A stretch of DNA of 64,000 bases from Brachionus manjavacas. Its lineage: Eukaryota > Rotifera > Eurotatoria > Ploima > Brachionidae. How positions within the stretch are numbered: the first letter of the stretch is position 1; every line of letters begins with the position of its first letter. The notes under the pieces were generated by a model. That model did not search any database and was not told the DNA's origin. It saw only the letters and a program-made list of their open reading frames with translations. The position numbers were made by a program, and so were the translations under genes. Positions 1-64,000 of the stretch are shown piece by piece. The stretch spans positions 248,001 to 312,000 of the forward strand of contig JAHQIY010000030.1 of assembly GCA_019054805.1 (NCBI GenBank), written 5' to 3'.

Positions 1-191
1 GTAAGCATGTGCCAGTTTATTTAAGTTTAGATTTCAACTCATTTTATCCATTTGATCCTTGCAATAACCTTAATACCAACCGTTGTTTTTGATACACCAT
101 TCATTGACAAACTAGTTTACAAAATCATCTATTTCTTTGACTTTTTTTAAAAAAAGGGGATACAATTGATTCAAAATTTTATCAGAGGAGA

Positions 192-563
192 ATTTTACCA
201 TTTGCCAAAAGACAAGGGAATGAATTTTTCGGAGGGACAAAGTGGCTTTTTAAGCAAGATGGTGCATCACCTCACACAGTAAAAATCAGCCAGAGATATT
301 GTGAGAATAATCTCTATAAATTTATAAAGAAAGATAACTGGCCACCCAATTCACCTGATCTAAATCCATTGGACTTGTATTTTTGAAACGCAGTGGTTAC
401 AAGAATGAATTAAAATAAGTTTCCTAATCGTGATACATATAAAGAAGAAATAAAAAGAGCAATAAGTAAGATACCGAATCAAGAAATCAAAAAAGCCGTT
501 GATTCTTTAACCAGTAGGGTAAGAAAGGTTGAGGAAGCTAAAGGATGTTATTGTCATAAATAA
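192..563 (+). pseudogene. Tc1/mariner transposase 3' end (decayed)
   Basis: The frame reads FKQDGASPHT (second catalytic Asp block of the DDE/D core) and then WPPNSPDLNPLDLYF, the hallmark of Tc1/mariner transposases around the third acidic residue. It continues to a natural-looking C-terminus ending CYCHK at 563. The N-terminal DNA-binding half and first catalytic Asp are absent. A TGA replaces the conserved Trp just after LDLYF, and a TAA follows about nine codons later. Both stops recur in every unit of block B, so the copy was dead before the array amplified. Confidence 0.85.
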
Positions 564-1062
564 ATGAAAATTTTTAATTGATAAAAATAATGTATTTTTA
601 AGTTTTAAAATAAGTTAAAATTCAAAAAATTCAAAAATAGAATTTTTTAAAATTTTTAAATTAAAGCATATTTTAGTTGATTTTATTTCGAATATCAAAT
701 TACCACCCTTTAGTCCTATATATTTCTAGTAACTAGATTTATTTAGCTTTCATTTAAGTATACATTCTAGATATTTTACTTTAAGCACTTAGGTCAATAC
801 ATTCCTAAACATGAGATACCAAATTTTGATTTATTCATGACTCCTTGGTAAAACCAAAAGTGATACCAACAAATTAAATATGATTATTTTAAGCTTTTGT
901 CATCTATGATTGTGTAAAATTATATTTGACTCGAATGTAACCATAGAAAGTTATAGCAAAAGAATCAAAAACAGTATTTTTTTGGAATTTTACAAAGTGG
1001 TCATATTTTGGCGGTTTTTTAAAGATATTTTTACGAACGGAACATTATAGAGAATTGATCTA

Positions 1063-1500
1063 TGGCTCATTTTAATCAGCATAAAATTTCACATCAGAAT
1101 ATTTGTTTATCAGAAATTAGTAAAATTCAAACCTTCGAGGACATTTTTACATTTTTATTTTTAGGTGATTCGGAGTTTTTAATAAACAAAAAAGGCTAAT
1201 CAAAAAATAAATCCAGACAAGTGTTGCTGGTTTGCAAAGGAAGTAAAAGTTCTAGGACATATTATTACCTACAATTTAATAATAATGGATCCTCAAAAGA
1301 TTAATGCGAAAAAGAATAGAAAGCACCTGCCAATCTTAAGCAGCTTCAAAGTTTTCTAGTATTGGCAATCAATATAGACGTTTTGTAGAAAATTTTTCTA
1401 CCATTGCACAACCATTGCATAAGCTGTGCTCGAAAAATCTAAATTTGAGTGGGACAAAGAACACAAACAAGCATTTGAAAATTTAGAAATCAAATTATAT
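1063..1500 (+). pseudogene. Ty3/gypsy reverse transcriptase/RNase H junction fragment
   Basis: The frame reads INPDKCCWFAKEVKVLGHII, the conserved C-terminal part of gypsy-type reverse transcriptase, then an NLKQLQSFL-like connection segment and a FEWDKEHKQAFENL-like start of RNase H. An extra A in the run near 1191 and a missing A near 1322 break the frame. The upstream DD-containing palm is not present. The piece sits inside the 2.15-kb repeat unit. Unit 5 of block B (16804-17229) has a longer open version. Confidence 0.8.
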
Positions 1501-2009
1501 AAAAAGCTAAAATTATATATTTAAATTATATAAATAAATAAAAATAGCAATTTTTCCTTCTCTTCCACCTTGGGTTTTTTAAATTTTTGGTGTAATTTCT
1601 CTTTTGCTTAAAGGATTATTCGTCTGGTTCTTCTTTTACTGTTGGTTGGCTATGTCCACTGTGGAAGTAATACTTGTCTTTATCTATGGACCTGTTTTAC
1701 TTTTGAACGAGGACTTGTTGGGATTTTTATAAAATAATCACAATTGTTTTCGTTTTTGCCAACAACGATAAATGGTTTATTTGTGTGAAAGACCCTTTTT
1801 CAATTTCAGATGATCCGTGAGTACATCCGAAATGTTGTTTTCAAATTTTCTGATCTTTCTATCATGATTCAATTTGGCTTTGTCCATTCGACAATTTTTT
1901 ATTCTTTGTCGCCATTTGGTAGCACTTTTCCAGTTGCATCTTAAGCTCTTGAATAACTTTTTCAGTCATCGTTGTCTTCCAATACTTTTACTTAAAAGTG
2001 CTCATACAT

Positions 2010-2345
2010 TATTTTATACTCATTTAAAATCTTTTCTCTTTCGAGCAGATCAGTTGGTGGTATAATTAGGTCGATTGAAATTTTGGACCTTAGACCGAGC
2101 AATATTACAAAAGGTGTTTAGCCAGTTGCACTATGTCTACTTTTATTGTAAGCATGTGCCAGTTTATTTAAGTTTAGATTTCAACTCATTTGGTCGTCAT
2201 CAACAAATGTTGCAATCATTTTCTTAACTGTTTTTACTGTAACCTCACTTTGAACATCACATTGTGGGTAGAATGGAGTTGTTTTTAACTTCCGTTTGTC
2301 TAAATGCTCATAAACCAGGTATAAAAGCTTTGATTTATATTGTTT
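2010..2345 (-). pseudogene. Ty3/gypsy integrase C-terminal remnant
   Basis: Read from 2345 downward the minus strand gives SKLLYLVYEHLDKRKLKTTP, then FYPQ with a QSE-type segment corresponding to the gypsy integrase TTPYHPQ-DG-VER block. It then runs on through NKSRHSATG*TPF and LLGLRSKISIDL, matching the usual AYN...H-STG-TPFELLFGR region. One TAA interrupts it. The frame crosses 2190/2191, where the tandem repeat ends. The repeated part (2010-2190) recurs in each array unit; the part at 2191-2345 is unique to this locus. Confidence 0.75.
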
Positions 2346-2856
2346 CAGCCGTCTGATAATATTGATAATAAGACAATAATTATAAACTTTTAGTAGAATT
2401 GTGGAAAAAATTTTTCTAGGTTCAATTTTTTTAATTAAAAACTTAAATTAATCTAAAAAATTTGTGTATTTTTCAAGTATTTGTGAAAAATTGTATATCT
2501 CTTTCTATATCTCGTTGGACATGATGAATCTTCTGAAATAGAATTCCATTATGATTATAGAAGTATTGCGAGGCGCATTAATAAGATATTGATAATATTA
2601 ATAACATAGTCACGTATTCTATAAATATTTTTTAAACACGAGTTTATCAGCATGTAAGTGAGTGCTAAAGTGTAGGTAATATTTTTATTTTTAACAAAAA
2701 AAAAGCGTTAATTATCCTTTTTATGCATGATTAATCATCAATTCCAATGAAACGGATAACTGTTGCTGTTACAATGAGGTTCGGAAAACCATAAGAGATG
2801 TGGCTATGGTTCTATTAATTGATCATTTTGGTCATATTGTTCAGGATCGAATTCAA
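2346..2856. other. AT-rich stretch with no gene seen
   Basis: No convincing reading frame. A short A-run followed by GCGTTAATT and a T-rich tract (about 2694-2722) recurs at about 22950-22982. Otherwise low-complexity AT sequence. Confidence 0.6.
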
Positions 2857-3222
2857 TCAAAATACGAAAAGTCGTAGGCGTACGTGGTGCAGCTGGACTG
2901 GGCAGCGAAGCGCTTTTGCTGCAGGTGATAAGCGCAACAAGCGTCCGTGCAGCGGTCCTTTTTTGTCAGAGTAGCTCTTTAAATAGGTCTCGCCAGTAAT
3001 CGGATCAGTTATCTCGCGATATAACGATATGTCCAAGTAGTAGCCGCACTCTTTGGTGAGAAAAATGCGTATGAGCACTTTGTCTCCGTCGGGCGTGAGT
3101 CTGAGCGTCATTTTGAGCTCGGCCTGGAGCACGCGCAGCTTCCACAGCCACGAGCCGTATTCTGTATTCATGGCCAAACAGTGCTTTATCTCAGACATAA
3201 TGGTTTGTTTTTTTGGCCACAA
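2857..3222 (-). pseudogene. GC-rich reading frame, unrecognised, partial
   Basis: An open frame of about 121 codons, clearly richer in G+C than its surroundings and with natural-looking composition (LRVLQAELKMTL, GYYLDISLYREITDP, TGETYLKSY). I do not recognise the family. The last 30 or so residues look less protein-like and may be out of the true frame. It lies head to head with, and overlaps by a few bases, the calpain-like remnant on the plus strand. It probably comes from the same captured or decayed host-gene segment. It could be an exon of an unrelated gene or, less likely, an antisense shadow. Confidence 0.35.
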
Positions 3223-3228
3223 ATGACC

Positions 3229-4017
3229 AAAAACCAGGTGTATGAAGCGCTACGCCATCAGTTCAACTCAAACAACTTGTTCAACGACTGTGAGTTTCCT
3301 CCAACTGATCGTTCAATTTATTACATCCAGGCGCCGCCACGAGGCATCACTTGGCGTCGTCCCCACCAGATCTGCCCTGATCCTCAATTCATTGGTACTC
3401 TCAATTAAAACATTTTTAAAGATTAATAAAATTTACCAGAACTCTTTTCCTTTATTTTTTAGTTGGCGATGCATCTCGCTATGATTTGGATCAAGGCTAC
3501 CGTGGGAAACTTCTGGTTCATTGCAGCCGTATCAATGATCACCCAGAGACCATTGATATTCAATTTTGTGGTTCCTGGTGACCAAACATTCGACAAGCCT
3601 GGCTACAATGGGTTGTTTCACTTCAGATTTTGGCATTTTGGCAAGTGGTACGATGTGGTAGTGGATGATTTTTTGCCCGTGTTTCCAGACGGTCGTCTGG
3701 TGTTTTGCAGCAATCGGACAGAGCCAAACGAGTTCTGAAGCTGTCTGCTGGAGAAAGCGTAAGCCAAATTGAGCTGGTCGTACGAAGGACTGGACGCTGG
3801 TCAGACCACAGACGCTCTTTTTGACATGACTGGAGGAATTGAGGAGACTTAAAATTTGAAGGAAGTTAACAGACAGGCTTTTTGATGTGCTGGGAAATGG
3901 GTTGGCGCACGACGCCATGATGGGCTGCTCGATAAACGCCGATCCGAGTGTCAGAGAGGCCAAGCTGGCCAATGTTTTGGTTAGGGGACATGCATATGCA
4001 ATGACTGCAGTGGTCAC
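3229..4017 (+). pseudogene. calpain-5/TRA-3-like cysteine protease, inactivated
   Basis: Calpains are Ca-regulated cytosolic cysteine proteases. Exon 1 (to 3394) encodes NQVYEALRHQF...LFNDCEFPPTD and WRRPHQICPDPQFI, the N-terminus of calpain-5/6-type proteins. A 68-bp GT-AG intron (3395-3462) follows. Exon 2 covers the PC1 core: GDASRYDLDQ, VGNFWFIAAVSM, FHFRFWHFGKWYDVVVDD, FCSNRTEPNEF, GLDAGQTTDALFDMTGG and RGHAYAMTAV, the last including the catalytic His. Damage is clear. An inserted T near 3498 shifts the frame just before the active site, and the catalytic Cys codon is TTC (Phe) at 3511-3513. TGA at 3736 replaces Trp, TAA at 3760 replaces Tyr, and a further frame change lies near 3850. 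The Asn active-site region, domain III and C2 are missing. Confidence 0.85.
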
Positions 4018-4517
4018 ATCCTAATTTAACCAAATTTACTCATTGTTAATTCATATTTGGTAAAAGCTTTTTTGACATTAATATTCTTTTTCCTTATTTT
4101 TTAAATTATCGATATAATCTCACAAAAACTTTTCAATTGATTTCTTTTATTTAAAAATTTTTCTTGTAATATTTTAAAAAGAGTTTTTTATTATAAAAAA
4201 ATCATAACTTTATTTTTGTTTTGTTATTAATTTGCAAAACAAACTTTACTTTAAGTATTAAATTATTAGATTATGCTTGTATTAGATAAAATTTATAAAT
4301 ATTTGGAAAATATTGAGCAAACATGCTTAAATTTGCTTGATTCGAAAATTTTAAAAATATTAAACGTTTAAAAGTTATTCAAGTTTCGCTTAATTGGAAA
4401 TGATCGAATTGAAACGAACTTCACAAACCCATGAAAAGAAATATAATTTGGAAGCTATTTAAAAAATAAAATAAATCTACATTCATTTTTCACGTTTTCT
4501 TATTTTTAAGTCATATG

Positions 4518-4672
4518 ACTCAAAATGAGTCTCAATCGTCCTCCCGAGTTTGACTCGGACTCGTACTCGAAAGTCATCTCTTGAAATCATTTGATTCTGA
4601 CTGTAGTCGAGTCATTAGAAACTAAATGATTCTGACCTAGACTCAGTCATCTCAAAATTGTCGAGTCACAAT
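4518..4672. repeat. degenerate GACTC-rich low-complexity tract
   Basis: Within about 150 bases the pentamer GACTC or its complement GAGTC recurs many times (for example at 4518-4560 and 4600-4670) on both strands, an irregular satellite-like tract. The rest of 4018-5011 is AT-rich with no gene visible. Confidence 0.5.
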
Positions 4673-5011
4673 CTCTGGAAATTTTGAATTTCGCATATCT
4701 AAACTATTTCAATAACAATTAAGTAAAAAAAAAGTTTTAAGGTTATATTTTTGTCCAGTAATTTTTGAACAAAATTTTCACATTCATAAAAAAAATCAGG
4801 AAAATTTGTTAGTACTTTGTTTGTAATTTGATCAGAAGTGATTTTACAAGATTAGCACTAATTTTGTGATTATAATAATTTAAATGAAAAATCTTTAAGC
4901 ATAATAAATTTTTGAAATTATTCTGTTTCCATGGAACTTTTTTTATTGTATTAAACAACGAATTTAATTTAAAAAAAGTAATCAGATTGGGAAAATAAAA
5001 TAAATTTTCAA

Positions 5012-5851
5012 ATGTTAAAATATTGGAAATCGATTAAAATTTTTAGAATTTTTATTATATTCTCCTTATTTAGTATTTGTGCGCTATTCTTTTATTTTTT
5101 ATCAGATCATAGCAAAATAATTAAGCAAAATGATTTAAAAAAAGTAAATTATCAAGAAAGTCGTATATTTTGTTTTATTTTAACAACTATTGAAAATTTA
5201 AAAAACGGATTTACATTCGAAATATACAATATATGGGCTTCTTTTTGTGATTCAACAAGATTTGTCGTCAAAATAAGAAACAACAATATGTCAAAATTAG
5301 AAAATGATAAAATTTTACAGTCGATAGTTTCAGATTTCTTTATTCCAATGGAAAATCTAATGATCGATACTTATCAAAATCTATCCGTAAAAGTATTTAT
5401 GTCAATTTTAATGGTTAACAAGTTGTATCCCGATTACGATTGGTATTTAAAAGCAGACGATGATACATTTTTCGACATGATAAATTTAAGATTATTTTTA
5501 TCCAATTTGAATCCGCTTAAACCTGTATCATACGGGTATAATTTTAATCATCTAGTAAAAAAAGGCTATCAATCAGGTGGAGCTGGTTATGTAATTAGCA
5601 GAAAAGCGTTCAAAATGCTAGCTAAAGAGCTTTTACGAACAAAAAGCTCTTGCGCACTTACTGGAACAGAAGATGTTGATATAGGTAATTGTCTTAGAAA
5701 GTTAAATGTGACTCTTGGAAATTCACGTGATTCAGAGGAGAAAGAAAGATTTTTACCAGTTTCAATTGTTGATATTGTTGAAAAAAATTTCTACTGGATA
5801 AAAGATTTTAGCGAAAAAATACCAAAAAAAGTAATAAATTTTGACTCTTAG
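5012..5851 (+). CDS. core-1 beta-1,3-galactosyltransferase-like (GT31, C1GalT family)
   Basis: A single-exon, uninterrupted 279-residue protein. C1GalT enzymes transfer galactose from UDP-Gal onto O-linked GalNAc in the Golgi, making the T antigen. The layout is that of a type II Golgi enzyme: short basic N-terminus, one membrane anchor at about residues 10-30, a stem, then the GT31/Fringe-like domain. Family marks are IWASFCD (about 74-80), the metal-binding DDD in WYLKADDDTF (144-153), SGGAGYVISRKAF (188-200) and EDVDIGNCLR (220-229). It is shorter than animal C1GalT1 (about 360 residues). The cysteine-rich C-terminal segment with the FHY-type ending is absent, so activity is uncertain. Codon use is as AT-rich as the background, unlike the nearby calpain remnant. 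The closest alternative is another GT31 or Fringe-type transferase. Confidence 0.85.
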   Translation: MLKYWKSIKIFRIFIIFSLFSICALFFYFLSDHSKIIKQNDLKKVNYQESRIFCFILTTIENLKNGFTFEIYNIWASFCDSTRFVVKIRNNNMSKLENDKILQSIVSDFFIPMENLMIDTYQNLSVKVFMSILMVNKLYPDYDWYLKADDDTFFDMINLRLFLSNLNPLKPVSYGYNFNHLVKKGYQSGGAGYVISRKAFKMLAKELLRTKSSCALTGTEDVDIGNCLRKLNVTLGNSRDSEEKERFLPVSIVDIVEKNFYWIKDFSEKIPKKVINFDS

Positions 5852-6536
5852 AAAAAATAATGTTAATAATATAAATTAAAGGGAACTGATTGCTGCAGTG
5901 ATTCATTTATTTCCTTTCATAAAATGAAAACAGTAGAAATGAATATCCTAAAAATGATAATTAAAAAATTAAGGGATGAAAAAAGAAAAATAGTTTTTCA
6001 TGATGTTTATCTAAAATATAAGTATTTGAAACGAATTTTAATACCTTAATTTTCAATTAAATTAAATAAAGTGACTCAAAAAAATCTAACATATCATTTT
6101 TAGTAAAAATTCCTTTGAATCGTAGAAAAATTGAATAAATTTGAACCTTTTATTTCTATTATTCTGTTTTTAAATTCATGGATTATTTTCTTTGGAAGCA
6201 ATATTAATTTCTTTAAGTATATTTCAAAATTGAAAGATCTTGTAACTTGAGCTGAAATAATACATTTTTTTGGATGTGAACTAAACAAAGTGTATTGGAG
6301 CTAACCGAAAAAATCATATCTTTATAATAAAGCAGAAAAATGAGTATTATTGACACACTCGGCCTATACTACATTGGTGGCAGCGGTTAAGCTATTAGAT
6401 TGATCTCTAAAATAAAAATAAAACGTGGTATTAAGTGTGTTGAATAGCTGATTTTAGTGGTAAGCCAAAAGTTAAGTTTTTGATATGGTTGGAAAAGCTT
6501 ATTCGTTCACTGGAAGAATGGGTTTCCTGTCAATTT
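5852..6536. other. intergenic AT-rich DNA; possible LTR-element start
   Basis: No gene is supported. At about 6372 a TTGGTGGCAGCGG motif follows a stretch ending ACTACA. That arrangement (LTR end, then a TGG-starting primer-binding site) is seen in gypsy-like retrotransposons, and a short FSGKPKVKFLIWLEKL-type reading (6452-6505, +) resembles the start of a gag. No matching second LTR was found. The assignment is tentative. Confidence 0.25.
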
Positions 6537-6850
6537 ACCCAAAACAGGTAAATTGTTTCCCTTCAGCTTCCATATTACACTGATCTTGATCGGCTGATGA
6601 TTCGCTAGCTGTTAAAGCGTCTGCCAAATAGATTTTTTTGTGATTTCCTTTATGACTTTTGTCCTTATACTTCGACTTGCAATTTTTTTTTCACGCTGTT
6701 TGGCTATTAATTAAAAATTATTTTTACAATCTGATTGACTCACGCTTAGTTTAAGCTTCTTCAGTTCATTGAGTTCTTCAGCCATGGCTCTGTGTTCTTC
6801 TTCTCTTTCTTTGAACTCTTTTTGCTTCGTTGGTTGTGGTGGAGACTTTT
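6537..6850 (-). CDS. spliced 3' end of an unrecognised lysine/glutamate-rich gene
   Basis: On the minus strand an acceptor (TTTTAAAAG, near 6850) opens an exon reading PTKQKEFKEREEEHRAMAEE and then LNELKKLKL, a short coiled coil. It is followed by a consensus GTGAGT donor, a short AT-rich intron and an acceptor TTGCAAG near 6680. The second exon reads SKYKDKSHKGNHKKIYLADA, then LTASESSADQDQ, and ends at a TAA near 6537. Splice signals and codon-like composition support a real, perhaps old, gene tail. I do not recognise the family and see no upstream exons in the AT-rich DNA beyond 6850. Confidence 0.4.
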
Positions 6851-8559
6851 AAAAAAATGATCAAAAAAATAAAAATGAATGATAAAAAAATTTTATTATT
6901 ATTCGATAAATAAATTTATTAGTTTGGAAATTCGTTTAATAAAAAATCGAGAAAATAATTTGTCTGTTCATCAAATAAATATTTTTTATTAATTAATTAT
7001 CTTCATTACCATAAAATTAGCTAAAAAAATATGCTTCAAGTGAGCTGAGATTAAGCAATTTAATAGAAATTTGAACCATCACTTCTGGGACAATGAATTT
7101 TAGAGCGTAATTTTAGCTTATGCATATTTAAACGATACTTTCGCAAATTATCTGTTTCGAATTGAAAACAAAAATTCTAAAAAATGTATTTATATATAAA
7201 ATTTACGTCAAACTTATCAAAAATTTTATTGCGAAATGTTGCCTATAATTTAAATTGACATAAAATATCTACGTTAGATTTTGATAAATTTCTAAAACAT
7301 TCTTTGTCATAAATTTAATAAAATATTCAGTGGAAATTACAAACGGATTTCTTAAAAAAATTTGTAAAATTAATCTAATTAAATAATATAGATAACTCAA
7401 TACTTCACAAGATTTAGATCTTTAGGAACTACTTTAGGTGACGATGAATTTTCATTATTCCAGTAAATATTACTTTAAATTATATTAAAAAAATTAACAG
7501 GTCGGTTTAAATTAAAAAATTTATTTAAACTTACCTGGTTGGAATGTCAAGTAAAGATAAATGACAATATTTTTTTTTCTGAATAGCTTTTAATTAAACA
7601 GCTAAATTACTTGCTTAAAAATTTCAAAAGCTATATTTTAATATAAAAATATGACCTCGTAAATATAATCAATGTCAATTTTTTGGAAAAAATTCATTTG
7701 ACTAAACTCGACTTTTTTTTTTGGTGTCAGTCTTAATTTTAAAGCCAAATTAATTGTTAAAATTTATTTTTTAGAGGCCTTTTTTTAGCTGATGTTAGAT
7801 CTTATTACAACAATCTTAAACAATCAAATTTTTTTTGTTTCGATTAACTAAAATTATTAATTAATTTTGATTTTATATTTAAAAATTTTATTCTTAAATT
7901 ATAATCTTTCTTTTTGAAACGTTTAACCGATTGTTTTAATAAATTAAAAAAACCGACAATGAACAAATACCTACATATGTTCTTCATTTAATTGAAAGTA
8001 AAATTTACCTTGGGCAATTTTTTTGTTTGCCTAATTTCAAAAAGAATAAATCTCATCATAAAATTTAAAAGAATTTTGACCAAAAGAATTAACTGTTTTT
8101 TTACTGAAACAGACAATTTTACTGTTTTTAAGAAAAGTTCTATTTCAAATTTTTAAAATTTGAAAAAATTAATTGTCATAGCCTATTTATTTAGGTCTAA
8201 ATTTTTGCATTTTCATTATTTTATTTAGCCAATTTATTTTTAGTTATTTTTGTATCAACAAATTTAAGGAACATTCTAAATAATTTTTTTTCCCCACAAA
8301 TTTATGACGATGAATATTTTTTCAACCACAAACATTGTATAATATACCACAAATTTAATAAAATAAGAACTGATTTATTAGAATAAAAACAATTTAAAGA
8401 AATAATAAACACATATTAACAAAATATTATTTTTATTAGAAAGAAGTAAAAAAAAAAGAAAAATACAAACAAATTCATTGAACTAATAATTTTTTTTTAA
8501 TTCCCATCACAAATTGAAGAAAAAAATAATAATTAGAGTTCTAATTATCTTGTTTACAT
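6851..8559. other. 1.7 kb AT-rich DNA without a recognisable gene
   Basis: Dense in stops in all frames, with many A/T homopolymers. I see no repeat family member or RNA gene here. Confidence 0.6.
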
Positions 8560-9342
8560 TTGTTAACAAAATAAAAATATTTCCTTATTTTTAATGAACC
8601 GCCGCATGTTTTACATGTAACTTTTTCATGAGCATCGTTTTGTGAGCTAGCCCTATTAATTCTTTTAGTTGGTGGCTGAATTAATCCTTCTTCGTCGTCT
8701 TCTTCTTCAATGCCAGCCTCGATTGTTTTGAATAAATCAGATGGTTGAGCTGAGGTAAATCCATGCCAATTGATTTAAAATTAAACAATTGAAGACGATA
8801 TCCACAGCCAATAATATGTACACATTTGCAGTGCTTCAACCAAAACCAACAAGTACATTGACTCAATTTCCAGTTATCTTTATTCATTGTAAGGATACGA
8901 ATTCTATTGATTGCTACAAACCATCATCAAAATTATTCCATTTATTATCTTCGAGTTCTTGCAATAGAAATGAGTGAAAATTGTTTTCACTCATTTCTTG
9001 TTAAAGTTTTCTTTTTATCGCCGCTTTACACTAAATAAATGTTGCTACGTAAATGTTGGATTGTTTTACCCTTGTCATTCCAAGTTTTCCATATTTCATG
9101 TCTCTGTTTGAATAGACTGGCTCATTGTGCAATTCCTTGATGTTAATATTGTCGAATACCAGCTGTTCGTTTGTATCTGGATTTGTTGTTTCGATTGTAT
9201 CAGACCGAATGATTGACCAAATTTTGATCATATTTTCTCGACATTCATTTAAAAAATCTAACAAGACTAGTCTTCGTCCTCTTAATCCACTTTTGATTTT
9301 TTCGTGACTTGATTCTAACCCATTATCTGTGCTTGGCGACAT
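8560..9342 (-). pseudogene. MULE transposase C-terminal part with SWIM finger, truncated
   Basis: From 9342 down, the frame reads SPSTDNGLESSHEKIK, matching the NNALE-type block that holds the last acidic residue of MULE (Mutator-like) transposases. Further on comes CTCWFWLKHCKCVHIIGCGYRL, a SWIM zinc finger (CxC...CxH), then PPTKRINRASSQNDAHEKV followed by CKTCGG, a C-terminal zinc-knuckle-like motif. Several frame breaks separate these pieces, so the copy is dead. The 5' part is cut off at 9340, where the 2.15-kb tandem array begins; the apparent ATG there is array DNA. Confidence 0.7.
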
Positions 9343-11441
9343 TTGATCCTTGCAATAACCTTAATACCAACCGTTGTTTTTGATACACCATTCATTGACA
9401 AACTAGTTTACAAAATCATCTATTTCTTTGACTTTTTTTAAAAAAAGGGGATACAATTGATTCAAAATTTTATCAGAGGAGAATTTTACCATTTGCCAAA
9501 AGACAAGGGAATGAATTTTTCGGAGGGACAAAGTGGCTTTTTAAGCAAGATGGTGCATCACCTCACACAGTAAAAATCAGCCAGAGATATTGTGAGAATA
9601 ATCTCTATAAATTTATAAAGAAAGATAACTGGCCACCCAATTCACCTGATCTAAATCCATTGGACTTGTATTTTTGAAACGCAGTGGTTACAAGAATGAA
9701 TTAAAATAAGTTTCCTAATCGTGATACATATAAAGAAGAAATAAAAAGAGCAATAAGTAAGATACCGAATCAAGAAATCAAAAAAGCCGTTGATTCTTTA
9801 ACCAGTAGGGTAAGAAAGGTTGAGAAAGCTAAAGGATGTTATTGTCATAAATAAATGAAAATTTTTAATTGATAAAAAATAATGTATTTTTAAGTTTTAA
9901 AATAAGTTAAAATTCAAAAAATTCAAAAATAGAATTTTTAAAATTTTTAAATTAAAGCATATTTTAGTTGATTTTATTTCGAATATCAAAATTACCACCC
10001 TTTAGTCCTATATATTTCTAGTAACTAGATTTATTTAGCTTTCATTTAAGTATACATTCTAGATATTTTACTTTAAGCACTTAGGTCAATACATTCCTAA
10101 ACATGAGATACCAAATTTTGATTTATTCATGACTCCTTGGTAAAACCAAAAGTGATACCAACAAATTAAATATGATTATTTTAAGCTTTTGTCATCTATG
10201 ATTGTGTAAAATTATATTTGACTCGAATGTAACCATAGAAAGTTATAGCAAAAAGAATCAAAAACAGTATTTTTTTGGAATTTTACAAAGTGGTCATATT
10301 TTGGCGGTTTTTTAAAGATATTTTTACGAACGGAACATTATAGAGAATTGATCTATGGCTCATTTTAATCAGCATAAAATTTCACATCAGAATATTTGTT
10401 TATCAGAAATTAGTAAAATTCAAACTTTCGAGGACATTTTTACATTTTTATTTTTAGGTGATTCGGAGTTTTTAATAAACAAAAAAGGCTAATCAAAAAA
10501 TAAATCCAGACAAGTGTTGCTGGTTTGCAAAAGAAGTAAAAGTTCTAGGACATATTATTACCTACAATTTAATAATAATGGATCCTCAAAAGATTAATGC
10601 GAAAAAGAATAGAAAGCACCTGCCAATCTTAAGCAGCTTCAAAGTTTTCTAGTATTGGCAATCAATATAGACGTTTTGTAGAAAATTTTTCTACCATTGC
10701 ACAACCATTGCATAAGCTGTGCTCGAAAAAATCTAAATTTGAGTGGGACAAAGAAAACAAAGAAGCATTTGAAAATTTAGAAATCAAATTATATAAAAAG
10801 CTAAAATTATATATTTAAATTATATAAATAAATAAAAATAGCAATTTTTCCTTCTCTTCCACCTTGGGTTTTTTAAATTTTTGGTGTAATTTCTCTTTTG
10901 CTTAAAGGATTATTCGTCTGGTTCTTCTTTTACTGTAGGTTGGCTATGTCCACTGTGGAAGTAATACTTGTCTTTATCTATGGACCTGTTTTACTTTTTG
11001 AACGAGGACTTGTTGGGATTTTTATAAAATAATCACAATTGTTTTCGTTTTTGCCAACAACGATAAATGGTTTATTTGTGTGAAAGACCCTTTTTCAATT
11101 TCAGATGATCCGTGAGTACATCCGAAATGTTGTTTTCAAATTTTCTGATCTTTCTATCATGATTCAATTTGGCTTTGTCCATTCGACAATTTTTTATTCT
11201 TTGTCGCCATTTGGTAGCACTTTTCCAGTTGCATCTTAAGCTCTTGAATAACTTTTTCAGTCATCGTTGTCTTCCAATACTTTTACTTAAAAGTGCTCAT
11301 ACTTTATTTTATACTCATTTAAAATCTTTCTCTTTCGAGCAGATCAGTTGGTGGTATAATTAGGTCGATTGAAATTTTGGACCTTAGACCGAGCAATATT
11401 ACAAAAGGTGTTTAGCCAGTTGCACTATGTCTACTTTTATT
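9340..11441. repeat. array unit B1
   Basis: Begins at the mariner part of the unit. Mariner remnant about 9482-9854 (+), gypsy RT/RNase H remnant about 10354-10790 (+), gypsy integrase end about 11300-11485 (-, running into B2). Carries the same frame-breaking A insertion in the RT part as block A. Confidence 0.85.
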
Positions 11442-13590
11442 GTAAGCATGTGCCAGTTTATTTAAGTTTAGATTTCAACTCATTTTATCCATTTGATCCT
11501 TGCAATAACCTTAATACCAACCGTTGTTTTTGATACACCATTCATTGACAAACTAGTTTACAAAATCATCTATTTCTTTGACTTTTTTTAAAAAAAGGGG
11601 ATACAATTGATTCAAAATTTTATCAGAGGAGAATTTTACCATTTGCCAAAAGACAAGGGAATGAATTTTTCGGAGGGACAAAGTGGCTTTTTAAGCAAGA
11701 TGGTGCATCACCTCACACAGTAAAAATCAGCCAGAGATATTGTGAGAATAATCTCTATAAATTTATAAAGAAAGATAACTGGCCACCCAATTCACCTGAT
11801 CTAAATCCATTGGACTTGTATTTTTGAAACGCAGTGGTTACAAGAATGAATTAAAATAAGTTTCCTAATCGTGATACATATAAAGAAGAAATAAAAAGAG
11901 CAATAAGTAAGATACCGAATCAAGAAATCAAAAAAGCCGTTGATTCTTTAACCAGTAGGGTAAGAAAGGTTGAGAAAGCTAAAGGATGTTATTGTCATAA
12001 ATAAATGAAAATTTTTAATTGATAAAAAATAATGTATTTTTAAGTTTTAAAATAAGTTAAAATTCAAAAAATTCAAAAATAGAATTTTTTAAAATTTTTA
12101 AATTAAAGCATATTTTAGTTGATTTTATTTCGAATATCAAAATTACCACCCTTTAGTCCTATATATTTCTAGTAACTAGATTTATTTAGCTTTCATTTAA
12201 GTATACATTCTAGATATTTTACTTTAAGCACTTAGGTCAATACATTCCTAAACATGAGATACCAAATTTTGATTTATTCATGACTCCTTGGTAAAACCAA
12301 AAGTGATACCAACAAATTAAATATGATTATTTTAAGCTTTTGTCATCTATGATTGTGTAAAATTATATTTGACTCGAATGTAACCATAGAAAGTTATAGC
12401 AAAAAGAATCAAAAACAGTATTTTTTTGGAATTTTACAAAGTGGTCATATTTTGGCGGTTTTTTAAAGATATTTTTACGAACGGAACATTATAGAGAATT
12501 GATCTATGGCTCATTTTAATCAGCATAAAATTTCACATCAGAATATTTGTTTATCAGAAATTAGTAAAATTCAAACTTTCGAGGACATTTTTACATTTTT
12601 ATTTTTAGGTGATTCGGAGTTTTTAATAAACAAAAAAGGCTAATCAAAAAATAAATCCAGACAAGTGTTGCTGGTTTGCAAAAGAAGTAAAAGTTCTAGG
12701 ACATATTATTACCTACAATTTAATAATAATGGATCCTCAAAAGATTAATGCGAAAAAGAATAGAAAGCACCTGCCAATCTTAAGCAGCTTCAAAGTTTTC
12801 TAGTATTGGCAATCAATATAGACGTTTTGTAGAAAATTTTTCTACCATTGCACAACCATTGCATAAGCTGTGCTCGAAAAATCTAAATTTGAGTGGGACA
12901 AAGAAAACAAAGAAGCATTTGAAAATTTAGAAATCAAATTATATAAAAAGCTAAAATTATATATTTAAATTATATAAATAAATAAAAATAGCAATTTTTC
13001 CTTCTCTTCCACCTTGGGTTTTTTAAATTTTTGGTGTAATTTCTCTTTTGCTTAAAGGATTATTCGTCTGGTTCTTCTTTTACTGTAGGTTGGCTATGTC
13101 CACTGTGGAAGTAATACTTGTCTTTATCTATGGACCTGTTTTACTTTTGAACGAGGACTTGTTGGGATTTTTATAAAATAATCACAATTGTTTTCGTTTT
13201 TGCCAACAACGATAAATGGTTTATTTGTGTGAAAGACCCTTTTTCAATTTCAGATGATCCGTGAGTACATCCGAAATGTTGTTTTCAAATTTTCTGATCT
13301 TTCTATCATGATTCAATTTGGCTTTGTCCATTCGACAATTTTTTATTCTTTGTCGCCATTTGGTAGCACTTTTCCAGTTGCATCTTAAGCTCTTGAATAA
13401 CTTTTTCAGTCATCGTTGTCTTCCAATACTTTTACTTAAAAGTGCTCATACTTTATTTTATACTCATTTAAAATCTTTCTCTTTCGAGCAGATCAGTTGG
13501 TGGTATAATTAGGTCGATTGAAATTTTGGACCTTAGACCGAGCAATATTACAAAAGGTGTTTAGCCAGTTGCACTATGTCTACTTTTATT
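11442..13590. repeat. array unit B2
   Basis: Full unit. Mariner remnant about 11632-12004 (+), RT/RNase H remnant about 12504-12940 (+), integrase end near 13450-13634 (-). Same disabling differences as B1. Confidence 0.85.
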
Positions 13591-15741
13591 GTAAGCATGT
13601 GCCAGTTTATTTAAGTTTAGATTTCAACTCATTTTATCCATTTGATCCTTGCAATAACCTTAATACCAACCGTTGTTTTTGATACACCATTCATTGACAA
13701 ACTAGTTTACAAAATCATCTATTTCTTTGACTTTTTTTAAAAAAAGGGGATACAATTGATTCAAAATTTTATCAGAGGAGAATTTTACCATTTGCCAAAA
13801 GACAAGGGAATGAATTTTTCGGAGGGACAAAGTGGCTTTTTAAGCAAGATGGTGCATCACCTCACACAGTAAAAATCAGCCAGAGATATTGTGAGAATAA
13901 TCTCTATAAATTTATAAAGAAAGATAACTGGCCACCCAATTCACCTGATCTAAATCCATTGGACTTGTATTTTTGAAACGCAGTGGTTACAAGAATGAAT
14001 TAAAATAAGTTTCCTAATCGTGATACATATAAAGAAGAAATAAAAAGAGCAATAAGTAAGATACCGAATCAAGAAATCAAAAAAGCCGTTGATTCTTTAA
14101 CCAGTAGGGTAAGAAAGGTTGAGAAAGCTAAAGGATGTTATTGTCATAAATAAATGAAAATTTTTAATTGATAAAAAATAATGTATTTTTAAGTTTTAAA
14201 AAAAGTTAAAATTCAAAAAATTCAAAAATAGAATTTTTTAAAATTTTTAAATTAAAGCATATTTTAGTTGATTTTATTTCGAATATCAAAATTACCACCC
14301 TTTAGTCCTATATATTTCTAGTAACTAGATTTATTTAGCTTTCATTTAAGTATACATTCTAGATATTTTACTTTAAGCACTTAGGTCAATACATTCCTAA
14401 ACATGAGATACCAAATTTTGATTTATTCATGACTCCTTGGTAAAACCAAAAGTGATACCAACAAATTAAATATGATTATTTTAAGCTTTTTGTCATCTAT
14501 GATTGTGTAAAATTATATTTGACTCGAATGTAACCATAGAAAGTTATAGCAAAAAGAATCAAAAACAGTATTTTTTTGGAATTTTACAAAGTGGTCATAT
14601 TTTGGCGGTTTTTTAAAGATATTTTTACGAACGGAACATTATAGAGAATTGATCTATGGCTCATTTTAATCAGCATAAAATTTCACATCAGAATATTTGT
14701 TTATCAGAAATTAGTAAAATTCAAACTTTCGAGGACATTTTTACATTTTTATTTTTAGGTGATTCGGAGTTTTTAATAAACAAAAAAGGCTAATCAAAAA
14801 ATAAATCCAGACAAGTGTTGCTGGTTTGCAAAAGAAGTAAAAGTTCTAGGACATATTATTACCTACAATTTAATAATAATGGATCCTCAAAAGATTAATG
14901 CGAAAAAGAATAGAAAGCACCTGCCAATCTTAAGCAGCTTCAAAGTTTTCTAGTATTGGCAATCAATATAGACGTTTTGTAGAAAATTTTTCTACCATTG
15001 CACAACCATTGCATAAGCTGTGCTCGAAAAATCTAAATTTGAGTGGGACAAAGAAAACAAAGAAGCATTTGAAAATTTAGAAATCAAATTATATAAAAAG
15101 CTAAAATTATATATTTAAATTATATAAATAAATAAAAATAGCAATTTTTCCTTCTCTTCCACCTTGGGTTTTTTAAATTTTTGGTGTAATTTCTCTTTTG
15201 CTTAAAGGATTATTCGTCTGGTTCTTCTTTTACTGTAGGTTGGCTATGTCCACTGTGGAAGTAATACTTGTCTTTATCTATGGACCTGTTTTACTTTTGA
15301 ACGAGGACTTGTTGGGATTTTTATAAAATAATCACAATTGTTTTCGTTTTTGCCAACAACGATAAATGGTTTATTTGTGTGAAAGACCCTTTTTTCAATT
15401 TCAGATGATCCGTGAGTACATCCGAAATGTTGTTTTCAAATTTTCTGATCTTTCTATCATGATTCAATTTGGCTTTGTCCATTCGACAATTTTTTATTCT
15501 TTGTCGCCATTTGGTAGCACTTTTCCAGTTGCATCTTAAGCTCTTGAATAACTTTTTCAGTCATCGTTGTCTTCCAATACTTTTACTTAAAAGTGCTCAT
15601 ACTTTATTTTATACTCATTTAAAATCTTTCTCTTTCGAGCAGATCAGTTGGTGGTATAATTAGGTCGATTGAAATTTTGGACCTTAGACCGAGCAATATT
15701 ACAAAAGGTGTTTAGCCAGTTGCACTATGTCTACTTTTATT
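13591..15741. repeat. array unit B3
   Basis: Full unit, the longest (2151), with single-base homopolymer differences from B2. Same three remnants in the same order. Confidence 0.85.
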
Positions 15742-17889
15742 GTAAGCATGTGCCAGTTTATTTAAGTTTAGATTTCAACTCATTTTATCCATTTGATCCT
15801 TGCAATAACCTTAATACCAACCGTTGTTTTTGATACACCATTCATTGACAAACTAGTTTACAAAATCATCTATTTCTTTGACTTTTTTTAAAAAAAGGGG
15901 ATACAATTGATTCAAAATTTTATCAGAGGAGAATTTTACCATTTGCCAAAAGACAAGGGAATGAATTTTTCGGAGGGACAAAGTGGCTTTTTAAGCAAGA
16001 TGGTGCATCACCTCACACAGTAAAAATCAGCCAGAGATATTGTGAGAATAATCTCTATAAATTTATAAAGAAAGATAACTGGCCACCCAATTCACCTGAT
16101 CTAAATCCATTGGACTTGTATTTTTGAAACGCAGTGGTTACAAGAATGAATTAAAATAAGTTTCCTAATCGTGATACATATAAAGAAGAAATAAAAAGAG
16201 CAATAAGTAAGATACCGAATCAAGAAATCAAAAAAGCCGTTGATTCTTTAACCAGTAGGGTAAGAAAGGTTGAGAAAGCTAAAGGATGTTATTGTCATAA
16301 ATAAATGAAAATTTTTAATTGATAAAAAATAATGTATTTTTAAGTTTTAAAAAAGTTAAAATTCAAAAAATTCAAAAATAGAATTTTTTAAAATTTTTAA
16401 ATTAAAGCATATTTTAGTTGATTTTATTTCGAATATCAAAATTACCACCCTTTAGTCCTATATATTTCTAGTAACTAGATTTATTTAGCTTTCATTTAAG
16501 TATACATTCTAGATATTTTACTTTAAGCACTTAGGTCAATACATTCCTAAACATGAGATACCAAATTTTGATTTATTCATGACTCCTTGGTAAAACCAAA
16601 AGTGATACCAACAAATTAAATATGATTATTTTAAGCTTTTGTCATCTATGATTGTGTAAAATTATATTTGACTCGAATGTAACCATAGAAAGTTATAGCA
16701 AAAGAATCAAAAACAGTATTTTTTTGGAATTTTACAAAGTGGTCATATTTTGGCGGTTTTTTAAAGATATTTTTACGAACGGAACATTATAGAGAATTGA
16801 TCTATGGCTCATTTTAATCAGCATAAAATTTCACATCAGAATATTTGTTTATCAGAAATTAGTAAAATTCAAACTTTCGAGGACATTTTTACATTTTTAT
16901 TTTTAGGTGATTCGGAGTTTTTAATAAACAAAAAGGCTAATCAAAAAATAAATCCAGACAAGTGTTGCTGGTTTGCAAAAGAAGTAAAAGTTCTAGGACA
17001 TATTATTACCTACAATTTAATAATAATGGATCCTCAAAAGATTAATGCGAAAAAGAATAGAAAAGCACCTGCCAATCTTAAGCAGCTTCAAAGTATTCTA
17101 GTATTGGCAATCAAAATAGACGTTTTGAAGAAAATTTTTCTACCATTGCACAACCATTGCATAAGCTGTGCTCGAAAAAATCTAAATTTGAGTGGGACAA
17201 AGAAAACAAAGAAGCATTTGAAAATTTAGAAATCAAATTATATAAAAAGCTAAAATTATATATTTAAATTATATAAATAAATAAAAATAGCAATTTTTCC
17301 TTCTCTTCCACCTTGGGTTTTTTAAATTTTTGGTGTAATTTCTCTTTTGCTTAAAGGATTATTCGTCTGGTTCTTCTTTTACTGTAGGTTGGCTATGTCC
17401 ACTGTGGAAGTAATACTTGTCTTTATCTATGGACCTGTTTTACTTTTGAACGAGGACTTGTTGGGATTTTTATAAAATAATCACAATTGTTTTCGTTTTT
17501 GCCAACAACGATAAATGGTTTATTTGTGTGAAAGACCCTTTTTCAATTTCAGATGATCCGTGAGTACATCCGAAATGTTGTTTTCAAATTTTCTGATCTT
17601 TCTATCATGATTCAATTTGGCTTTGTCCATTCGACAATTTTTTATTCTTTGTCGCCATTTGGTAGCACTTTTCCAGTTGCATCTTAAGCTCTTGAATAAC
17701 TTTTTCAGTCATCGTTGTCTTCCAATACTTTTACTTAAAAGTGCTCATACTTTATTTTATACTCATTTAAAATCTTTCTCTTTCGAGCAGATCAGTTGGT
17801 GGTATAATTAGGTCGATTGAAATTTTGGACCTTAGACCGAGCAATATTACAAAAGGTGTTTAGCCAGTTGCACTATGTCTACTTTTATT
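15742..17889. repeat. array unit B4 (RT frame open)
   Basis: Full unit. It differs from units A to B3 in the RT/RNase H part: one fewer A near 16931 and one more near 17060 restore the reading frame, and several substitutions (for example near 17094, 17115 and 17128) are shared only with the next unit. Confidence 0.85.
16804..17229 (+). pseudogene. gypsy RT/RNase H fragment, open over 141 codons
   Basis: Inside unit B4. This is the best-preserved version of the retrotransposon piece: KANQKINPDKCCWF and EVKVLGHII of the RT thumb side, then the connection segment. Towards the end the frame departs from the RNase H reading (LSGTKKTKK instead of a FEWDKE-like run), so even this copy is not functional. 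There is no catalytic palm, and the ATG is incidental. Confidence 0.65.
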
Positions 17890-19402
17890 GTAAGCATGTG
17901 CCAGTTTATTTAAGTTTAGATTTCAACTCATTTTATCCATTTGATCCTTGCAATAACCTTAATACCAACCGTTGTTTTTGATACACCATTCATTGACAAA
18001 CTAGTTTACAAAATCATCTATTTCTTTGACTTTTTTTAAAAAAAGGGGATACAATTGATTCAAAATTTTATCAGAGGAGAATTTTACCATTTGCCAAAAG
18101 ACAAGGGAATGAATTTTTCGGAGGGACAAAGTGGCTTTTTAAGCAAGATGGTGCATCACCTCACACAGTAAAAATCAGCCAGAGATATTGTGAGAATAAT
18201 CTCTATAAATTTATAAAGAAAGATAACTGGCCACCCAATTCACCTGATCTAAATCCATTGGACTTGTATTTTTGAAACGCAGTGGTTACAAGAATGAATT
18301 AAAATAAGTTTCCTAATCGTGATACATATAAAGAAGAAATAAAAAGAGCAATAAGTAAGATACCGAATCAAGAAATCAAAAAAGCCGTTGATTCTTTAAC
18401 CAGTAGGGTAAGAAAGGTTGAGAAAGCTAAAGGATGTTATTGTCATAAATAAATGAAAATTTTTAATTGATAAAAAATAATGTATTTTTAAGTTTTAAAA
18501 AAAGTTAAAATTCAAAAAATTCAAAAATAGAATTTTTTAAAATTTTTAAATTAAAGCATATTTTAGTTGATTTTATTTCGAATATCAAAATTACCACCCT
18601 TTAGTCCTATATATTTCTAGTAACTAGATTTATTTAGCTTTCATTTAAGTATACATTCTAGATATTTTACTTTAAGCACTTAGGTCAATACATTCCTAAA
18701 CATGAGATACCAAATTTTGATTTATTCATGACTCCTTGGTAAAACCAAAAGTGATACCAACAAATTAAATATGATTATTTTAAGCTTTTGTCATCTATGA
18801 TTGTGTAAAATTATATTTGACTCGAATGTAACCATAGAAAGTTATAGCAAAAAGAATCAAAAACAGTATTTTTTTGGAATTTTACAAAGTGGTCATATTT
18901 TGGCGGTTTTTTAAAGATATTTTTACGAACGGAACATTATAGAGAATTGATCTATGGCTCATTTTAATCAGCATAAAATTTCACATCAGAATATTTGTTT
19001 ATCAGAAATTAGTAAAATTCAAACTTTCGAGGACATTTTTACATTTTTATTTTTAGGTGATTCGGAGTTTTTAATAAACAAAAAAGGCTAATCAAAAAAT
19101 AAATCCAGACAAGTGTTGCTGGTTTGCAAAAGAAGTAAAAGTTCTAGGACATATTATTACCTACAATTTAATAATAATGGATCCTCAAAAGATTAATGCG
19201 AAAAAGAATAGAAAAGCACCTGCCAATCTTAAGCAGCTTCAAAGTATTCTAGTATTGGCAATCAAAATAGACGTTTTGAAGAAAATTTTTCTACCATTGC
19301 ACAACCATTGCATAAGCTGTGCTCGAAAAAATCTAAATTTGAGTGGGACAAAGAAAACAAAGAAGCATTTGAAAATTTAGAAATCAAATTATATAAATAG
19401 CT
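17890..19402. repeat. array unit B5, partial
   Basis: Last unit. It shares the RT variants of B4 but has the frame-breaking A again near 19080. Homology stops at about 19402 within AATTATATAAA, where the sequence switches to a different gypsy pol end. Confidence 0.85.
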
Positions 19403-19726
19403 ACTTTAATATACCAGACGATCAGGTGGCTTCAACTGACGACTAGTTTTTTGAAGTACCTCACTAGATTTTAGGCTCCAGTTTTTTCTTTTTGATTTTT
19501 CTATCTAATCCGACGTCTGAATCAATTTCACTTGAAGACATATCTCCTGTGGTCAAAGGGTGCTTATTAGTCGTGTCCGTGACACTTTGTTCAGGCTTAT
19601 TTCAATTTTGCCTTCTCTTTAACATTATTTTATACTCATTTAAAATTTTTTTATCTTTCGACCAGGTCAGTTGGTTGTTTTATTAGGTCAATTGAAATTT
19701 TGGGCCTTAGACCGAGCAATTTCAAT
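19403..19726 (-). pseudogene. diverged Ty3/gypsy pol C-terminal end
   Basis: The minus strand reads LLGLRPKISIDLIKQPTDLV, a diverged relative of the integrase end in the array units. Further down comes TSRQLKPPDRLVY before a stop, resembling the KPPDRL-type tail of gypsy pol proteins. The middle is frameshifted. It lies exactly where the array stops and probably represents a sister retrotransposon copy joined at a short AT-rich homology. Confidence 0.55.
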
Positions 19727-19930
19727 TATTTTTAAGATTTAAGTTTAGTTATAATTGTAAATAATAAATAGCTTTTTTGCTATATTTTTCCAATTTTTAT
19801 CCAAGCCTACTTTGTTAAAATTTTATGAAATCGTCAACAATAGCAAAATAAATAGCTTTAAAAGTCAGAAAAACAATTAAAGTTATATTTTTAAAACCTT
19901 TACGCGTTTTTTTTTCTCGATCAAAAATTC
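19727..19930. repeat. 204-bp direct repeat, left copy
   Basis: Starts TATTTTTAAGATTTAAG and ends CTCGATCAAAAATTC. A nearly identical copy in the same orientation lies at 22362-22564, with about 2.4 kb between. No coding signal. Confidence 0.85.
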
Positions 19931-20397
19931 TAGCATTGTGAAGTTTTGTTCCAAAACAAGCTACATTTTTTATTTAAAATTATATTTTAAGAAAATGATA
20001 TTGAGTATTATGATGTTGAATCATAGTTGATTTGATTCAAGATGTTTATTATGATTAACAAACAAGAAAATTCCTTTTATACAATTCAAAAGAAGAATAT
20101 AATCAAACAGTTGAGAAAGAATTCATTGAGTGCAGAAATGTCAACAAAAATGTAAAAAAAAATAGTATTTGTAAAAAATAAATTTAATAAATTAAATTAT
20201 TAGCTGAATCCTCCAAAAATAAAGCTAACAGGATAATGTTTGTTCAAAAAATTTTATGAACATAACAACTCACTAGAAAGCAAAGAGAAAAAGGCTTATC
20301 AACCAATATCATCAAATTCATCCTATTCTTCAAATTACTCTAAGATATGTATAATTAAATTTATTGCCTAACAATGAATTACGATTTGAAATTAAAA

Positions 20398-20458
20398 ACA
20401 TAAAGCTTTTTTGCCATGGAATATACAATGCAACTAACGCAAAATAAAGGAAAAAATA
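20398..20458. repeat. 60-bp direct repeat flanking a hairpin (left)
   Basis: Contains TTTTTTGCCATGGAATATAC. A roughly 80 percent identical copy at 20719-20781 lies on the other side of the hairpin. Confidence 0.6.
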
Positions 20459-20460
20459 TC

Positions 20461-20554
20461 GCATCTTGAAGTTGATGATCAATTCAAAATATCATTATTT
20501 TAATGTGCTGAGAAATTGAAATGATCTTTGAATTGACCATCAACTTCAAGATGC
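20461..20554. repeat. long near-perfect hairpin
   Basis: The left arm 20461-20496 begins GCATCTTGAAGTTGATG and is complementary to the right arm 20519-20554. Of about 36 positions only one substitution and a small 2x1 internal loop are unpaired; the loop is about 22 nt. Size and shape resemble a small-RNA precursor or the remnant of a palindromic MITE. Expression cannot be judged. Confidence 0.7.
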
Positions 20555-20718
20555 CAATAATTTAACAGATCTAAGGCAAATAAATTCATAGAAAACACTC
20601 AACAGGTATTTCAAAATAATGTCATAGAATGTCCAAGGCATATTTTTGAACAACCAAATAAGGAAAATTAAGAAGGATTTTTTCATAGTTAATCTTATTA
20701 TCATGAGACAATTAAAAA

Positions 20719-20781
20719 ACATAAAGATTTTTGCCATGGAAAATCCAAGGCTATTAACGCAATAAAACGAAATAAATATAT
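20719..20781. repeat. 60-bp direct repeat flanking a hairpin (right)
   Basis: Partner of 20398-20458, with TTTTTGCCATGGAAAATCC in the matching position. Confidence 0.6.
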
Positions 20782-20792
20782 CTATTTAAGTT

Positions 20793-21255
20793 TTTTTTTT
20801 TTGTTCCAAATTTTAAAACTGACGAGTCAGCTTATGCAGATAACGTCAATTTTGATTTCATATTTGAGAAATTCGAAATCGAAAATGATGAAACAAAAAT
20901 TGAAACTTTTTATAAAAATCTTGTTTATGACTATTTTGATGCTATGTTGGAGCAAAAGAAAGAGCCAATGGAGAGAAAAAATGATACAAGCGCAAGCAAA
21001 CATCAAAATTCTGGAACACAAGCCGTTAAAGCTGATGCAAAAGTCAAGAGACCTGGTCAACATGACAATATATCCGATTTGACAAAAGAAGCCAGAATTG
21101 GTCAACCAGACAAAACAAGTTCAACCATTACCATTAAAAAGCTTTCAAATGAGTTATTTGAGACGCTCTCACAGAAAAAACCAAAGCAGTTACAAGACGG
21201 AAAATCTAGTCGACCAGACGGCAAATCTGGTCGAACAGACCGAACAGAAATCTAG
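20793..21255 (+). CDS. charged, unrecognised reading frame (partial)
   Basis: An open frame follows a long T-tract that could be part of a splice acceptor. It reads TDESAYADNVNFDFIFEKFE, then YKNLVYDYFDAMLEQKKEPM, and becomes lysine/glutamine-rich with a GKSSRPDGKSGRTDRTEI tail before TAG at 21253. The acidic, folded-looking first half and basic, low-complexity second half suggest a real protein fragment, possibly a retroelement gag or nuclear protein. No family is recognised. The internal ATG at 20944 is probably not the start. It lies between the two 204-bp direct repeats. Confidence 0.35.
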
Positions 21256-21668
21256 TCAACTTCAATATATTTTATCGACACGTTTAAAGAAAAAACAGCA
21301 AACTGTAAATCAAAATTCATGTAAAAGATAAATTATTTAAGAAAAAATTTATGGTGATTGCTTGTTTCAGAAAAAAGAATAAAGGTCTTCAAAGTCTTAG
21401 GAAAAATAAGAGCCCTCTTGAATTTCTCGATATGTTTGTTTTAAAAATTACAATGACATTGATCATTAAATGCTAAGGCATTAATTAATGCTTAATTATT
21501 TTAATTTTATTTTCAATAAAATTTTAGGTTTACATTAATTAGAATTCTAACACTCTATTTTTAATAATTTATAATTTGTCAATTTTTTCAAATGTTTTGT
21601 TTTATTTATTTATTTATTTTTTTTAACTTGGTTTGTTTCTAGTTCATATTTTGTTATTAAAAAATTAA

Positions 21669-21977
21669 TTAGTTCAGTAAAAATGATAAAAAATCTTCAG
21701 CTTCAGCTTCCTCTTGAGCATCATCTTCACCAAGTTGAAAGTTGTTTTCGTTTATCCAATTCTCACATTTATTTTTATCAGCCGCTTTTATGAAGTCCAA
21801 AAAATTTTTGATCACATTTCTTGAGTCAGGACAACCATTATCCACTTTTCCTTTCTCAGGTAGTATGTCCCCTGCCCATACCCACAGTGGGTCGTAATAT
21901 CCTTTTGGTACACCTACAAAATCATGAGGCCTCCAATAAGTCTCAAAAAACAATTCTTTTTTTCATTCACCTCTTCG
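21669..21977 (-). pseudogene. unrecognised gene 3' exon, acidic C-terminus
   Basis: The frame reads ETYWRPHDFVGVPKGYYDPL, then WVWAGDILPEKGKVDNGCPD and NFLDFIKAADKNKCENWINE, ending in an acidic DDAQEEAEAEDFLSFLLN tail. Composition is protein-like. Just upstream a plausible exon (about 22047-22174, minus) between an acceptor CTCTAG and a donor GTAAAT reads DFRRFLRSSKQRPGNLANTV after three in-frame stops, so the gene looks decayed. I do not recognise the family. Confidence 0.35.
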
Positions 21978-22361
21978 AATCCAAACGCTTGAAAAACACT
22001 TGAAATGAAGTTTTTATTTAAGTTTTTTAAAGAAATTTACCGGTAATGTTTATAACTGTGTTTGCTAGATTCCCAGGTCTTTGTTTACTAGAACGTAAAA
22101 ACCTTCGAAAGTCCTATTATCGAGTCCCAAAAAACTCTTAAGAAGGTACTTCAAGCTCTTTCTCTTCTTCCTAGAGATATTTAAAAAATAATTAATATTT
22201 TAGAATACATCAACCTCGACAAAAATTACCTTTTAAAAATTCATCAATTGTTTTTATCGACTGCATGTTTTGAATTACTTCTGTTATTGCTAAATGTAAT
22301 AATTTTAATTTATTTTTTTTCTAATATTTAAATTAAAAGCTTACTTTCACTATTAAGCAAC

Positions 22362-22564
22362 TATTTTTAAGATTTAAGTTTAGTTATAATTGTAAATATT
22401 AAATAGCTTTTTTGCTATATTTTTCCAATTTTTATCCAAGCCTACTTTGTTAAAATTTTATGAAATCGTCAACAATATCAAAATAAATAGCTTTAAAAGT
22501 CAAAAAAACAATTAAAGTTATATTTTTAAAACCTTTCCGCTTTTTTTTTCTCGATCAAAAATTC
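22362..22564. repeat. 204-bp direct repeat, right copy
   Basis: Same orientation as 19727-19930, differing by a few substitutions and one-base gaps. It starts one base after AAGCAAC and ends in CTCGATCAAAAATTC. Confidence 0.85.
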
Positions 22565-22987
22565 CGCACATTTTTCGAAAGTGTCTAAATCGCAGAATTT
22601 CCGCTAATTAGTAACCTATTTTGCGGAAAACATTTAAAAAAAAACCTAAAAAATTCTTGGATTATTGGAAGTTGAGTTTTGAGTCGGTACATAAGGCACT
22701 TTTTTCTGCGCTTTATATTATTTCTCTAAATAAATAAAAAAAATTTCAAGACGCATTGAGAACATAAGAAAAGTTTAAATTCTAAACTTTTGGGTTGCTT
22801 TGTGTGAATTTAAATAGTTAACAAGATTTTGAATTTGGGAAAAACTCAGGTGCAAGTGGACGTTAAAACCGTGGCTACGTAGCTAATTCAATTGCTCCTA
22901 ATTTGATAGACATTCAAAAATCAAGCATATTAAAGAATATTTTAATTTAAAACAAAAAAAAAGCGTTAATTTTCCTTTTTTTTCTCA
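22565..22987. other. no gene seen
   Basis: AT-rich DNA with no reading frame worth reporting. Confidence 0.5.
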
Positions 22988-23083
22988 TATAATAAAATGG
23001 GATAAGAAAATTAGAATCAAAGACAACTAATCGAACTCAGGCAGGATTATGATAATTTACAAAATTCAAATTTAATTAGTTAA
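22988..23083 (+). pseudogene. exon fragment related to the coiled-coil/C2HC gene at 40442-44336
   Basis: Reads NQRQLIELRQDYDNLQNSN after two stops, matching NQRQLTELRQDYDDLQYLNE in the minus-strand gene near 40880. The DNA is clearly homologous over about 95 bases. It ends where element X copy 1 starts, so a second member of that gene family once lay here. Confidence 0.65.
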
Positions 23084-23450
23084 ATAATGTTATTTTTTAA
23101 AATATTAATATTTAAAATATTCTTTATAATTATTCTTTTAAATATACGCTACAACACAACTTTTAAGAAAATTTAAACGAATTATTAACGAATTCAAAAT
23201 AAATTTTATGTTTGATTTATTTTAGTTAAAAAAAATGTCTCGGAATGTTGTATAAATTTAAAGATTGAGTAGTTGGGTGTATTTAAGACAAAATGTAGCA
23301 AAATCATTGTTTGAAAAATTATCACCTTGTTTATTATTCAAGTGGAACCAATTTAAATTGTTCAAATGGACAGATATGTTTAATACGCAAGAATAAATCT
23401 TTAGTTTACAATTTTGAATCGGTTGCACACAATGCATCCACATTGTTTGA

Positions 23451-23864
23451 GTAGGCAATAATCAAACTAAATGTGTTGAATTGAGTTTATTCAAATTCAA
23501 AAAGGAAAATTCAACAGTTGTCTATTTTTTAAATCCTTACAAGCATCCAAAGATGGACAACAACAAGTTAATTCAAGAGTTGATTGCCTTTTTGAAATCA
23601 AATTTGCATAGCACAGATTCTTTGGTAATCTTTCGTGATTTCAATATTGATTTTAATAGAGAGAACAATTCAAAGTACCTTGATTCACTAAGAGACAATT
23701 TGAACTTGATACCAGTTTTTACAAAATGTCTAACTTTCAAGGGTATGTCTCAATTGGATTGGTGTCTTACAAACAATTCGAATATATTAAGTCAATTAAA
23801 ATCACAGCCATATTCAACATGGGTTAGCCATATTCAATATTCACCATTCAATACTTTGTTTTAA
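23451..23864 (+). pseudogene. endonuclease/exonuclease/phosphatase-fold fragment (copy 1)
   Basis: Reads KCVELSLFKFKKENSTVVYF, then SLVIFRDFNIDFN and MSQLDWCLTNNSN. This is the GDFN-ID and LDWxxTN pattern of the apurinic-endonuclease-like domain found in non-LTR retrotransposons and Helentron-type Helitrons. The Gly of the GDFN motif is Arg in all copies. The N-terminal half with the catalytic Glu is not recognisable, and no reverse transcriptase or helicase is attached. There is no upstream ATG; the segment starts after a TGA. It probably represents the tail of an element captured in X. Confidence 0.6.
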
Positions 23865-24294
23865 AATGAATCTAATTTTATAACTAATTAAAACGATAAT
23901 GTATAATAATAAATATTAAATAAATAAGTAATTGTAATTAATAAAAAAAAGATTTATAAATGTTGGAGTATGAATTAATTTGCATTAAAATCTTTTTTGA
24001 TGACTAATTCACCTATTTTTTCATTACCGAAGTAAATGAGATTGTTTTTATTCTGAACATGAGCAAAATTTAATCATTGGATGTAACATTCGAAATAATT
24101 CACTTTTCAATATTTCTGATTTGTAGAAAAGATACTTTAATTCGAACTCTTATCAATGCGGATTTTTTTTTTCAAAAAACGTTTTTTTAAAACGAACCTT
24201 TAAAGGACATTAAAAATTTCAATTCTAAACATTTAAATTTTCTACTATAAAAATCAAATAGTTTTTAAAATTTTTTTCTAAAAACCAAATAAAA

Positions 24295-24662
24295 ATGAAA
24301 AAAGAAGTAGAAAGAAAACTAAATGAACTACTTGCCAATGGATGTCTCAGCAGAAACGACCTTAAATTTAAATTTTTCAAGCAGCAAATTTTACCATCAG
24401 TTGTTTTACAATGGATTTTGCCGAACGGAGAAAAGCTTTCATTTTAAATGTCCATTTAAAAATTGTGGATCAATATTGTCAAGAAGTATTTTAATGGAAC
24501 GTCACTTAAGAGAACTACATCATGACCAAATTCCATTTAATGTGTTTGGATTTTAATCACTTTTTTGTTGCAATATTTGCAATAACCAAGTATTTAAGCG
24601 TTATGAACATTTAAAGACTCACAAAAATGGAATCCGACATTTAAAAATGCTAATCCAGTCAG
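24295..24662 (+). pseudogene. C2H2 zinc-finger exon (copy 1)
   Basis: Starts KKEVERKLNELLANGCLSRN, then a first finger CPFKNCGSILSRS...H...H, an in-frame TAA after FNVFGF, and a second finger FCCNICNNQVFKRYEHLKTH, ending at a GTAATA donor at 24663. In this copy two A are missing in the run after GGAG (near 24432), which also shifts the frame before finger 1. Such fingers occur as DNA-binding heads of MULE-like transposases, and a MULE fragment follows downstream. Confidence 0.6.
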
Positions 24663-25139
24663 GTAATAACCAAACAAATTGTAATTATTATTAAATGAAT
24701 TTTTGATTCGGAATAAAATGTATTTTGAAAATTTGAATTAATTTAAAAAAAAGTATTTTGTTTTTTCATTTAGTGAAGCGCTATCTAGCTCGGGAACAAA
24801 ATTATCAAAGAGTGAAAATAAAAAAATCATTAAGTTAATAATTGTTTTGATTTAAAAATTTAAATAAAAATTAAAAAAAAAAAATTTTATTATAAAAATA
24901 ATCTTCTAGATATGAGTCATAAAGAAAAACAAACTGATCTGGAAAAATATGGTTGCCTATTTTCTCATATATTCTTTAAAAACAAAGTAAAATTTTTATA
25001 TATAATTTTATTGGTTAATTTTATTTCACTTTCGAATCACTTAAATTTTGTTATATCAAGACACAAAAAAAAAATGATCCGAAAATAATAATCATAAGAT
25101 TGGTAATTTCTCATAAAAATGACGATATTTTCGAAAATT

Positions 25140-26380
25140 TTTCTGGTGTGGACTCTGATGAGTAAGAATCCAGGGAAAAAATGTTTCTTGATTTTTTGAA
25201 AAAAACCAAGCTACCTTTACCTGAAAATTTATATAAAGAAAGTACGACTTTAATAAATCATAAATAAAATAAATTTATTAATCTATTTAGAGATAAACTT
25301 TATTTAAAACAATCAAAAAAATTGCAACAATATCGATGAATTACTTGAGAGTTAGTCATTATCCTTAAAAAACAAAAAAAATTTTTTATTTAATTTAACA
25401 AACCAGCTTTTTTGGTCACTGATTTTTCATGGGCAAATCTTAATGGATGCATGTTTGCATTTAATCAATTTGAAATGTTGGAATATTTAACTATTCGCCA
25501 CTCTATTTTAGTAAAAAAAGAAACCATTGATCTTAAAAAGCTAAGTAAATCGGTTATTTATCTTTGCTCAACAAATTTTCTAAAAAATGTAATCGATGCA
25601 ACTAATTTAGAGTTAAAACATTCAAAATAAAATAAAATTTTGTTTAGAAAGAGTTTCATTTTCTCTTTTTCAATTCTTCAAACATCAAAATGTTTAGACG
25701 ACTTTTGCATTAATATAATGTGCATAAAAAATATTTTTTCACGTAGATATAAGGATAATCAATATTTCGAAAGCATGATAAAAATAAATACAGCTTTACT
25801 CGATAGAAAAGATTATTGGTTCAAAAACGTTTGTGAAACAATATCTCCTGAAATTGACAAAAAACATAAAGAAAAAAACAAAGAAAAAGCAAATGAAAGC
25901 AAACAATTTTTTAAATCAATCAATTGAAAAATCTGTGAACTTTGCAAAAGATTCTTCATTTACGCCATTTTTTTGATAATCTTCTACAAGATTCGGAAGA
26001 AATGGAAACAGAAAACTCATTTGAGAAAAATGATTTATTTTTTTCAAATCTTTTTAATATCATTAAAAAAAACTGCATCTTGTTACTTTATGATCTGGCC
26101 TATTGATAAATAAAGTTTTACCCGATAAAAATCGTCTATCGAAAAACTATTTTGAATCATGGTTTAAATTTTTAAAAAATTCCATTCTAAAAGTAAATAA
26201 GCAAATTAGAGGTCAAAGACTTTCATATAGCAATGAATTGGCGACCCTATACTTTTTTTTTTTTCACATCTTTACGAAACATTGTATGAGGATTAATTTA
26301 ATGCATTTTTTGAATCTAAAGAAAAATGTTCATATACTGAAAAGGATAAGAAATTTGGGCTTTGAGAGAAAATAAGACGC
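25140..26380 (+). pseudogene. MULE-type transposase, decayed, follows element X
   Basis: Frames read VTDFSWANLN (region of the second catalytic Asp), LCSTNFLKNVID, FRKSFIFSFSILQTSKCLDD, and after breaks LPDKNRLSKNYFESWFKFLK, the region of the catalytic Glu. All are close relatives of the MULE-Ulp1 gene at 44646-47863. Stops and frameshifts occur near 25629, 25925 and 26105. The first Asp block and the Ulp1 part are not visible. The segment 25640-26250 recurs inverted at 63360-64000. Confidence 0.7.
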
Positions 26381-27786
26381 TGAATACTTTACAAGAAGTA
26401 TCAGATTGAAGTTTTACAAAAAATAAAAAATTCTAGAATGACATCGACAAAGTAATCATTCCCAAAGTTGGTAATTAATTTTTGAGAATGATATTTAAAA
26501 ATATTTTCTAAAATTAAATTTTAGTTTTTTTTGCAAAAAATTTCCGAATCAATGCCAAAATTAGAAAATATTCCCAAAATAATTTTTGTTTATTTTGTAG
26601 CTCTAAATAAACGGAATTCAATTTTTTAAAATCAAATACCTGCGTCCATAAATATCATATTAAACGTTTATGAAAATTATTTCCTCAATTTAAATAATCT
26701 CAAATGTTCTCTATGTAAATAATAGAGAACGAATAATAAATAAAGTTTAATTGACTGTTTTTTTTTGTTTTTGGTTTAAAAACTCATAAAATAAAATTCA
26801 TAAAATTATATTTGATTTTTATTCATAAAAAGAAAGAGCTTTTTGCGAAGCTTTAAAATTTATATTTTGAAAATCTTACTAGATATAAATCTGATAAAAA
26901 AATATACAAATTACAATATTGATTCACTTTATAAAGAGGTCGGCAAAGTGATCGATTGCTTATTCCTGATGGCAAATATGAAAGTTCCCCTAGCAATTTT
27001 TGAAAGAAATATTCTATTGGACATTTTTTTTTAAAAAAATGAAAAGTTCAAATTCAGAATTTATTTTAAAAATTCTCATTTTTATTATCACGTATGGTAA
27101 CACAGCCTAAATGTGTTTTATGTGAATTCGGTGACGTAATTTGAAAAACCCAAATACATCAGTCGTTAAATTTTTTTTTTTAGACAACCCACATATTCTT
27201 GTAAATCTTGAAGAGAGGAATATAAATATATTTATATGAGATATTTTTTAAATCTTTTTTTTTTTTTCAAAGTTTTTCGGCTAATTCGGTAGAATTTTTC
27301 AAATTAGTAATTATGTTTGACAATTTTTGATCCGATGACGGAACAAGATTGAAATGACCTTATTTTCTTATCGTTTTCAGCTAGTCTTGATTAATAGTAA
27401 ATAATTTCACTGTAATTTTAAGAAAGCCGATGGATCCGTTGTCTAATGTTGTTATTTTTTTGTGGGTTAAGAGGTTAATGAGGAATCACCTTAATCCCCA
27501 AAAATCCCACCCATTTACCCCTAAAAATAAAATATTTAACATAATTAAGCTAAAAGGACAAAAATGATCACAATGACGTCATTTTTTATGAAAAATTTAA
27601 AATTTTGTTTCTCCTTTTTTTCCAAAAATAATTTGATTTTATTTTATAAAAATATTCATTCTGTATTATCAAAAATCGTCAATTTATTATAAAAATGAAT
27701 CAGAACAAAAAATTAGAAGTTAAAAAAAAAGTATTCCATGGAAGATCTTGATAACGAAAAAAACGGATGTTTTTGAAGAAAAAAAA
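26381..27786. other. no gene seen
   Basis: AT-rich. Most of 26251-28370 is missing from the inverted copy at the right end of the window, so this stretch is either an insertion here or a deletion there. Confidence 0.5.
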
Positions 27787-27905
27787 CACTACTCAATCTT
27801 TAAATTTATACAACATTCCGAGACATTTTTTTTAACTAAAATAAATCAAACATAAAATTTATTTTGAATTCGTTAATAATTCGTTTAAATTTTCTTAAAG
27901 GTTGT
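27787..27905. repeat. inverted partial copy of the start of element X
   Basis: About 120 bases, beginning ACTACTCAATCTTTAAATTT, complementary to 28795-28912. With copy 2 it forms an inverted pair about 0.9 kb apart. Confidence 0.8.
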
Positions 27906-28559
27906 GAAATTTTATTGATAAAAAATTAAGAAATAATTTTAGGGCTTCAAATTCTCTGAACGTAGTAAAATTGATTTCTGGTGATCATCCTTCATGTCTT
28001 CAATCTTAACTTTTAAAGAAATGCGTTCTTTTCTTTAACTTCTAATGCCTAAAGAACCTCCTCTTCGAACCTTCTCGCAATCTAGGATCTTCAATTGGGC
28101 CAATTTCGTTTTCATATATTTCCTCGAAATCAAGTGAACGATTTAAGGGAGTAGAAGAACGTGTTTAATTGCCCTTTATTTAGATAATATTATATTATTT
28201 TTAAGTAAATTATAATTTATAATAAGCTAAAATTGAAAAATTACAAAAAAACAAATTACATTTTCAACAATGTCTACCATATGTTTCATTATGTTTTTAG
28301 CTGATGAAACTAAGGTAATACTGACATTTTGAACAGTTTCAAATGACTTATTCTAAAAAAAAAAAAATTATTTTTTTTAATTGCGATTTTTAAATTTTAA
28401 ATACCGATGCTTATTGAATAAATGAATTCTTCGGACTTTTTTGATAATTCGCTATTACTTTTGAAGCACAATTTAAATCAAAAATATTGTTATTTTCCAC
28501 TCCACATATTTTGTTTGAAGTAAAAATAAAATTCTAACCGAATTAGACCAGTTTTTTCT

Positions 28560-28715
28560 AGTCACCCCTTTACCTCTTGCGGTTAATTTGGTGAGGCCTT
28601 ATTGGGTGAATTAGATTAACCCAATTACCCATGATTTTGAAAATATTTAGCCCGAGAACTAACCTCTTTTTTAGGATATTCACCGAATTCACCCAATTAG
28701 CCCAATAAGAATTAA
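28560..28715. repeat. palindrome-rich segment (ACCCAATTA/TTGGGT motifs)
   Basis: Interleaved inverted motifs such as CTTATTGGGTGAATTAGATT and CACCCAATTAGCCCAATAAG can pair across about 90 bases. Repeated, inverted, at 63008-63175. It could be the terminal part of a MITE-like or element X sequence. Confidence 0.45.
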
Positions 28716-29093
28716 AAAAAGGAATTTCAATGTTATTTTTTAAAATATTAATATTTAAAATATTCTTTATAATTATTCTTTTAAATATACGCTACAACAC
28801 AACTTTTAAGAAAATTTAAACGAATTATTAACGAATTCAAAATAAATTTTATGTTTGATTTATTTTAGTTAAAAAAAATGTCTCGGAATGTTGTATAAAT
28901 TTAAAGATTGAGTAGTTGGGTGTATTTAAGACAAAATGTAGCAAAATCATTGTTTGAAAAATTATCACCTTGTTTATTATTCAAGTGGAACCAATTTAAA
29001 TTGTTCAAATGGACAGATATGTTTAATACGCAAGAATAAATCTTTAGTTTACAATTTTGAATCGGTTGCACACAATGCATCCACATTGTTTGA

Positions 29094-29507
29094 GTAGGCA
29101 ATAATCAAACTAAATGTGTTGAATTGAGTTTATTCAAATTCAAAAAGGAAAATTCAACAGTTGTCTATTTTTTAAATCCTTACAAGCATCCAAAGATGGA
29201 CAACAACAAGTTAATTCAAGAGTTGATTGCCTTTTTGAAATCAAATTTGCATAGCACAGATTCTTTGGTAATCTTTCGTGATTTCAATATTGATTTTAAT
29301 AGAGAGAACAATTCAAAGTACCTTGATTCACTAAGAGACAATTTGAACTTGATACCAGTTTTTACAAAATGTCTAACTTTCAAGGGTATGTCTCAATTGG
29401 ATTGGTGTCTTACAAACAATTCGAATATATTAAGTCAATTAAAATCACAGCCATATTCAACATGGGTTAGCCATATTCAATATTCACCATTCAATACTTT
29501 GTTTTAA
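29094..29507 (+). pseudogene. EEP-fold fragment (copy 2)
   Basis: Identical in protein sequence to 23451-23864, including the Arg in place of the GDFN Gly. Same context 5.6 kb further right. Confidence 0.6.
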
Positions 29508-29937
29508 AATGAATCTAATTTTATAACTAATTAAAACGATAATGTATAATAATAAATATTAAATAAATAAGTAATTGTAATTAATAAAAAAAAGATTTAT
29601 AAATGTTGGAGTATGAATTAATTTGCATTAAAATCTTTTTTGATGACTAATTCACCTATTTTTTCATTACCGAAGTAAATGAGATTGTTTTTATTCTGAA
29701 CATGAGCAAAATTTAATCATTGGATGTAACATTCGAAATAATTCACTTTTCAATATTTCTGATTTGTAGAAAAGATACTTTAATTCGAACTCTTATCAAT
29801 GCGGATTTTTTTCAAAAAAAACGTTTTTTTAAAACGAACCTTTAAAGGACATTAAAAATTTCAATTCTAAACATTTAAATTTTCTACTATAAAAATCAAA
29901 TAGTTTTTAAAATTTTTTTTCTAAAAACCAAATAAAA

Positions 29938-30307
29938 ATGAAAAAAGAAGTAGAAAGAAAACTAAATGAACTACTTGCCAATGGATGTCTCAGCAGAAAC
30001 GACCTTAAATTTAAATTTTTCAAGCAGCAAATTTTACCATCAGTTGTTTTACAATGGATTTTGCCGAACGGAGAAAAAAGCTTTCATTTTAAATGTCCAT
30101 TTAAAAATTGTGGATCAATATTGTCAAGAAGTGTTTTAATGGAACGTCACTTAAGAGAACTACATCATGACCAAATTCCATTTAATGTGTTTGGATTTTA
30201 ATCACTTTTTTGTTGCAATATTTGCAATAACCAAGTATTTAAGCGTTATGAACATTTAAAGACTCACAAAAATGGAATCCGACATTTAAAAATGCTAATC
30301 CAGTCAG
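29938..30307 (+). pseudogene. C2H2 zinc-finger exon (copy 2)
   Basis: Same exon as 24295-24662 but with an unbroken A-run, so the frame runs from ATG through finger 1 (CPFKNC...HLRELHH) to the TAA after FNVFGF. The second finger (FCCNIC...HLKTHKNGIRH) follows in the same frame. The donor is lost at the junction with the array. Confidence 0.6.
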
Positions 30308-33300
30308 TCATCTTTATGCTTAATCTCTTAAAAATAAAAATGATAATAAATAAAAAAATATTCAATATTTCATCGAAAATTGACTATACCTAGATCTTTT
30401 GACGTTCGTAATTTTTCAAAAATCGCTTTCTGGTCCGATTCGAGATTCGAAGTCATACTCTCATTTTCTTCTACTTTTTGCTCTAATTCTTTTAGACGCT
30501 GAACTTTTGCTTTAAATTTTTCATTGTTTTCTTTCAGAACTAATTTTTTATTTAAATATTTATATAAAATTGAACTAAAGAATGAAGTAAAATTGTTTTA
30601 CTTGTTGATTTAATTGTCGACAAATTTTATTTCTCAGTTTTATTCGCAAATTTGAAATCAGAAATTTCCTTTTCTTTGTCATCTAGTGCTAATTCATATT
30701 CCTTTAGCTTTTTATTTTAGTCCTTTACTAAATCATCTTTATGCATAATCTCTTAAAAATAAAAATGATAATAAATAAAAAAATATTCAATATTTCATCG
30801 AAAATTGACTATACCTAGATCTTTTGACGTTCGTAATTTTTCAAAAATCGCTTTCTGGTCCGATTCGAGATTCGAAGTCATACTCTCATTTTCTTCTACT
30901 TTTTGCACTAATTCTTTTAGACGCTGAACTTTTGCTTTAAATTTTTCATTGTTTTCTTTCAGAACTAATTTTTTATTTAAATATTTATATAAAATTGAAC
31001 TAAAGAATGAAGTAAAATTGTTTTACTTGTTGATTTAATTGTCGACAAATTTTATTTCTCAGTTTTATTCGCAAATTTGAAATCAGAAATTTGCTTTTCT
31101 TTGTCATCTAGTGCTAATTCATATTCCTTTAGCTTTTTATTTTTGTCCTTTACTAAATCATCTTTATGCTTAATCTCTTAAAAATAAAAATGATAATAAA
31201 TAAAAAAATATTCAATATTTCATCGAAAATTGACTATACCTAGATCTTTTGACGTTCGTAATTTTTCACAAATCGCTTTCTGGTCCGATTCGAGATTCGA
31301 AGTCATACTCATATTTTCTTCTACTTTTTGCTCTAATTCTTTTAGACGCTGATCTTTTGCTTTTAATTTTTCATTGTTTTCTTTCAGAACTAATTTTTTA
31401 TTTAAATTTTTATATAAAATTTTATTAAAGAATGAAGTTAAATAGGTTTACTTGTTGATTTAATAGTCGACAAATTTTGTTTCTCAGTTTTATTCGCAAA
31501 TTTGAAATCAGAAATTTGCTTTTCTTTGTCATCTAGTGCTAATTCATATTCCTTTAGCTTTTTATTTTTGTCCTTTACTAAATCATCTTTATGCTTAATC
31601 TCTTAAAAATAAAAATGATAATAAATAAAAAAATATTCAATATTTCATCGAAAATTGACTATACCTAGATCTTTTGACGTTCGTAATTTTTCAAAAATCG
31701 CTTTCTGGTCCGATTCGAGATTCGAAGTCATACTCTCATTTTCTTCTACTTTTTGCTCTAATTCTTTTAGACGCTGATCTTTTGCTTTTAATTTTTCATT
31801 GTTTTCTTTCAGAACTAATTTTTTATTTAAATATTTATATAAAATTGAACTAAAGAATGAAGTAAAATTGTTTTACTTGTTGATTTAATTGTCGACAAAT
31901 TTTATTTCTCAGTTTTATTCGCAAATTTGAAATCAGAAATTTCCTTTTCTTTGTCATCTAGTGCTAATTCATATTCCTTTAGCTTTTTATTTTAGTCCTT
32001 TACTAAATCATCTTTATGCATAATCTCTTAAAAATAAAAATGATAATAAATAAAAAAATATTCAATATTTCATCGAAAATTGACTATACCTAGATCTTTT
32101 GACGTTCGTAATTTTTCAAAAATCGCTTTCTGGTCCGATTCGAGATTCGAAGTCATACTCTCATTTTCTTCTACTTTTTGCACTAATTCTTTTAGACGCT
32201 GAACTTTTGCTTTAAATTTTTCATTGTTTTCTTTCAGAACTAATTTTTTATTTAAATATTTATATAAAATTGAACTAAAGAATGAAGTAAAATTGTTTTA
32301 CTTGTTGATTTAATTGTCGACAAATTTTATTTCTCAGTTTTATTCGCAAATTTGAAATCAGAAATTTCCTTTTCTTTGTCATCTAGTGCTAATTCATATT
32401 CCTTTAGCTTTTTATTTTAGTCCTTTACTAAATCATCTTTATGCTTAATCTCTTAAAAATAAAAATGATAATAAATAAAAAAATATTCAATATTTCATCG
32501 AAAATTGACTATACCTAGATCTTTTGACGTTCGTAATTTTTCAAAAATCGCTTTCTGGTCCGATTCGAGATTCGAAGTCATACTCTCATTTTCTTCTACT
32601 TTTTGCTCTAATTCTTTTAGACGCTGAACTTTTGCTTTAAATTTTTCATTGTTTTCTTTCAGAACTAATTTTTTATTTAAATATTTATATAAAATTGAAC
32701 TAAAGAATGAAGTAAAATTGTTTTACTTGTTGATTTAATTGTCGACAAATTTTATTTCTCAGTTTTATTCGCAAATTTGAAATCAGAAATTTGCTTTTCT
32801 TTGTCATCTAGTGCTAATTCATATTCCTTTAGCTTTTTATTTTTGTCCTTTACTAAATCATCTTTATGCTTAATCTCTTAAAAATAAAAATGATAATAAA
32901 TAAAAAAATATTCAATATTTCATCGAAAATTGACTATACCTAGATCTTTTGACGTTCGTAATTTTTCACAAATCGCTTTCTGGTCCGATTCGAGATTCGA
33001 AGTCATACTCGCATTTTCTTCTACTTTTTGCTCTAATTCTTTTAGACGCTGATCTTTTGCTTTTAAATTTTTCATTGTTTTCTTTCAGAACTAATTTTTT
33101 ATTTAAATATTTATATAAAATTGAACTAAAGAATGAAGTAAAATAGTCTTACTTGTTGATTTAATTGTCGACAAATTTTGTTTCTCAGTTTTATTCGCAA
33201 ATTTGAGATTAGAAATTTTTTTTCTTTGTCATCTAGTGCTAATTCATATTCCTTTAGCTTTTTATCTTTGTCCTTAACTAAATCATCTATATGCTTAATC

Positions 33301-36300
33301 TTTTAAAAATAAAAATGATAATAAAAAAAAAAAATTCAATATTTCATCGAAAATTGACTTTACCTAGATCTTTTGACGTTCGTAATTTTTTAAAAATCGC
33401 TTTCTGGTCCGATTCGAGATTCGAAGTTATACTCTGATTTTCTTCTCCTTTTTGCTCTAATTCTTTTAGACGCTGATCTTTTGCTTTTAATTTTTCATTG
33501 TTTTCTTTCAGAACTAATTTTTTATTTAAATATTTATATAAAATTGAACTAAAGAATGAAGTAAAATTGTTTTACTTGTTGATTTAATTGTCGACAAATT
33601 TTATTTCTCAGTTTTATTCGCAAATTTGAAATCAGAAATTTGCTTTTCTTTGTCATCTAGTGCTAATTCATATTCCTTTAGCTTTTTATTTTTGTCCTTT
33701 ACTAAATCATCTTTATGCTTAATCTCTTAAAAATAAAAATGATAATAAATAAAAAAATATTCAATATTTCATCGAAAATTGACTATACCTAGATCTTTTG
33801 ACGTTCGTAATTTTTCAAAAATCGCTTTCTGGTCCGATTCGAGATTCGAAGTCATACTCTCATTTTCTTCTACTTTTTGCTCTAATTCTTTTAGACGCTG
33901 AACTTTTGCTTTAAATTTTTCATTGTTTTCTTTCAGAACTAATTTTTTATTTAAATATTTATATAAAATTGAACTAAAGAATGAAGTAAAATTGTTTTAC
34001 TTGTTGATTTAATTGTCGACAAATTTTATTTCTCAGTTTTATTCGCAAATTTGAAATCAGAAATTTGCTTTTCTTTGTCATCTAGTGCTAATTCATATTC
34101 CTTTAGCTTTTTATTTTTGTCCTTTACTAAATCATCTTTATGCTTAATCTCTTAAAAATAAAAATGATAATAAATAAAAAAATATTCAATATTTCATCGA
34201 AAATTGACTATACCTAGATCTTTTGACGTTCGTAATTTTTCACAAATCGCTTTCTGGTCCGATTCGAGATTCGAAGTCATACTCGCATTTTCTTCTACTT
34301 TTTGCTCTAATTCTTTTAGACGCTGATCTTTTGCTTTTAAATTTTTCATTGTTTTCTTTCAGAACTAATTTTTTATTTAAATATTTATATAAAATTGAAC
34401 TAAAGAATGAAGTAAAATAGTTTTACTTCTTGATTTAATTGTCGACAAATTTTTTTCTCAGTTTTATTCCCGAATTTAAGATCAGAAATATGCTTTGTTG
34501 GTCATCCAGTGCTGATTAAAATTCCTTTAGCATTTTATCTCTATCCTTAACTAAATCATCTATATGCTTAATCTATTAAAAATAAAAATATAAAAAAAAA
34601 AATTCAATATTTCATCGAAAATTGACTTTACCTAGATCTTTTGACGTTCGTAATTTTTTAAAAATCGCTTTCTGGTCCGATTCGAGATTCGAAGTTATAC
34701 TCTGATTTTCTTCTCCTTTTTGCTCTAATTCTTTTAGACGCTGATCTTTTTGCTTTTAATTTTTCATTGTTTTCTTTCAGAACTAATTTTTTATTTAAAT
34801 ATTTATATAAAATTGAACTAAAGAATGAAGTAAAATTGTTTTACTTGTTGATTTAATTGTCGACAAATTTTATTTCTCAGTTTTATTCGCAAATTTGAAA
34901 TCAGAAATTTGCTTTTCTTTGTCATCTAGTGCTAATTCATATTCCTTTAGCTTTTTATTTTTGTCCTTTACTAAATCATCTTTATGCTTAATCTCTTAAA
35001 AATAAAAATGATAATAAATAAAAAAATATTCAATATTTCATCGAAAATTGACTATACCTAGATCTTTTGACGTTCGTAATTTTTCAAAAATCGCTTTCTG
35101 GTCCGATTCGAGATTCGAAGTCATACTCTCATTTTCTTCTACTTTTTGCTCTAATTCTTTTAGACGCTGATCTTTTGCTTTTAAATTTTTCATTGTTTTC
35201 TTTCAGAACTAATTTTTTATTTAAATATTTATATAAAATTGAACTAAAGAATGAAGTAAAATAGTTTTACTTGTTGATTTAATTGTCGACAAATTTTGTT
35301 TCTCAGTTTTATTCGCAAATTTGATATCAGAAATTTTTTTTTCTTTGTCATCTAGTGCTAATTCATATTCCTTTAGCTTTTTATCTTTGTCCTTAACTAA
35401 ATCATCTATATGCTTAATCTCTTAAAAATAAAAATGATAATAAAAAAAATTCAATATTTCATCGAAAATTGACTTTACCTAGATCTTTTGACGTTCGTAA
35501 TTTTTTAAAAATCGCTTTCTGGTCCGATTCGAGATTCGAAGTTATACTCTGATTTTCTTCTCCTTTTTGCTCTAATTCTTTTAGACGCTGAACTTTTGCT
35601 TTAAATTTTTCATTGTTTTCTTTCAGAACTAATTTTTTATTTAAATATTTATATAAAATTGAACTAAAGAATGAAGTAAAATTGTTTTACTTGTTGATTT
35701 AATTGTCGACAAATTTTATTTCTCAGTTTTATTCGCAAATTTGAAATCAGAAATTTGCTTTTCTTTGTCATCTAGTGCTAATTCATATTCCTTTAGCTTT
35801 TTATTTTTGTCCTTTACTAAATCATCTTTATGCTTAATCTCTTAAAAATAAAAATGATAATAAATAAAAAAATATTCAATATTTCATCGAAAATTGACTA
35901 TACCTAGATCTTTTGACGTTCGTAATTTTTCAAAAATCGCTTTCTGGTCCGATTCGAGATTCGAAGTCATACTCTCATTTTCTTCTACTTTTTGCTCTAA
36001 TTCTTTTAGACGCTGAACTTTTGCTTTAAATTTTTCATTGTTTTCTTTCAGAACTAATTTTTTATTTAAATATTTATATAAAATTGAACTAAAGAATGAA
36101 GTAAAATTGTTTTACTTGTTGATTTAATTGTCGACAAATTTTATTTCTCAGTTTTATTCGCAAATTTGAAATCAGAAATTTGCTTTTCTTTGTCATCTAG
36201 TGCTAATTCATATTCCTTTAGCTTTTTATTTTTGTCCTTTACTAAATCATCTTTATGCTTAATCTCTTAAAAATAAAAATGATAATAAAAAAAAAAATTC

Positions 36301-38663
36301 AATATTTCATCGAAAATTGACTTTACCTAGATCTTTTGACGTTCGTAATTTTTAAAAATCGCTTTCTGGTCCGATTCGAGATTCGAAGTCATACTCTCAT
36401 TTTCTTCTACTTTTTGCTCTAATTCTTTTAGACGCTGATCTTTTGCTTTTAAATTTTTCATTGTTTTCTTTCAGAACTAATTTTTTATTTAAATATTTAT
36501 ATAAAATTGAACTAAAGAATGAAGTAAAATAGTCTTTCTTGTTGATTTAATTGTCGACAAATTTTATTTCTCAGTTTTATTCGCAAATTTGAATTCAGAA
36601 ATTTGCTTTTCTTTGTCATCTAGTGCTAATTCATATTCCTTTAGCTTTTTATCTTTGTCCTTAAGCAAATCATCTTTATGCTTAATCTCTTAAAAATAAA
36701 AATGATAATAAAAAAAAAAATTCAATATTTCATCGAAAATTGACTTTACCTAGATCTTTTGACGTTCGTAATTTTTAAAAATCGCTTTCTGGTCCGATGC
36801 GAGATTCGAAGTCATACTCTCATTTTCTTCTACTTTTTGCTCTAATTCTTTTAGACGCTGATCTTTTGCTTTTAAATTTTTCATTGTTTTCTTTCAGAAC
36901 TAATTTTTTATTTAAATATTTATATATAATTGAACTAAAGAATGAAGTAAAATAGTTTTACTTGTTGATTTAATTGTCGACAAATTTTGTTTCTCAGTTT
37001 TATTCGCAAATTTGAAATCAGAAATTTGCTTTTCTTTGTCATCTAGTGCTAATTCATATTCCTTTAGCTTTTTATTTTTGTCCTTAACTAAATCATCTAT
37101 ATGCTTATTCTCTTAAAAATAAAAATGATAATAAATAAAAAAAATATTCAATATTTCATCGAAAATTGATTATGCTTTGATCTTTTGACGTTCGTAATTT
37201 TTCAAAAATCACTTTCTGGTCCGATTCGAGATTCGAAGTCATACTCGCATTTTCTTCTACTTTTTGCTCTAATTCTTTTAGACGCTGAACTTTTGCTTTT
37301 AATTTTTCATTGGTTTCTTTCAGAACTAATTTTTTATTTAAATATTTATATAAAATTGAACTAAAGAATAAAGTAAAATAGTTTTAATTGTTGATTTAAT
37401 TGTCGACAAATTTTGTTTCTCAGTTTTATTCGCAAATTTGAGATCATAAATTTTTTTTTCTTTGTCATCTAGTGCTAATTCATATTCATTTAGCTTTTTA
37501 TTTTTGTCCTTAAGCAAATCATCTATATGCTTAATCTCTTTAAAATAAAAATAATAATAAAAAAAAAAATTCAATATTTCATCGAAAATTGACTATACCT
37601 AGATCTTTTGACGTTCGTAATTTTTCAAAAATCACTTTCTGGTCCGATTCGAGATTCGAAGTCATACTCTGATTTTCTTCTACTTTTTGCTCTAATTCTT
37701 TTAGACGCTGATCTTTTGCTTTTAAATTTTTCATTGTTTTCTTTCAGAACAAATTTTTATTTAAATATTTATATAAAATTGAATTAAAGAATGAAGTTAA
37801 ATAGTTTTACTTGTTGATTTAATTGTCGACAAATTTTGTTTCTCAGTTTTATTCGCAAATTTGATATCAGATATTTTTTTTCTTTGTCATCTAGTGCTAA
37901 TTCATATTCCTTTAGCTTTTTATCTTTGTCCTTAAGCAAATCATCTTTATGCTTAATCTCTTAAAAATAAAAATGATAATAAAAAAAAAAAATATCCAAT
38001 ATTTCATCGAAAATTGACTTTACCTAGATCTTTTGACGTTCGTAATTTTTCAAAAATCGCTTTCTGGTCCGATTCGAAATTCGAAGTCATACTCTGATTT
38101 TCTTCTACTTTTTGCTCTAATTCTTTTAGACGCTGATCTTTTGCTTTTAAATTTTTCATTGTTTTCTTTCAGCACTTAATTTTTATTTAAATATTTATAT
38201 AAAATTGAACTAAAGAATAAAGTAAAATAGTTTTACTTGTTGATTTAATTGTCGACAATTTTTGTTTCTCAGTTTTATTCGCAAATTTGAAATCAGAAAT
38301 TTGCTTTTCTTTGTCATCTAGTGCTAATTCATATTCCTTTAGCTTTTTATTTTTATCCTTTACTAAATCATCTTTATGCTTAATCTCTTAAAAATAAAAA
38401 TGATAATAAATAAAAAAATATTCAATATTTCATCGAAAATTGACTATACCTAGATCTTTTGACGTTCGTAATTTTTCACAAATCGCTTTCTGGTCCGATT
38501 CGAGATTCGAAGTTATACTCTGATTTTCTTCTACTTTTTGCTCTAATTCTTTTAGACGCTGATCTTTTGCTTTTAATTTTTCATTGATTTCTTTCAGAAC
38601 TAATTTTTTATTTAAATATTTATATAAAATTGAACTAAAGAATGAAGTAAAATAGTTTTACTT
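30308..38663 (-). repeat. array of 20 coiled-coil exon-pair units, about 425 bp each
   Basis: On the minus strand each unit is intron a, exon 2 (150 nt), intron b, exon 1 (150 nt). Exon 2 copies end (donor side) at 30391, 30816, 31241, 31666, 32091, 32516, 32941, 33365, 33790, 34215, 34633, 35059, 35480, 35905, 36328, 36751, 37178, 37600, 38025 and 38451. Both introns are phase 1 with GTAAAA/GTATAG donors and AG acceptors, so units join in frame and each adds 100 residues. Exon 1 reads KNKKLKEYELALDDKEKQIS; exon 2 reads RLKELEQKVEENESMTSNLE; both are heptad-like coiled coils. Most units are damaged: TAA for Gln in exon 1 (about 11 units), TAA for Lys in three, and a +1 A in exon 2 of seven. 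There is no start or end of the gene here. Confidence 0.85.
31240..31601 (-). CDS. intact exon pair within the coiled-coil array (representative unit)
   Basis: Exon 1 at 31452-31601 and exon 2 at 31240-31389 are both exactly 150 nt, free of stops, and bounded by usable splice sites. Joined in phase 1 they give 100 residues rich in Lys, Glu, Asp and Leu with coiled-coil periodicity and no cysteines. The protein is not recognisable beyond coiled coil. It resembles in style the coiled-coil gene at 40442-44336, which also has duplicated mini-exons. Whether any transcript spans the array is unknown. Confidence 0.45.
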
Positions 38664-38960
38664 GCGGCATTGTGAATTTTGGTACAAAAAACAAATACAA
38701 AATATAAAAAATGTCAAAGCTCAGGTTCTGAAGGAGCAAAACATGTTCTGTAAATTGTAGCAACTGAAACGTTTTTTGTACCACCAATATACTGATTCTG
38801 CAAAACTCTGCAATACATCTGCAAAATTCAGAATTTTGTGATTTTTAGTACAAAATCAGAAACAAAATATAAAATACACCATAGATTTATTTTGGACAAG
38901 CAAAAAAATATTCTGTAGAATGTAGCAACTGCTACATCCTCTGTACCACCACTTAATGTA
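38664..38960. repeat. tandem duplication of about 145 bp, diverged
   Basis: Two imperfect copies each run from a TTTTGGTACAAAA/TTTTAGTACAAAA start, through TTCTGTAAATTGTAGCAACT or TTCTGTAGAATGTAGCAACT, to TTTGTACCACCA/CTGTACCACCA. A related CTGCAAAACTCTGCAATACA-like line occurs near 58862. Noncoding. Confidence 0.55.
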
Positions 38961-39138
38961 AAAATAATAATATAAAATTCAAAATCTTACAAAGCATTTA
39001 AACCACTGTTTAGGCAACCCAAAGTATAGAATTTTAAACTTTTGTTATGTTTAAAATGTGTTTTAAAAATATTTTTTTTATTTGAAAAAATATTGAAAAC
39101 AAATATTTTGAAAATTGCTGCGCACTGTAATGGTATTT

Positions 39139-39246
39139 TCAAACCAGTTCAAAAAAAAGATAGCCAGGAGTCGAATTCGGGTGACAAAAACTTACATGAA
39201 ACCTACTTACAAATTAATAAAGCGTTTTACCAGACAGGATCCACTT
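39139..39246 (-). tRNA. tRNA-like / tRNA-derived SINE head with Pol III terminator (degenerate)
   Basis: The minus strand from 39246 reads GGATCCTGTCTGGTAAAACG (A-box-like TGGTAAAACG), about 45 nt of spacer, then ACCCGAATTCGACTCCTGGC (B-box-like TTCGACTCC), and within a few bases a run of eight T, a Pol III terminator. The arms do not pair well enough for a canonical cloverleaf. A decayed tRNA gene or the head of a tRNA-derived SINE is therefore more likely than a working tRNA. No anticodon is assigned. Confidence 0.3.
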
Positions 39247-39249
39247 AAA

Positions 39250-40440
39250 AATAAACCGAATAGTAAATAGAAAGTGTCTTTTATTATTAAAAAAAATCAA
39301 TGAAAAAAATAATCAAGTTATCTTTTATAGATTTTTTTATTTAATTATTGATTTTATAAAATAAAATTGAAATTTTTAATTGTTTTTATAGCAATATTAA
39401 AGGGTTCCTCTGTAGGACGACAAGTCAAACCAGCTTTGTCACACCAAAGACTATGAAAAAGTAGCCTAGTCCTAAAATTCAGCGCTTAAAAAAAAATAGA
39501 CCCTAATCGAAGTCATCTCGATGATCAAGGGCCTCCAATCGCTCATGTACAGACTGAAATACCTTCACAGAGGCAATCAACTACACTGCTTAACTTGAAC
39601 TGAAAAAATAATAAAAGAAATCGTTTTATGACGAACTCAAAGAGATTTGACTCTTTAAAATATAGCACTAAGCTAACGAATAGCGAATGCAGTGAAAGTG
39701 CTTCGATTAAAGTGTGCATTTTATATAAGAAAATTTTAAAATAAATCCACAACATTTTGATTGTACTAAGGGCTGCTCCAAGTCAAATTTTAATATTTTA
39801 AAAATTTAAACCAATTTTTAAAAAATGAATTTCAATACACGATGCTTGTCAATTATTTGGAGTGAATTAATTTAAAGCTTTTCTATTTGAAAAATATTTT
39901 TTGGTCTCATGCTAATCATATTTAAAAACAAAAATTTAAGTATGGTACAACGAGATCAACATTCTTCAATTCACTATGAATTTAAATATTATATTATCAA
40001 AAATTTTTATTAAATTATAATTTTTAAATTGGAAAAATAAATAAAAAATAAAAATATTCTTAAAAAATTTATTTATTTTGAAATAATTCTTATCATTTTC
40101 TCACGAAAATCTGAAATGAATATTTAAGAAGTAATTAAATAATCCGACATTATGGATCAGCATTCCTAGAATCTCCAGCTTTTTCAATCTCTTCCTAAAA
40201 AAACGAAAATGGTAAATAATATCTTATAACCTTGATGGTTATGCAAATCATTAATTGATCAAAATATTTAACACTTCCTTTTTTTTGAAAGAAAATGAAA
40301 AAGCTTTTGACTGTTTCTAGGAAAAGGAGGTTTCATGCCGAATTATATTAAAAACTTCTTCTATATTCATATCAAATTTTCGTATAAAATGATAAGAAAA
40401 ATTTCAAATTAAAAAATATAAAACAATAAAAATATAAAAA
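39250..40440. other. no gene seen
   Basis: AT-rich DNA between the array flank and the four-gene block. A slightly less AT-rich stretch at 39405-39560 has no open frame I can support. Confidence 0.5.
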
Positions 40441-40441
40441 T

Positions 40442-43400
40442 TTAATCCGAAAAAAACTCTATGCACGATTCAGCCCGACGTGTAATGTATACTCGATTCT
40501 TTCCGGAGGTTTCATAATAAAATCCGCCTCTTTTCCCCTTAAATACAATACTTCCATTTGCTGAACCGTTGCTTAGATAAGTTCCGACAGGATCGTCTTT
40601 GTTTTCGTTTTTTAAAACTAAATCTTTATTTAAACGGGAATAATTCAATTAAAAAAAAATTAAATTAATTATACCATTATTAGTTTTAGCTCTCTTTTCG
40701 GATGATTCTAGATTTAATTTTAAATCTTTAATTGAGGTATTTTTTTCCATAATTTCTTCCTGTAATTGGAACATTGTAAACTTCATCTCAGCTTTTAAAT
40801 GAATATTAATCAAGATAATTAAATAATTAAATTTCCATACTTAATTCATTTTTAAATTTTCATTTAAATATTGCAAATCGTCATAATCCTGCCTGAGTTC
40901 AGTTAGTTGTCTCTGATTCTGATTTTCGTATCCAATTTTTTTATTTGATGGATTAAATGGACAATAACGGCCACTATTTTTTTAATTTAAATATGTTAAA
41001 TTTTAATTATTATTAAAAAATAACCTTATATGCCTCTTTTTCTTAGGATCAATATGACCTTTTCCCCCACAAAACTTAAATGGACAATTCGTTTTTTTCA
41101 TTCCGTAGAAACGTATTGAACTATCGCCTTCAAAATTTAGATCGATGAATTGTTTTTTAAAACAGGTTAATTCTTTCGATCTAGAATAAATAAAAATATA
41201 ATAATAAGAAGTATTAAAAATATAAATACTTTTTATCTAAAAATGAGTTTTCAATACCAAGAACAACTATTTTTTTCTCCATCATCTTTCTAAAAAAAAA
41301 ATTATTAAGGAAAAAGATTTCAAAAAAATTACATTTCATCCTGAAGTTGAATCTTCACAATTTCCTGCCTACTTAGTTCAAGTTTATTTTCTTCAGCAAT
41401 ACCGTTAAGTTTTTCGTTCAGACTTTGCCTTTAGAATTAAAGAAAATTTTTTTGATTATTAAATATTTTTTTATTCTTACACTTCATCCTCTAGATGAGC
41501 TTTAGCTGCGTCACACTTGCTGAGTTTTTCGGCCATATTTTCTCTTCAAAAAATTTAAATTAATATTTTAATTAATTTTTCTGTATCACTTACTTTTCTT
41601 CAGTAGATTTTTCTTTTTCATCGGAAAAAGCATTTAAATTTCTCTTTAGGCTTTTACTTATATTATAAGAAAAAATTCTATATAAATTCATTTGTATCAT
41701 TTTTAAATCTTACAGTTCAACTTCTAGATCTTTTTTCTTTACTTCATTGCTGTTGAATATTTTAGACAATTTTTCACTTTAAAAAAAATATATTAAATTA
41801 ATTTAAGACAAATTTTTCGATCGTACTTTTGCGCATTTAATTTTTATATTTTCTTCAGCAATACCGTTAAGTTTTTCGTTCAGACTTTGCCTTTAGAATT
41901 AAAGAAAATTTTTTTGATTATTAAATATTTTTTTATTCTTACACTTCATCCTCTAGATGAGCTTTAGCTGCGTCACACTTGCTGAGTTTTTCGGCCATAT
42001 TTTCTCTTCAAAAAATTTAAATTAATATTTTAATTAATTTTTCTGTATCACTTACTTTTCTTCAGTAGATTTTTCTTTTTCTTCGGAAAAAGCATTTAAA
42101 TTTCTCTTTAGGCTTTTACTTATATTATAAGAAAAAATTCTATATAAATTCATTTGTATCATTTTTAAATCTTACAGTTCAACTTCTAGATCTTTTTTCT
42201 TTACTTCATTGCTGTTGAATATTTTAGACAATTTTTCACTTTAAAAAAAATATATTAATTTAATTTTAGACAAATTTTTCGATCGTACTTTTGCGCATTT
42301 AATTTTTTATTTTCTTCAGCAATACCGTTAAGTTTTTCGTTCAGACTTTGCCTTTAGAATTAAAGAAAATTTTTTTGATTATTAAATATTTTTTTATTCT
42401 TACACTTCATCCTCTAGATGAGCTTTAGCTGCGTCACACTTGCTGAGTTTTTCGGCCATATTTTCTCTTCAAAAAATTTAAATTAATATTTTAATTAATT
42501 TTTCTGTATCACTTACTTTTCTTCAGTAGATTTTTCTTTTTCTTCGGAAAAAGCATTTAACTTTTCTTTTAGATCTTTTCTTTAGTATTTTAAGATATAA
42601 ATTTTTCTGATTATTATACATTATTTTAATCTTACTCTTCAGCCTCAAAATGGGCTTTTAATGCCACGAGTTTTGCAGTCACATTTTCTCTTTTAAATAT
42701 TTGTTAAATTTATTTTATTTTTACATAATCTGATATCCTTTTTTTAAAATTACTTTGCTTCTTTTAGCTCTTGGCCTTCTTCCCGTAAATTTTCAGTCGT
42801 CTCCATTAATCTTTTTCTTAAATAAAATATTTTCATTTGAGCCAAAAACAGTTCATTTTTTCTTTACATTTGAAATTCTTGAGAATGGTTATTCTTTGAA
42901 AGCTGGTCTAATATTTCTGATTTTTCAGAGTCAGTTTGAGAATATTTTCTGATTATTTCAAATTTCCTTTCAATAATATTAAATTTGTTTCTTTTTATTT
43001 GACTTAAAATTACTCGTTTAATATTTTGCTTTTCTGTATTAATTCCAGTTCTACTATTTCTTTTTCTTCTTTTTCTTTTTGAAATCTCATTTCGCTTGAT
43101 TCAATTTTTAATTTTAAGCTTTCTTCTAACTTTAAATGTTCTTGAATCAGTCTTTGATTTTCTTCTTTTAGTTTTTCATTTTCTTCTCTTTGCTTGAAAA
43201 AATTTTAGGAAAAAAAACATTTTTAAATAAATTCAAAAATCTAAACCTTATTAAAGAACGGACAGTTTTTGATTACAAAGTGTGATGATAAACCTCTTTT
43301 TACGTTTCCTTTGCCATTACATTCTTTAATTAGAGGACATGACCTGGTTGTATTTTCTTTAAGTAATTCATTTTCTTGAATCAATTTCTCAACATCTCTT

Positions 43401-44336
43401 TTTAAAGACTGTATTGTGTAATCTTGCCTTTCTCTTTCTTTTTTCTCCATCTCATTTCTAAAAATATACATTTTAATTTATTTCCAATATCAAAGTCAGT
43501 CGATTTTGTGATTCGTACTTTTGCCTTAAGTTTTCTTTTAATGCTTCATTTTCATTTTGAAGGATTTCCTCATTTGAAATACATTCAGTATAAAATTGTT
43601 TCCATTGATCAGTCTTTGATCTTAATGCAGCCTTTTAAGAAGATTAGATTTAATCATCGATGAAAAAAAAATTAAATACTCGTAAGTTATCAATCTCTGA
43701 TTCCATATCACCATTATCATGATTCATAAGTGAAACATTTTGATTTTCGGAAAAGCTTCCGTTCAAAAGAGGAGTTGACGATTGAAAAATTACGTCGATC
43801 TAAATAAATTTAAAATATTGTTTATCAAATACTCAAAAATACTCACAGTATTTTGATCATCCCGCTTTTCAGCGACATTTTCAAAAAACATTTTGAAAAA
43901 AATTGGAAATTCCATTTGAAATATTCTCAACTAGCTCAAATGATTTATTCTTAAGATAAAATTGTTTAAAATTTTAAAAACATAAATTTTAAAAAACAAA
44001 CCACAAATGTCTCTATGTAAGAATCATCTAAACTATTTGAATGTATTTCTTCGCCAAAATCAAAGAATTGCTTGCATTCTTTTGGACTCTCCTTCACTTT
44101 GATACATTTTTTGGTCCATCATCAATTTTCACTAGTTGAGATTCGACCAGATCGCTTTTTAGTGAGGATGAAATAACATATGTTTTAACAATAATTTTAT
44201 CCTTTGATTCATTATTGAATTCATCTTTGGAATAATTCTCATTGTCTGATCCATCCTTAATTTCAACGTATGGATCACATTTTGAATTTGATCTTTTTTT
44301 TAGGTTTTCGGACATTTTTGAATTTAAAATATTCAA
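40442..44336 (-). CDS. multi-exon coiled-coil protein with two C2HC fingers and a PBCV-basic-adaptor-like C-terminus
   Basis: The order below follows the minus strand. The N-terminus is disordered and acidic (SENLKKRSNSKCDPYVEIKD), and a frame slip at a T-run (44107-44112) separates it from KECKQFFDFGEEIHSN. Short exons with GT-AG introns follow, including MFFENVAEKRDDQNT and ALRSKTDQWKQFYTEC. Next is a MYT1-like C2HC finger, CPLIKECNGKGNVKR..H...NCPF (43271-43350), then strong coiled coils (QREENEKLKEENQRLIQEHL) and a run of about 66-nt mini-exons duplicated in tandem (41389-42560). A second C2HC finger, CPFKFCGGKGHIDPKKKRH...YCPF, is split by an intron (about 40950-41090). The last exon has VFKGKRGGFYYETSGKNRVY, like the PBCV basic adaptor motif of large DNA viruses and some mobile elements. 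I infer a DNA-binding accessory protein of the neighbouring transposase. Exact exon list uncertain. Confidence 0.6.
41389..42560 (-). repeat. 461-bp tandem duplication of four mini-exons (2.5 copies)
   Basis: Repeat starts (TTCTTCAGCAATACCG on the plus strand) lie at 41389, 41851 and 42312. Each full unit holds four phase-2 exons of about 64-70 nt, e.g. ENMAEKLSKCDAAKAHLEDE, NLNAFSDEKEKSTEEK, SEKLSKIFNSNEVKKKDLEV and QSLNEKLNGIAEEN, giving about 88 coiled-coil residues. All four splice in the same phase, so copy number can change without breaking the frame. Confidence 0.75.
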
Positions 44337-44645
44337 ATATTGTATAGGTTTTGTCTAAATTACAGTTTTAAATTTTAAATTAATTTTAGAAGATTAAAAA
44401 TTTAATTTTAAGACTTTGTGGATTTAAAAGGCCTAAAATAATTCTAGTTTAACTTTATTAAAATTTTAATTAGCTTATTAAGTGAGCACACTCGCTGGAA
44501 AGCCAAATTATAAACAAATACTTTTAGTAAAATATGGTTAATAATCTTATTACCTTCGTAATTATTTAGTTAAAATTTACAATTTAATTTAACAGATTTA
44601 TTTGTTAAATATAGATTAAAAAAAATTTTTGTCAAATCATTTATT

Positions 44646-47600
44646 TTAAAAACAAATTGGACATAACTGATTTAATTCATAATTTTCAATACATGATTGG
44701 TGAAATTTATGAAAGCAATCACCTTTCACAATATTTTTAAATGTTTTGATTTCTGAACCACATTTGGAACAGAAATTTTCACTAGAATTTTTCTGAAGGT
44801 ACGAATCATTTCAGAACGCAATTTTTGAAGTGAACTATTCAACGTATTGAAAAAGAGCGGTTTTCCCTCTACAAGACATTTTAGAAAGAAGCTCACAAAT
44901 ACCCCACAATTATTAGGATCATTTTGAAGTGAATGATCACATTTTGCTTGTTTCCAATTTCTATTATTCAGTGATTCAACGGTAGAAGCAAATCTTCTTT
45001 AAAAAAATATATACAGATACATTTTAGATGAAAAACTGACTTATACTTACTTCCAGTTTTCAAAAGATTTTTTCTGATTTTCTATTTTTTCTCCTAATGG
45101 ATCAACATAGTAAAATTTACTTCCGTTTAATTCAATAAACATCATTGACCAATGATTTAAGTTTTCATTAATAAAACCGAAAATTACATCAAAATTTTTA
45201 AACTTGAATAATTTTTTTAACAAGAGCTTTTACTTATTAATTAGAAACCTACTTCAAAATAATTTCCAAGTCCAATTTCACTATTTAATTTTCCTTCATT
45301 AAAAATCTGAGTTGAATGAAAACAATCGAGAATTAAAATTTTCTTTTTAGAGTTACTAACAACGCATTTTGCAAAAGCCATTAATTCCTTAATTTAGAAA
45401 TAAATAAATTTATCTAAATAATTTTCGAAATATTTACATTATCAGTAAGCCATTTATTTGTTAAAATATCGTCAATTGCCTTTTTTCGGATTAGAAAATT
45501 TGCAATTTTAAAATAGATAAAATTTCCGAAATTATTTTCATGTTTTTTGTCAATATCCATTGGAACTTCTGTATCGATTATTTCAATTTCATTTGCTGAA
45601 TTTTCCAATTTTTTGACCCTTCACTATAAATGTCAACAAAAAAGTTTTCCTTTGGTATATCATTCTCATTTTTTTGCTTGTCAATATTGAAAACAACATT
45701 ATGGTAACCAACACAATTTTTTGCCGGTTTCTTAAATTTCCACATTTCTCTATGGTCTGAATTTTCTCTCTTTCGAAGTGTGCCGAGCCTGATATTCGCT
45801 ATGTCTTCATAGAATTCTTTATACTTATGATTAATATAGAAATACAAAGGCGTAGAAATTTCACTTAGGAATAGTAAACGACAAGATCGAACACGCTTAT
45901 TTATATTTAAGACACTATTTTTCAAATGCTTAAACCAACTCTCAACGTTATTATTTGAAAAACGAGTTTTGCCATGAAATTCGCTATTAATCATTAAACC
46001 TGTCCATAAAGGCGCCAAATGAAGCTTCTTTTTTATTATTTCAAAAAGTCTAGGTGAATAAAATATGTTCTTTAGCATCAAGACATTGTTTTCTTTTATA
46101 TTATCTATAATTTTCTGATTTACTCTTAAAAGATCGAGAAAAAATTTGGCAAAAGGTGATTCCTGCAATAAATTTTGATCATTATTTTCGAAAAAGAAAA
46201 TTTGTTTCTTGATATCATTTTCCATCTTATTCTTATCATAGCATATGTTATTTAGCCATTTTGCATTCCTAGTGGATAAAAAGAATTCTAGCTTTTGGAT
46301 TTTTTGGGTTAAAATTTCATTTTCGAATTTTGTCATGAAAATAATTTGAATGCATTCAAAAATTTGGCAAAGTTCCTCGATTGATGTGCTATTCTGAAGT
46401 AAGCTAAAGCTACATATAAAAGTTTTTTTTACATGACCATTTGATTGTAAGCTTCCACTACCAACAATTTTTTCGGTTTCATCAATAACATTTTTTAGCA
46501 AATGAGTCGAACAAATATAGACACATGTTTTTATTCGTAAAGAGGCCCACATGTTTTTTTTTACTATGAGTTCGTATGCAAGCTCTAAATAATCCATGAT
46601 TTCTAGATTATTTAAAGCCCTCAAAGATGCATTAATGTTTGCCCATGAAAAGTCGGTAATGAAAAATTTCGGGTATCGAAAAAAGAATATTTATGAAATC
46701 TTTCGATAATTTTTTTTAAAAAACAGTAAATTGTTATGGTGTCATTTGAACTTGATAAAAAATCGGCGATAGGGATTAAGTTTTTAAAAGTCTGATCATG
46801 ACAAACAATAGAATATAATAAAATTTCTTGTTGATCCTTTAGCTTTAGCATTAATTTACCAGTTGCATCAAAAAACCAAACTGGGTTGTTTTCTTGAATA
46901 ACACCCCACATTTTTGCTTGTTTTTCTGATACCAAAAGCGCGCCAAATGGATTTGAAACAACTTCTTGTATATATCCTTCAATTAAGGACTTTGATGTTT
47001 TTGGTACCAAAAGATCAAATACTAGTTTTGTAGCGTCAGAATCAATTCGAAGATCATTATTTAGCTGAAATCTGTGTCTGAATTGACTTTTGAGTTTTCT
47101 TAGAGACGTATAACTAATTTCACGTTTTTTAAAATCATCATCTTCTAAAAAATCGTTTTCGGTTTGAAAATTGATAAGACCTTTAGAATAAATATCTTTT
47201 TGAATGGCTTTTCGTTCAATTCTCGATAGATTATTTGATAAAATTGCAAAATTTACTTTTTCTTTACAAAAATTTGTCTCTGAAATTAATATCAGTTTGC
47301 AATTGGAATTTTCAAATGGTTCTGTCTTTATAAACGATTTAAACTCTTTGCTACAACGAACACACTTCAAAGTTCCATTCCAAAAATTTTTTGAATAATT
47401 ATTACATCTAACAGAACAAAAATAATTGTTTTTGAGCTTGAATAAGCAATTTATTCCATCTGATTGAATTTTCTTTGATATTAATGCATTTGCTGCTGAT
47501 AAAAATTTTTCCTTCTTGCTGAAGTAATTGTTTCTTCTAAATTTTTCCATTCATCATATGAAAAAACAAATTCATGATGCTGAGGATTTTTTTCTGAATT

Positions 47601-47863
47601 AGTTGAGAGTTTTTCATTGCAACGTAGCTCTTCTAATATGTATTTTTTAATCCCATTATCGTTTCGTCTCCATTTTACATATAAATTAAGGGCTTCCAAT
47701 TTTAAATATTCTTTTGATTTTTCAAAGTATTTTTCACAAATTTCTAGGAAATGTGAACTAGACGTTCTGTGTCCTCCTTCAAATCAGTCAAGCCTCTATC
47801 TTTCATATAATTGACAATTATATTTTTTAGTTTTTCTTTGTTATCGAATTTTGCTGTATGCAT
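44646..47863 (-). CDS. MULE-type DDE transposase fused to Ulp1-type cysteine protease and RING finger
   Basis: ATG at 47863. Order: an N-terminal FEGGHRTSS/KWRRNDNGIKKYIL region; a Cys-rich zinc-binding segment (CSVRC...CVRC, near 47340-47415); then the Mutator-like core with WFFDATGKL (first Asp), FFITDFSWANIN (second Asp, about 46645) and NNNVESWFKHLKN (Glu at 45941-45943). After two short introns comes a C48/Ulp1-like protease with NHWSMMF (His), YYVDPLG (Asp) and QNDPNNCGVFVSF (Gln, Cys). Last is a RING finger CSKCG...CFHKFHQSCI...LCPIC ending at 44646. Introns near 45200-45250 and 45000-45053 are 50-54 bp. At least four one-base homopolymer shortfalls break the frame. Ulp1-MULE fusions are known in plants (Kaonashi elements); the RING addition is unusual. 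Either recently dead or intact with sequence errors. Confidence 0.8.
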
Positions 47864-47929
47864 TTTAATAAATACTAAAATTTAAATTTTTTTTAATTTT
47901 CAGATGTAAAGAGTTTGCTTTAAAGAAAA

Positions 47930-47968
47930 TAATTTCTTTAAAAATTCTTTAAAAAAATGAACAAGATT
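47930..47968. repeat. 39-bp direct repeat, left of the JAMM-like gene
   Basis: TAATTTCTTTAAAAATTCTT and following bases are identical to 48834-48872. It lies just upstream of the transposase ATG on the minus strand; the other copy lies upstream of the JAMM-like gene, so both may be promoter parts. Confidence 0.7.
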
Positions 47969-48062
47969 TTGAAATATTTTATTTAAAATGAATCATCAAT
48001 ATAGTTTGTTCAGGGTTGGGTATAAACAAAATTTTTATTGAATCAATTTATTAAAGTTATTA

Positions 48063-48644
48063 TTAGTTAAAAAAAATGCTTAATTTTAAAAAATTTATGT
48101 TAGAATTTTCGAAATCTGCTAGATAGTTTTCGACTATATTCTCCACAGAAATACTTTTGCAATTATGAGAAGACACTGAGATATTCGACATTACATCACA
48201 AATATCGTTTATATCTTCTTCTATTTCTTTTTTTTTTATTTCATCCAATTGTTGATTGGAAAAAATAAATGTTTGAATTATAAAGTTGCCTTGTTCAGAA
48301 AAGATAATTTCCTGAGTGTCAGCTTCATAATGAAAGGCTGCTTTCAGTAAGTTTTCAATATCGATTGGCGATGGAAATGCGTCAAAATGAATTTTAATTT
48401 CATTTTCGTCAAACTGTCCTTGATAGTTATTTTTCCTGATATTCGACGAAATTGGATGCGTATGCCATGAAATTAGTTCATCGGATATAGGAAATATTGG
48501 AATTGATTCCAGTAACAGTGTTTCTGGACTTCCGTTCTAAATATTGGTAATATTTCCTGTATCTAATTCGAAAACACCACCCATTTCATAGGATAAATGC
48601 ATTGTTTGTGGATCATTAATTATATTAGATATATGTATGGACAT
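48063..48644 (-). CDS. JAMM/MPN-type metalloprotease-like protein (one in-frame stop)
   Basis: A 193-codon frame from ATG at 48644. It has the pieces of a JAMM zinc isopeptidase: Glu20 in YEMGGVF, His61 and His63 in ISWHTHP, and Ser92/Asp95 in PSPIDIENLL. The gap between HxHP and SxxD (about 28 residues) is longer than the usual 10 or so, which lowers certainty. JAMM enzymes remove ubiquitin-like modifiers. A single TAG at 48537-48539 (codon 36) interrupts the frame; it could be a nonsense mutation, a sequence error or the end of an unseen intron. The acidic C-terminus (KKKEIEEDINDICDVM) is unassigned. It sits 200 bp upstream of the transposase gene, same strand, with a 39-bp direct repeat on each side. 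Confidence 0.55.
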
Positions 48645-48833
48645 TTTCGGTTTAAATTTCTAATTTTCTAAAAATAAAGTAGAATAATTAATAATTTAAT
48701 ATATTAAATTCAAAAACAACAAAATTTATTTCGTCTCTAAGCGGGAACTCTAATTAAAAAGAAGTAAAATAAAATTATAAAAGAAGCCTATTTATGAGCT
48801 TTTTGAATTTTTTATTGAAAATTTTAAAGTTAA

Positions 48834-48872
48834 TAATTTCTTTAAAAATTCTTTAAAAAAATGAACAAGATT
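48834..48872. repeat. 39-bp direct repeat, right of the JAMM-like gene
   Basis: Identical to 47930-47968, about 190 bp upstream of the JAMM-like ATG on the minus strand. Confidence 0.7.
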
Positions 48873-49313
48873 CAATTTAAAATATTTATTGATTATTTTA
48901 TTTTTTTTTAATTATATATTGGTAATAAAAATTATAATAGAAAAATAAACCATTTTTTTTTCTTCCGGTCTGCCTGATCTATTTTTTATAACTCACAACG
49001 CTTTCATTTTAGAGTTGATTCAAAAATTGATTAATTTAGTTTAAAATTTTTAAAATTTCATTTTAAAAATTTTTGAATAAAAAAAAATACCTAATTTCTT
49101 AGTTTTTTTGTTGTAAATGGAATTTTTTCATTTTTATCAACACATTAATGGTTGCTTTAAGCATTAAAGATTAAAAAATTCTTTTATAATGAAAATTGAG
49201 GCAATTGAAGACTTATAAGTTAAAAGTGAAAGCGAAAGAAGAAAATTCTAGAAGATGACGATTCATTATCAATATTTTATTTTAAAATAAAACTAAAAAT
49301 AAAATCTATTAAT
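48873..49313. other. intergenic, no gene seen
   Basis: AT-rich spacer between the chromodomain gene's stop and the JAMM-like gene. Confidence 0.5.
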
Positions 49314-50669
49314 TTAAAATTTGTATTTTCGCCTTTTTTTGAATTCATTCAAAGTTCCTTTCTGACTTTGCATGTCAGAAATATGGACAATTGCACTATC
49401 TTCTTTTGCTGGTCTCTCAGGTCTTTCATTTTGAAAGCCAGGATTTATCATTGAAAAATTCTCCCAAGTACTATTGAAAAAGAATTATAAAACTAAAAAC
49501 AAAATTTTTTTTTAGTTAAAATAAATAATACGGTTTGAAATCGATTCCGCCGAGTTTGGACCACTTAATTTTTGCCTGACGCTTATTTTTTCGGACTCTC
49601 GTGTCCAAAATTTCATCAAAGTCGAAATAAATATCGTCTGGGTGGACATATTCGGGAATTTCCTAAAAATATTTAAATTTCATTAATATTTAAAATTTGT
49701 TAAAGCATTACTTTTATTTCAGATGTCGTTTCTTTTGAAATTTCTTCTGACGAGGCAATAATCTCGGGTTGCTTATCTTTATCATCTTTGCCTTGAAATT
49801 CACTTAGTTTTGATATCGTGATACTCGATTTGACATTTTTATTTGCAATTCTAATCGATTTCATTTCATCTTCCGTTTTATCATTTTGTTTTATGGTGAA
49901 GATGCCTTGAAAGATATCAAAGCCGACAATATTTCTTGAATATATTGAATCATCCATTTGAAAGCCTGGAAGTTCAATATTATTGACTTAATTAATAAAT
50001 ATAAAAAATTACAAAAAATTCTTCTAATTATATGTAAAACTTACTAGTGCAATATTCGTTCATTTCATCAATGTTCTCAATGCCAAGCTCATTTCCCATC
50101 AGCTTTTTGCATTTAAGGAAACAGTTTTTAATTCGTTCCTTATCCAGATCACGATTTGACATCTATTAAAAAATAATTTAAAGATAAATAAAATTAGTAG
50201 ATAAAAAATACTTTTTCGAATCACAAACAGTACTTAACGTTCGATTTTCCGAATACAAAGATTCACTCTTAACAAAAAATAATTAAAAATTACCAAAAGA
50301 AAAAGTAATTTTAAATTTACCTCTAAGTCAAGTTCATGACTTTTGAATTTGAGGACATGTGAAACCGCGTCGTCATATTCTCTTATTTTAAAAGTTTCTT
50401 TACCATCGTACTCCACCCAAAAATTGACCAAGCCTTTTTCTTTCGATAAGTTGGCTATTTCTTCGTCACTTTTGTCAAATTTTAAACCTTTTTCTAATTA
50501 AATTAAAAATTAATAAAATTAAAATAATGAAAAATAGGATACCTTTCATTAATTCTTTGAATTTTCGAGCGTTTAATGCGCCAACCCCATGAATTTTGTT
50601 GAATTCATGAAAAGCTTTTCGGAGCAGGGCTCTGATATCCCTTTTAATGAGTTTCGCTGGGTTAACCAT
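49314..50669 (-). CDS. chromodomain protein, seven exons, reads intact
   Basis: ATG at 50669. The exons join in frame through short GT-AG introns. Exon 1 reads NPAKLIKRDIRALLRKAFHE and ends ELMK. Exon 2 has NFWVEYDGKETFKIREYDDA, then a small exon SESLYSENRTLSTVCDSKK. The next exon begins MSNRDLDKERIKNCFLKCKK, followed by an exon with NIVGFDIFQGIFTIKQNDK and a low-complexity acidic part. The last two exons carry a chromodomain: EILDTRVRKNKRQAKIKW, then TWENFSMI across an intron, corresponding to the ILDxR...YLVKWxG...TWEP pattern. Stop at 49314. Chromodomains bind methylated histone tails and occur in chromovirus integrases and host chromatin proteins. No integrase is attached here. I infer a chromatin-targeting partner of the adjacent transposase, or a host gene next to it. 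Confidence 0.65.
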
Positions 50670-51149
50670 ATTAATTTTTGTATATTATCTAAAGTAAAAA
50701 AATCAAAACGATTTATAAAAGAGGTGGTAAAAATAAATTTAAAACAGTTTGTTATTACTGTAAATTGAAATAAAAAAAAAATTTATTTAAAATCATTTAT
50801 TAACAAGTTATTCAAAAATATAAATTAAAAAGTTTATTTTTGTATTCACGGTGAAAAGCAGAATTTGAGTGATAATTGACACAGCATAATTCTATGCATT
50901 CTATGATATTTTTCATAAATTTTCTTCGATAATTAGCAACTGATTTAATACAAAAAAAAGATTTGATATTGTGATTATTTATTTATCAATCTAAATTTAA
51001 TTTAAAATAATTAAAAATTAAAAAAAAAAAACAAAAAATTAAAGATTTAACAAAAACAATTAATAAAAAAAATCAAAAAAATCATCTGTTTTGATAACCA
51101 TTCGTGTTGAAAAACAAATTGTTTGCTTGCGTTCATTGCATCATATCAT
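50670..51149. other. no gene seen
   Basis: AT-rich DNA upstream of the chromodomain gene; its promoter would lie here, but no element is recognisable. Confidence 0.4.
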
Positions 51150-51771
51150 TTTTTCGTATGTTGATTTGAAAAAACCTAGGACAGACACCAACCGAGTTAA
51201 CTTCGAGCACAAGACTTCCTCCTATCAACTCTTTAGTAAGTAATTTCTCAATAGACCGAGTTATTGTGAAACAAGCGGTAAAAGAAATTGATAAAAATCG
51301 AATCCCTCTAGACATTTACCCGATTAAGTGTCCATCCGAATTAAAAAAATTTTAAAATAAATGAAGAATTAAAGATTTTTTACGACCGGTTAAAAACTCT
51401 AAAGATCATATTGTTCTCGAAACCTTGCATGATCTCAGTTCGCCTTCCAGATTCGCCTACTCGATCAAAAGTCAGCTAGAACATGAAGTTCTCGACTTAG
51501 GCGCCTCCTTGGACTCCCGAGCCACATGCATACAATGAGAGATGAGTCGTTAAGTCAACCTCAAGGTAATGATCACTTCGGGTCGTTAAGCCTCCATGTC
51601 ATTGTCGGAAATCTTACTGGGTGGGCAGCCCTAATTTATTTATTAATGTGCAAGAATATTTACGTACGGTCCCACGCGTACGGCCCGAAAATGTCCTACC
51701 TACAGAGCTATAGAATTCATTCTCCCTCTAATGGCTATGATATTTATCTGCTATTTATAAAAAAGGATTAA
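51150..51771 (+). pseudogene. unrecognised decayed coding stretch, less AT-rich
   Basis: One plus-strand frame reads PTELTSSTRLPPINSLVSNF, SIDRVIVKQAVKEIDKNRIP and then, after two stops, DHIVLETLHDLSSPSRFAYS and LEHEVLDLGASLDSRATC. Composition is protein-like and G+C is higher than around it. A separate 81-codon frame follows (51526-51771). I do not recognise the family; a retroelement polyprotein remnant is a guess. Sequence between here and the satellite at 52140 shows nothing. Confidence 0.3.
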
Positions 51772-52139
51772 GCTTAAGATTAAATTAAGCTATCTTTTAA
51801 TTTCTTACTTCTTAAATTTTATATTATTAAAAAATGAATTTTATTATTAATTTTATAAAATTTAAAGAAGTCAGATAATTAGAGACTTTAAAAGAAAAAT
51901 ATCAGCCATCAGTCTAGAGGTTAAGAAAACGAATTTCATAAGAAATACATCCAACAATTTATACTACCTGAAAAAGCAGTTCCATCGAAGTTGAAATTTG
52001 ATTTGAATGTCGAAAAATGGCAATGACAAAACTAAATTAAAAAAAATATTTTAAAATGTAAACAAATATTAAAAATAAAAAAATAATTTTTTTTTATAAA
52101 TTTTACATAAAAATTCTGACATTTTTTAAGTTTTATTTA

Positions 52140-54660
52140 CTTAAATTTGCTCAAGACTGAAATCAAGCATGTGAATAAAAAATGGAAAATCATTTTCACT
52201 TATGTCAAATAAGTTATGAAATCGTTTTTACCATGTCTAATTCAAAAGACTGATTTTTGTTTCCTTTTAGTTACTTAATTAAGCTCAAGACTGAAATCAG
52301 GCTTTTGAATTAGATATGGTAAACCAATTTCACTTCTCTCATACAAGTTATGAAATTGTTTTTCCAAATCTTACTCAAAGGCCTGATTTTAATTTTGGGT
52401 TTTTATGCTAAAATTTGCCCAAAACTGAAATCAGGCTTTTGAAACAAATATGGAAAATTAATTTCACTTCTCTCATACAAGTCATGAAATTATTCTCCCA
52501 TTTCCTAATCAAAAGCCTGATTTTTGTTTCCTTTTAATTACTTAATTAAGCTCAAGACTGAAATCAGGCTTTTGAATTAGATATGGAAAACCAATTTCAC
52601 TTCTCTCATACAAGTTATGAAATTGTTTTTCCAAATCTTACTCAAAGGCCTGATTTTAATTTTGGGTTTTTATGCTAAAATTTGTCCAAAACTGAAATCA
52701 GGCTTTTGAATAAAATATGGAAAACCAATTTCACTTCTCTCATACAAGTTATGAAATTGTTTTTCCAAATATTACTCAAAGCCCTGATTTTAATTTTGGG
52801 TTTTTATGCTAAAATTTGCCCAAAACCGAAATCAGGCTTTTGAATAAAATTTGGAAAACCAAATTTCACTTCTCTCATACAAGTTATGAAATTGTTTTTA
52901 CCATGTCTTATTCAAAAGCCTGTTTTTTTTGTGCTTTTAGGTACTTGAATGAACTTTAGATAAAAATCAGGCTTTTGAAACATATATGGAAAACCAATTT
53001 CACTTCTCTCATACAAGTTATGAAATTGTTCTCCCATTTCCTAATCAAAAGCCTGATTTTTGTTTCCTTTTAGTTACTTAATTAAGCTCAAGACTGAAAT
53101 CAGGCTTTTGAATTAGATATGGAAAACCAATTTCACTTCTCTCATACAAGTTATGAAATTGTTTTTACAAATATTACTCAAAGCCCTGATTTTAATTTTG
53201 AGTTTTTATGCTAAAATTTTGCCCAAAACTGAAATCAGGCTTTTGAAACAAATATGGAAAATTAATTTCACTTCTCTCATACAAGTTATGAAATTATTCT
53301 CCCATTTCCTAATCAAAAGCCTGATTTTTGTTTCCTTTTAATTACTTAATTAAGCCCAAGACTGAAATCAGGCTTTTGAAACAAATATGGAAAATTAATT
53401 TCACTTCTCTCATGCAAGTTATGAAATTATTCTCCCATTTCCTAATCAAAAGCCTGATTTTTGTTTCCTTTTAATTACTTAATTAAGCTCAAGACTGAAA
53501 TCAGGCTTTTGAATAAGATATAGAAAACCAATTTTACTTCTCTAATAGAAGTTATGAAATTGTTTTTCCATGTCTTAATCAAAAGCCTGATTTTTTTGTG
53601 CTTTTAGGTACTTGAATGAACTTTAGATGAAAATCAGGCTTTTGAAACATATATGGAAAAACAATTTCACTTCTCTCATACAAGTTATGAAATTGTTCTC
53701 CAATTTCCTAATCAAAAGCCTGATTTTTGTTTCCTTTTAGTTACTTAATTAAGCTCAAGACTGAAATCAGGCTTTTGAATTAGATATGGTAAACCAATTT
53801 CACTTCTCTTATACAAGTTATGAAATTGTTTTTACAAATATTACTCAAAGCCCTGATTTTAATTTTGAGTTTTTATGCTAAAATTTTGCCCAAAACTGAA
53901 ATCAGGCTTTTGAAACAAATATGGAAAATTAATTTCACTTCTCTCATACAAGTCATGTAATTATTCTCCCATTTCCTAATCAAAAGCCTGATTTTTGTTT
54001 CCTTTTAATTACTTAATTAAGCTCAAGACTGAAATCAGGCTTTTGAATTAGATATGGTAAACCAATTTCACTTCTCTCATACAAGTTATGAAATTGTTTT
54101 TCCAAATCTTACTCAAAGGCCTGATTTTAATTTTGGGTTTTTATGCTATAATTTGTCCAAAACCGAAATCAGGCTTTTGAATAAAATATGGAAAACCAAA
54201 TTTCAGTTCTCTCATACAAGTTATGAAATTGTTTTTTCCATGTCTTATTCAAAAGCCTGATTTTTTTGTGCTTTTAGGTTCTTGAATGAACTTTAGATGA
54301 AAATCAGGCTTTTGAAACATATATGGAAAACCAATTTCACTTCTCTCATACAAGTTATGAAATTGTTCTCCCATTTCCTAATCAAAAGCCTGATTTTTGT
54401 TTCCTTTTAATTACTTAATTAAGCTCAAGACTGAAATCAGGCTTTTGAATTAGATATGGTAAACCAATTTCACTTCTCTTATACAAGTTATGAAATTGTT
54501 TTTCCAAATATTACTCAAAGGCCTGATTTTAATTTTTGGGTTTTTATGCTAAAATTTGCCCAAAACTGAAATCAGGCTTTTGAATAAAATATGGAAAACC
54601 AATTTCACTTCTCTCATACAAGTTATGAAATTGTTTTTACCATGTCTTATTCAAAAGCCT
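52140..54660. repeat. 134-bp satellite, about 19 units, each able to form a hairpin
   Basis: Units recur every 130-135 bases (AATCAGGCTTTTGAA at 52297, 52431, about 52565, 52698 and so on to about 54568). Each holds ATCAGGCTTTTGA and its complement TCAAAAGCCTGAT about 75 bases later, with CAATTTCA/TGAAATTG nested inside, so most of a unit can fold on itself around a CTTCTCTCATACAAG loop. Three linker types alternate (TTACTTAATTAAGCTCAAGA; TTTTATGCTAAAATTTGCCC; TACTTGAATGAACTTTAGAT). No coding. Confidence 0.85.
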
Positions 54661-55415
54661 TATTAAATTGTTTTACCTTTATATTCTTCTCGTATATCGT
54701 CCCATTGTTGAATATTAACAAATAAACTGCTCATCAACAAATGCTGATTACTCTCTAAATCTAAAACCTGGCTTCAGAGCAACAACTCGAAGAATTCTAT
54801 GACCAATTTGTATAGTTGTGAATTTTTACACAAAAATACCAATACAAAATTTGAATAGTTAACAAAAATATTTATTTCGGACTACAAATTTTTCTTTAAG
54901 TTTAAAACGTGAAACAAACAATCTTGTATTTCGTTCAAAACTAAATAATTAATTTTTAAAACTTAATTACTGAAACTAAATATTTTATTCTCAATCAAAT
55001 AAGTATATCATTATGATGGATTACGTTAAAATCAGACAGCTCCATTAGTCTTCTATATTATTTATTATTATGTTATTATTATTAATTAAAAATTGCATTA
55101 TTTTTAAATGAAAATATTTTAACCTTTAATTTAACTCAAGTATTCAAAGCAAGCCAGTCTTTTGGATTTAAAATTTAGGATGGGATTCTATCAAAAACAT
55201 TAAGAAAATAATACAAAAAAATTTTCTGATTAATTATACTAGCAATAAAAAATTTCGGAAAAATTTTTTTTAATTATCCTAACTTAACAAAGCCAAAGCT
55301 AAACTAAAAATAAATTCTGCTCAAAAAAATTTAAAATAAACCTGTGTTAGTTTATAAATAAACCTGTTACTTGGTATTACTACTAAAATAAAGAGTAAAA
55401 AAAATGTCTACTTAC
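54661..55415. other. no gene seen
   Basis: AT-rich DNA. From 55405 to 55415 it includes the donor-side intron sequence of the Set1 remnant. Confidence 0.5.
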
Positions 55416-56001
55416 ATCACAGGAATGATTGATAAACCGGGACAAAAATTGCCGCATTTAGTGGCGTCAACAATCGTGTCTTGATCAATGCGAAACATGC
55501 AGCTACTGCCAATGCCCTGGTCGTTATAGCACTTTTCCCTATGATCGGCGACCGATTACCGTATGGTCTCGCCCACATACTCGATGACAAACTCCTAGGG
55601 CGCAATTGTCTCCAAGGCGAACAATCCCCAGTCGTGGATGTCCGACTTGCAGAATTTCAGCGACTTTTTCCTCAGCTTCAGCTGGCTATACTTGAAAAAG
55701 TCGTGTACTTCATTGCAGGCCATTAGTTTGCGTTGGAGAGAGCGGGCCTCGCGGGCCGACGACATAGACGACACCTCCTGGCCCAAAGCATCAATGTTAG
55801 ACCCGCTGGACGAGTTGTGCGCCAGCGACGACGAGCCCACGTTCATCTGTAGTGACAAGCTCAAATAGCTCTGCTTGAATTGCTCCCTGAACTGTATTTT
55901 TAGGACTTTTTGTCACTGGCTCACAGCCGCTCTTTTCTGCATCGACTTTTTTTTTTGGACTTTTTGGTGCGCTTTTTCACCATCTTTGCATCGTCATCAG
56001 C
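55416..56001 (-). pseudogene. Set1/COMPASS histone H3K4 methyltransferase, SET-domain exon, inactivated
   Basis: Set1/SETD1 enzymes methylate histone H3 Lys4 within COMPASS in the nucleus. After an acceptor (TTCTTAAG, near 56002) the exon has a Lys-rich tract, then [41 protein letters not shown], and [20 protein letters not shown], followed by CGNF: the n-SET/SET pattern of this family. Damage: TAG at 55595-55597 (an acidic residue in relatives), TAA at 55556-55558 (Gln in relatives), a frame change in the Lys-rich tract and another just before the RFINHSCD block, which survives in a shifted frame up to a GTAAGT donor at 55415. The post-SET exon is not seen. G+C is far above the surroundings. 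Confidence 0.85.
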
Positions 56002-57819
56002 CTTAAGAACAAAAAAAGTAGGCAAACTTGGCTTTGGAGATTGGAAAAATTAATTCTTAATTATTCCCAATTTAATTTTTTAGCATCAAATTAGACCCCA
56101 ATTTATAAATTTCACCCTAAATGTGATGTCCAAAAAGCAAACCTTGGTAAAAAGTTGGGATCAAGTTTTTTCATGAAACTATGGAGCGTAACCTGAAACA
56201 TTTAAATTTGCGGCGATTCGGTCTTGAGCAAAAACTGTAGAAAAGTATATTTGGTTATATTAAATCCCAGTTTTATTTAAATTATTGATAATTATCTAAA
56301 AAATACTTAAACATTTTTTAAAAAATTTTGCTAAACTCAAACAAAAGCTAAAGAAAAAATAATTTTTATATTCAGAAGTGTAGTTATAATATTGACAAAA
56401 ACAGTACTAAATGTTTTTTTGATTTTAAGGCTAAAACTTTTTTTTAAATTTTAAATTTTTTAAAAATTTATTGAATATTTTGCTTTGCTTTAATTTTTTG
56501 CTCCAACCTTCACCGCCGCTCCAAAAAACCCTTATTAAATTATTATATTTTTATGTAAATTCAATGCATTATAAATTAATAGATAATTTTTACAGTTTTT
56601 TTGGCCCTTTTTATATTTACTGAAATTTACTTTTTTTCTTTAGCAATTTTAATTAACGTAAATTTACGTAAAATCACGAAAATTTCGAAAAAGTACGTAA
56701 AATTTTATAAAAACAGTTTATCATAGCAGTACAGTAATTTCTTATAAGATAAAAACAGGAATGTTAATAATATATTTTTTTTCTAAAAAAAATTTTGATT
56801 GAAAGCCGGACAATTAAGATTAGATTCTTATTTTTCTTTTTGAATGAATAGAAAAAAAAAATTAGTAGACTTTTAAACCTTCGAAAAAAAACGTTAGCTA
56901 TAGAAGCACCAACAAAAAATTTTTCCTCGTTTTAAATATCTAAATTCTCATATATTTTGAACAGCTATTTTTTTTTTAATTTTCAATTTATTTTTTATCA
57001 GCTTTAAAATTATTATTATTTTCGTAAAACAAAAATTTTTCAAATATTATAAATTTAAACTTGAATTTAATAGCTGACTTAATTTAATCTAAGTATTCAA
57101 TGCTGAAATATCAAGTTTATAATTTATGTATTTATTATTAATTTCTTTAAATTGACTGTGTTAAATTTAAATTTTTTAAATATTTTGACACTTCTAGTAA
57201 CTAGACATAAGAAAATATTAAAAAAAAAAATTCTAAGCTAATCATCTATTAAATAATAAGGGTATTTTAGGCTGTTTGTAATATGATAATTCTAAGCGAG
57301 TTTAATACAAAGTGATTGAACTACTATTCGAGTTAAATACTATAATTTTTTGTTAATATTTTATTTAAATTAAAAAAGTTGTTAAAATAAACAAAAAATA
57401 AAAAAAGTAGAAAAAATTGATCAATAGATCAAACATCAAAATTGTGACTTAAGTAACGTTACAATAAATCTAATATACATGTCAATGTTTTCAAAAAGAC
57501 AATTAATTATTTAAAATAGCTTTTGAATGACATCATATCATATGATATCATTCAATTTCTTCTAAACTCTGAAAATTTAAAAGATGCATATTTAATTTGC
57601 ATATTTGATTTGGAAATAAACATTTAGTATTAGTTTCTTACATAAAAATTTAGGACTAAATTCAAAGTATTAAATTGGTTTAGTACTAAATTACTTAGAA
57701 TCGGATTTTAAACAATGTTAATTAAATTTTTTAATAAAAAATTTGTTATTATTGATTAATATCATTGATCAAAAAATTGCAAAATTGAAGTTTAACTAAA
57801 ACTTTAAAAATTATTAAAT
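56002..57819. other. 1.8 kb AT-rich DNA without a gene
   Basis: No supported frame, only low-complexity AT. It may be intron sequence of the former Set1 gene. Confidence 0.55.
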
Positions 57820-58830
57820 TGTAAAATAATAATAAAATTTAAAATTAAAGAATTGTCACCTTATAAAATTGAATGAGGAAAAATGTTAAACTATAATTTT
57901 AAAATTACGGAATTTTTAAATTTTGGATTTGTAAAATTTTAAAAGAGAATTCAATAAGAGATTTTATAATTTAATAAGAAATTCAAACAAAATTTTAAAA
58001 TTACGGAATTGTTTAATTACAAAATTAAACGAGAAGAAAAATAAAAGTAAAATAGTTTAATTTTGGAATTGTAAAATTTAATAAGAGAATTTAATAAGAA
58101 ATTAAACAAAATTAAAATTACAGAATTATAACCTTATAAAATTGAAATTGAGGAAGAATGTTAACCAATATAGTTTATTTTAGCTGTAAATTTTTTTAAG
58201 GGGGTATTAAATAAAATTTTTAAAATCGTTAACTTTTAAAATTCGATAACAAAGAAAAACTAAAAAATATAATTGTCAATTATTTAGTCAACAACTATTT
58301 TTTCTCCATCATCTTTCTAAAAAAAAAATTATTAAGGAAAAAAGATTTCAAAAAAAAATTACATTTCATCCTGAAGTTGAATCTTCACAATTTCCTGCCT
58401 ACTTAGTTCAAGTTTATTTTCTTCAGCAATACAATTACTTCAGCAAGAAGGAAAAAATTTTTATCAGCAGCAAATGCATTAATATCAAAGAAAATTCAAT
58501 CAGATGGAATAAATTGCTTATTCAAGCTCAAAAACAATTATTTTTGTTCTGTTAGATGTAAAAATTATTCAAAAAAAGTTAAACTAAAATAGTTAAATTT
58601 TTTATATGTAAATTTTTATAGGGGGTAAATTAAATAAAATTTTGAAATTACAAAATTGAATGAGGAAAATGTTTAACTAGAATTGTAAAATTTTGGAACT
58701 GGTAATTTAATGAGAAATTAAACAAAATTTAAAATAACGGAATTGTTAACTTATAAAATTGAATGAAAAGAAAATTATAACTAAAAAATATATATTTTGA
58801 AATTGTAAAATTTTAAAATGCTTAATGGTT
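57820..58830. repeat. degenerate AT-rich satellite, interrupted at 58292-58585
   Basis: Lines such as AAAATTACGGAATTGT, CTTATAAAATTGAATGAGG, TTTTGGAATTGTAAAATTT and AAATTTTTTTAAGGGGGTA recur irregularly every 100-200 bases on both sides of the chimeric fragment, which appears inserted into this tract. Confidence 0.55.
58292..58585. mobile_element. chimeric fragment of the four-gene block
   Basis: The left half (58292-58432) matches 41265-41408 of the coiled-coil gene in the same orientation. The right half (58432-58575) matches the complement of about 47405-47560 of the transposase gene. Parts that lie 6 kb apart in the parent are thus joined in inverted relation. In the transposase half the frame is intact (SARRKKFLSAANALISKKIQ), with one more A than the parent at 47506-47510. 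Confidence 0.8.
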
Positions 58831-59370
58831 AAGTAACTTTGCTTAATCCAAAAAATATTTCTGCAAAAACTCTGCAATGTATTTGCACTCTTGATTGGAA
58901 TACCTTTTTAAGGCGTAGACTTATTTTACTGTACTAAGCAAATTTGCTTATAATTAAGCATTTTACAGAACTAAATTATCTCTTTTAGTTAAATTTCTAT
59001 AATATTTATATTGTTTACAATTACAGAATTGTGCACTTTTAAAATGTAATAAGGGGAAGATTGAACAAATATTTTTATATTAAAGCATGAAAAATTTCAC
59101 TGATTAAATTCTTTAAATCGATAGCTAAAATTGAAAATTAAGGAAGCATTGGACACATATCAGAATCGAATTATATTATTTATTTTTATTATTATTAAAG
59201 CCTCATAGACAGAATTTTAAACTAAAAATATTCAAAATTAAAAAAAAAAAAGAAAAGAATAAAGTAAAAAATGAAGATGCACAAATTAAGCCTAATTTTA
59301 ATGTCAGAAAACCGTTTTATTTGATAAAAAAGGGAACAATTTTTCATCAAAAATAAATAAACAAATAAAA
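58831..59370. other. no gene seen
   Basis: AT-rich, with scattered satellite-like lines and no frame. Confidence 0.5.
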
Positions 59371-59645
59371 AAAAATACCTTGATCATTGCGCTGAATTTA
59401 AACTATGCACTCTTTTTTTCAACCAAATCAACCATGTCTCTTTTGTCCTGGGTTTGCTTAATGACCAAATCAATAATGGAATCAATAGTCGAAATATTCT
59501 CTTCATTTTGATCTGCACTTTGCTCTCACATCTCTTAAAACATTGTAATTCTCTTCCAAATTGGCTTCTTCTTGTTTGACAGTCAAACTATGCCCAATCG
59601 CACACTCAACACTAGTGCGGCGCACACACTCGTTCTAAAAAACAG
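59371..59645 (-). pseudogene. possible Set1 mid-region exon remnant
   Basis: Frames read SLTVKQEEANLEENYNVLRD and, shifted, SADQNEENISTIDSIIDLVI then KQTQDKRDMVDLVEKKSA before a TAG. Position between the SET exon and the repeated arginine/serine section, same strand and raised G+C, suggests they belong to the same dead gene. The sequence itself is not diagnostic. Confidence 0.3.
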
Positions 59646-59713
59646 CGGTGACAATTATTTTGTCTGATTCGGAAAAAGCGTGCGAGGGCTTGTTGTGCGC
59701 TTGAGCTTGAGCT

Positions 59714-61168
59714 GACAGACTTTTGCTTGAGCTGAACTGCACGGGGATTTGTCTGAATTGTGGTAGTAGTCGCGGTCGTCGTCTAGTTTGGCATTATTTA
59801 CACTTTGTACAAGAGAGTGAGTGGTAGAGTATTTGAATCGCTTGGTGAGAGCGGGCGGCGAGTCCCACGAGCTTGAGCGGGCCCGCGGCGACACTCTGTC
59901 GTGTCGTCTGTCCGGCGAACGGCGTCGCCGATGCCTGGGCCGGTAGTGTCGATCACGTGATCATCGACAGCGTGATCTGGACGAGCGAGAGTGCGAGCGT
60001 CGACGGCGGGATCTGGACGGCGAGCGTCGTTGGTGTCGCTTGTAGCGCTTGTGCATCTGGTTGTTGTTGCGGTCGCCGAGGCGCGGAGACGGCGGAGTGC
60101 TCGGCCGCAGGTTGGCTGGCACGTACAGTCTCACGCTGCCGAACCACTCGTCGATCAACAGAAAAACGGTGTGCTCGAAGTACTTGCGGCACAGGTCCGT
60201 GCGTATAACTTGCTTTAGTTCGTGTACGATGCCGGCGACAGACTTTTGCTTGAGCTGAACTGCACGGGGATTTGTCTGAATTGTGGTAGTAGTCGCGGTC
60301 GTCGTCTAGTTTGGCATTATTTACACTTTGTACAAGAGAGTGAGTGGTAGTGTATTTGAATCGCTTGGTGAGAGCGGGCGACGAGTCCCACGAGCTTGAG
60401 CGGGCCCGCGGCGACACTCTGTCGTGTCGTCTGTCCGGCGAACGGCGTCGCCGATGCCTGGGCCGGTAGTGTCGATCACGTGATCATCGACAGCGTGATC
60501 TGGACGAGCGAGAGTGCGAGCGTCGACGGCGGGATCTGGACGGCGAGCGTCGTTGGTGTCGCTTGTAGCGCTTGTGCATCTGGTTGTTGTTGCGGTCGCC
60601 GAGGCGCGGAGACGGCGGAGTGCTCGGCCGCAGGTTGGCTGGCACGTACAGTCTCACGCTGCCGAACCACTCGTCGATCAACAGAAAAACGGTGTGCTCG
60701 AAGTACTTGCGGCACAGGTCCGTGCGTATAACTTGCTTTAGTTCGTGTACGATGCCGGCGACAGACTTTTGCTTGAGCTGAACTGCACGGGGATTTGTCT
60801 GAATTGTGGTAGTAGTCGCGGTCGTCGTCTAGTTTGGCATTATTTACACTTTGTACAAGAGAGTGAGTGGTAGTGTATTTGAATCGCTTGGTGAGAGCGG
60901 GCGGCGAGTCCCACGAGCTTGAGCGGGCCCGCGGCGACACTCTGTCGTGTCGTCTGTCCGGCGAACGGCGTCGCCGATGCCTGGGCCGGTAGTGTCGATC
61001 ACGTGATCATCGACAGCGTGATCTGGACGAGCGAGAGTGCGAGCGTCGACGGCGGGATCTGAACGGCGAGCGTCGTCGGTGTCGCTCGTAGCGCTTGTGC
61101 ATCTGGTTGTTGTTGCGGTTGCCGAGGCGCGGAGACGGCGGAGTGCTCGGCCGCAGGTTGGCTGGCAC
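59714..61168 (-). pseudogene. Set1 arginine/serine-rich section, tandemly repeated (523-bp unit, 2.8 copies)
   Basis: Units start at 59714, 60237 and 60760; the third is cut at 61168. Each reads on the minus strand RSPSRSRRRRSHSRSSRSR, a TGA, SRDRHYRPRHRRRRSPDRR, then SSSWDSPPALTKRFKY and KLDDDRDYYHNSDKSP. Next come QLKQKSVAGIVHELKQVIRT and DLCRKYFEHTVFLLIDEWF. The last helices resemble the conserved segment between the RRM and n-SET of Set1 proteins (ELK-ILK-DL-KKM-E--AF--FD-WW). Since 523 is not a multiple of three, the duplications break the frame. High G+C, like the SET exon 4 kb away. Set1 identity of this part is an inference from motif and location. Confidence 0.55.
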
Positions 61169-61385
61169 CTACGAACAAATTTGTTTCTAGCGTTCTTTGT
61201 CTTCTTTGTTTGCCAGACCTTATAATTGTAAAAATATTTAAACATTCTCAATTTGGGATTTTAAAAAAAAATTTTGTTTAAAAAAAACTTGATACTTTTT
61301 TTTAAATTAATTCAAATTTTCAAAATACATTTTATTCCGAATCAAAAATTCATTTAATAATAATTACAATTTGTTTGGTTATTAC

Positions 61386-61755
61386 CTGACTGGATTAGCA
61401 TTTTTAAATGTCGGATTCCATTTTTGTGAGTCTTTAAATGTTCATAACGCTTTAATACTTGGTTATTGCAAATATTGCAACAAAAAAGTGATTAAAATCC
61501 AAACACATTAAATGGAATTTGGTCATGATGTAGTTCTCTTAAGTGACGTTCCATTAAAATACTTCTTGACAATATTGATCCACAATTTTTAAATGGACAT
61601 TTAAAATGAAAGCTTTTTTCTCCGTTCGGCAAAATCCATTGTAAAACAACTGATGGTAAAATTTGCTGCTTGAAAAATTTAAATTTAAGGTCGTTTCTGC
61701 TGAGACATCCATTGGCAAGTAGTTCATTTAGTTTTCTTTCTACTTCTTTTTTCAT
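61386..61755 (-). pseudogene. C2H2 zinc-finger exon (copy 3)
   Basis: ATG at 61755. Finger 1 (CPFKNC...HLRELHH) in frame, TAA after FNVFGF at 61492-61494, finger 2 (FCCNIC...HLKTH) in the same frame, donor GTAATA at 61385. Same internal stop as copies 1 and 2. Confidence 0.6.
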
Positions 61756-62188
61756 TTTTATTTGGTTTTTAGAAAAAAAAATTTTAAAAACTATTTGATT
61801 TTTATAGTAGAAAATTTAAATGTTTAGAATTGAAATTTTTAATGTCCTTTAAAGGTTCGTTTTAAAAAAACGTTTTTTTTTGAAAAAAAAAATCCGCATT
61901 GATAAGAGTTCGAATTAAAGTATCTTTTCTACAAATCAGAAATATTGAAAAGTGAATTATTTCGAATGTTACATCCAATGATTAAATTTTGCTCATGTTC
62001 AGAATAAAAACAATCTCATTTACTTCGGTAATGAAAAAATAGGTGAATTAGTCATCAAAAAAGATTTTAATGCAAATTAATTCATACTCCAACATTTATA
62101 AATCTTTTTTATTAATTACAATTACTTATTTATTTAATATTTATTATTATACATTATCGTTTTAATTAGTTATAAAATTAGATTCATT

Positions 62189-62602
62189 TTAAAACAAAGT
62201 ATTGAATGGTGAATATTGAATATGGCTAACCCATGTTGAATATGGCTGTGATTTTAATTGACTTAATATATTCGAATTGTTTGTAAGACACCAATCCAAT
62301 TGAGACATACCCTTGAAAGTTAGACATTTTGTAAAAACTGGTATCAAGTTCAAATTGTCTCTTAGTGAATCAAGGTACTTTGAATTGTTCTCTCTATTAA
62401 AATCAATATTGAAATCACGAAAGATTACCAAAGAATCTGTGCTATGCAAATTTGATTTCAAAAAGGCAATCAACTCTTGAATTAACTTGTTGTTGTCCAT
62501 CTTTGGATGCTTGTAAAGATTTAAAAAATAGACAACTGTTAAATTTTCCTTTTTGAATTTGAATAAACTCAAAACAACACATTTAGTTTGATTATTGCCT
62601 AC
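62189..62602 (-). pseudogene. EEP-fold fragment (copy 3)
   Basis: Same as 23451-23864 with two residue changes near the start (ENLTVVYFLNLY). It keeps FRDFNIDF and LDWCLTNN. No attached reverse transcriptase or helicase. Confidence 0.6.
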
Positions 62603-63359
62603 TCAAACAATGTGGATGCATTGTGTGCAACCGATTCAAAATTGTAAACTAAAGATTTATTCTTGCGTATTAAACATATCTGTCCATTTGAACAATTTAA
62701 ATTGGTTCCACTTGAATAATAAACAAGGTGATAATTTTTCAAACAATGATTTTGCTACATTTTGTCTTAAATACACCCAACTACTCAATCTTTTAAATTT
62801 ATACAACCTTCCGAGACATTTTTTTTAACTAAAATAAATCAAACATAAAATTTATTTTGAATTCGTTAATAATTCGTTTAAATTTTCTTAAAAGTTGTGT
62901 TGTAGCGTATATTTAAAAGAATAATTAAAAGAATATTTTAAATATTAATATTTAAAAATTAATATTTTAAATATTATAATTAAAAATAACATTGAAATTC
63001 CTTTTTTTAATTCTTATTGGGCTAATTGGGTGAATTCGGTGAATATCCTAAAAAGAGGTTAGTTCTCGGGCTAAATATTTTCAAAATCATGGGTAATTGG
63101 GTTAATCTAATTCACCCAATAAGGCCTCACCAAATTAACCGCAAGAGGTAAAGGGGTGACTAGAAAAAACTGGTCTAATTCGGTTAGAATTTTATTTTTA
63201 CTTCAAACAAAATATGAGGAGTGGAAAATAACAATATTTTTGATTTGAATTGTGCTTCAAAAGTAATAGCGAATTATCAAAAAAGTCCGAAGAATTCATT
63301 TATTCAATAAGCATCGGTATTTAAAATTTAAAAATCGCAATTAAAAAAATTTAAAAAAT

Positions 63360-64000
63360 TTAAAAATCGTCGCCAATTCATTGCTATATGAAAGTCTTTG
63401 ACCTCTAATTTGCTTATTTACTTTTAGAATGGAATTTTTTAAAAATTTAAACCATGATTCAAAATAGTTTTTCGAAAGACGATTTTTATCGGGTAAAACT
63501 TCATTTATCAATAGGCCAGATCATAAAGTAACAAGATGCAGTTTTTTTTAATGATATTAAAAAGATTTGAAAAAAATAAATCATTTTTCTCAAATGAGTT
63601 TTCTGTTTCCATTTCTTCCGAATCTTGTAGAAGATTATCAAAAAATGGCGTAAATGAAGAATCTTTTGCAAAGTTCACAGATTTTTCAATTGATTGATTT
63701 AAAAAATTGTTTGCTTTCATTTGCTTTTTCTTTGTTTTTTTCTTTATGTTTTTTGTCAATTTCAGGAGATATTGTTTCACAAACGTTTTTGAACCAATAA
63801 CCTTTTCTATCGAGTAAAGCTGTATTTATTTTTATCATGCTTTCGAAATATTGATTATCCTTATATCTACGTGAAAAAATATTTTTTATGCACATTATAT
63901 TAATGCAAAAGTCGTCTAAACATTTTGATGTTTGAAGAATTGAAAAAGAGAAAATGAAACTCTTTCTAAACAAAATTTTATTTTATTTTGAATGTTTTAA
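63360..64000 (-). pseudogene. MULE transposase fragment, inverted copy of 25613-26250
   Basis: Frames read FRKSFIFSFSILQTSKCLDD and KDSSFTPFFDNLLQDSEEME, as in the left copy, with isolated differences (Gly for Asp before YWFKN). The homology runs off the window edge. At about 63360 it joins directly to sequence equivalent to 28372, so the 2.1 kb present at 26251-28370 is missing. Confidence 0.75.

Follow-up and report, generated by a model that had tools for sequence, protein, structure and literature searches.

The signature of Mutator-like elements (MULEs) is a CxxH motif placed between the second D and the E of a DDE transposase, and members bearing a Ulp1 protease are known from plants under the name Kaonashi. 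Elements of the superfamily are described with long terminal inverted repeats (TIRs) and 9-bp duplications, and each of its groups with one or two open reading frames (PMC6446971, Table 1). Ulp1-bearing Mutators are also reported from hydra and lancelet (PMC2836005). Rehavkus and Phantom, both found in animal hosts, are described with 9-bp and 8-10-bp duplications, TIRs of up to 400 and 613 bp, respectively, and a minisatellite near the transposase; they possess PHD (Rehavkus) or FLYWCH or SWIM (Phantom) zinc fingers in one or two open reading frames (PMC6446971). The transposases of Ginger1 are described with a C-terminal OTU or Ulp1 domain, once with PHD, but they resemble Gypsy integrases and belong to elements of 2.6-7.1 kb (PMC2836005).

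The locus compared here with these systems lies in a stretch of 64,000 nucleotides from the rotifer Brachionus manjavacas, called the window below. The four minus-strand genes of the original prediction were found where it had placed them, whereas its limits for the block, 40442 to 50669, proved too narrow, the element running from 38,666 to about 61,172. The features recognized are the following:

38666 to about 61172, minus strand: whole element surviving in the window, outer 5' TIR missing (element end and match to the C30 copy)
38666-39116, no strand: 3' TIR of about 451 bp, starting GGCATTGTGAATTTTGGTAC (inverted-match pairs)
40442-44316, minus strand: coiled-coil gene with two C2HC-type fingers and a C-terminal PBCV-basic-adaptor-like motif (open reading frames, Pfam)
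41383-42569, minus strand: 462-bp tandem repeat, 2.6 copies, within the coiled-coil gene (repeat analysis)
44646-47863, minus strand: transposase (DDE, CxxH)-Ulp1-RING-H2 gene, frame broken at several places (open reading frames, profiles, alignment)
47919-47979, no strand: direct repeat downstream of the cassette
48014-48731, minus strand: 718-bp cassette common to other transposase lineages (inter-lineage match)
48063-48644, minus strand: JAMM-motif gene, one in-frame stop in the window copy (open reading frame, copy alignment)
48823-48887, no strand: direct repeat upstream of the cassette (89% over a 65-bp alignment)
49314-50669, minus strand: chromo-like gene, six exons, 319 aa, open in the window copy (gene model, PDB)
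52131-54664, no strand: minisatellite of 133-bp units within the element (repeat analysis, copy comparison)
55400-61172, minus strand: SETD1-type fragment, nSET/SET part at the low end and RS-rich part at the high end (translation, host comparison)

As in the Ulp1 Mutator-like elements, a DDE transposase is joined to a Ulp1 protease; here, in contrast, Ulp1 is followed by a RING-H2 domain, and the fusion gene has chromo, JAMM-motif and coiled-coil/C2HC/PBCV genes for company. Whereas one or two open reading frames are the rule in accounts of MULEs, at least four genes are contained here in 19-28.6 kb from TIR to TIR, in what appears to be a recent insertion. Likeness to Rehavkus and Phantom, judged from their described features, extends to the 9-bp duplications, the long TIRs and the minisatellite. 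The earlier statement that no animal element with this set was known has to be qualified for the Ulp1-bearing Mutators of hydra and lancelet (PMC2836005). The predicted domains suggest that the element, when it moves, takes along SUMO/ubiquitin and chromatin-related genes of its own.

The four-gene block probably forms the coding interior of a giant, recently inserted Mutator-like TIR transposon. The element ends sharply at 38,666, with flanks that differ among the three loci compared. The copy in the window has decayed and breaks off near 61,172; window positions 55902-61172 match at 98% a complete copy (C30:109030-128120) of 19,091 bp that possesses all the genes, TIRs of about 450 bp that are 97.6% identical to each other, and a 9-bp target duplication. 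Position 55,901 was rejected as the right end of the element, the complete copy revealing a segment missing there. Alignment of the edges, proposed earlier as a check, brought out perfect 9-bp duplications at nine of 15 TIR pairs examined, a perfect 8-bp one at one, duplications with one mismatch at two, and unclear or no duplications at three; a matching target duplication was not found in the compared flanks of the C6 copy. Both the long TIRs and the target duplications of MULEs (8-11 bp, mostly 9) are thus present, and the prediction of one large mobile element carrying the gene set is supported by TIRs, duplications and the complete copy.

All four genes are enclosed by the same TIRs in C29, C6, C2 and C30, the full set being present in four of the six TIR-bounded copies with transposase sequence, and the JAMM-motif gene is absent from two TIR-bounded copies on C3. 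Across the assembly, gene order and spacing recur at many loci, which speaks against chance neighbourhood; copy numbers are lower bounds (candidates scored: 150 of 394 in the MULE search, and 111 of 135, 7 of 296 and 40 of 290 in the others). In a second lineage, whose transposase is 40% identical, the order JAMM-motif gene, transposase-Ulp1-RING gene, coiled-coil/PBCV gene is kept; the 15-bp terminus is present at the 3' end of its C11 member and was not seen at that of C24. It could be argued that the mobile unit is the transposase gene alone, the other three genes being nested passengers or chance neighbours, since many divergent transposase loci have no accessory gene within 16 kb, the JAMM-motif and chromo genes among those missing, and the cassette with the JAMM-motif gene is transferred on its own. 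The 16-kb test counted both strands and may include a neighbour of another element, and the co-location matches used, one per locus, were picked by hand (transposase 72 of 112, JAMM 23 of 27, chromo 25 of 110, coiled-coil 27 of 46, SETD1 11 of 14). This alternative is nevertheless very unlikely: other copies of the transposase do have these neighbours within common TIRs, no end is found around the transposase, at 44.6-47.9 kb, and the order persists in the 40%-identical lineage.

Of the profile searches proposed earlier for the window proteins, those with Peptidase_C48 and PBCV_basic_adap gave matches below cut-off, and those with MULE, Chromo and the JAMM families gave none. For the gene predicted as a fusion of MULE transposase, Ulp1 and RING, all three parts were recognized by motif or similarity, but not by the Pfam MULE profile. 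The second D and CxTH are invariant in the transposase alignment (A3), the first D and the E invariant or nearly so. Pfam MULE does not match the window and C34 proteins; it matches three of 19 family members (best E 0.033), and the family profile, set against three proteins of this genome that Pfam does assign to MULE, gave no significant match. We therefore call the family Mutator-like, without placing it in a MULE group, a label suggested by the DDE/CxxH motifs and the TIR and duplication anatomy. Peptidase_C48 scores 18.6 bits on the window exon (cut-off 20.7), the C30 exons match SENP5 (E 0.008), Ulp1 and SENP2 in the PDB (E 0.008-0.15), and HWS, VDP and NCG motifs (His-Asp-Cys) can be read by eye in C30; by sequence similarity, this part belongs to the Ulp1/SENP family and is a predicted protease. 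The RING part has the zinc pattern of RING-H2 E3 ligases, matches RING-H2 chains in the PDB with its C30 exons (RLIM best, E 1.1e-4; also Arkadia), and reaches 30.7 bits with zf-rbx1 of Pfam (cut-off 31.0). The protein database contains at least five relatives of the window transposase and at least 16 of that of C34, three of them named Brachionus calyciflorus (32-36% identity).

The coiled-coil gene had been predicted to contain C2HC fingers and a PBCV-like end, and both were retrieved, all below the Pfam cut-offs: two zf-C2HC matches (E 2.8e-4 and 0.039) and PBCV_basic_adap at the C-terminus (E 6.7e-4, 20.2 bits against a cut-off of 20.4). The latter resemblance could point to an integrated virus-like element, either a Polinton/Maverick or a giant-virus remnant. 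Polintons/Mavericks contain polymerase B, integrase and capsid genes and generate a 6-bp duplication; judged from the 9-bp duplications and the open frames of C30, the element here does not conform to this type. Moreover, the complete C30 copy has no polymerase-sized frame, the longest among the frames listed being the transposase with 450 aa, and a single search through viral contigs, with the transposase of C34 as query, returned no relative, so that a viral origin is highly improbable.

The protein predicted as JAMM-like does possess the HTHP and SPID motifs, and H61, H63, S92 and D95 are invariant in the six aligned rows. JAMM/MPN metalloproteases combine an upstream Glu with HxH and SxxD at a canonical short spacing; here 28 residues separate H63 and S92, a departure from that spacing, and the C49 row lacks the Glu that stands at position 20. 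No JAMM similarity was found in families, the PDB or the protein database: the sole PDB match, 4mkm, is a non-JAMM protein, and none of 65 database candidates was a relative. A structure model calculated without an alignment (pLDDT 35.6) was useless for the fold. "JAMM" accordingly designates a motif resemblance, its identity having failed all tests made. The cassette containing this gene is 92.5-95% identical between lineages although the transposases are near synonymous saturation, which indicates that it was exchanged recently between element lineages; the dN/dS of the gene between lineages, 0.34-0.52, is based on few changes. The C4 and C3 copies were considered as proof of a cassette-free ancestor and rejected, the deletion in C3b spanning the cassette and C4 having no match to the window over the adjoining transposase start.

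Pfam Chromo does not match the whole chromo-like protein. Its C-terminal segment retrieves four PDB matches at E<=10, all four chromodomains, weak at E 0.13-0.8. In exon 5, comparison of the window family with the C9 element gives changes at 21.2 of 23.2 synonymous and at 19.8 of 102.8 nonsynonymous sites. By such substitution counts, the amino acids of the transposase and chromo exons are conserved across synonymous saturation and the chromo exons appear to be under purifying selection. For the transposase, comparison of the window with C17 inside the family gives a dN (0.028) and a dS (0.044) of similar size, the pattern that decaying copies should show. These values bear on the possibility that the transposon is real but gains nothing from its accessory proteins, these being cargo that, like the contents of Pack-TIRs, was captured and is slowly decaying. 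The SETD1 piece clearly is such cargo, and several copies have interrupted frames in the JAMM-motif gene and the transposase; the excess of synonymous change in chromo exon 5, the persistence of Ulp1-RING and the coiled-coil gene in the divergent lineage and, with its few changes, the JAMM-motif dN/dS ratio all point the other way, making this account rather unlikely.

SUMO has roles in transposon silencing. Considering the domains, we tentatively propose, as one possibility, that the kit is part of the transposition machinery: the chromodomain protein would recruit the Ulp1-RING transposase to chromatin that is silenced and rich in elements, SUMO-dependent silencing would be countered there and insertion would occur preferentially, and lineages would trade accessory enzymes as cassettes. 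The transposase would recognize the GGCATTGTGAATTTT termini and cut and paste the element, while the fused Ulp1 and RING would strip SUMO/ubiquitin from, or attach it to, proteins that belong to the transposition complex or act in silencing by the host, an activity in which the JAMM-motif protein, if an enzyme, might share. Tethering of the machinery to methylated histone by the chromo protein could either protect copies from SUMO-dependent silencing or steer insertion into element-rich chromatin, and the coiled-coil/C2HC protein might serve as a DNA-binding scaffold. Chromatin reading and SUMO/ubiquitin editing, read from domains, receive indirect support from the purifying selection on the chromo exons and from the crowding of the family on smaller contigs; within large contigs, its clustering is no higher than that of other MULEs (150 matches merged to 147). 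Should the accessory proteins do what their domains imply, the element would represent a natural transposon equipped to counter silencing and to choose its sites, and the question why transposases keep acquiring Ulp1/OTU proteases would become directly testable.

The original prediction had overlooked the SETD1 piece within the element. This piece of 5.5 kb is truncated at both ends and colinear, introns included, with the host gene on C12, which indicates that the element captured part of a host SETD1-type histone-methyltransferase gene; in the window it has a segment missing at 55901/55902 and a 523-bp part in tandem repeat. As in Pack-MULEs and Pack-TIRs, an intron-containing host gene fragment thus lies between TIRs, but here in a copy family carrying its own transposase, and in an element larger than the 7 kb given as the upper limit of the earliest plant Pack-MULEs (PMC8277862, PMC6431247). 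The MULEs described from Phytophthora likewise have a SET sequence inside, there as an element gene and here as a truncated host copy (PMC6446971). The fragment would be passive cargo, acquired by copying in gap repair or replication, and was rejected as a working methyltransferase, the gene start and end being missing. Together with the cassette exchange, this capture illustrates gene gain by such elements in an animal genome. A host segmental duplication near SETD1, without any transposon, might be envisaged from the occurrence of SETD1 sequence at at least 10 loci besides the host gene and from the left flank shared by the window and C2 copies, but it is scarcely credible: for the TIR-bounded copies, it is contradicted by TIRs that lie at unrelated sites and are flanked by perfect target duplications, and the host locus on C12 is not near any of the 72 transposase matches used. 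The shared flank is an identical stretch of 25 bp, and suggests that some copies of the transposon arose by duplication. A stop in the SETD1 piece, which also told against a working methyltransferase, is common to the window, C6 and C35, and the same exon is open in C49.

Copies of the four consecutive minus-strand genes predicted in the window (C30:248001-312000) were collected by DNA search with the whole block against the genome (114 Mb, 61 contigs), and their comparison reveals a sharp element end at window position 38,666, where the flanks of the window copy and those on contigs C13 and C26 differ. A 600-bp query from this end gave at least 48 matches (40 of 290 candidates were scored), which pair as inverted repeats on C29, C6, C2, C30, C35, C13, C26 and at two sites of C3 (C3a, C3b), and likewise in six short copies of 965–991 bp. 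Perfect 9-bp target duplications flank nine of these 15 pairs (C29, C30, C35, C26 and five short copies) and a perfect 8-bp one flanks C13; those of C2 and C3a contain one mismatch, that of the short copy L069 is partial and offset, that of C3b is ambiguous in A/T-rich sequence, and the flanks of C6 show no matching duplication. Together with a complete copy elsewhere on C30, this bears out the original prediction of a single mobile element, which proves to be larger and better bounded than the extent proposed for it (40442..50669). The complete copy, with TIRs 97.6% identical over 449 columns, and the window copy, delimited by its correspondence to it, are as follows:

C30:109030-128120, complete copy, 19,091 bp, flanked on both sides by GACTTAACT; contents in gene direction:
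SETD1 fragment
minisatellite
chromo gene
JAMM-motif gene
transposase-Ulp1-RING gene
coiled-coil gene
Window 38,666 to about 61,172, minus strand, window copy, outer TIR missing

The short copies (L065-L070) are TIR-only with the same terminus, five of the six having the perfect 9-bp duplications, and are candidate MITEs moved by the window family.

All four genes are present in the window as claimed; their proposed domains fared unequally. Matches of the transposase C-terminus to SENP/Ulp1 proteases and RING-H2 ligases, obtained with the exons of the C30 copy, agree with the predicted fusion. The spliced chromo gene encodes 319 residues, and all four PDB matches of its C-terminal segment at E≤10 are chromodomains, with weak E values (0.13–0.8), but the whole protein gives no Pfam Chromo match, so that the label is probable rather than proven. 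Two zf-C2HC matches and a PBCV basic-adaptor match were found in the coiled-coil protein as predicted, but all under the Pfam cut-off, the last one slightly. The JAMM label of the second gene fails: HTHP and SPID motifs are present but 28 residues apart, and neither database nor fold tests of the protein support it. We infer the enzymatic and chromatin roles of the element proteins from such domains.

The association of these genes was assessed on a set assembled by hand from the matches listed, one per locus (72 transposase, 23 JAMM-motif, 25 chromo, 27 coiled-coil and 11 SETD1 loci). A transposase locus is present within 16 kb of 21/23 JAMM-motif, 21/25 chromo, 22/27 coiled-coil and 8/11 SETD1 loci. 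Six of the TIR-bounded copies have transposase sequence (C29, C6, C2, C30, C3a, C3b), and four of these contain all four genes; the neighbours thus recur elsewhere, as the original prediction implied. In C3a, chromo and coiled-coil matches accompany no more than a fragment of the transposase; in C3b there are chromo and transposase matches, with a deletion spanning the JAMM-motif position. Both copies are devoid of the JAMM-motif gene. Many divergent transposases among the 72 loci have no accessory-gene match within 16 kb, and the accessory modules are therefore not universal. Contigs ranked 22 or smaller hold 37 of the 72 window-family transposase loci vs. 18 of 147 other MULE loci among the matches listed (Fisher p 1.3e-9). 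This excess is consistent with a family that inserts into repeat-rich chromatin or survives there, and it may also stem from shared descent or assembly breaks; on larger contigs the two sets show no difference in nearest-neighbour distance (medians 189 and 199 kb).

Colinearity with a host SETD1-type gene on C12 (L082 2767-8265) extends over positions 540-6701 of the C30 stretch, the main pieces showing 86–96% DNA identity, with introns included and partly unalignable. The captured piece starts within an exon and ends past the exon bearing NHSC, and includes neither the start nor the end of the gene. SETD1 sequence occurs at no fewer than ten loci besides C12, and a stop is common to the window, C6 and C35. 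A further copy (L093, C49:97000-106999) has an open SET exon and the same outer breakpoints, a coincidence which points to a single capture event. Host-gene captures of this kind are described from animals (PMC8277862).

In a second lineage (C11, C24, C22, C10, C14), whose transposases are 37–44% identical to that of the window, the transposase is preceded at 1.2–2.7 kb by a JAMM-motif gene (91–94%) and followed at 5.2–8.5 kb by a PBCV-type coiled-coil gene (40–42%), all on the same strand. Its C11 element (L083) forms a single array:

JAMM-motif gene
transposase
Ulp1-RING
coiled-coil/C2HC
PBCV-like end

In this array Pfam recognises the RING and, weakly, C48, and gives no match for the PBCV motif. 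The 15-bp terminus of the window family is found at the 3' end of C11 and is absent from that of C24. Transposase, Ulp1-RING and coiled-coil/C2HC sequence also occurs in a C34 copy, which gives no JAMM-motif match.

Around the JAMM-motif gene, DNA similarity between the lineages is confined to a 718-bp block (92.5–95%) with identical edges in C11, C14, C32, C14b, C10 and C22; a further 78-bp piece follows this cassette in C11 and precedes it in the window, where a 65-bp direct repeat stands on both sides of the cassette. Since dS of the JAMM-motif gene is 0.07–0.11 (three window-family copies vs. C10, C14 and C32; dN/dS 0.34–0.52, on few changes) whereas that of the transposase is 1.8 (window vs. 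C11; dN 0.56), the cassette has passed recently between lineages. In chromo exon 5, 21.2/23.2 synonymous and 19.8/102.8 nonsynonymous sites differ between the window family and a C9 element, and the protein was therefore kept during lineage divergence. Within the family, transposase dN is close to dS (0.028 and 0.044, window vs. C17), as would be expected of decaying copies.

Proteases joined to transposases are already known: Ulp1 is reported on Mutators of hydra and lancelet (PMC2836005) and OTU on MuDR-6_HM (PMC6446971 Table 1). The same table lists SET domains in 14 Phytophthora MULEs and, as here, minisatellites in Rehavkus and aphid Phantom; the first plant Pack-MULEs are given as up to 7 kb (PMC6431247). 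Pfam assigns OTU and Chromo to one each of 19 transposase-family members, and a Brachionus calyciflorus relative (P0013) is named an OTU-domain protein. Another predicted protein of that species (P0018) has, by eye, chromo-like and PBCV-like stretches ahead of the transposase. No description of a MULE from an animal carrying these genes together was found in the open-access literature searched.

The window copy lacks a segment at 55,901/55,902 relative to the complete copy, and its part 55902-61260 holds a 523-bp portion of the SETD1 fragment in about three tandem repeats. Of its genes, the transposase frame is interrupted at several points, the JAMM-motif frame contains a single stop and the chromo frame is open. 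The window copy is inserted at the edge of an array (30308-38664) of 19.7 tandem 425-bp copies; the repeated unit can be read as an exon of coiled-coil type and aligns with the C34 element's coiled-coil gene at about 82–87%. The 25-bp left flank of the window copy (38641-38665) is common to the C2 copy (L049, C2:9449580-9449700), which is why the two are probably one insertion later duplicated. On both sides of the window copy, stretches 85–96% identical to the C11 element (25394-27091, 27912-28529, 63192-63999) are decayed copies of this second-lineage element. An endonuclease-like (by eye) 137-aa frame is nearly identical at 23451-23861, 29094-29504 and 62192-62602, and an 81-aa frame, mariner/Tc1-like by eye, occurs six times within 141-18272 (at 141, 9432, 11582, 13731, 15882 and 18030), four of the intervals measuring about 2.15 kb.
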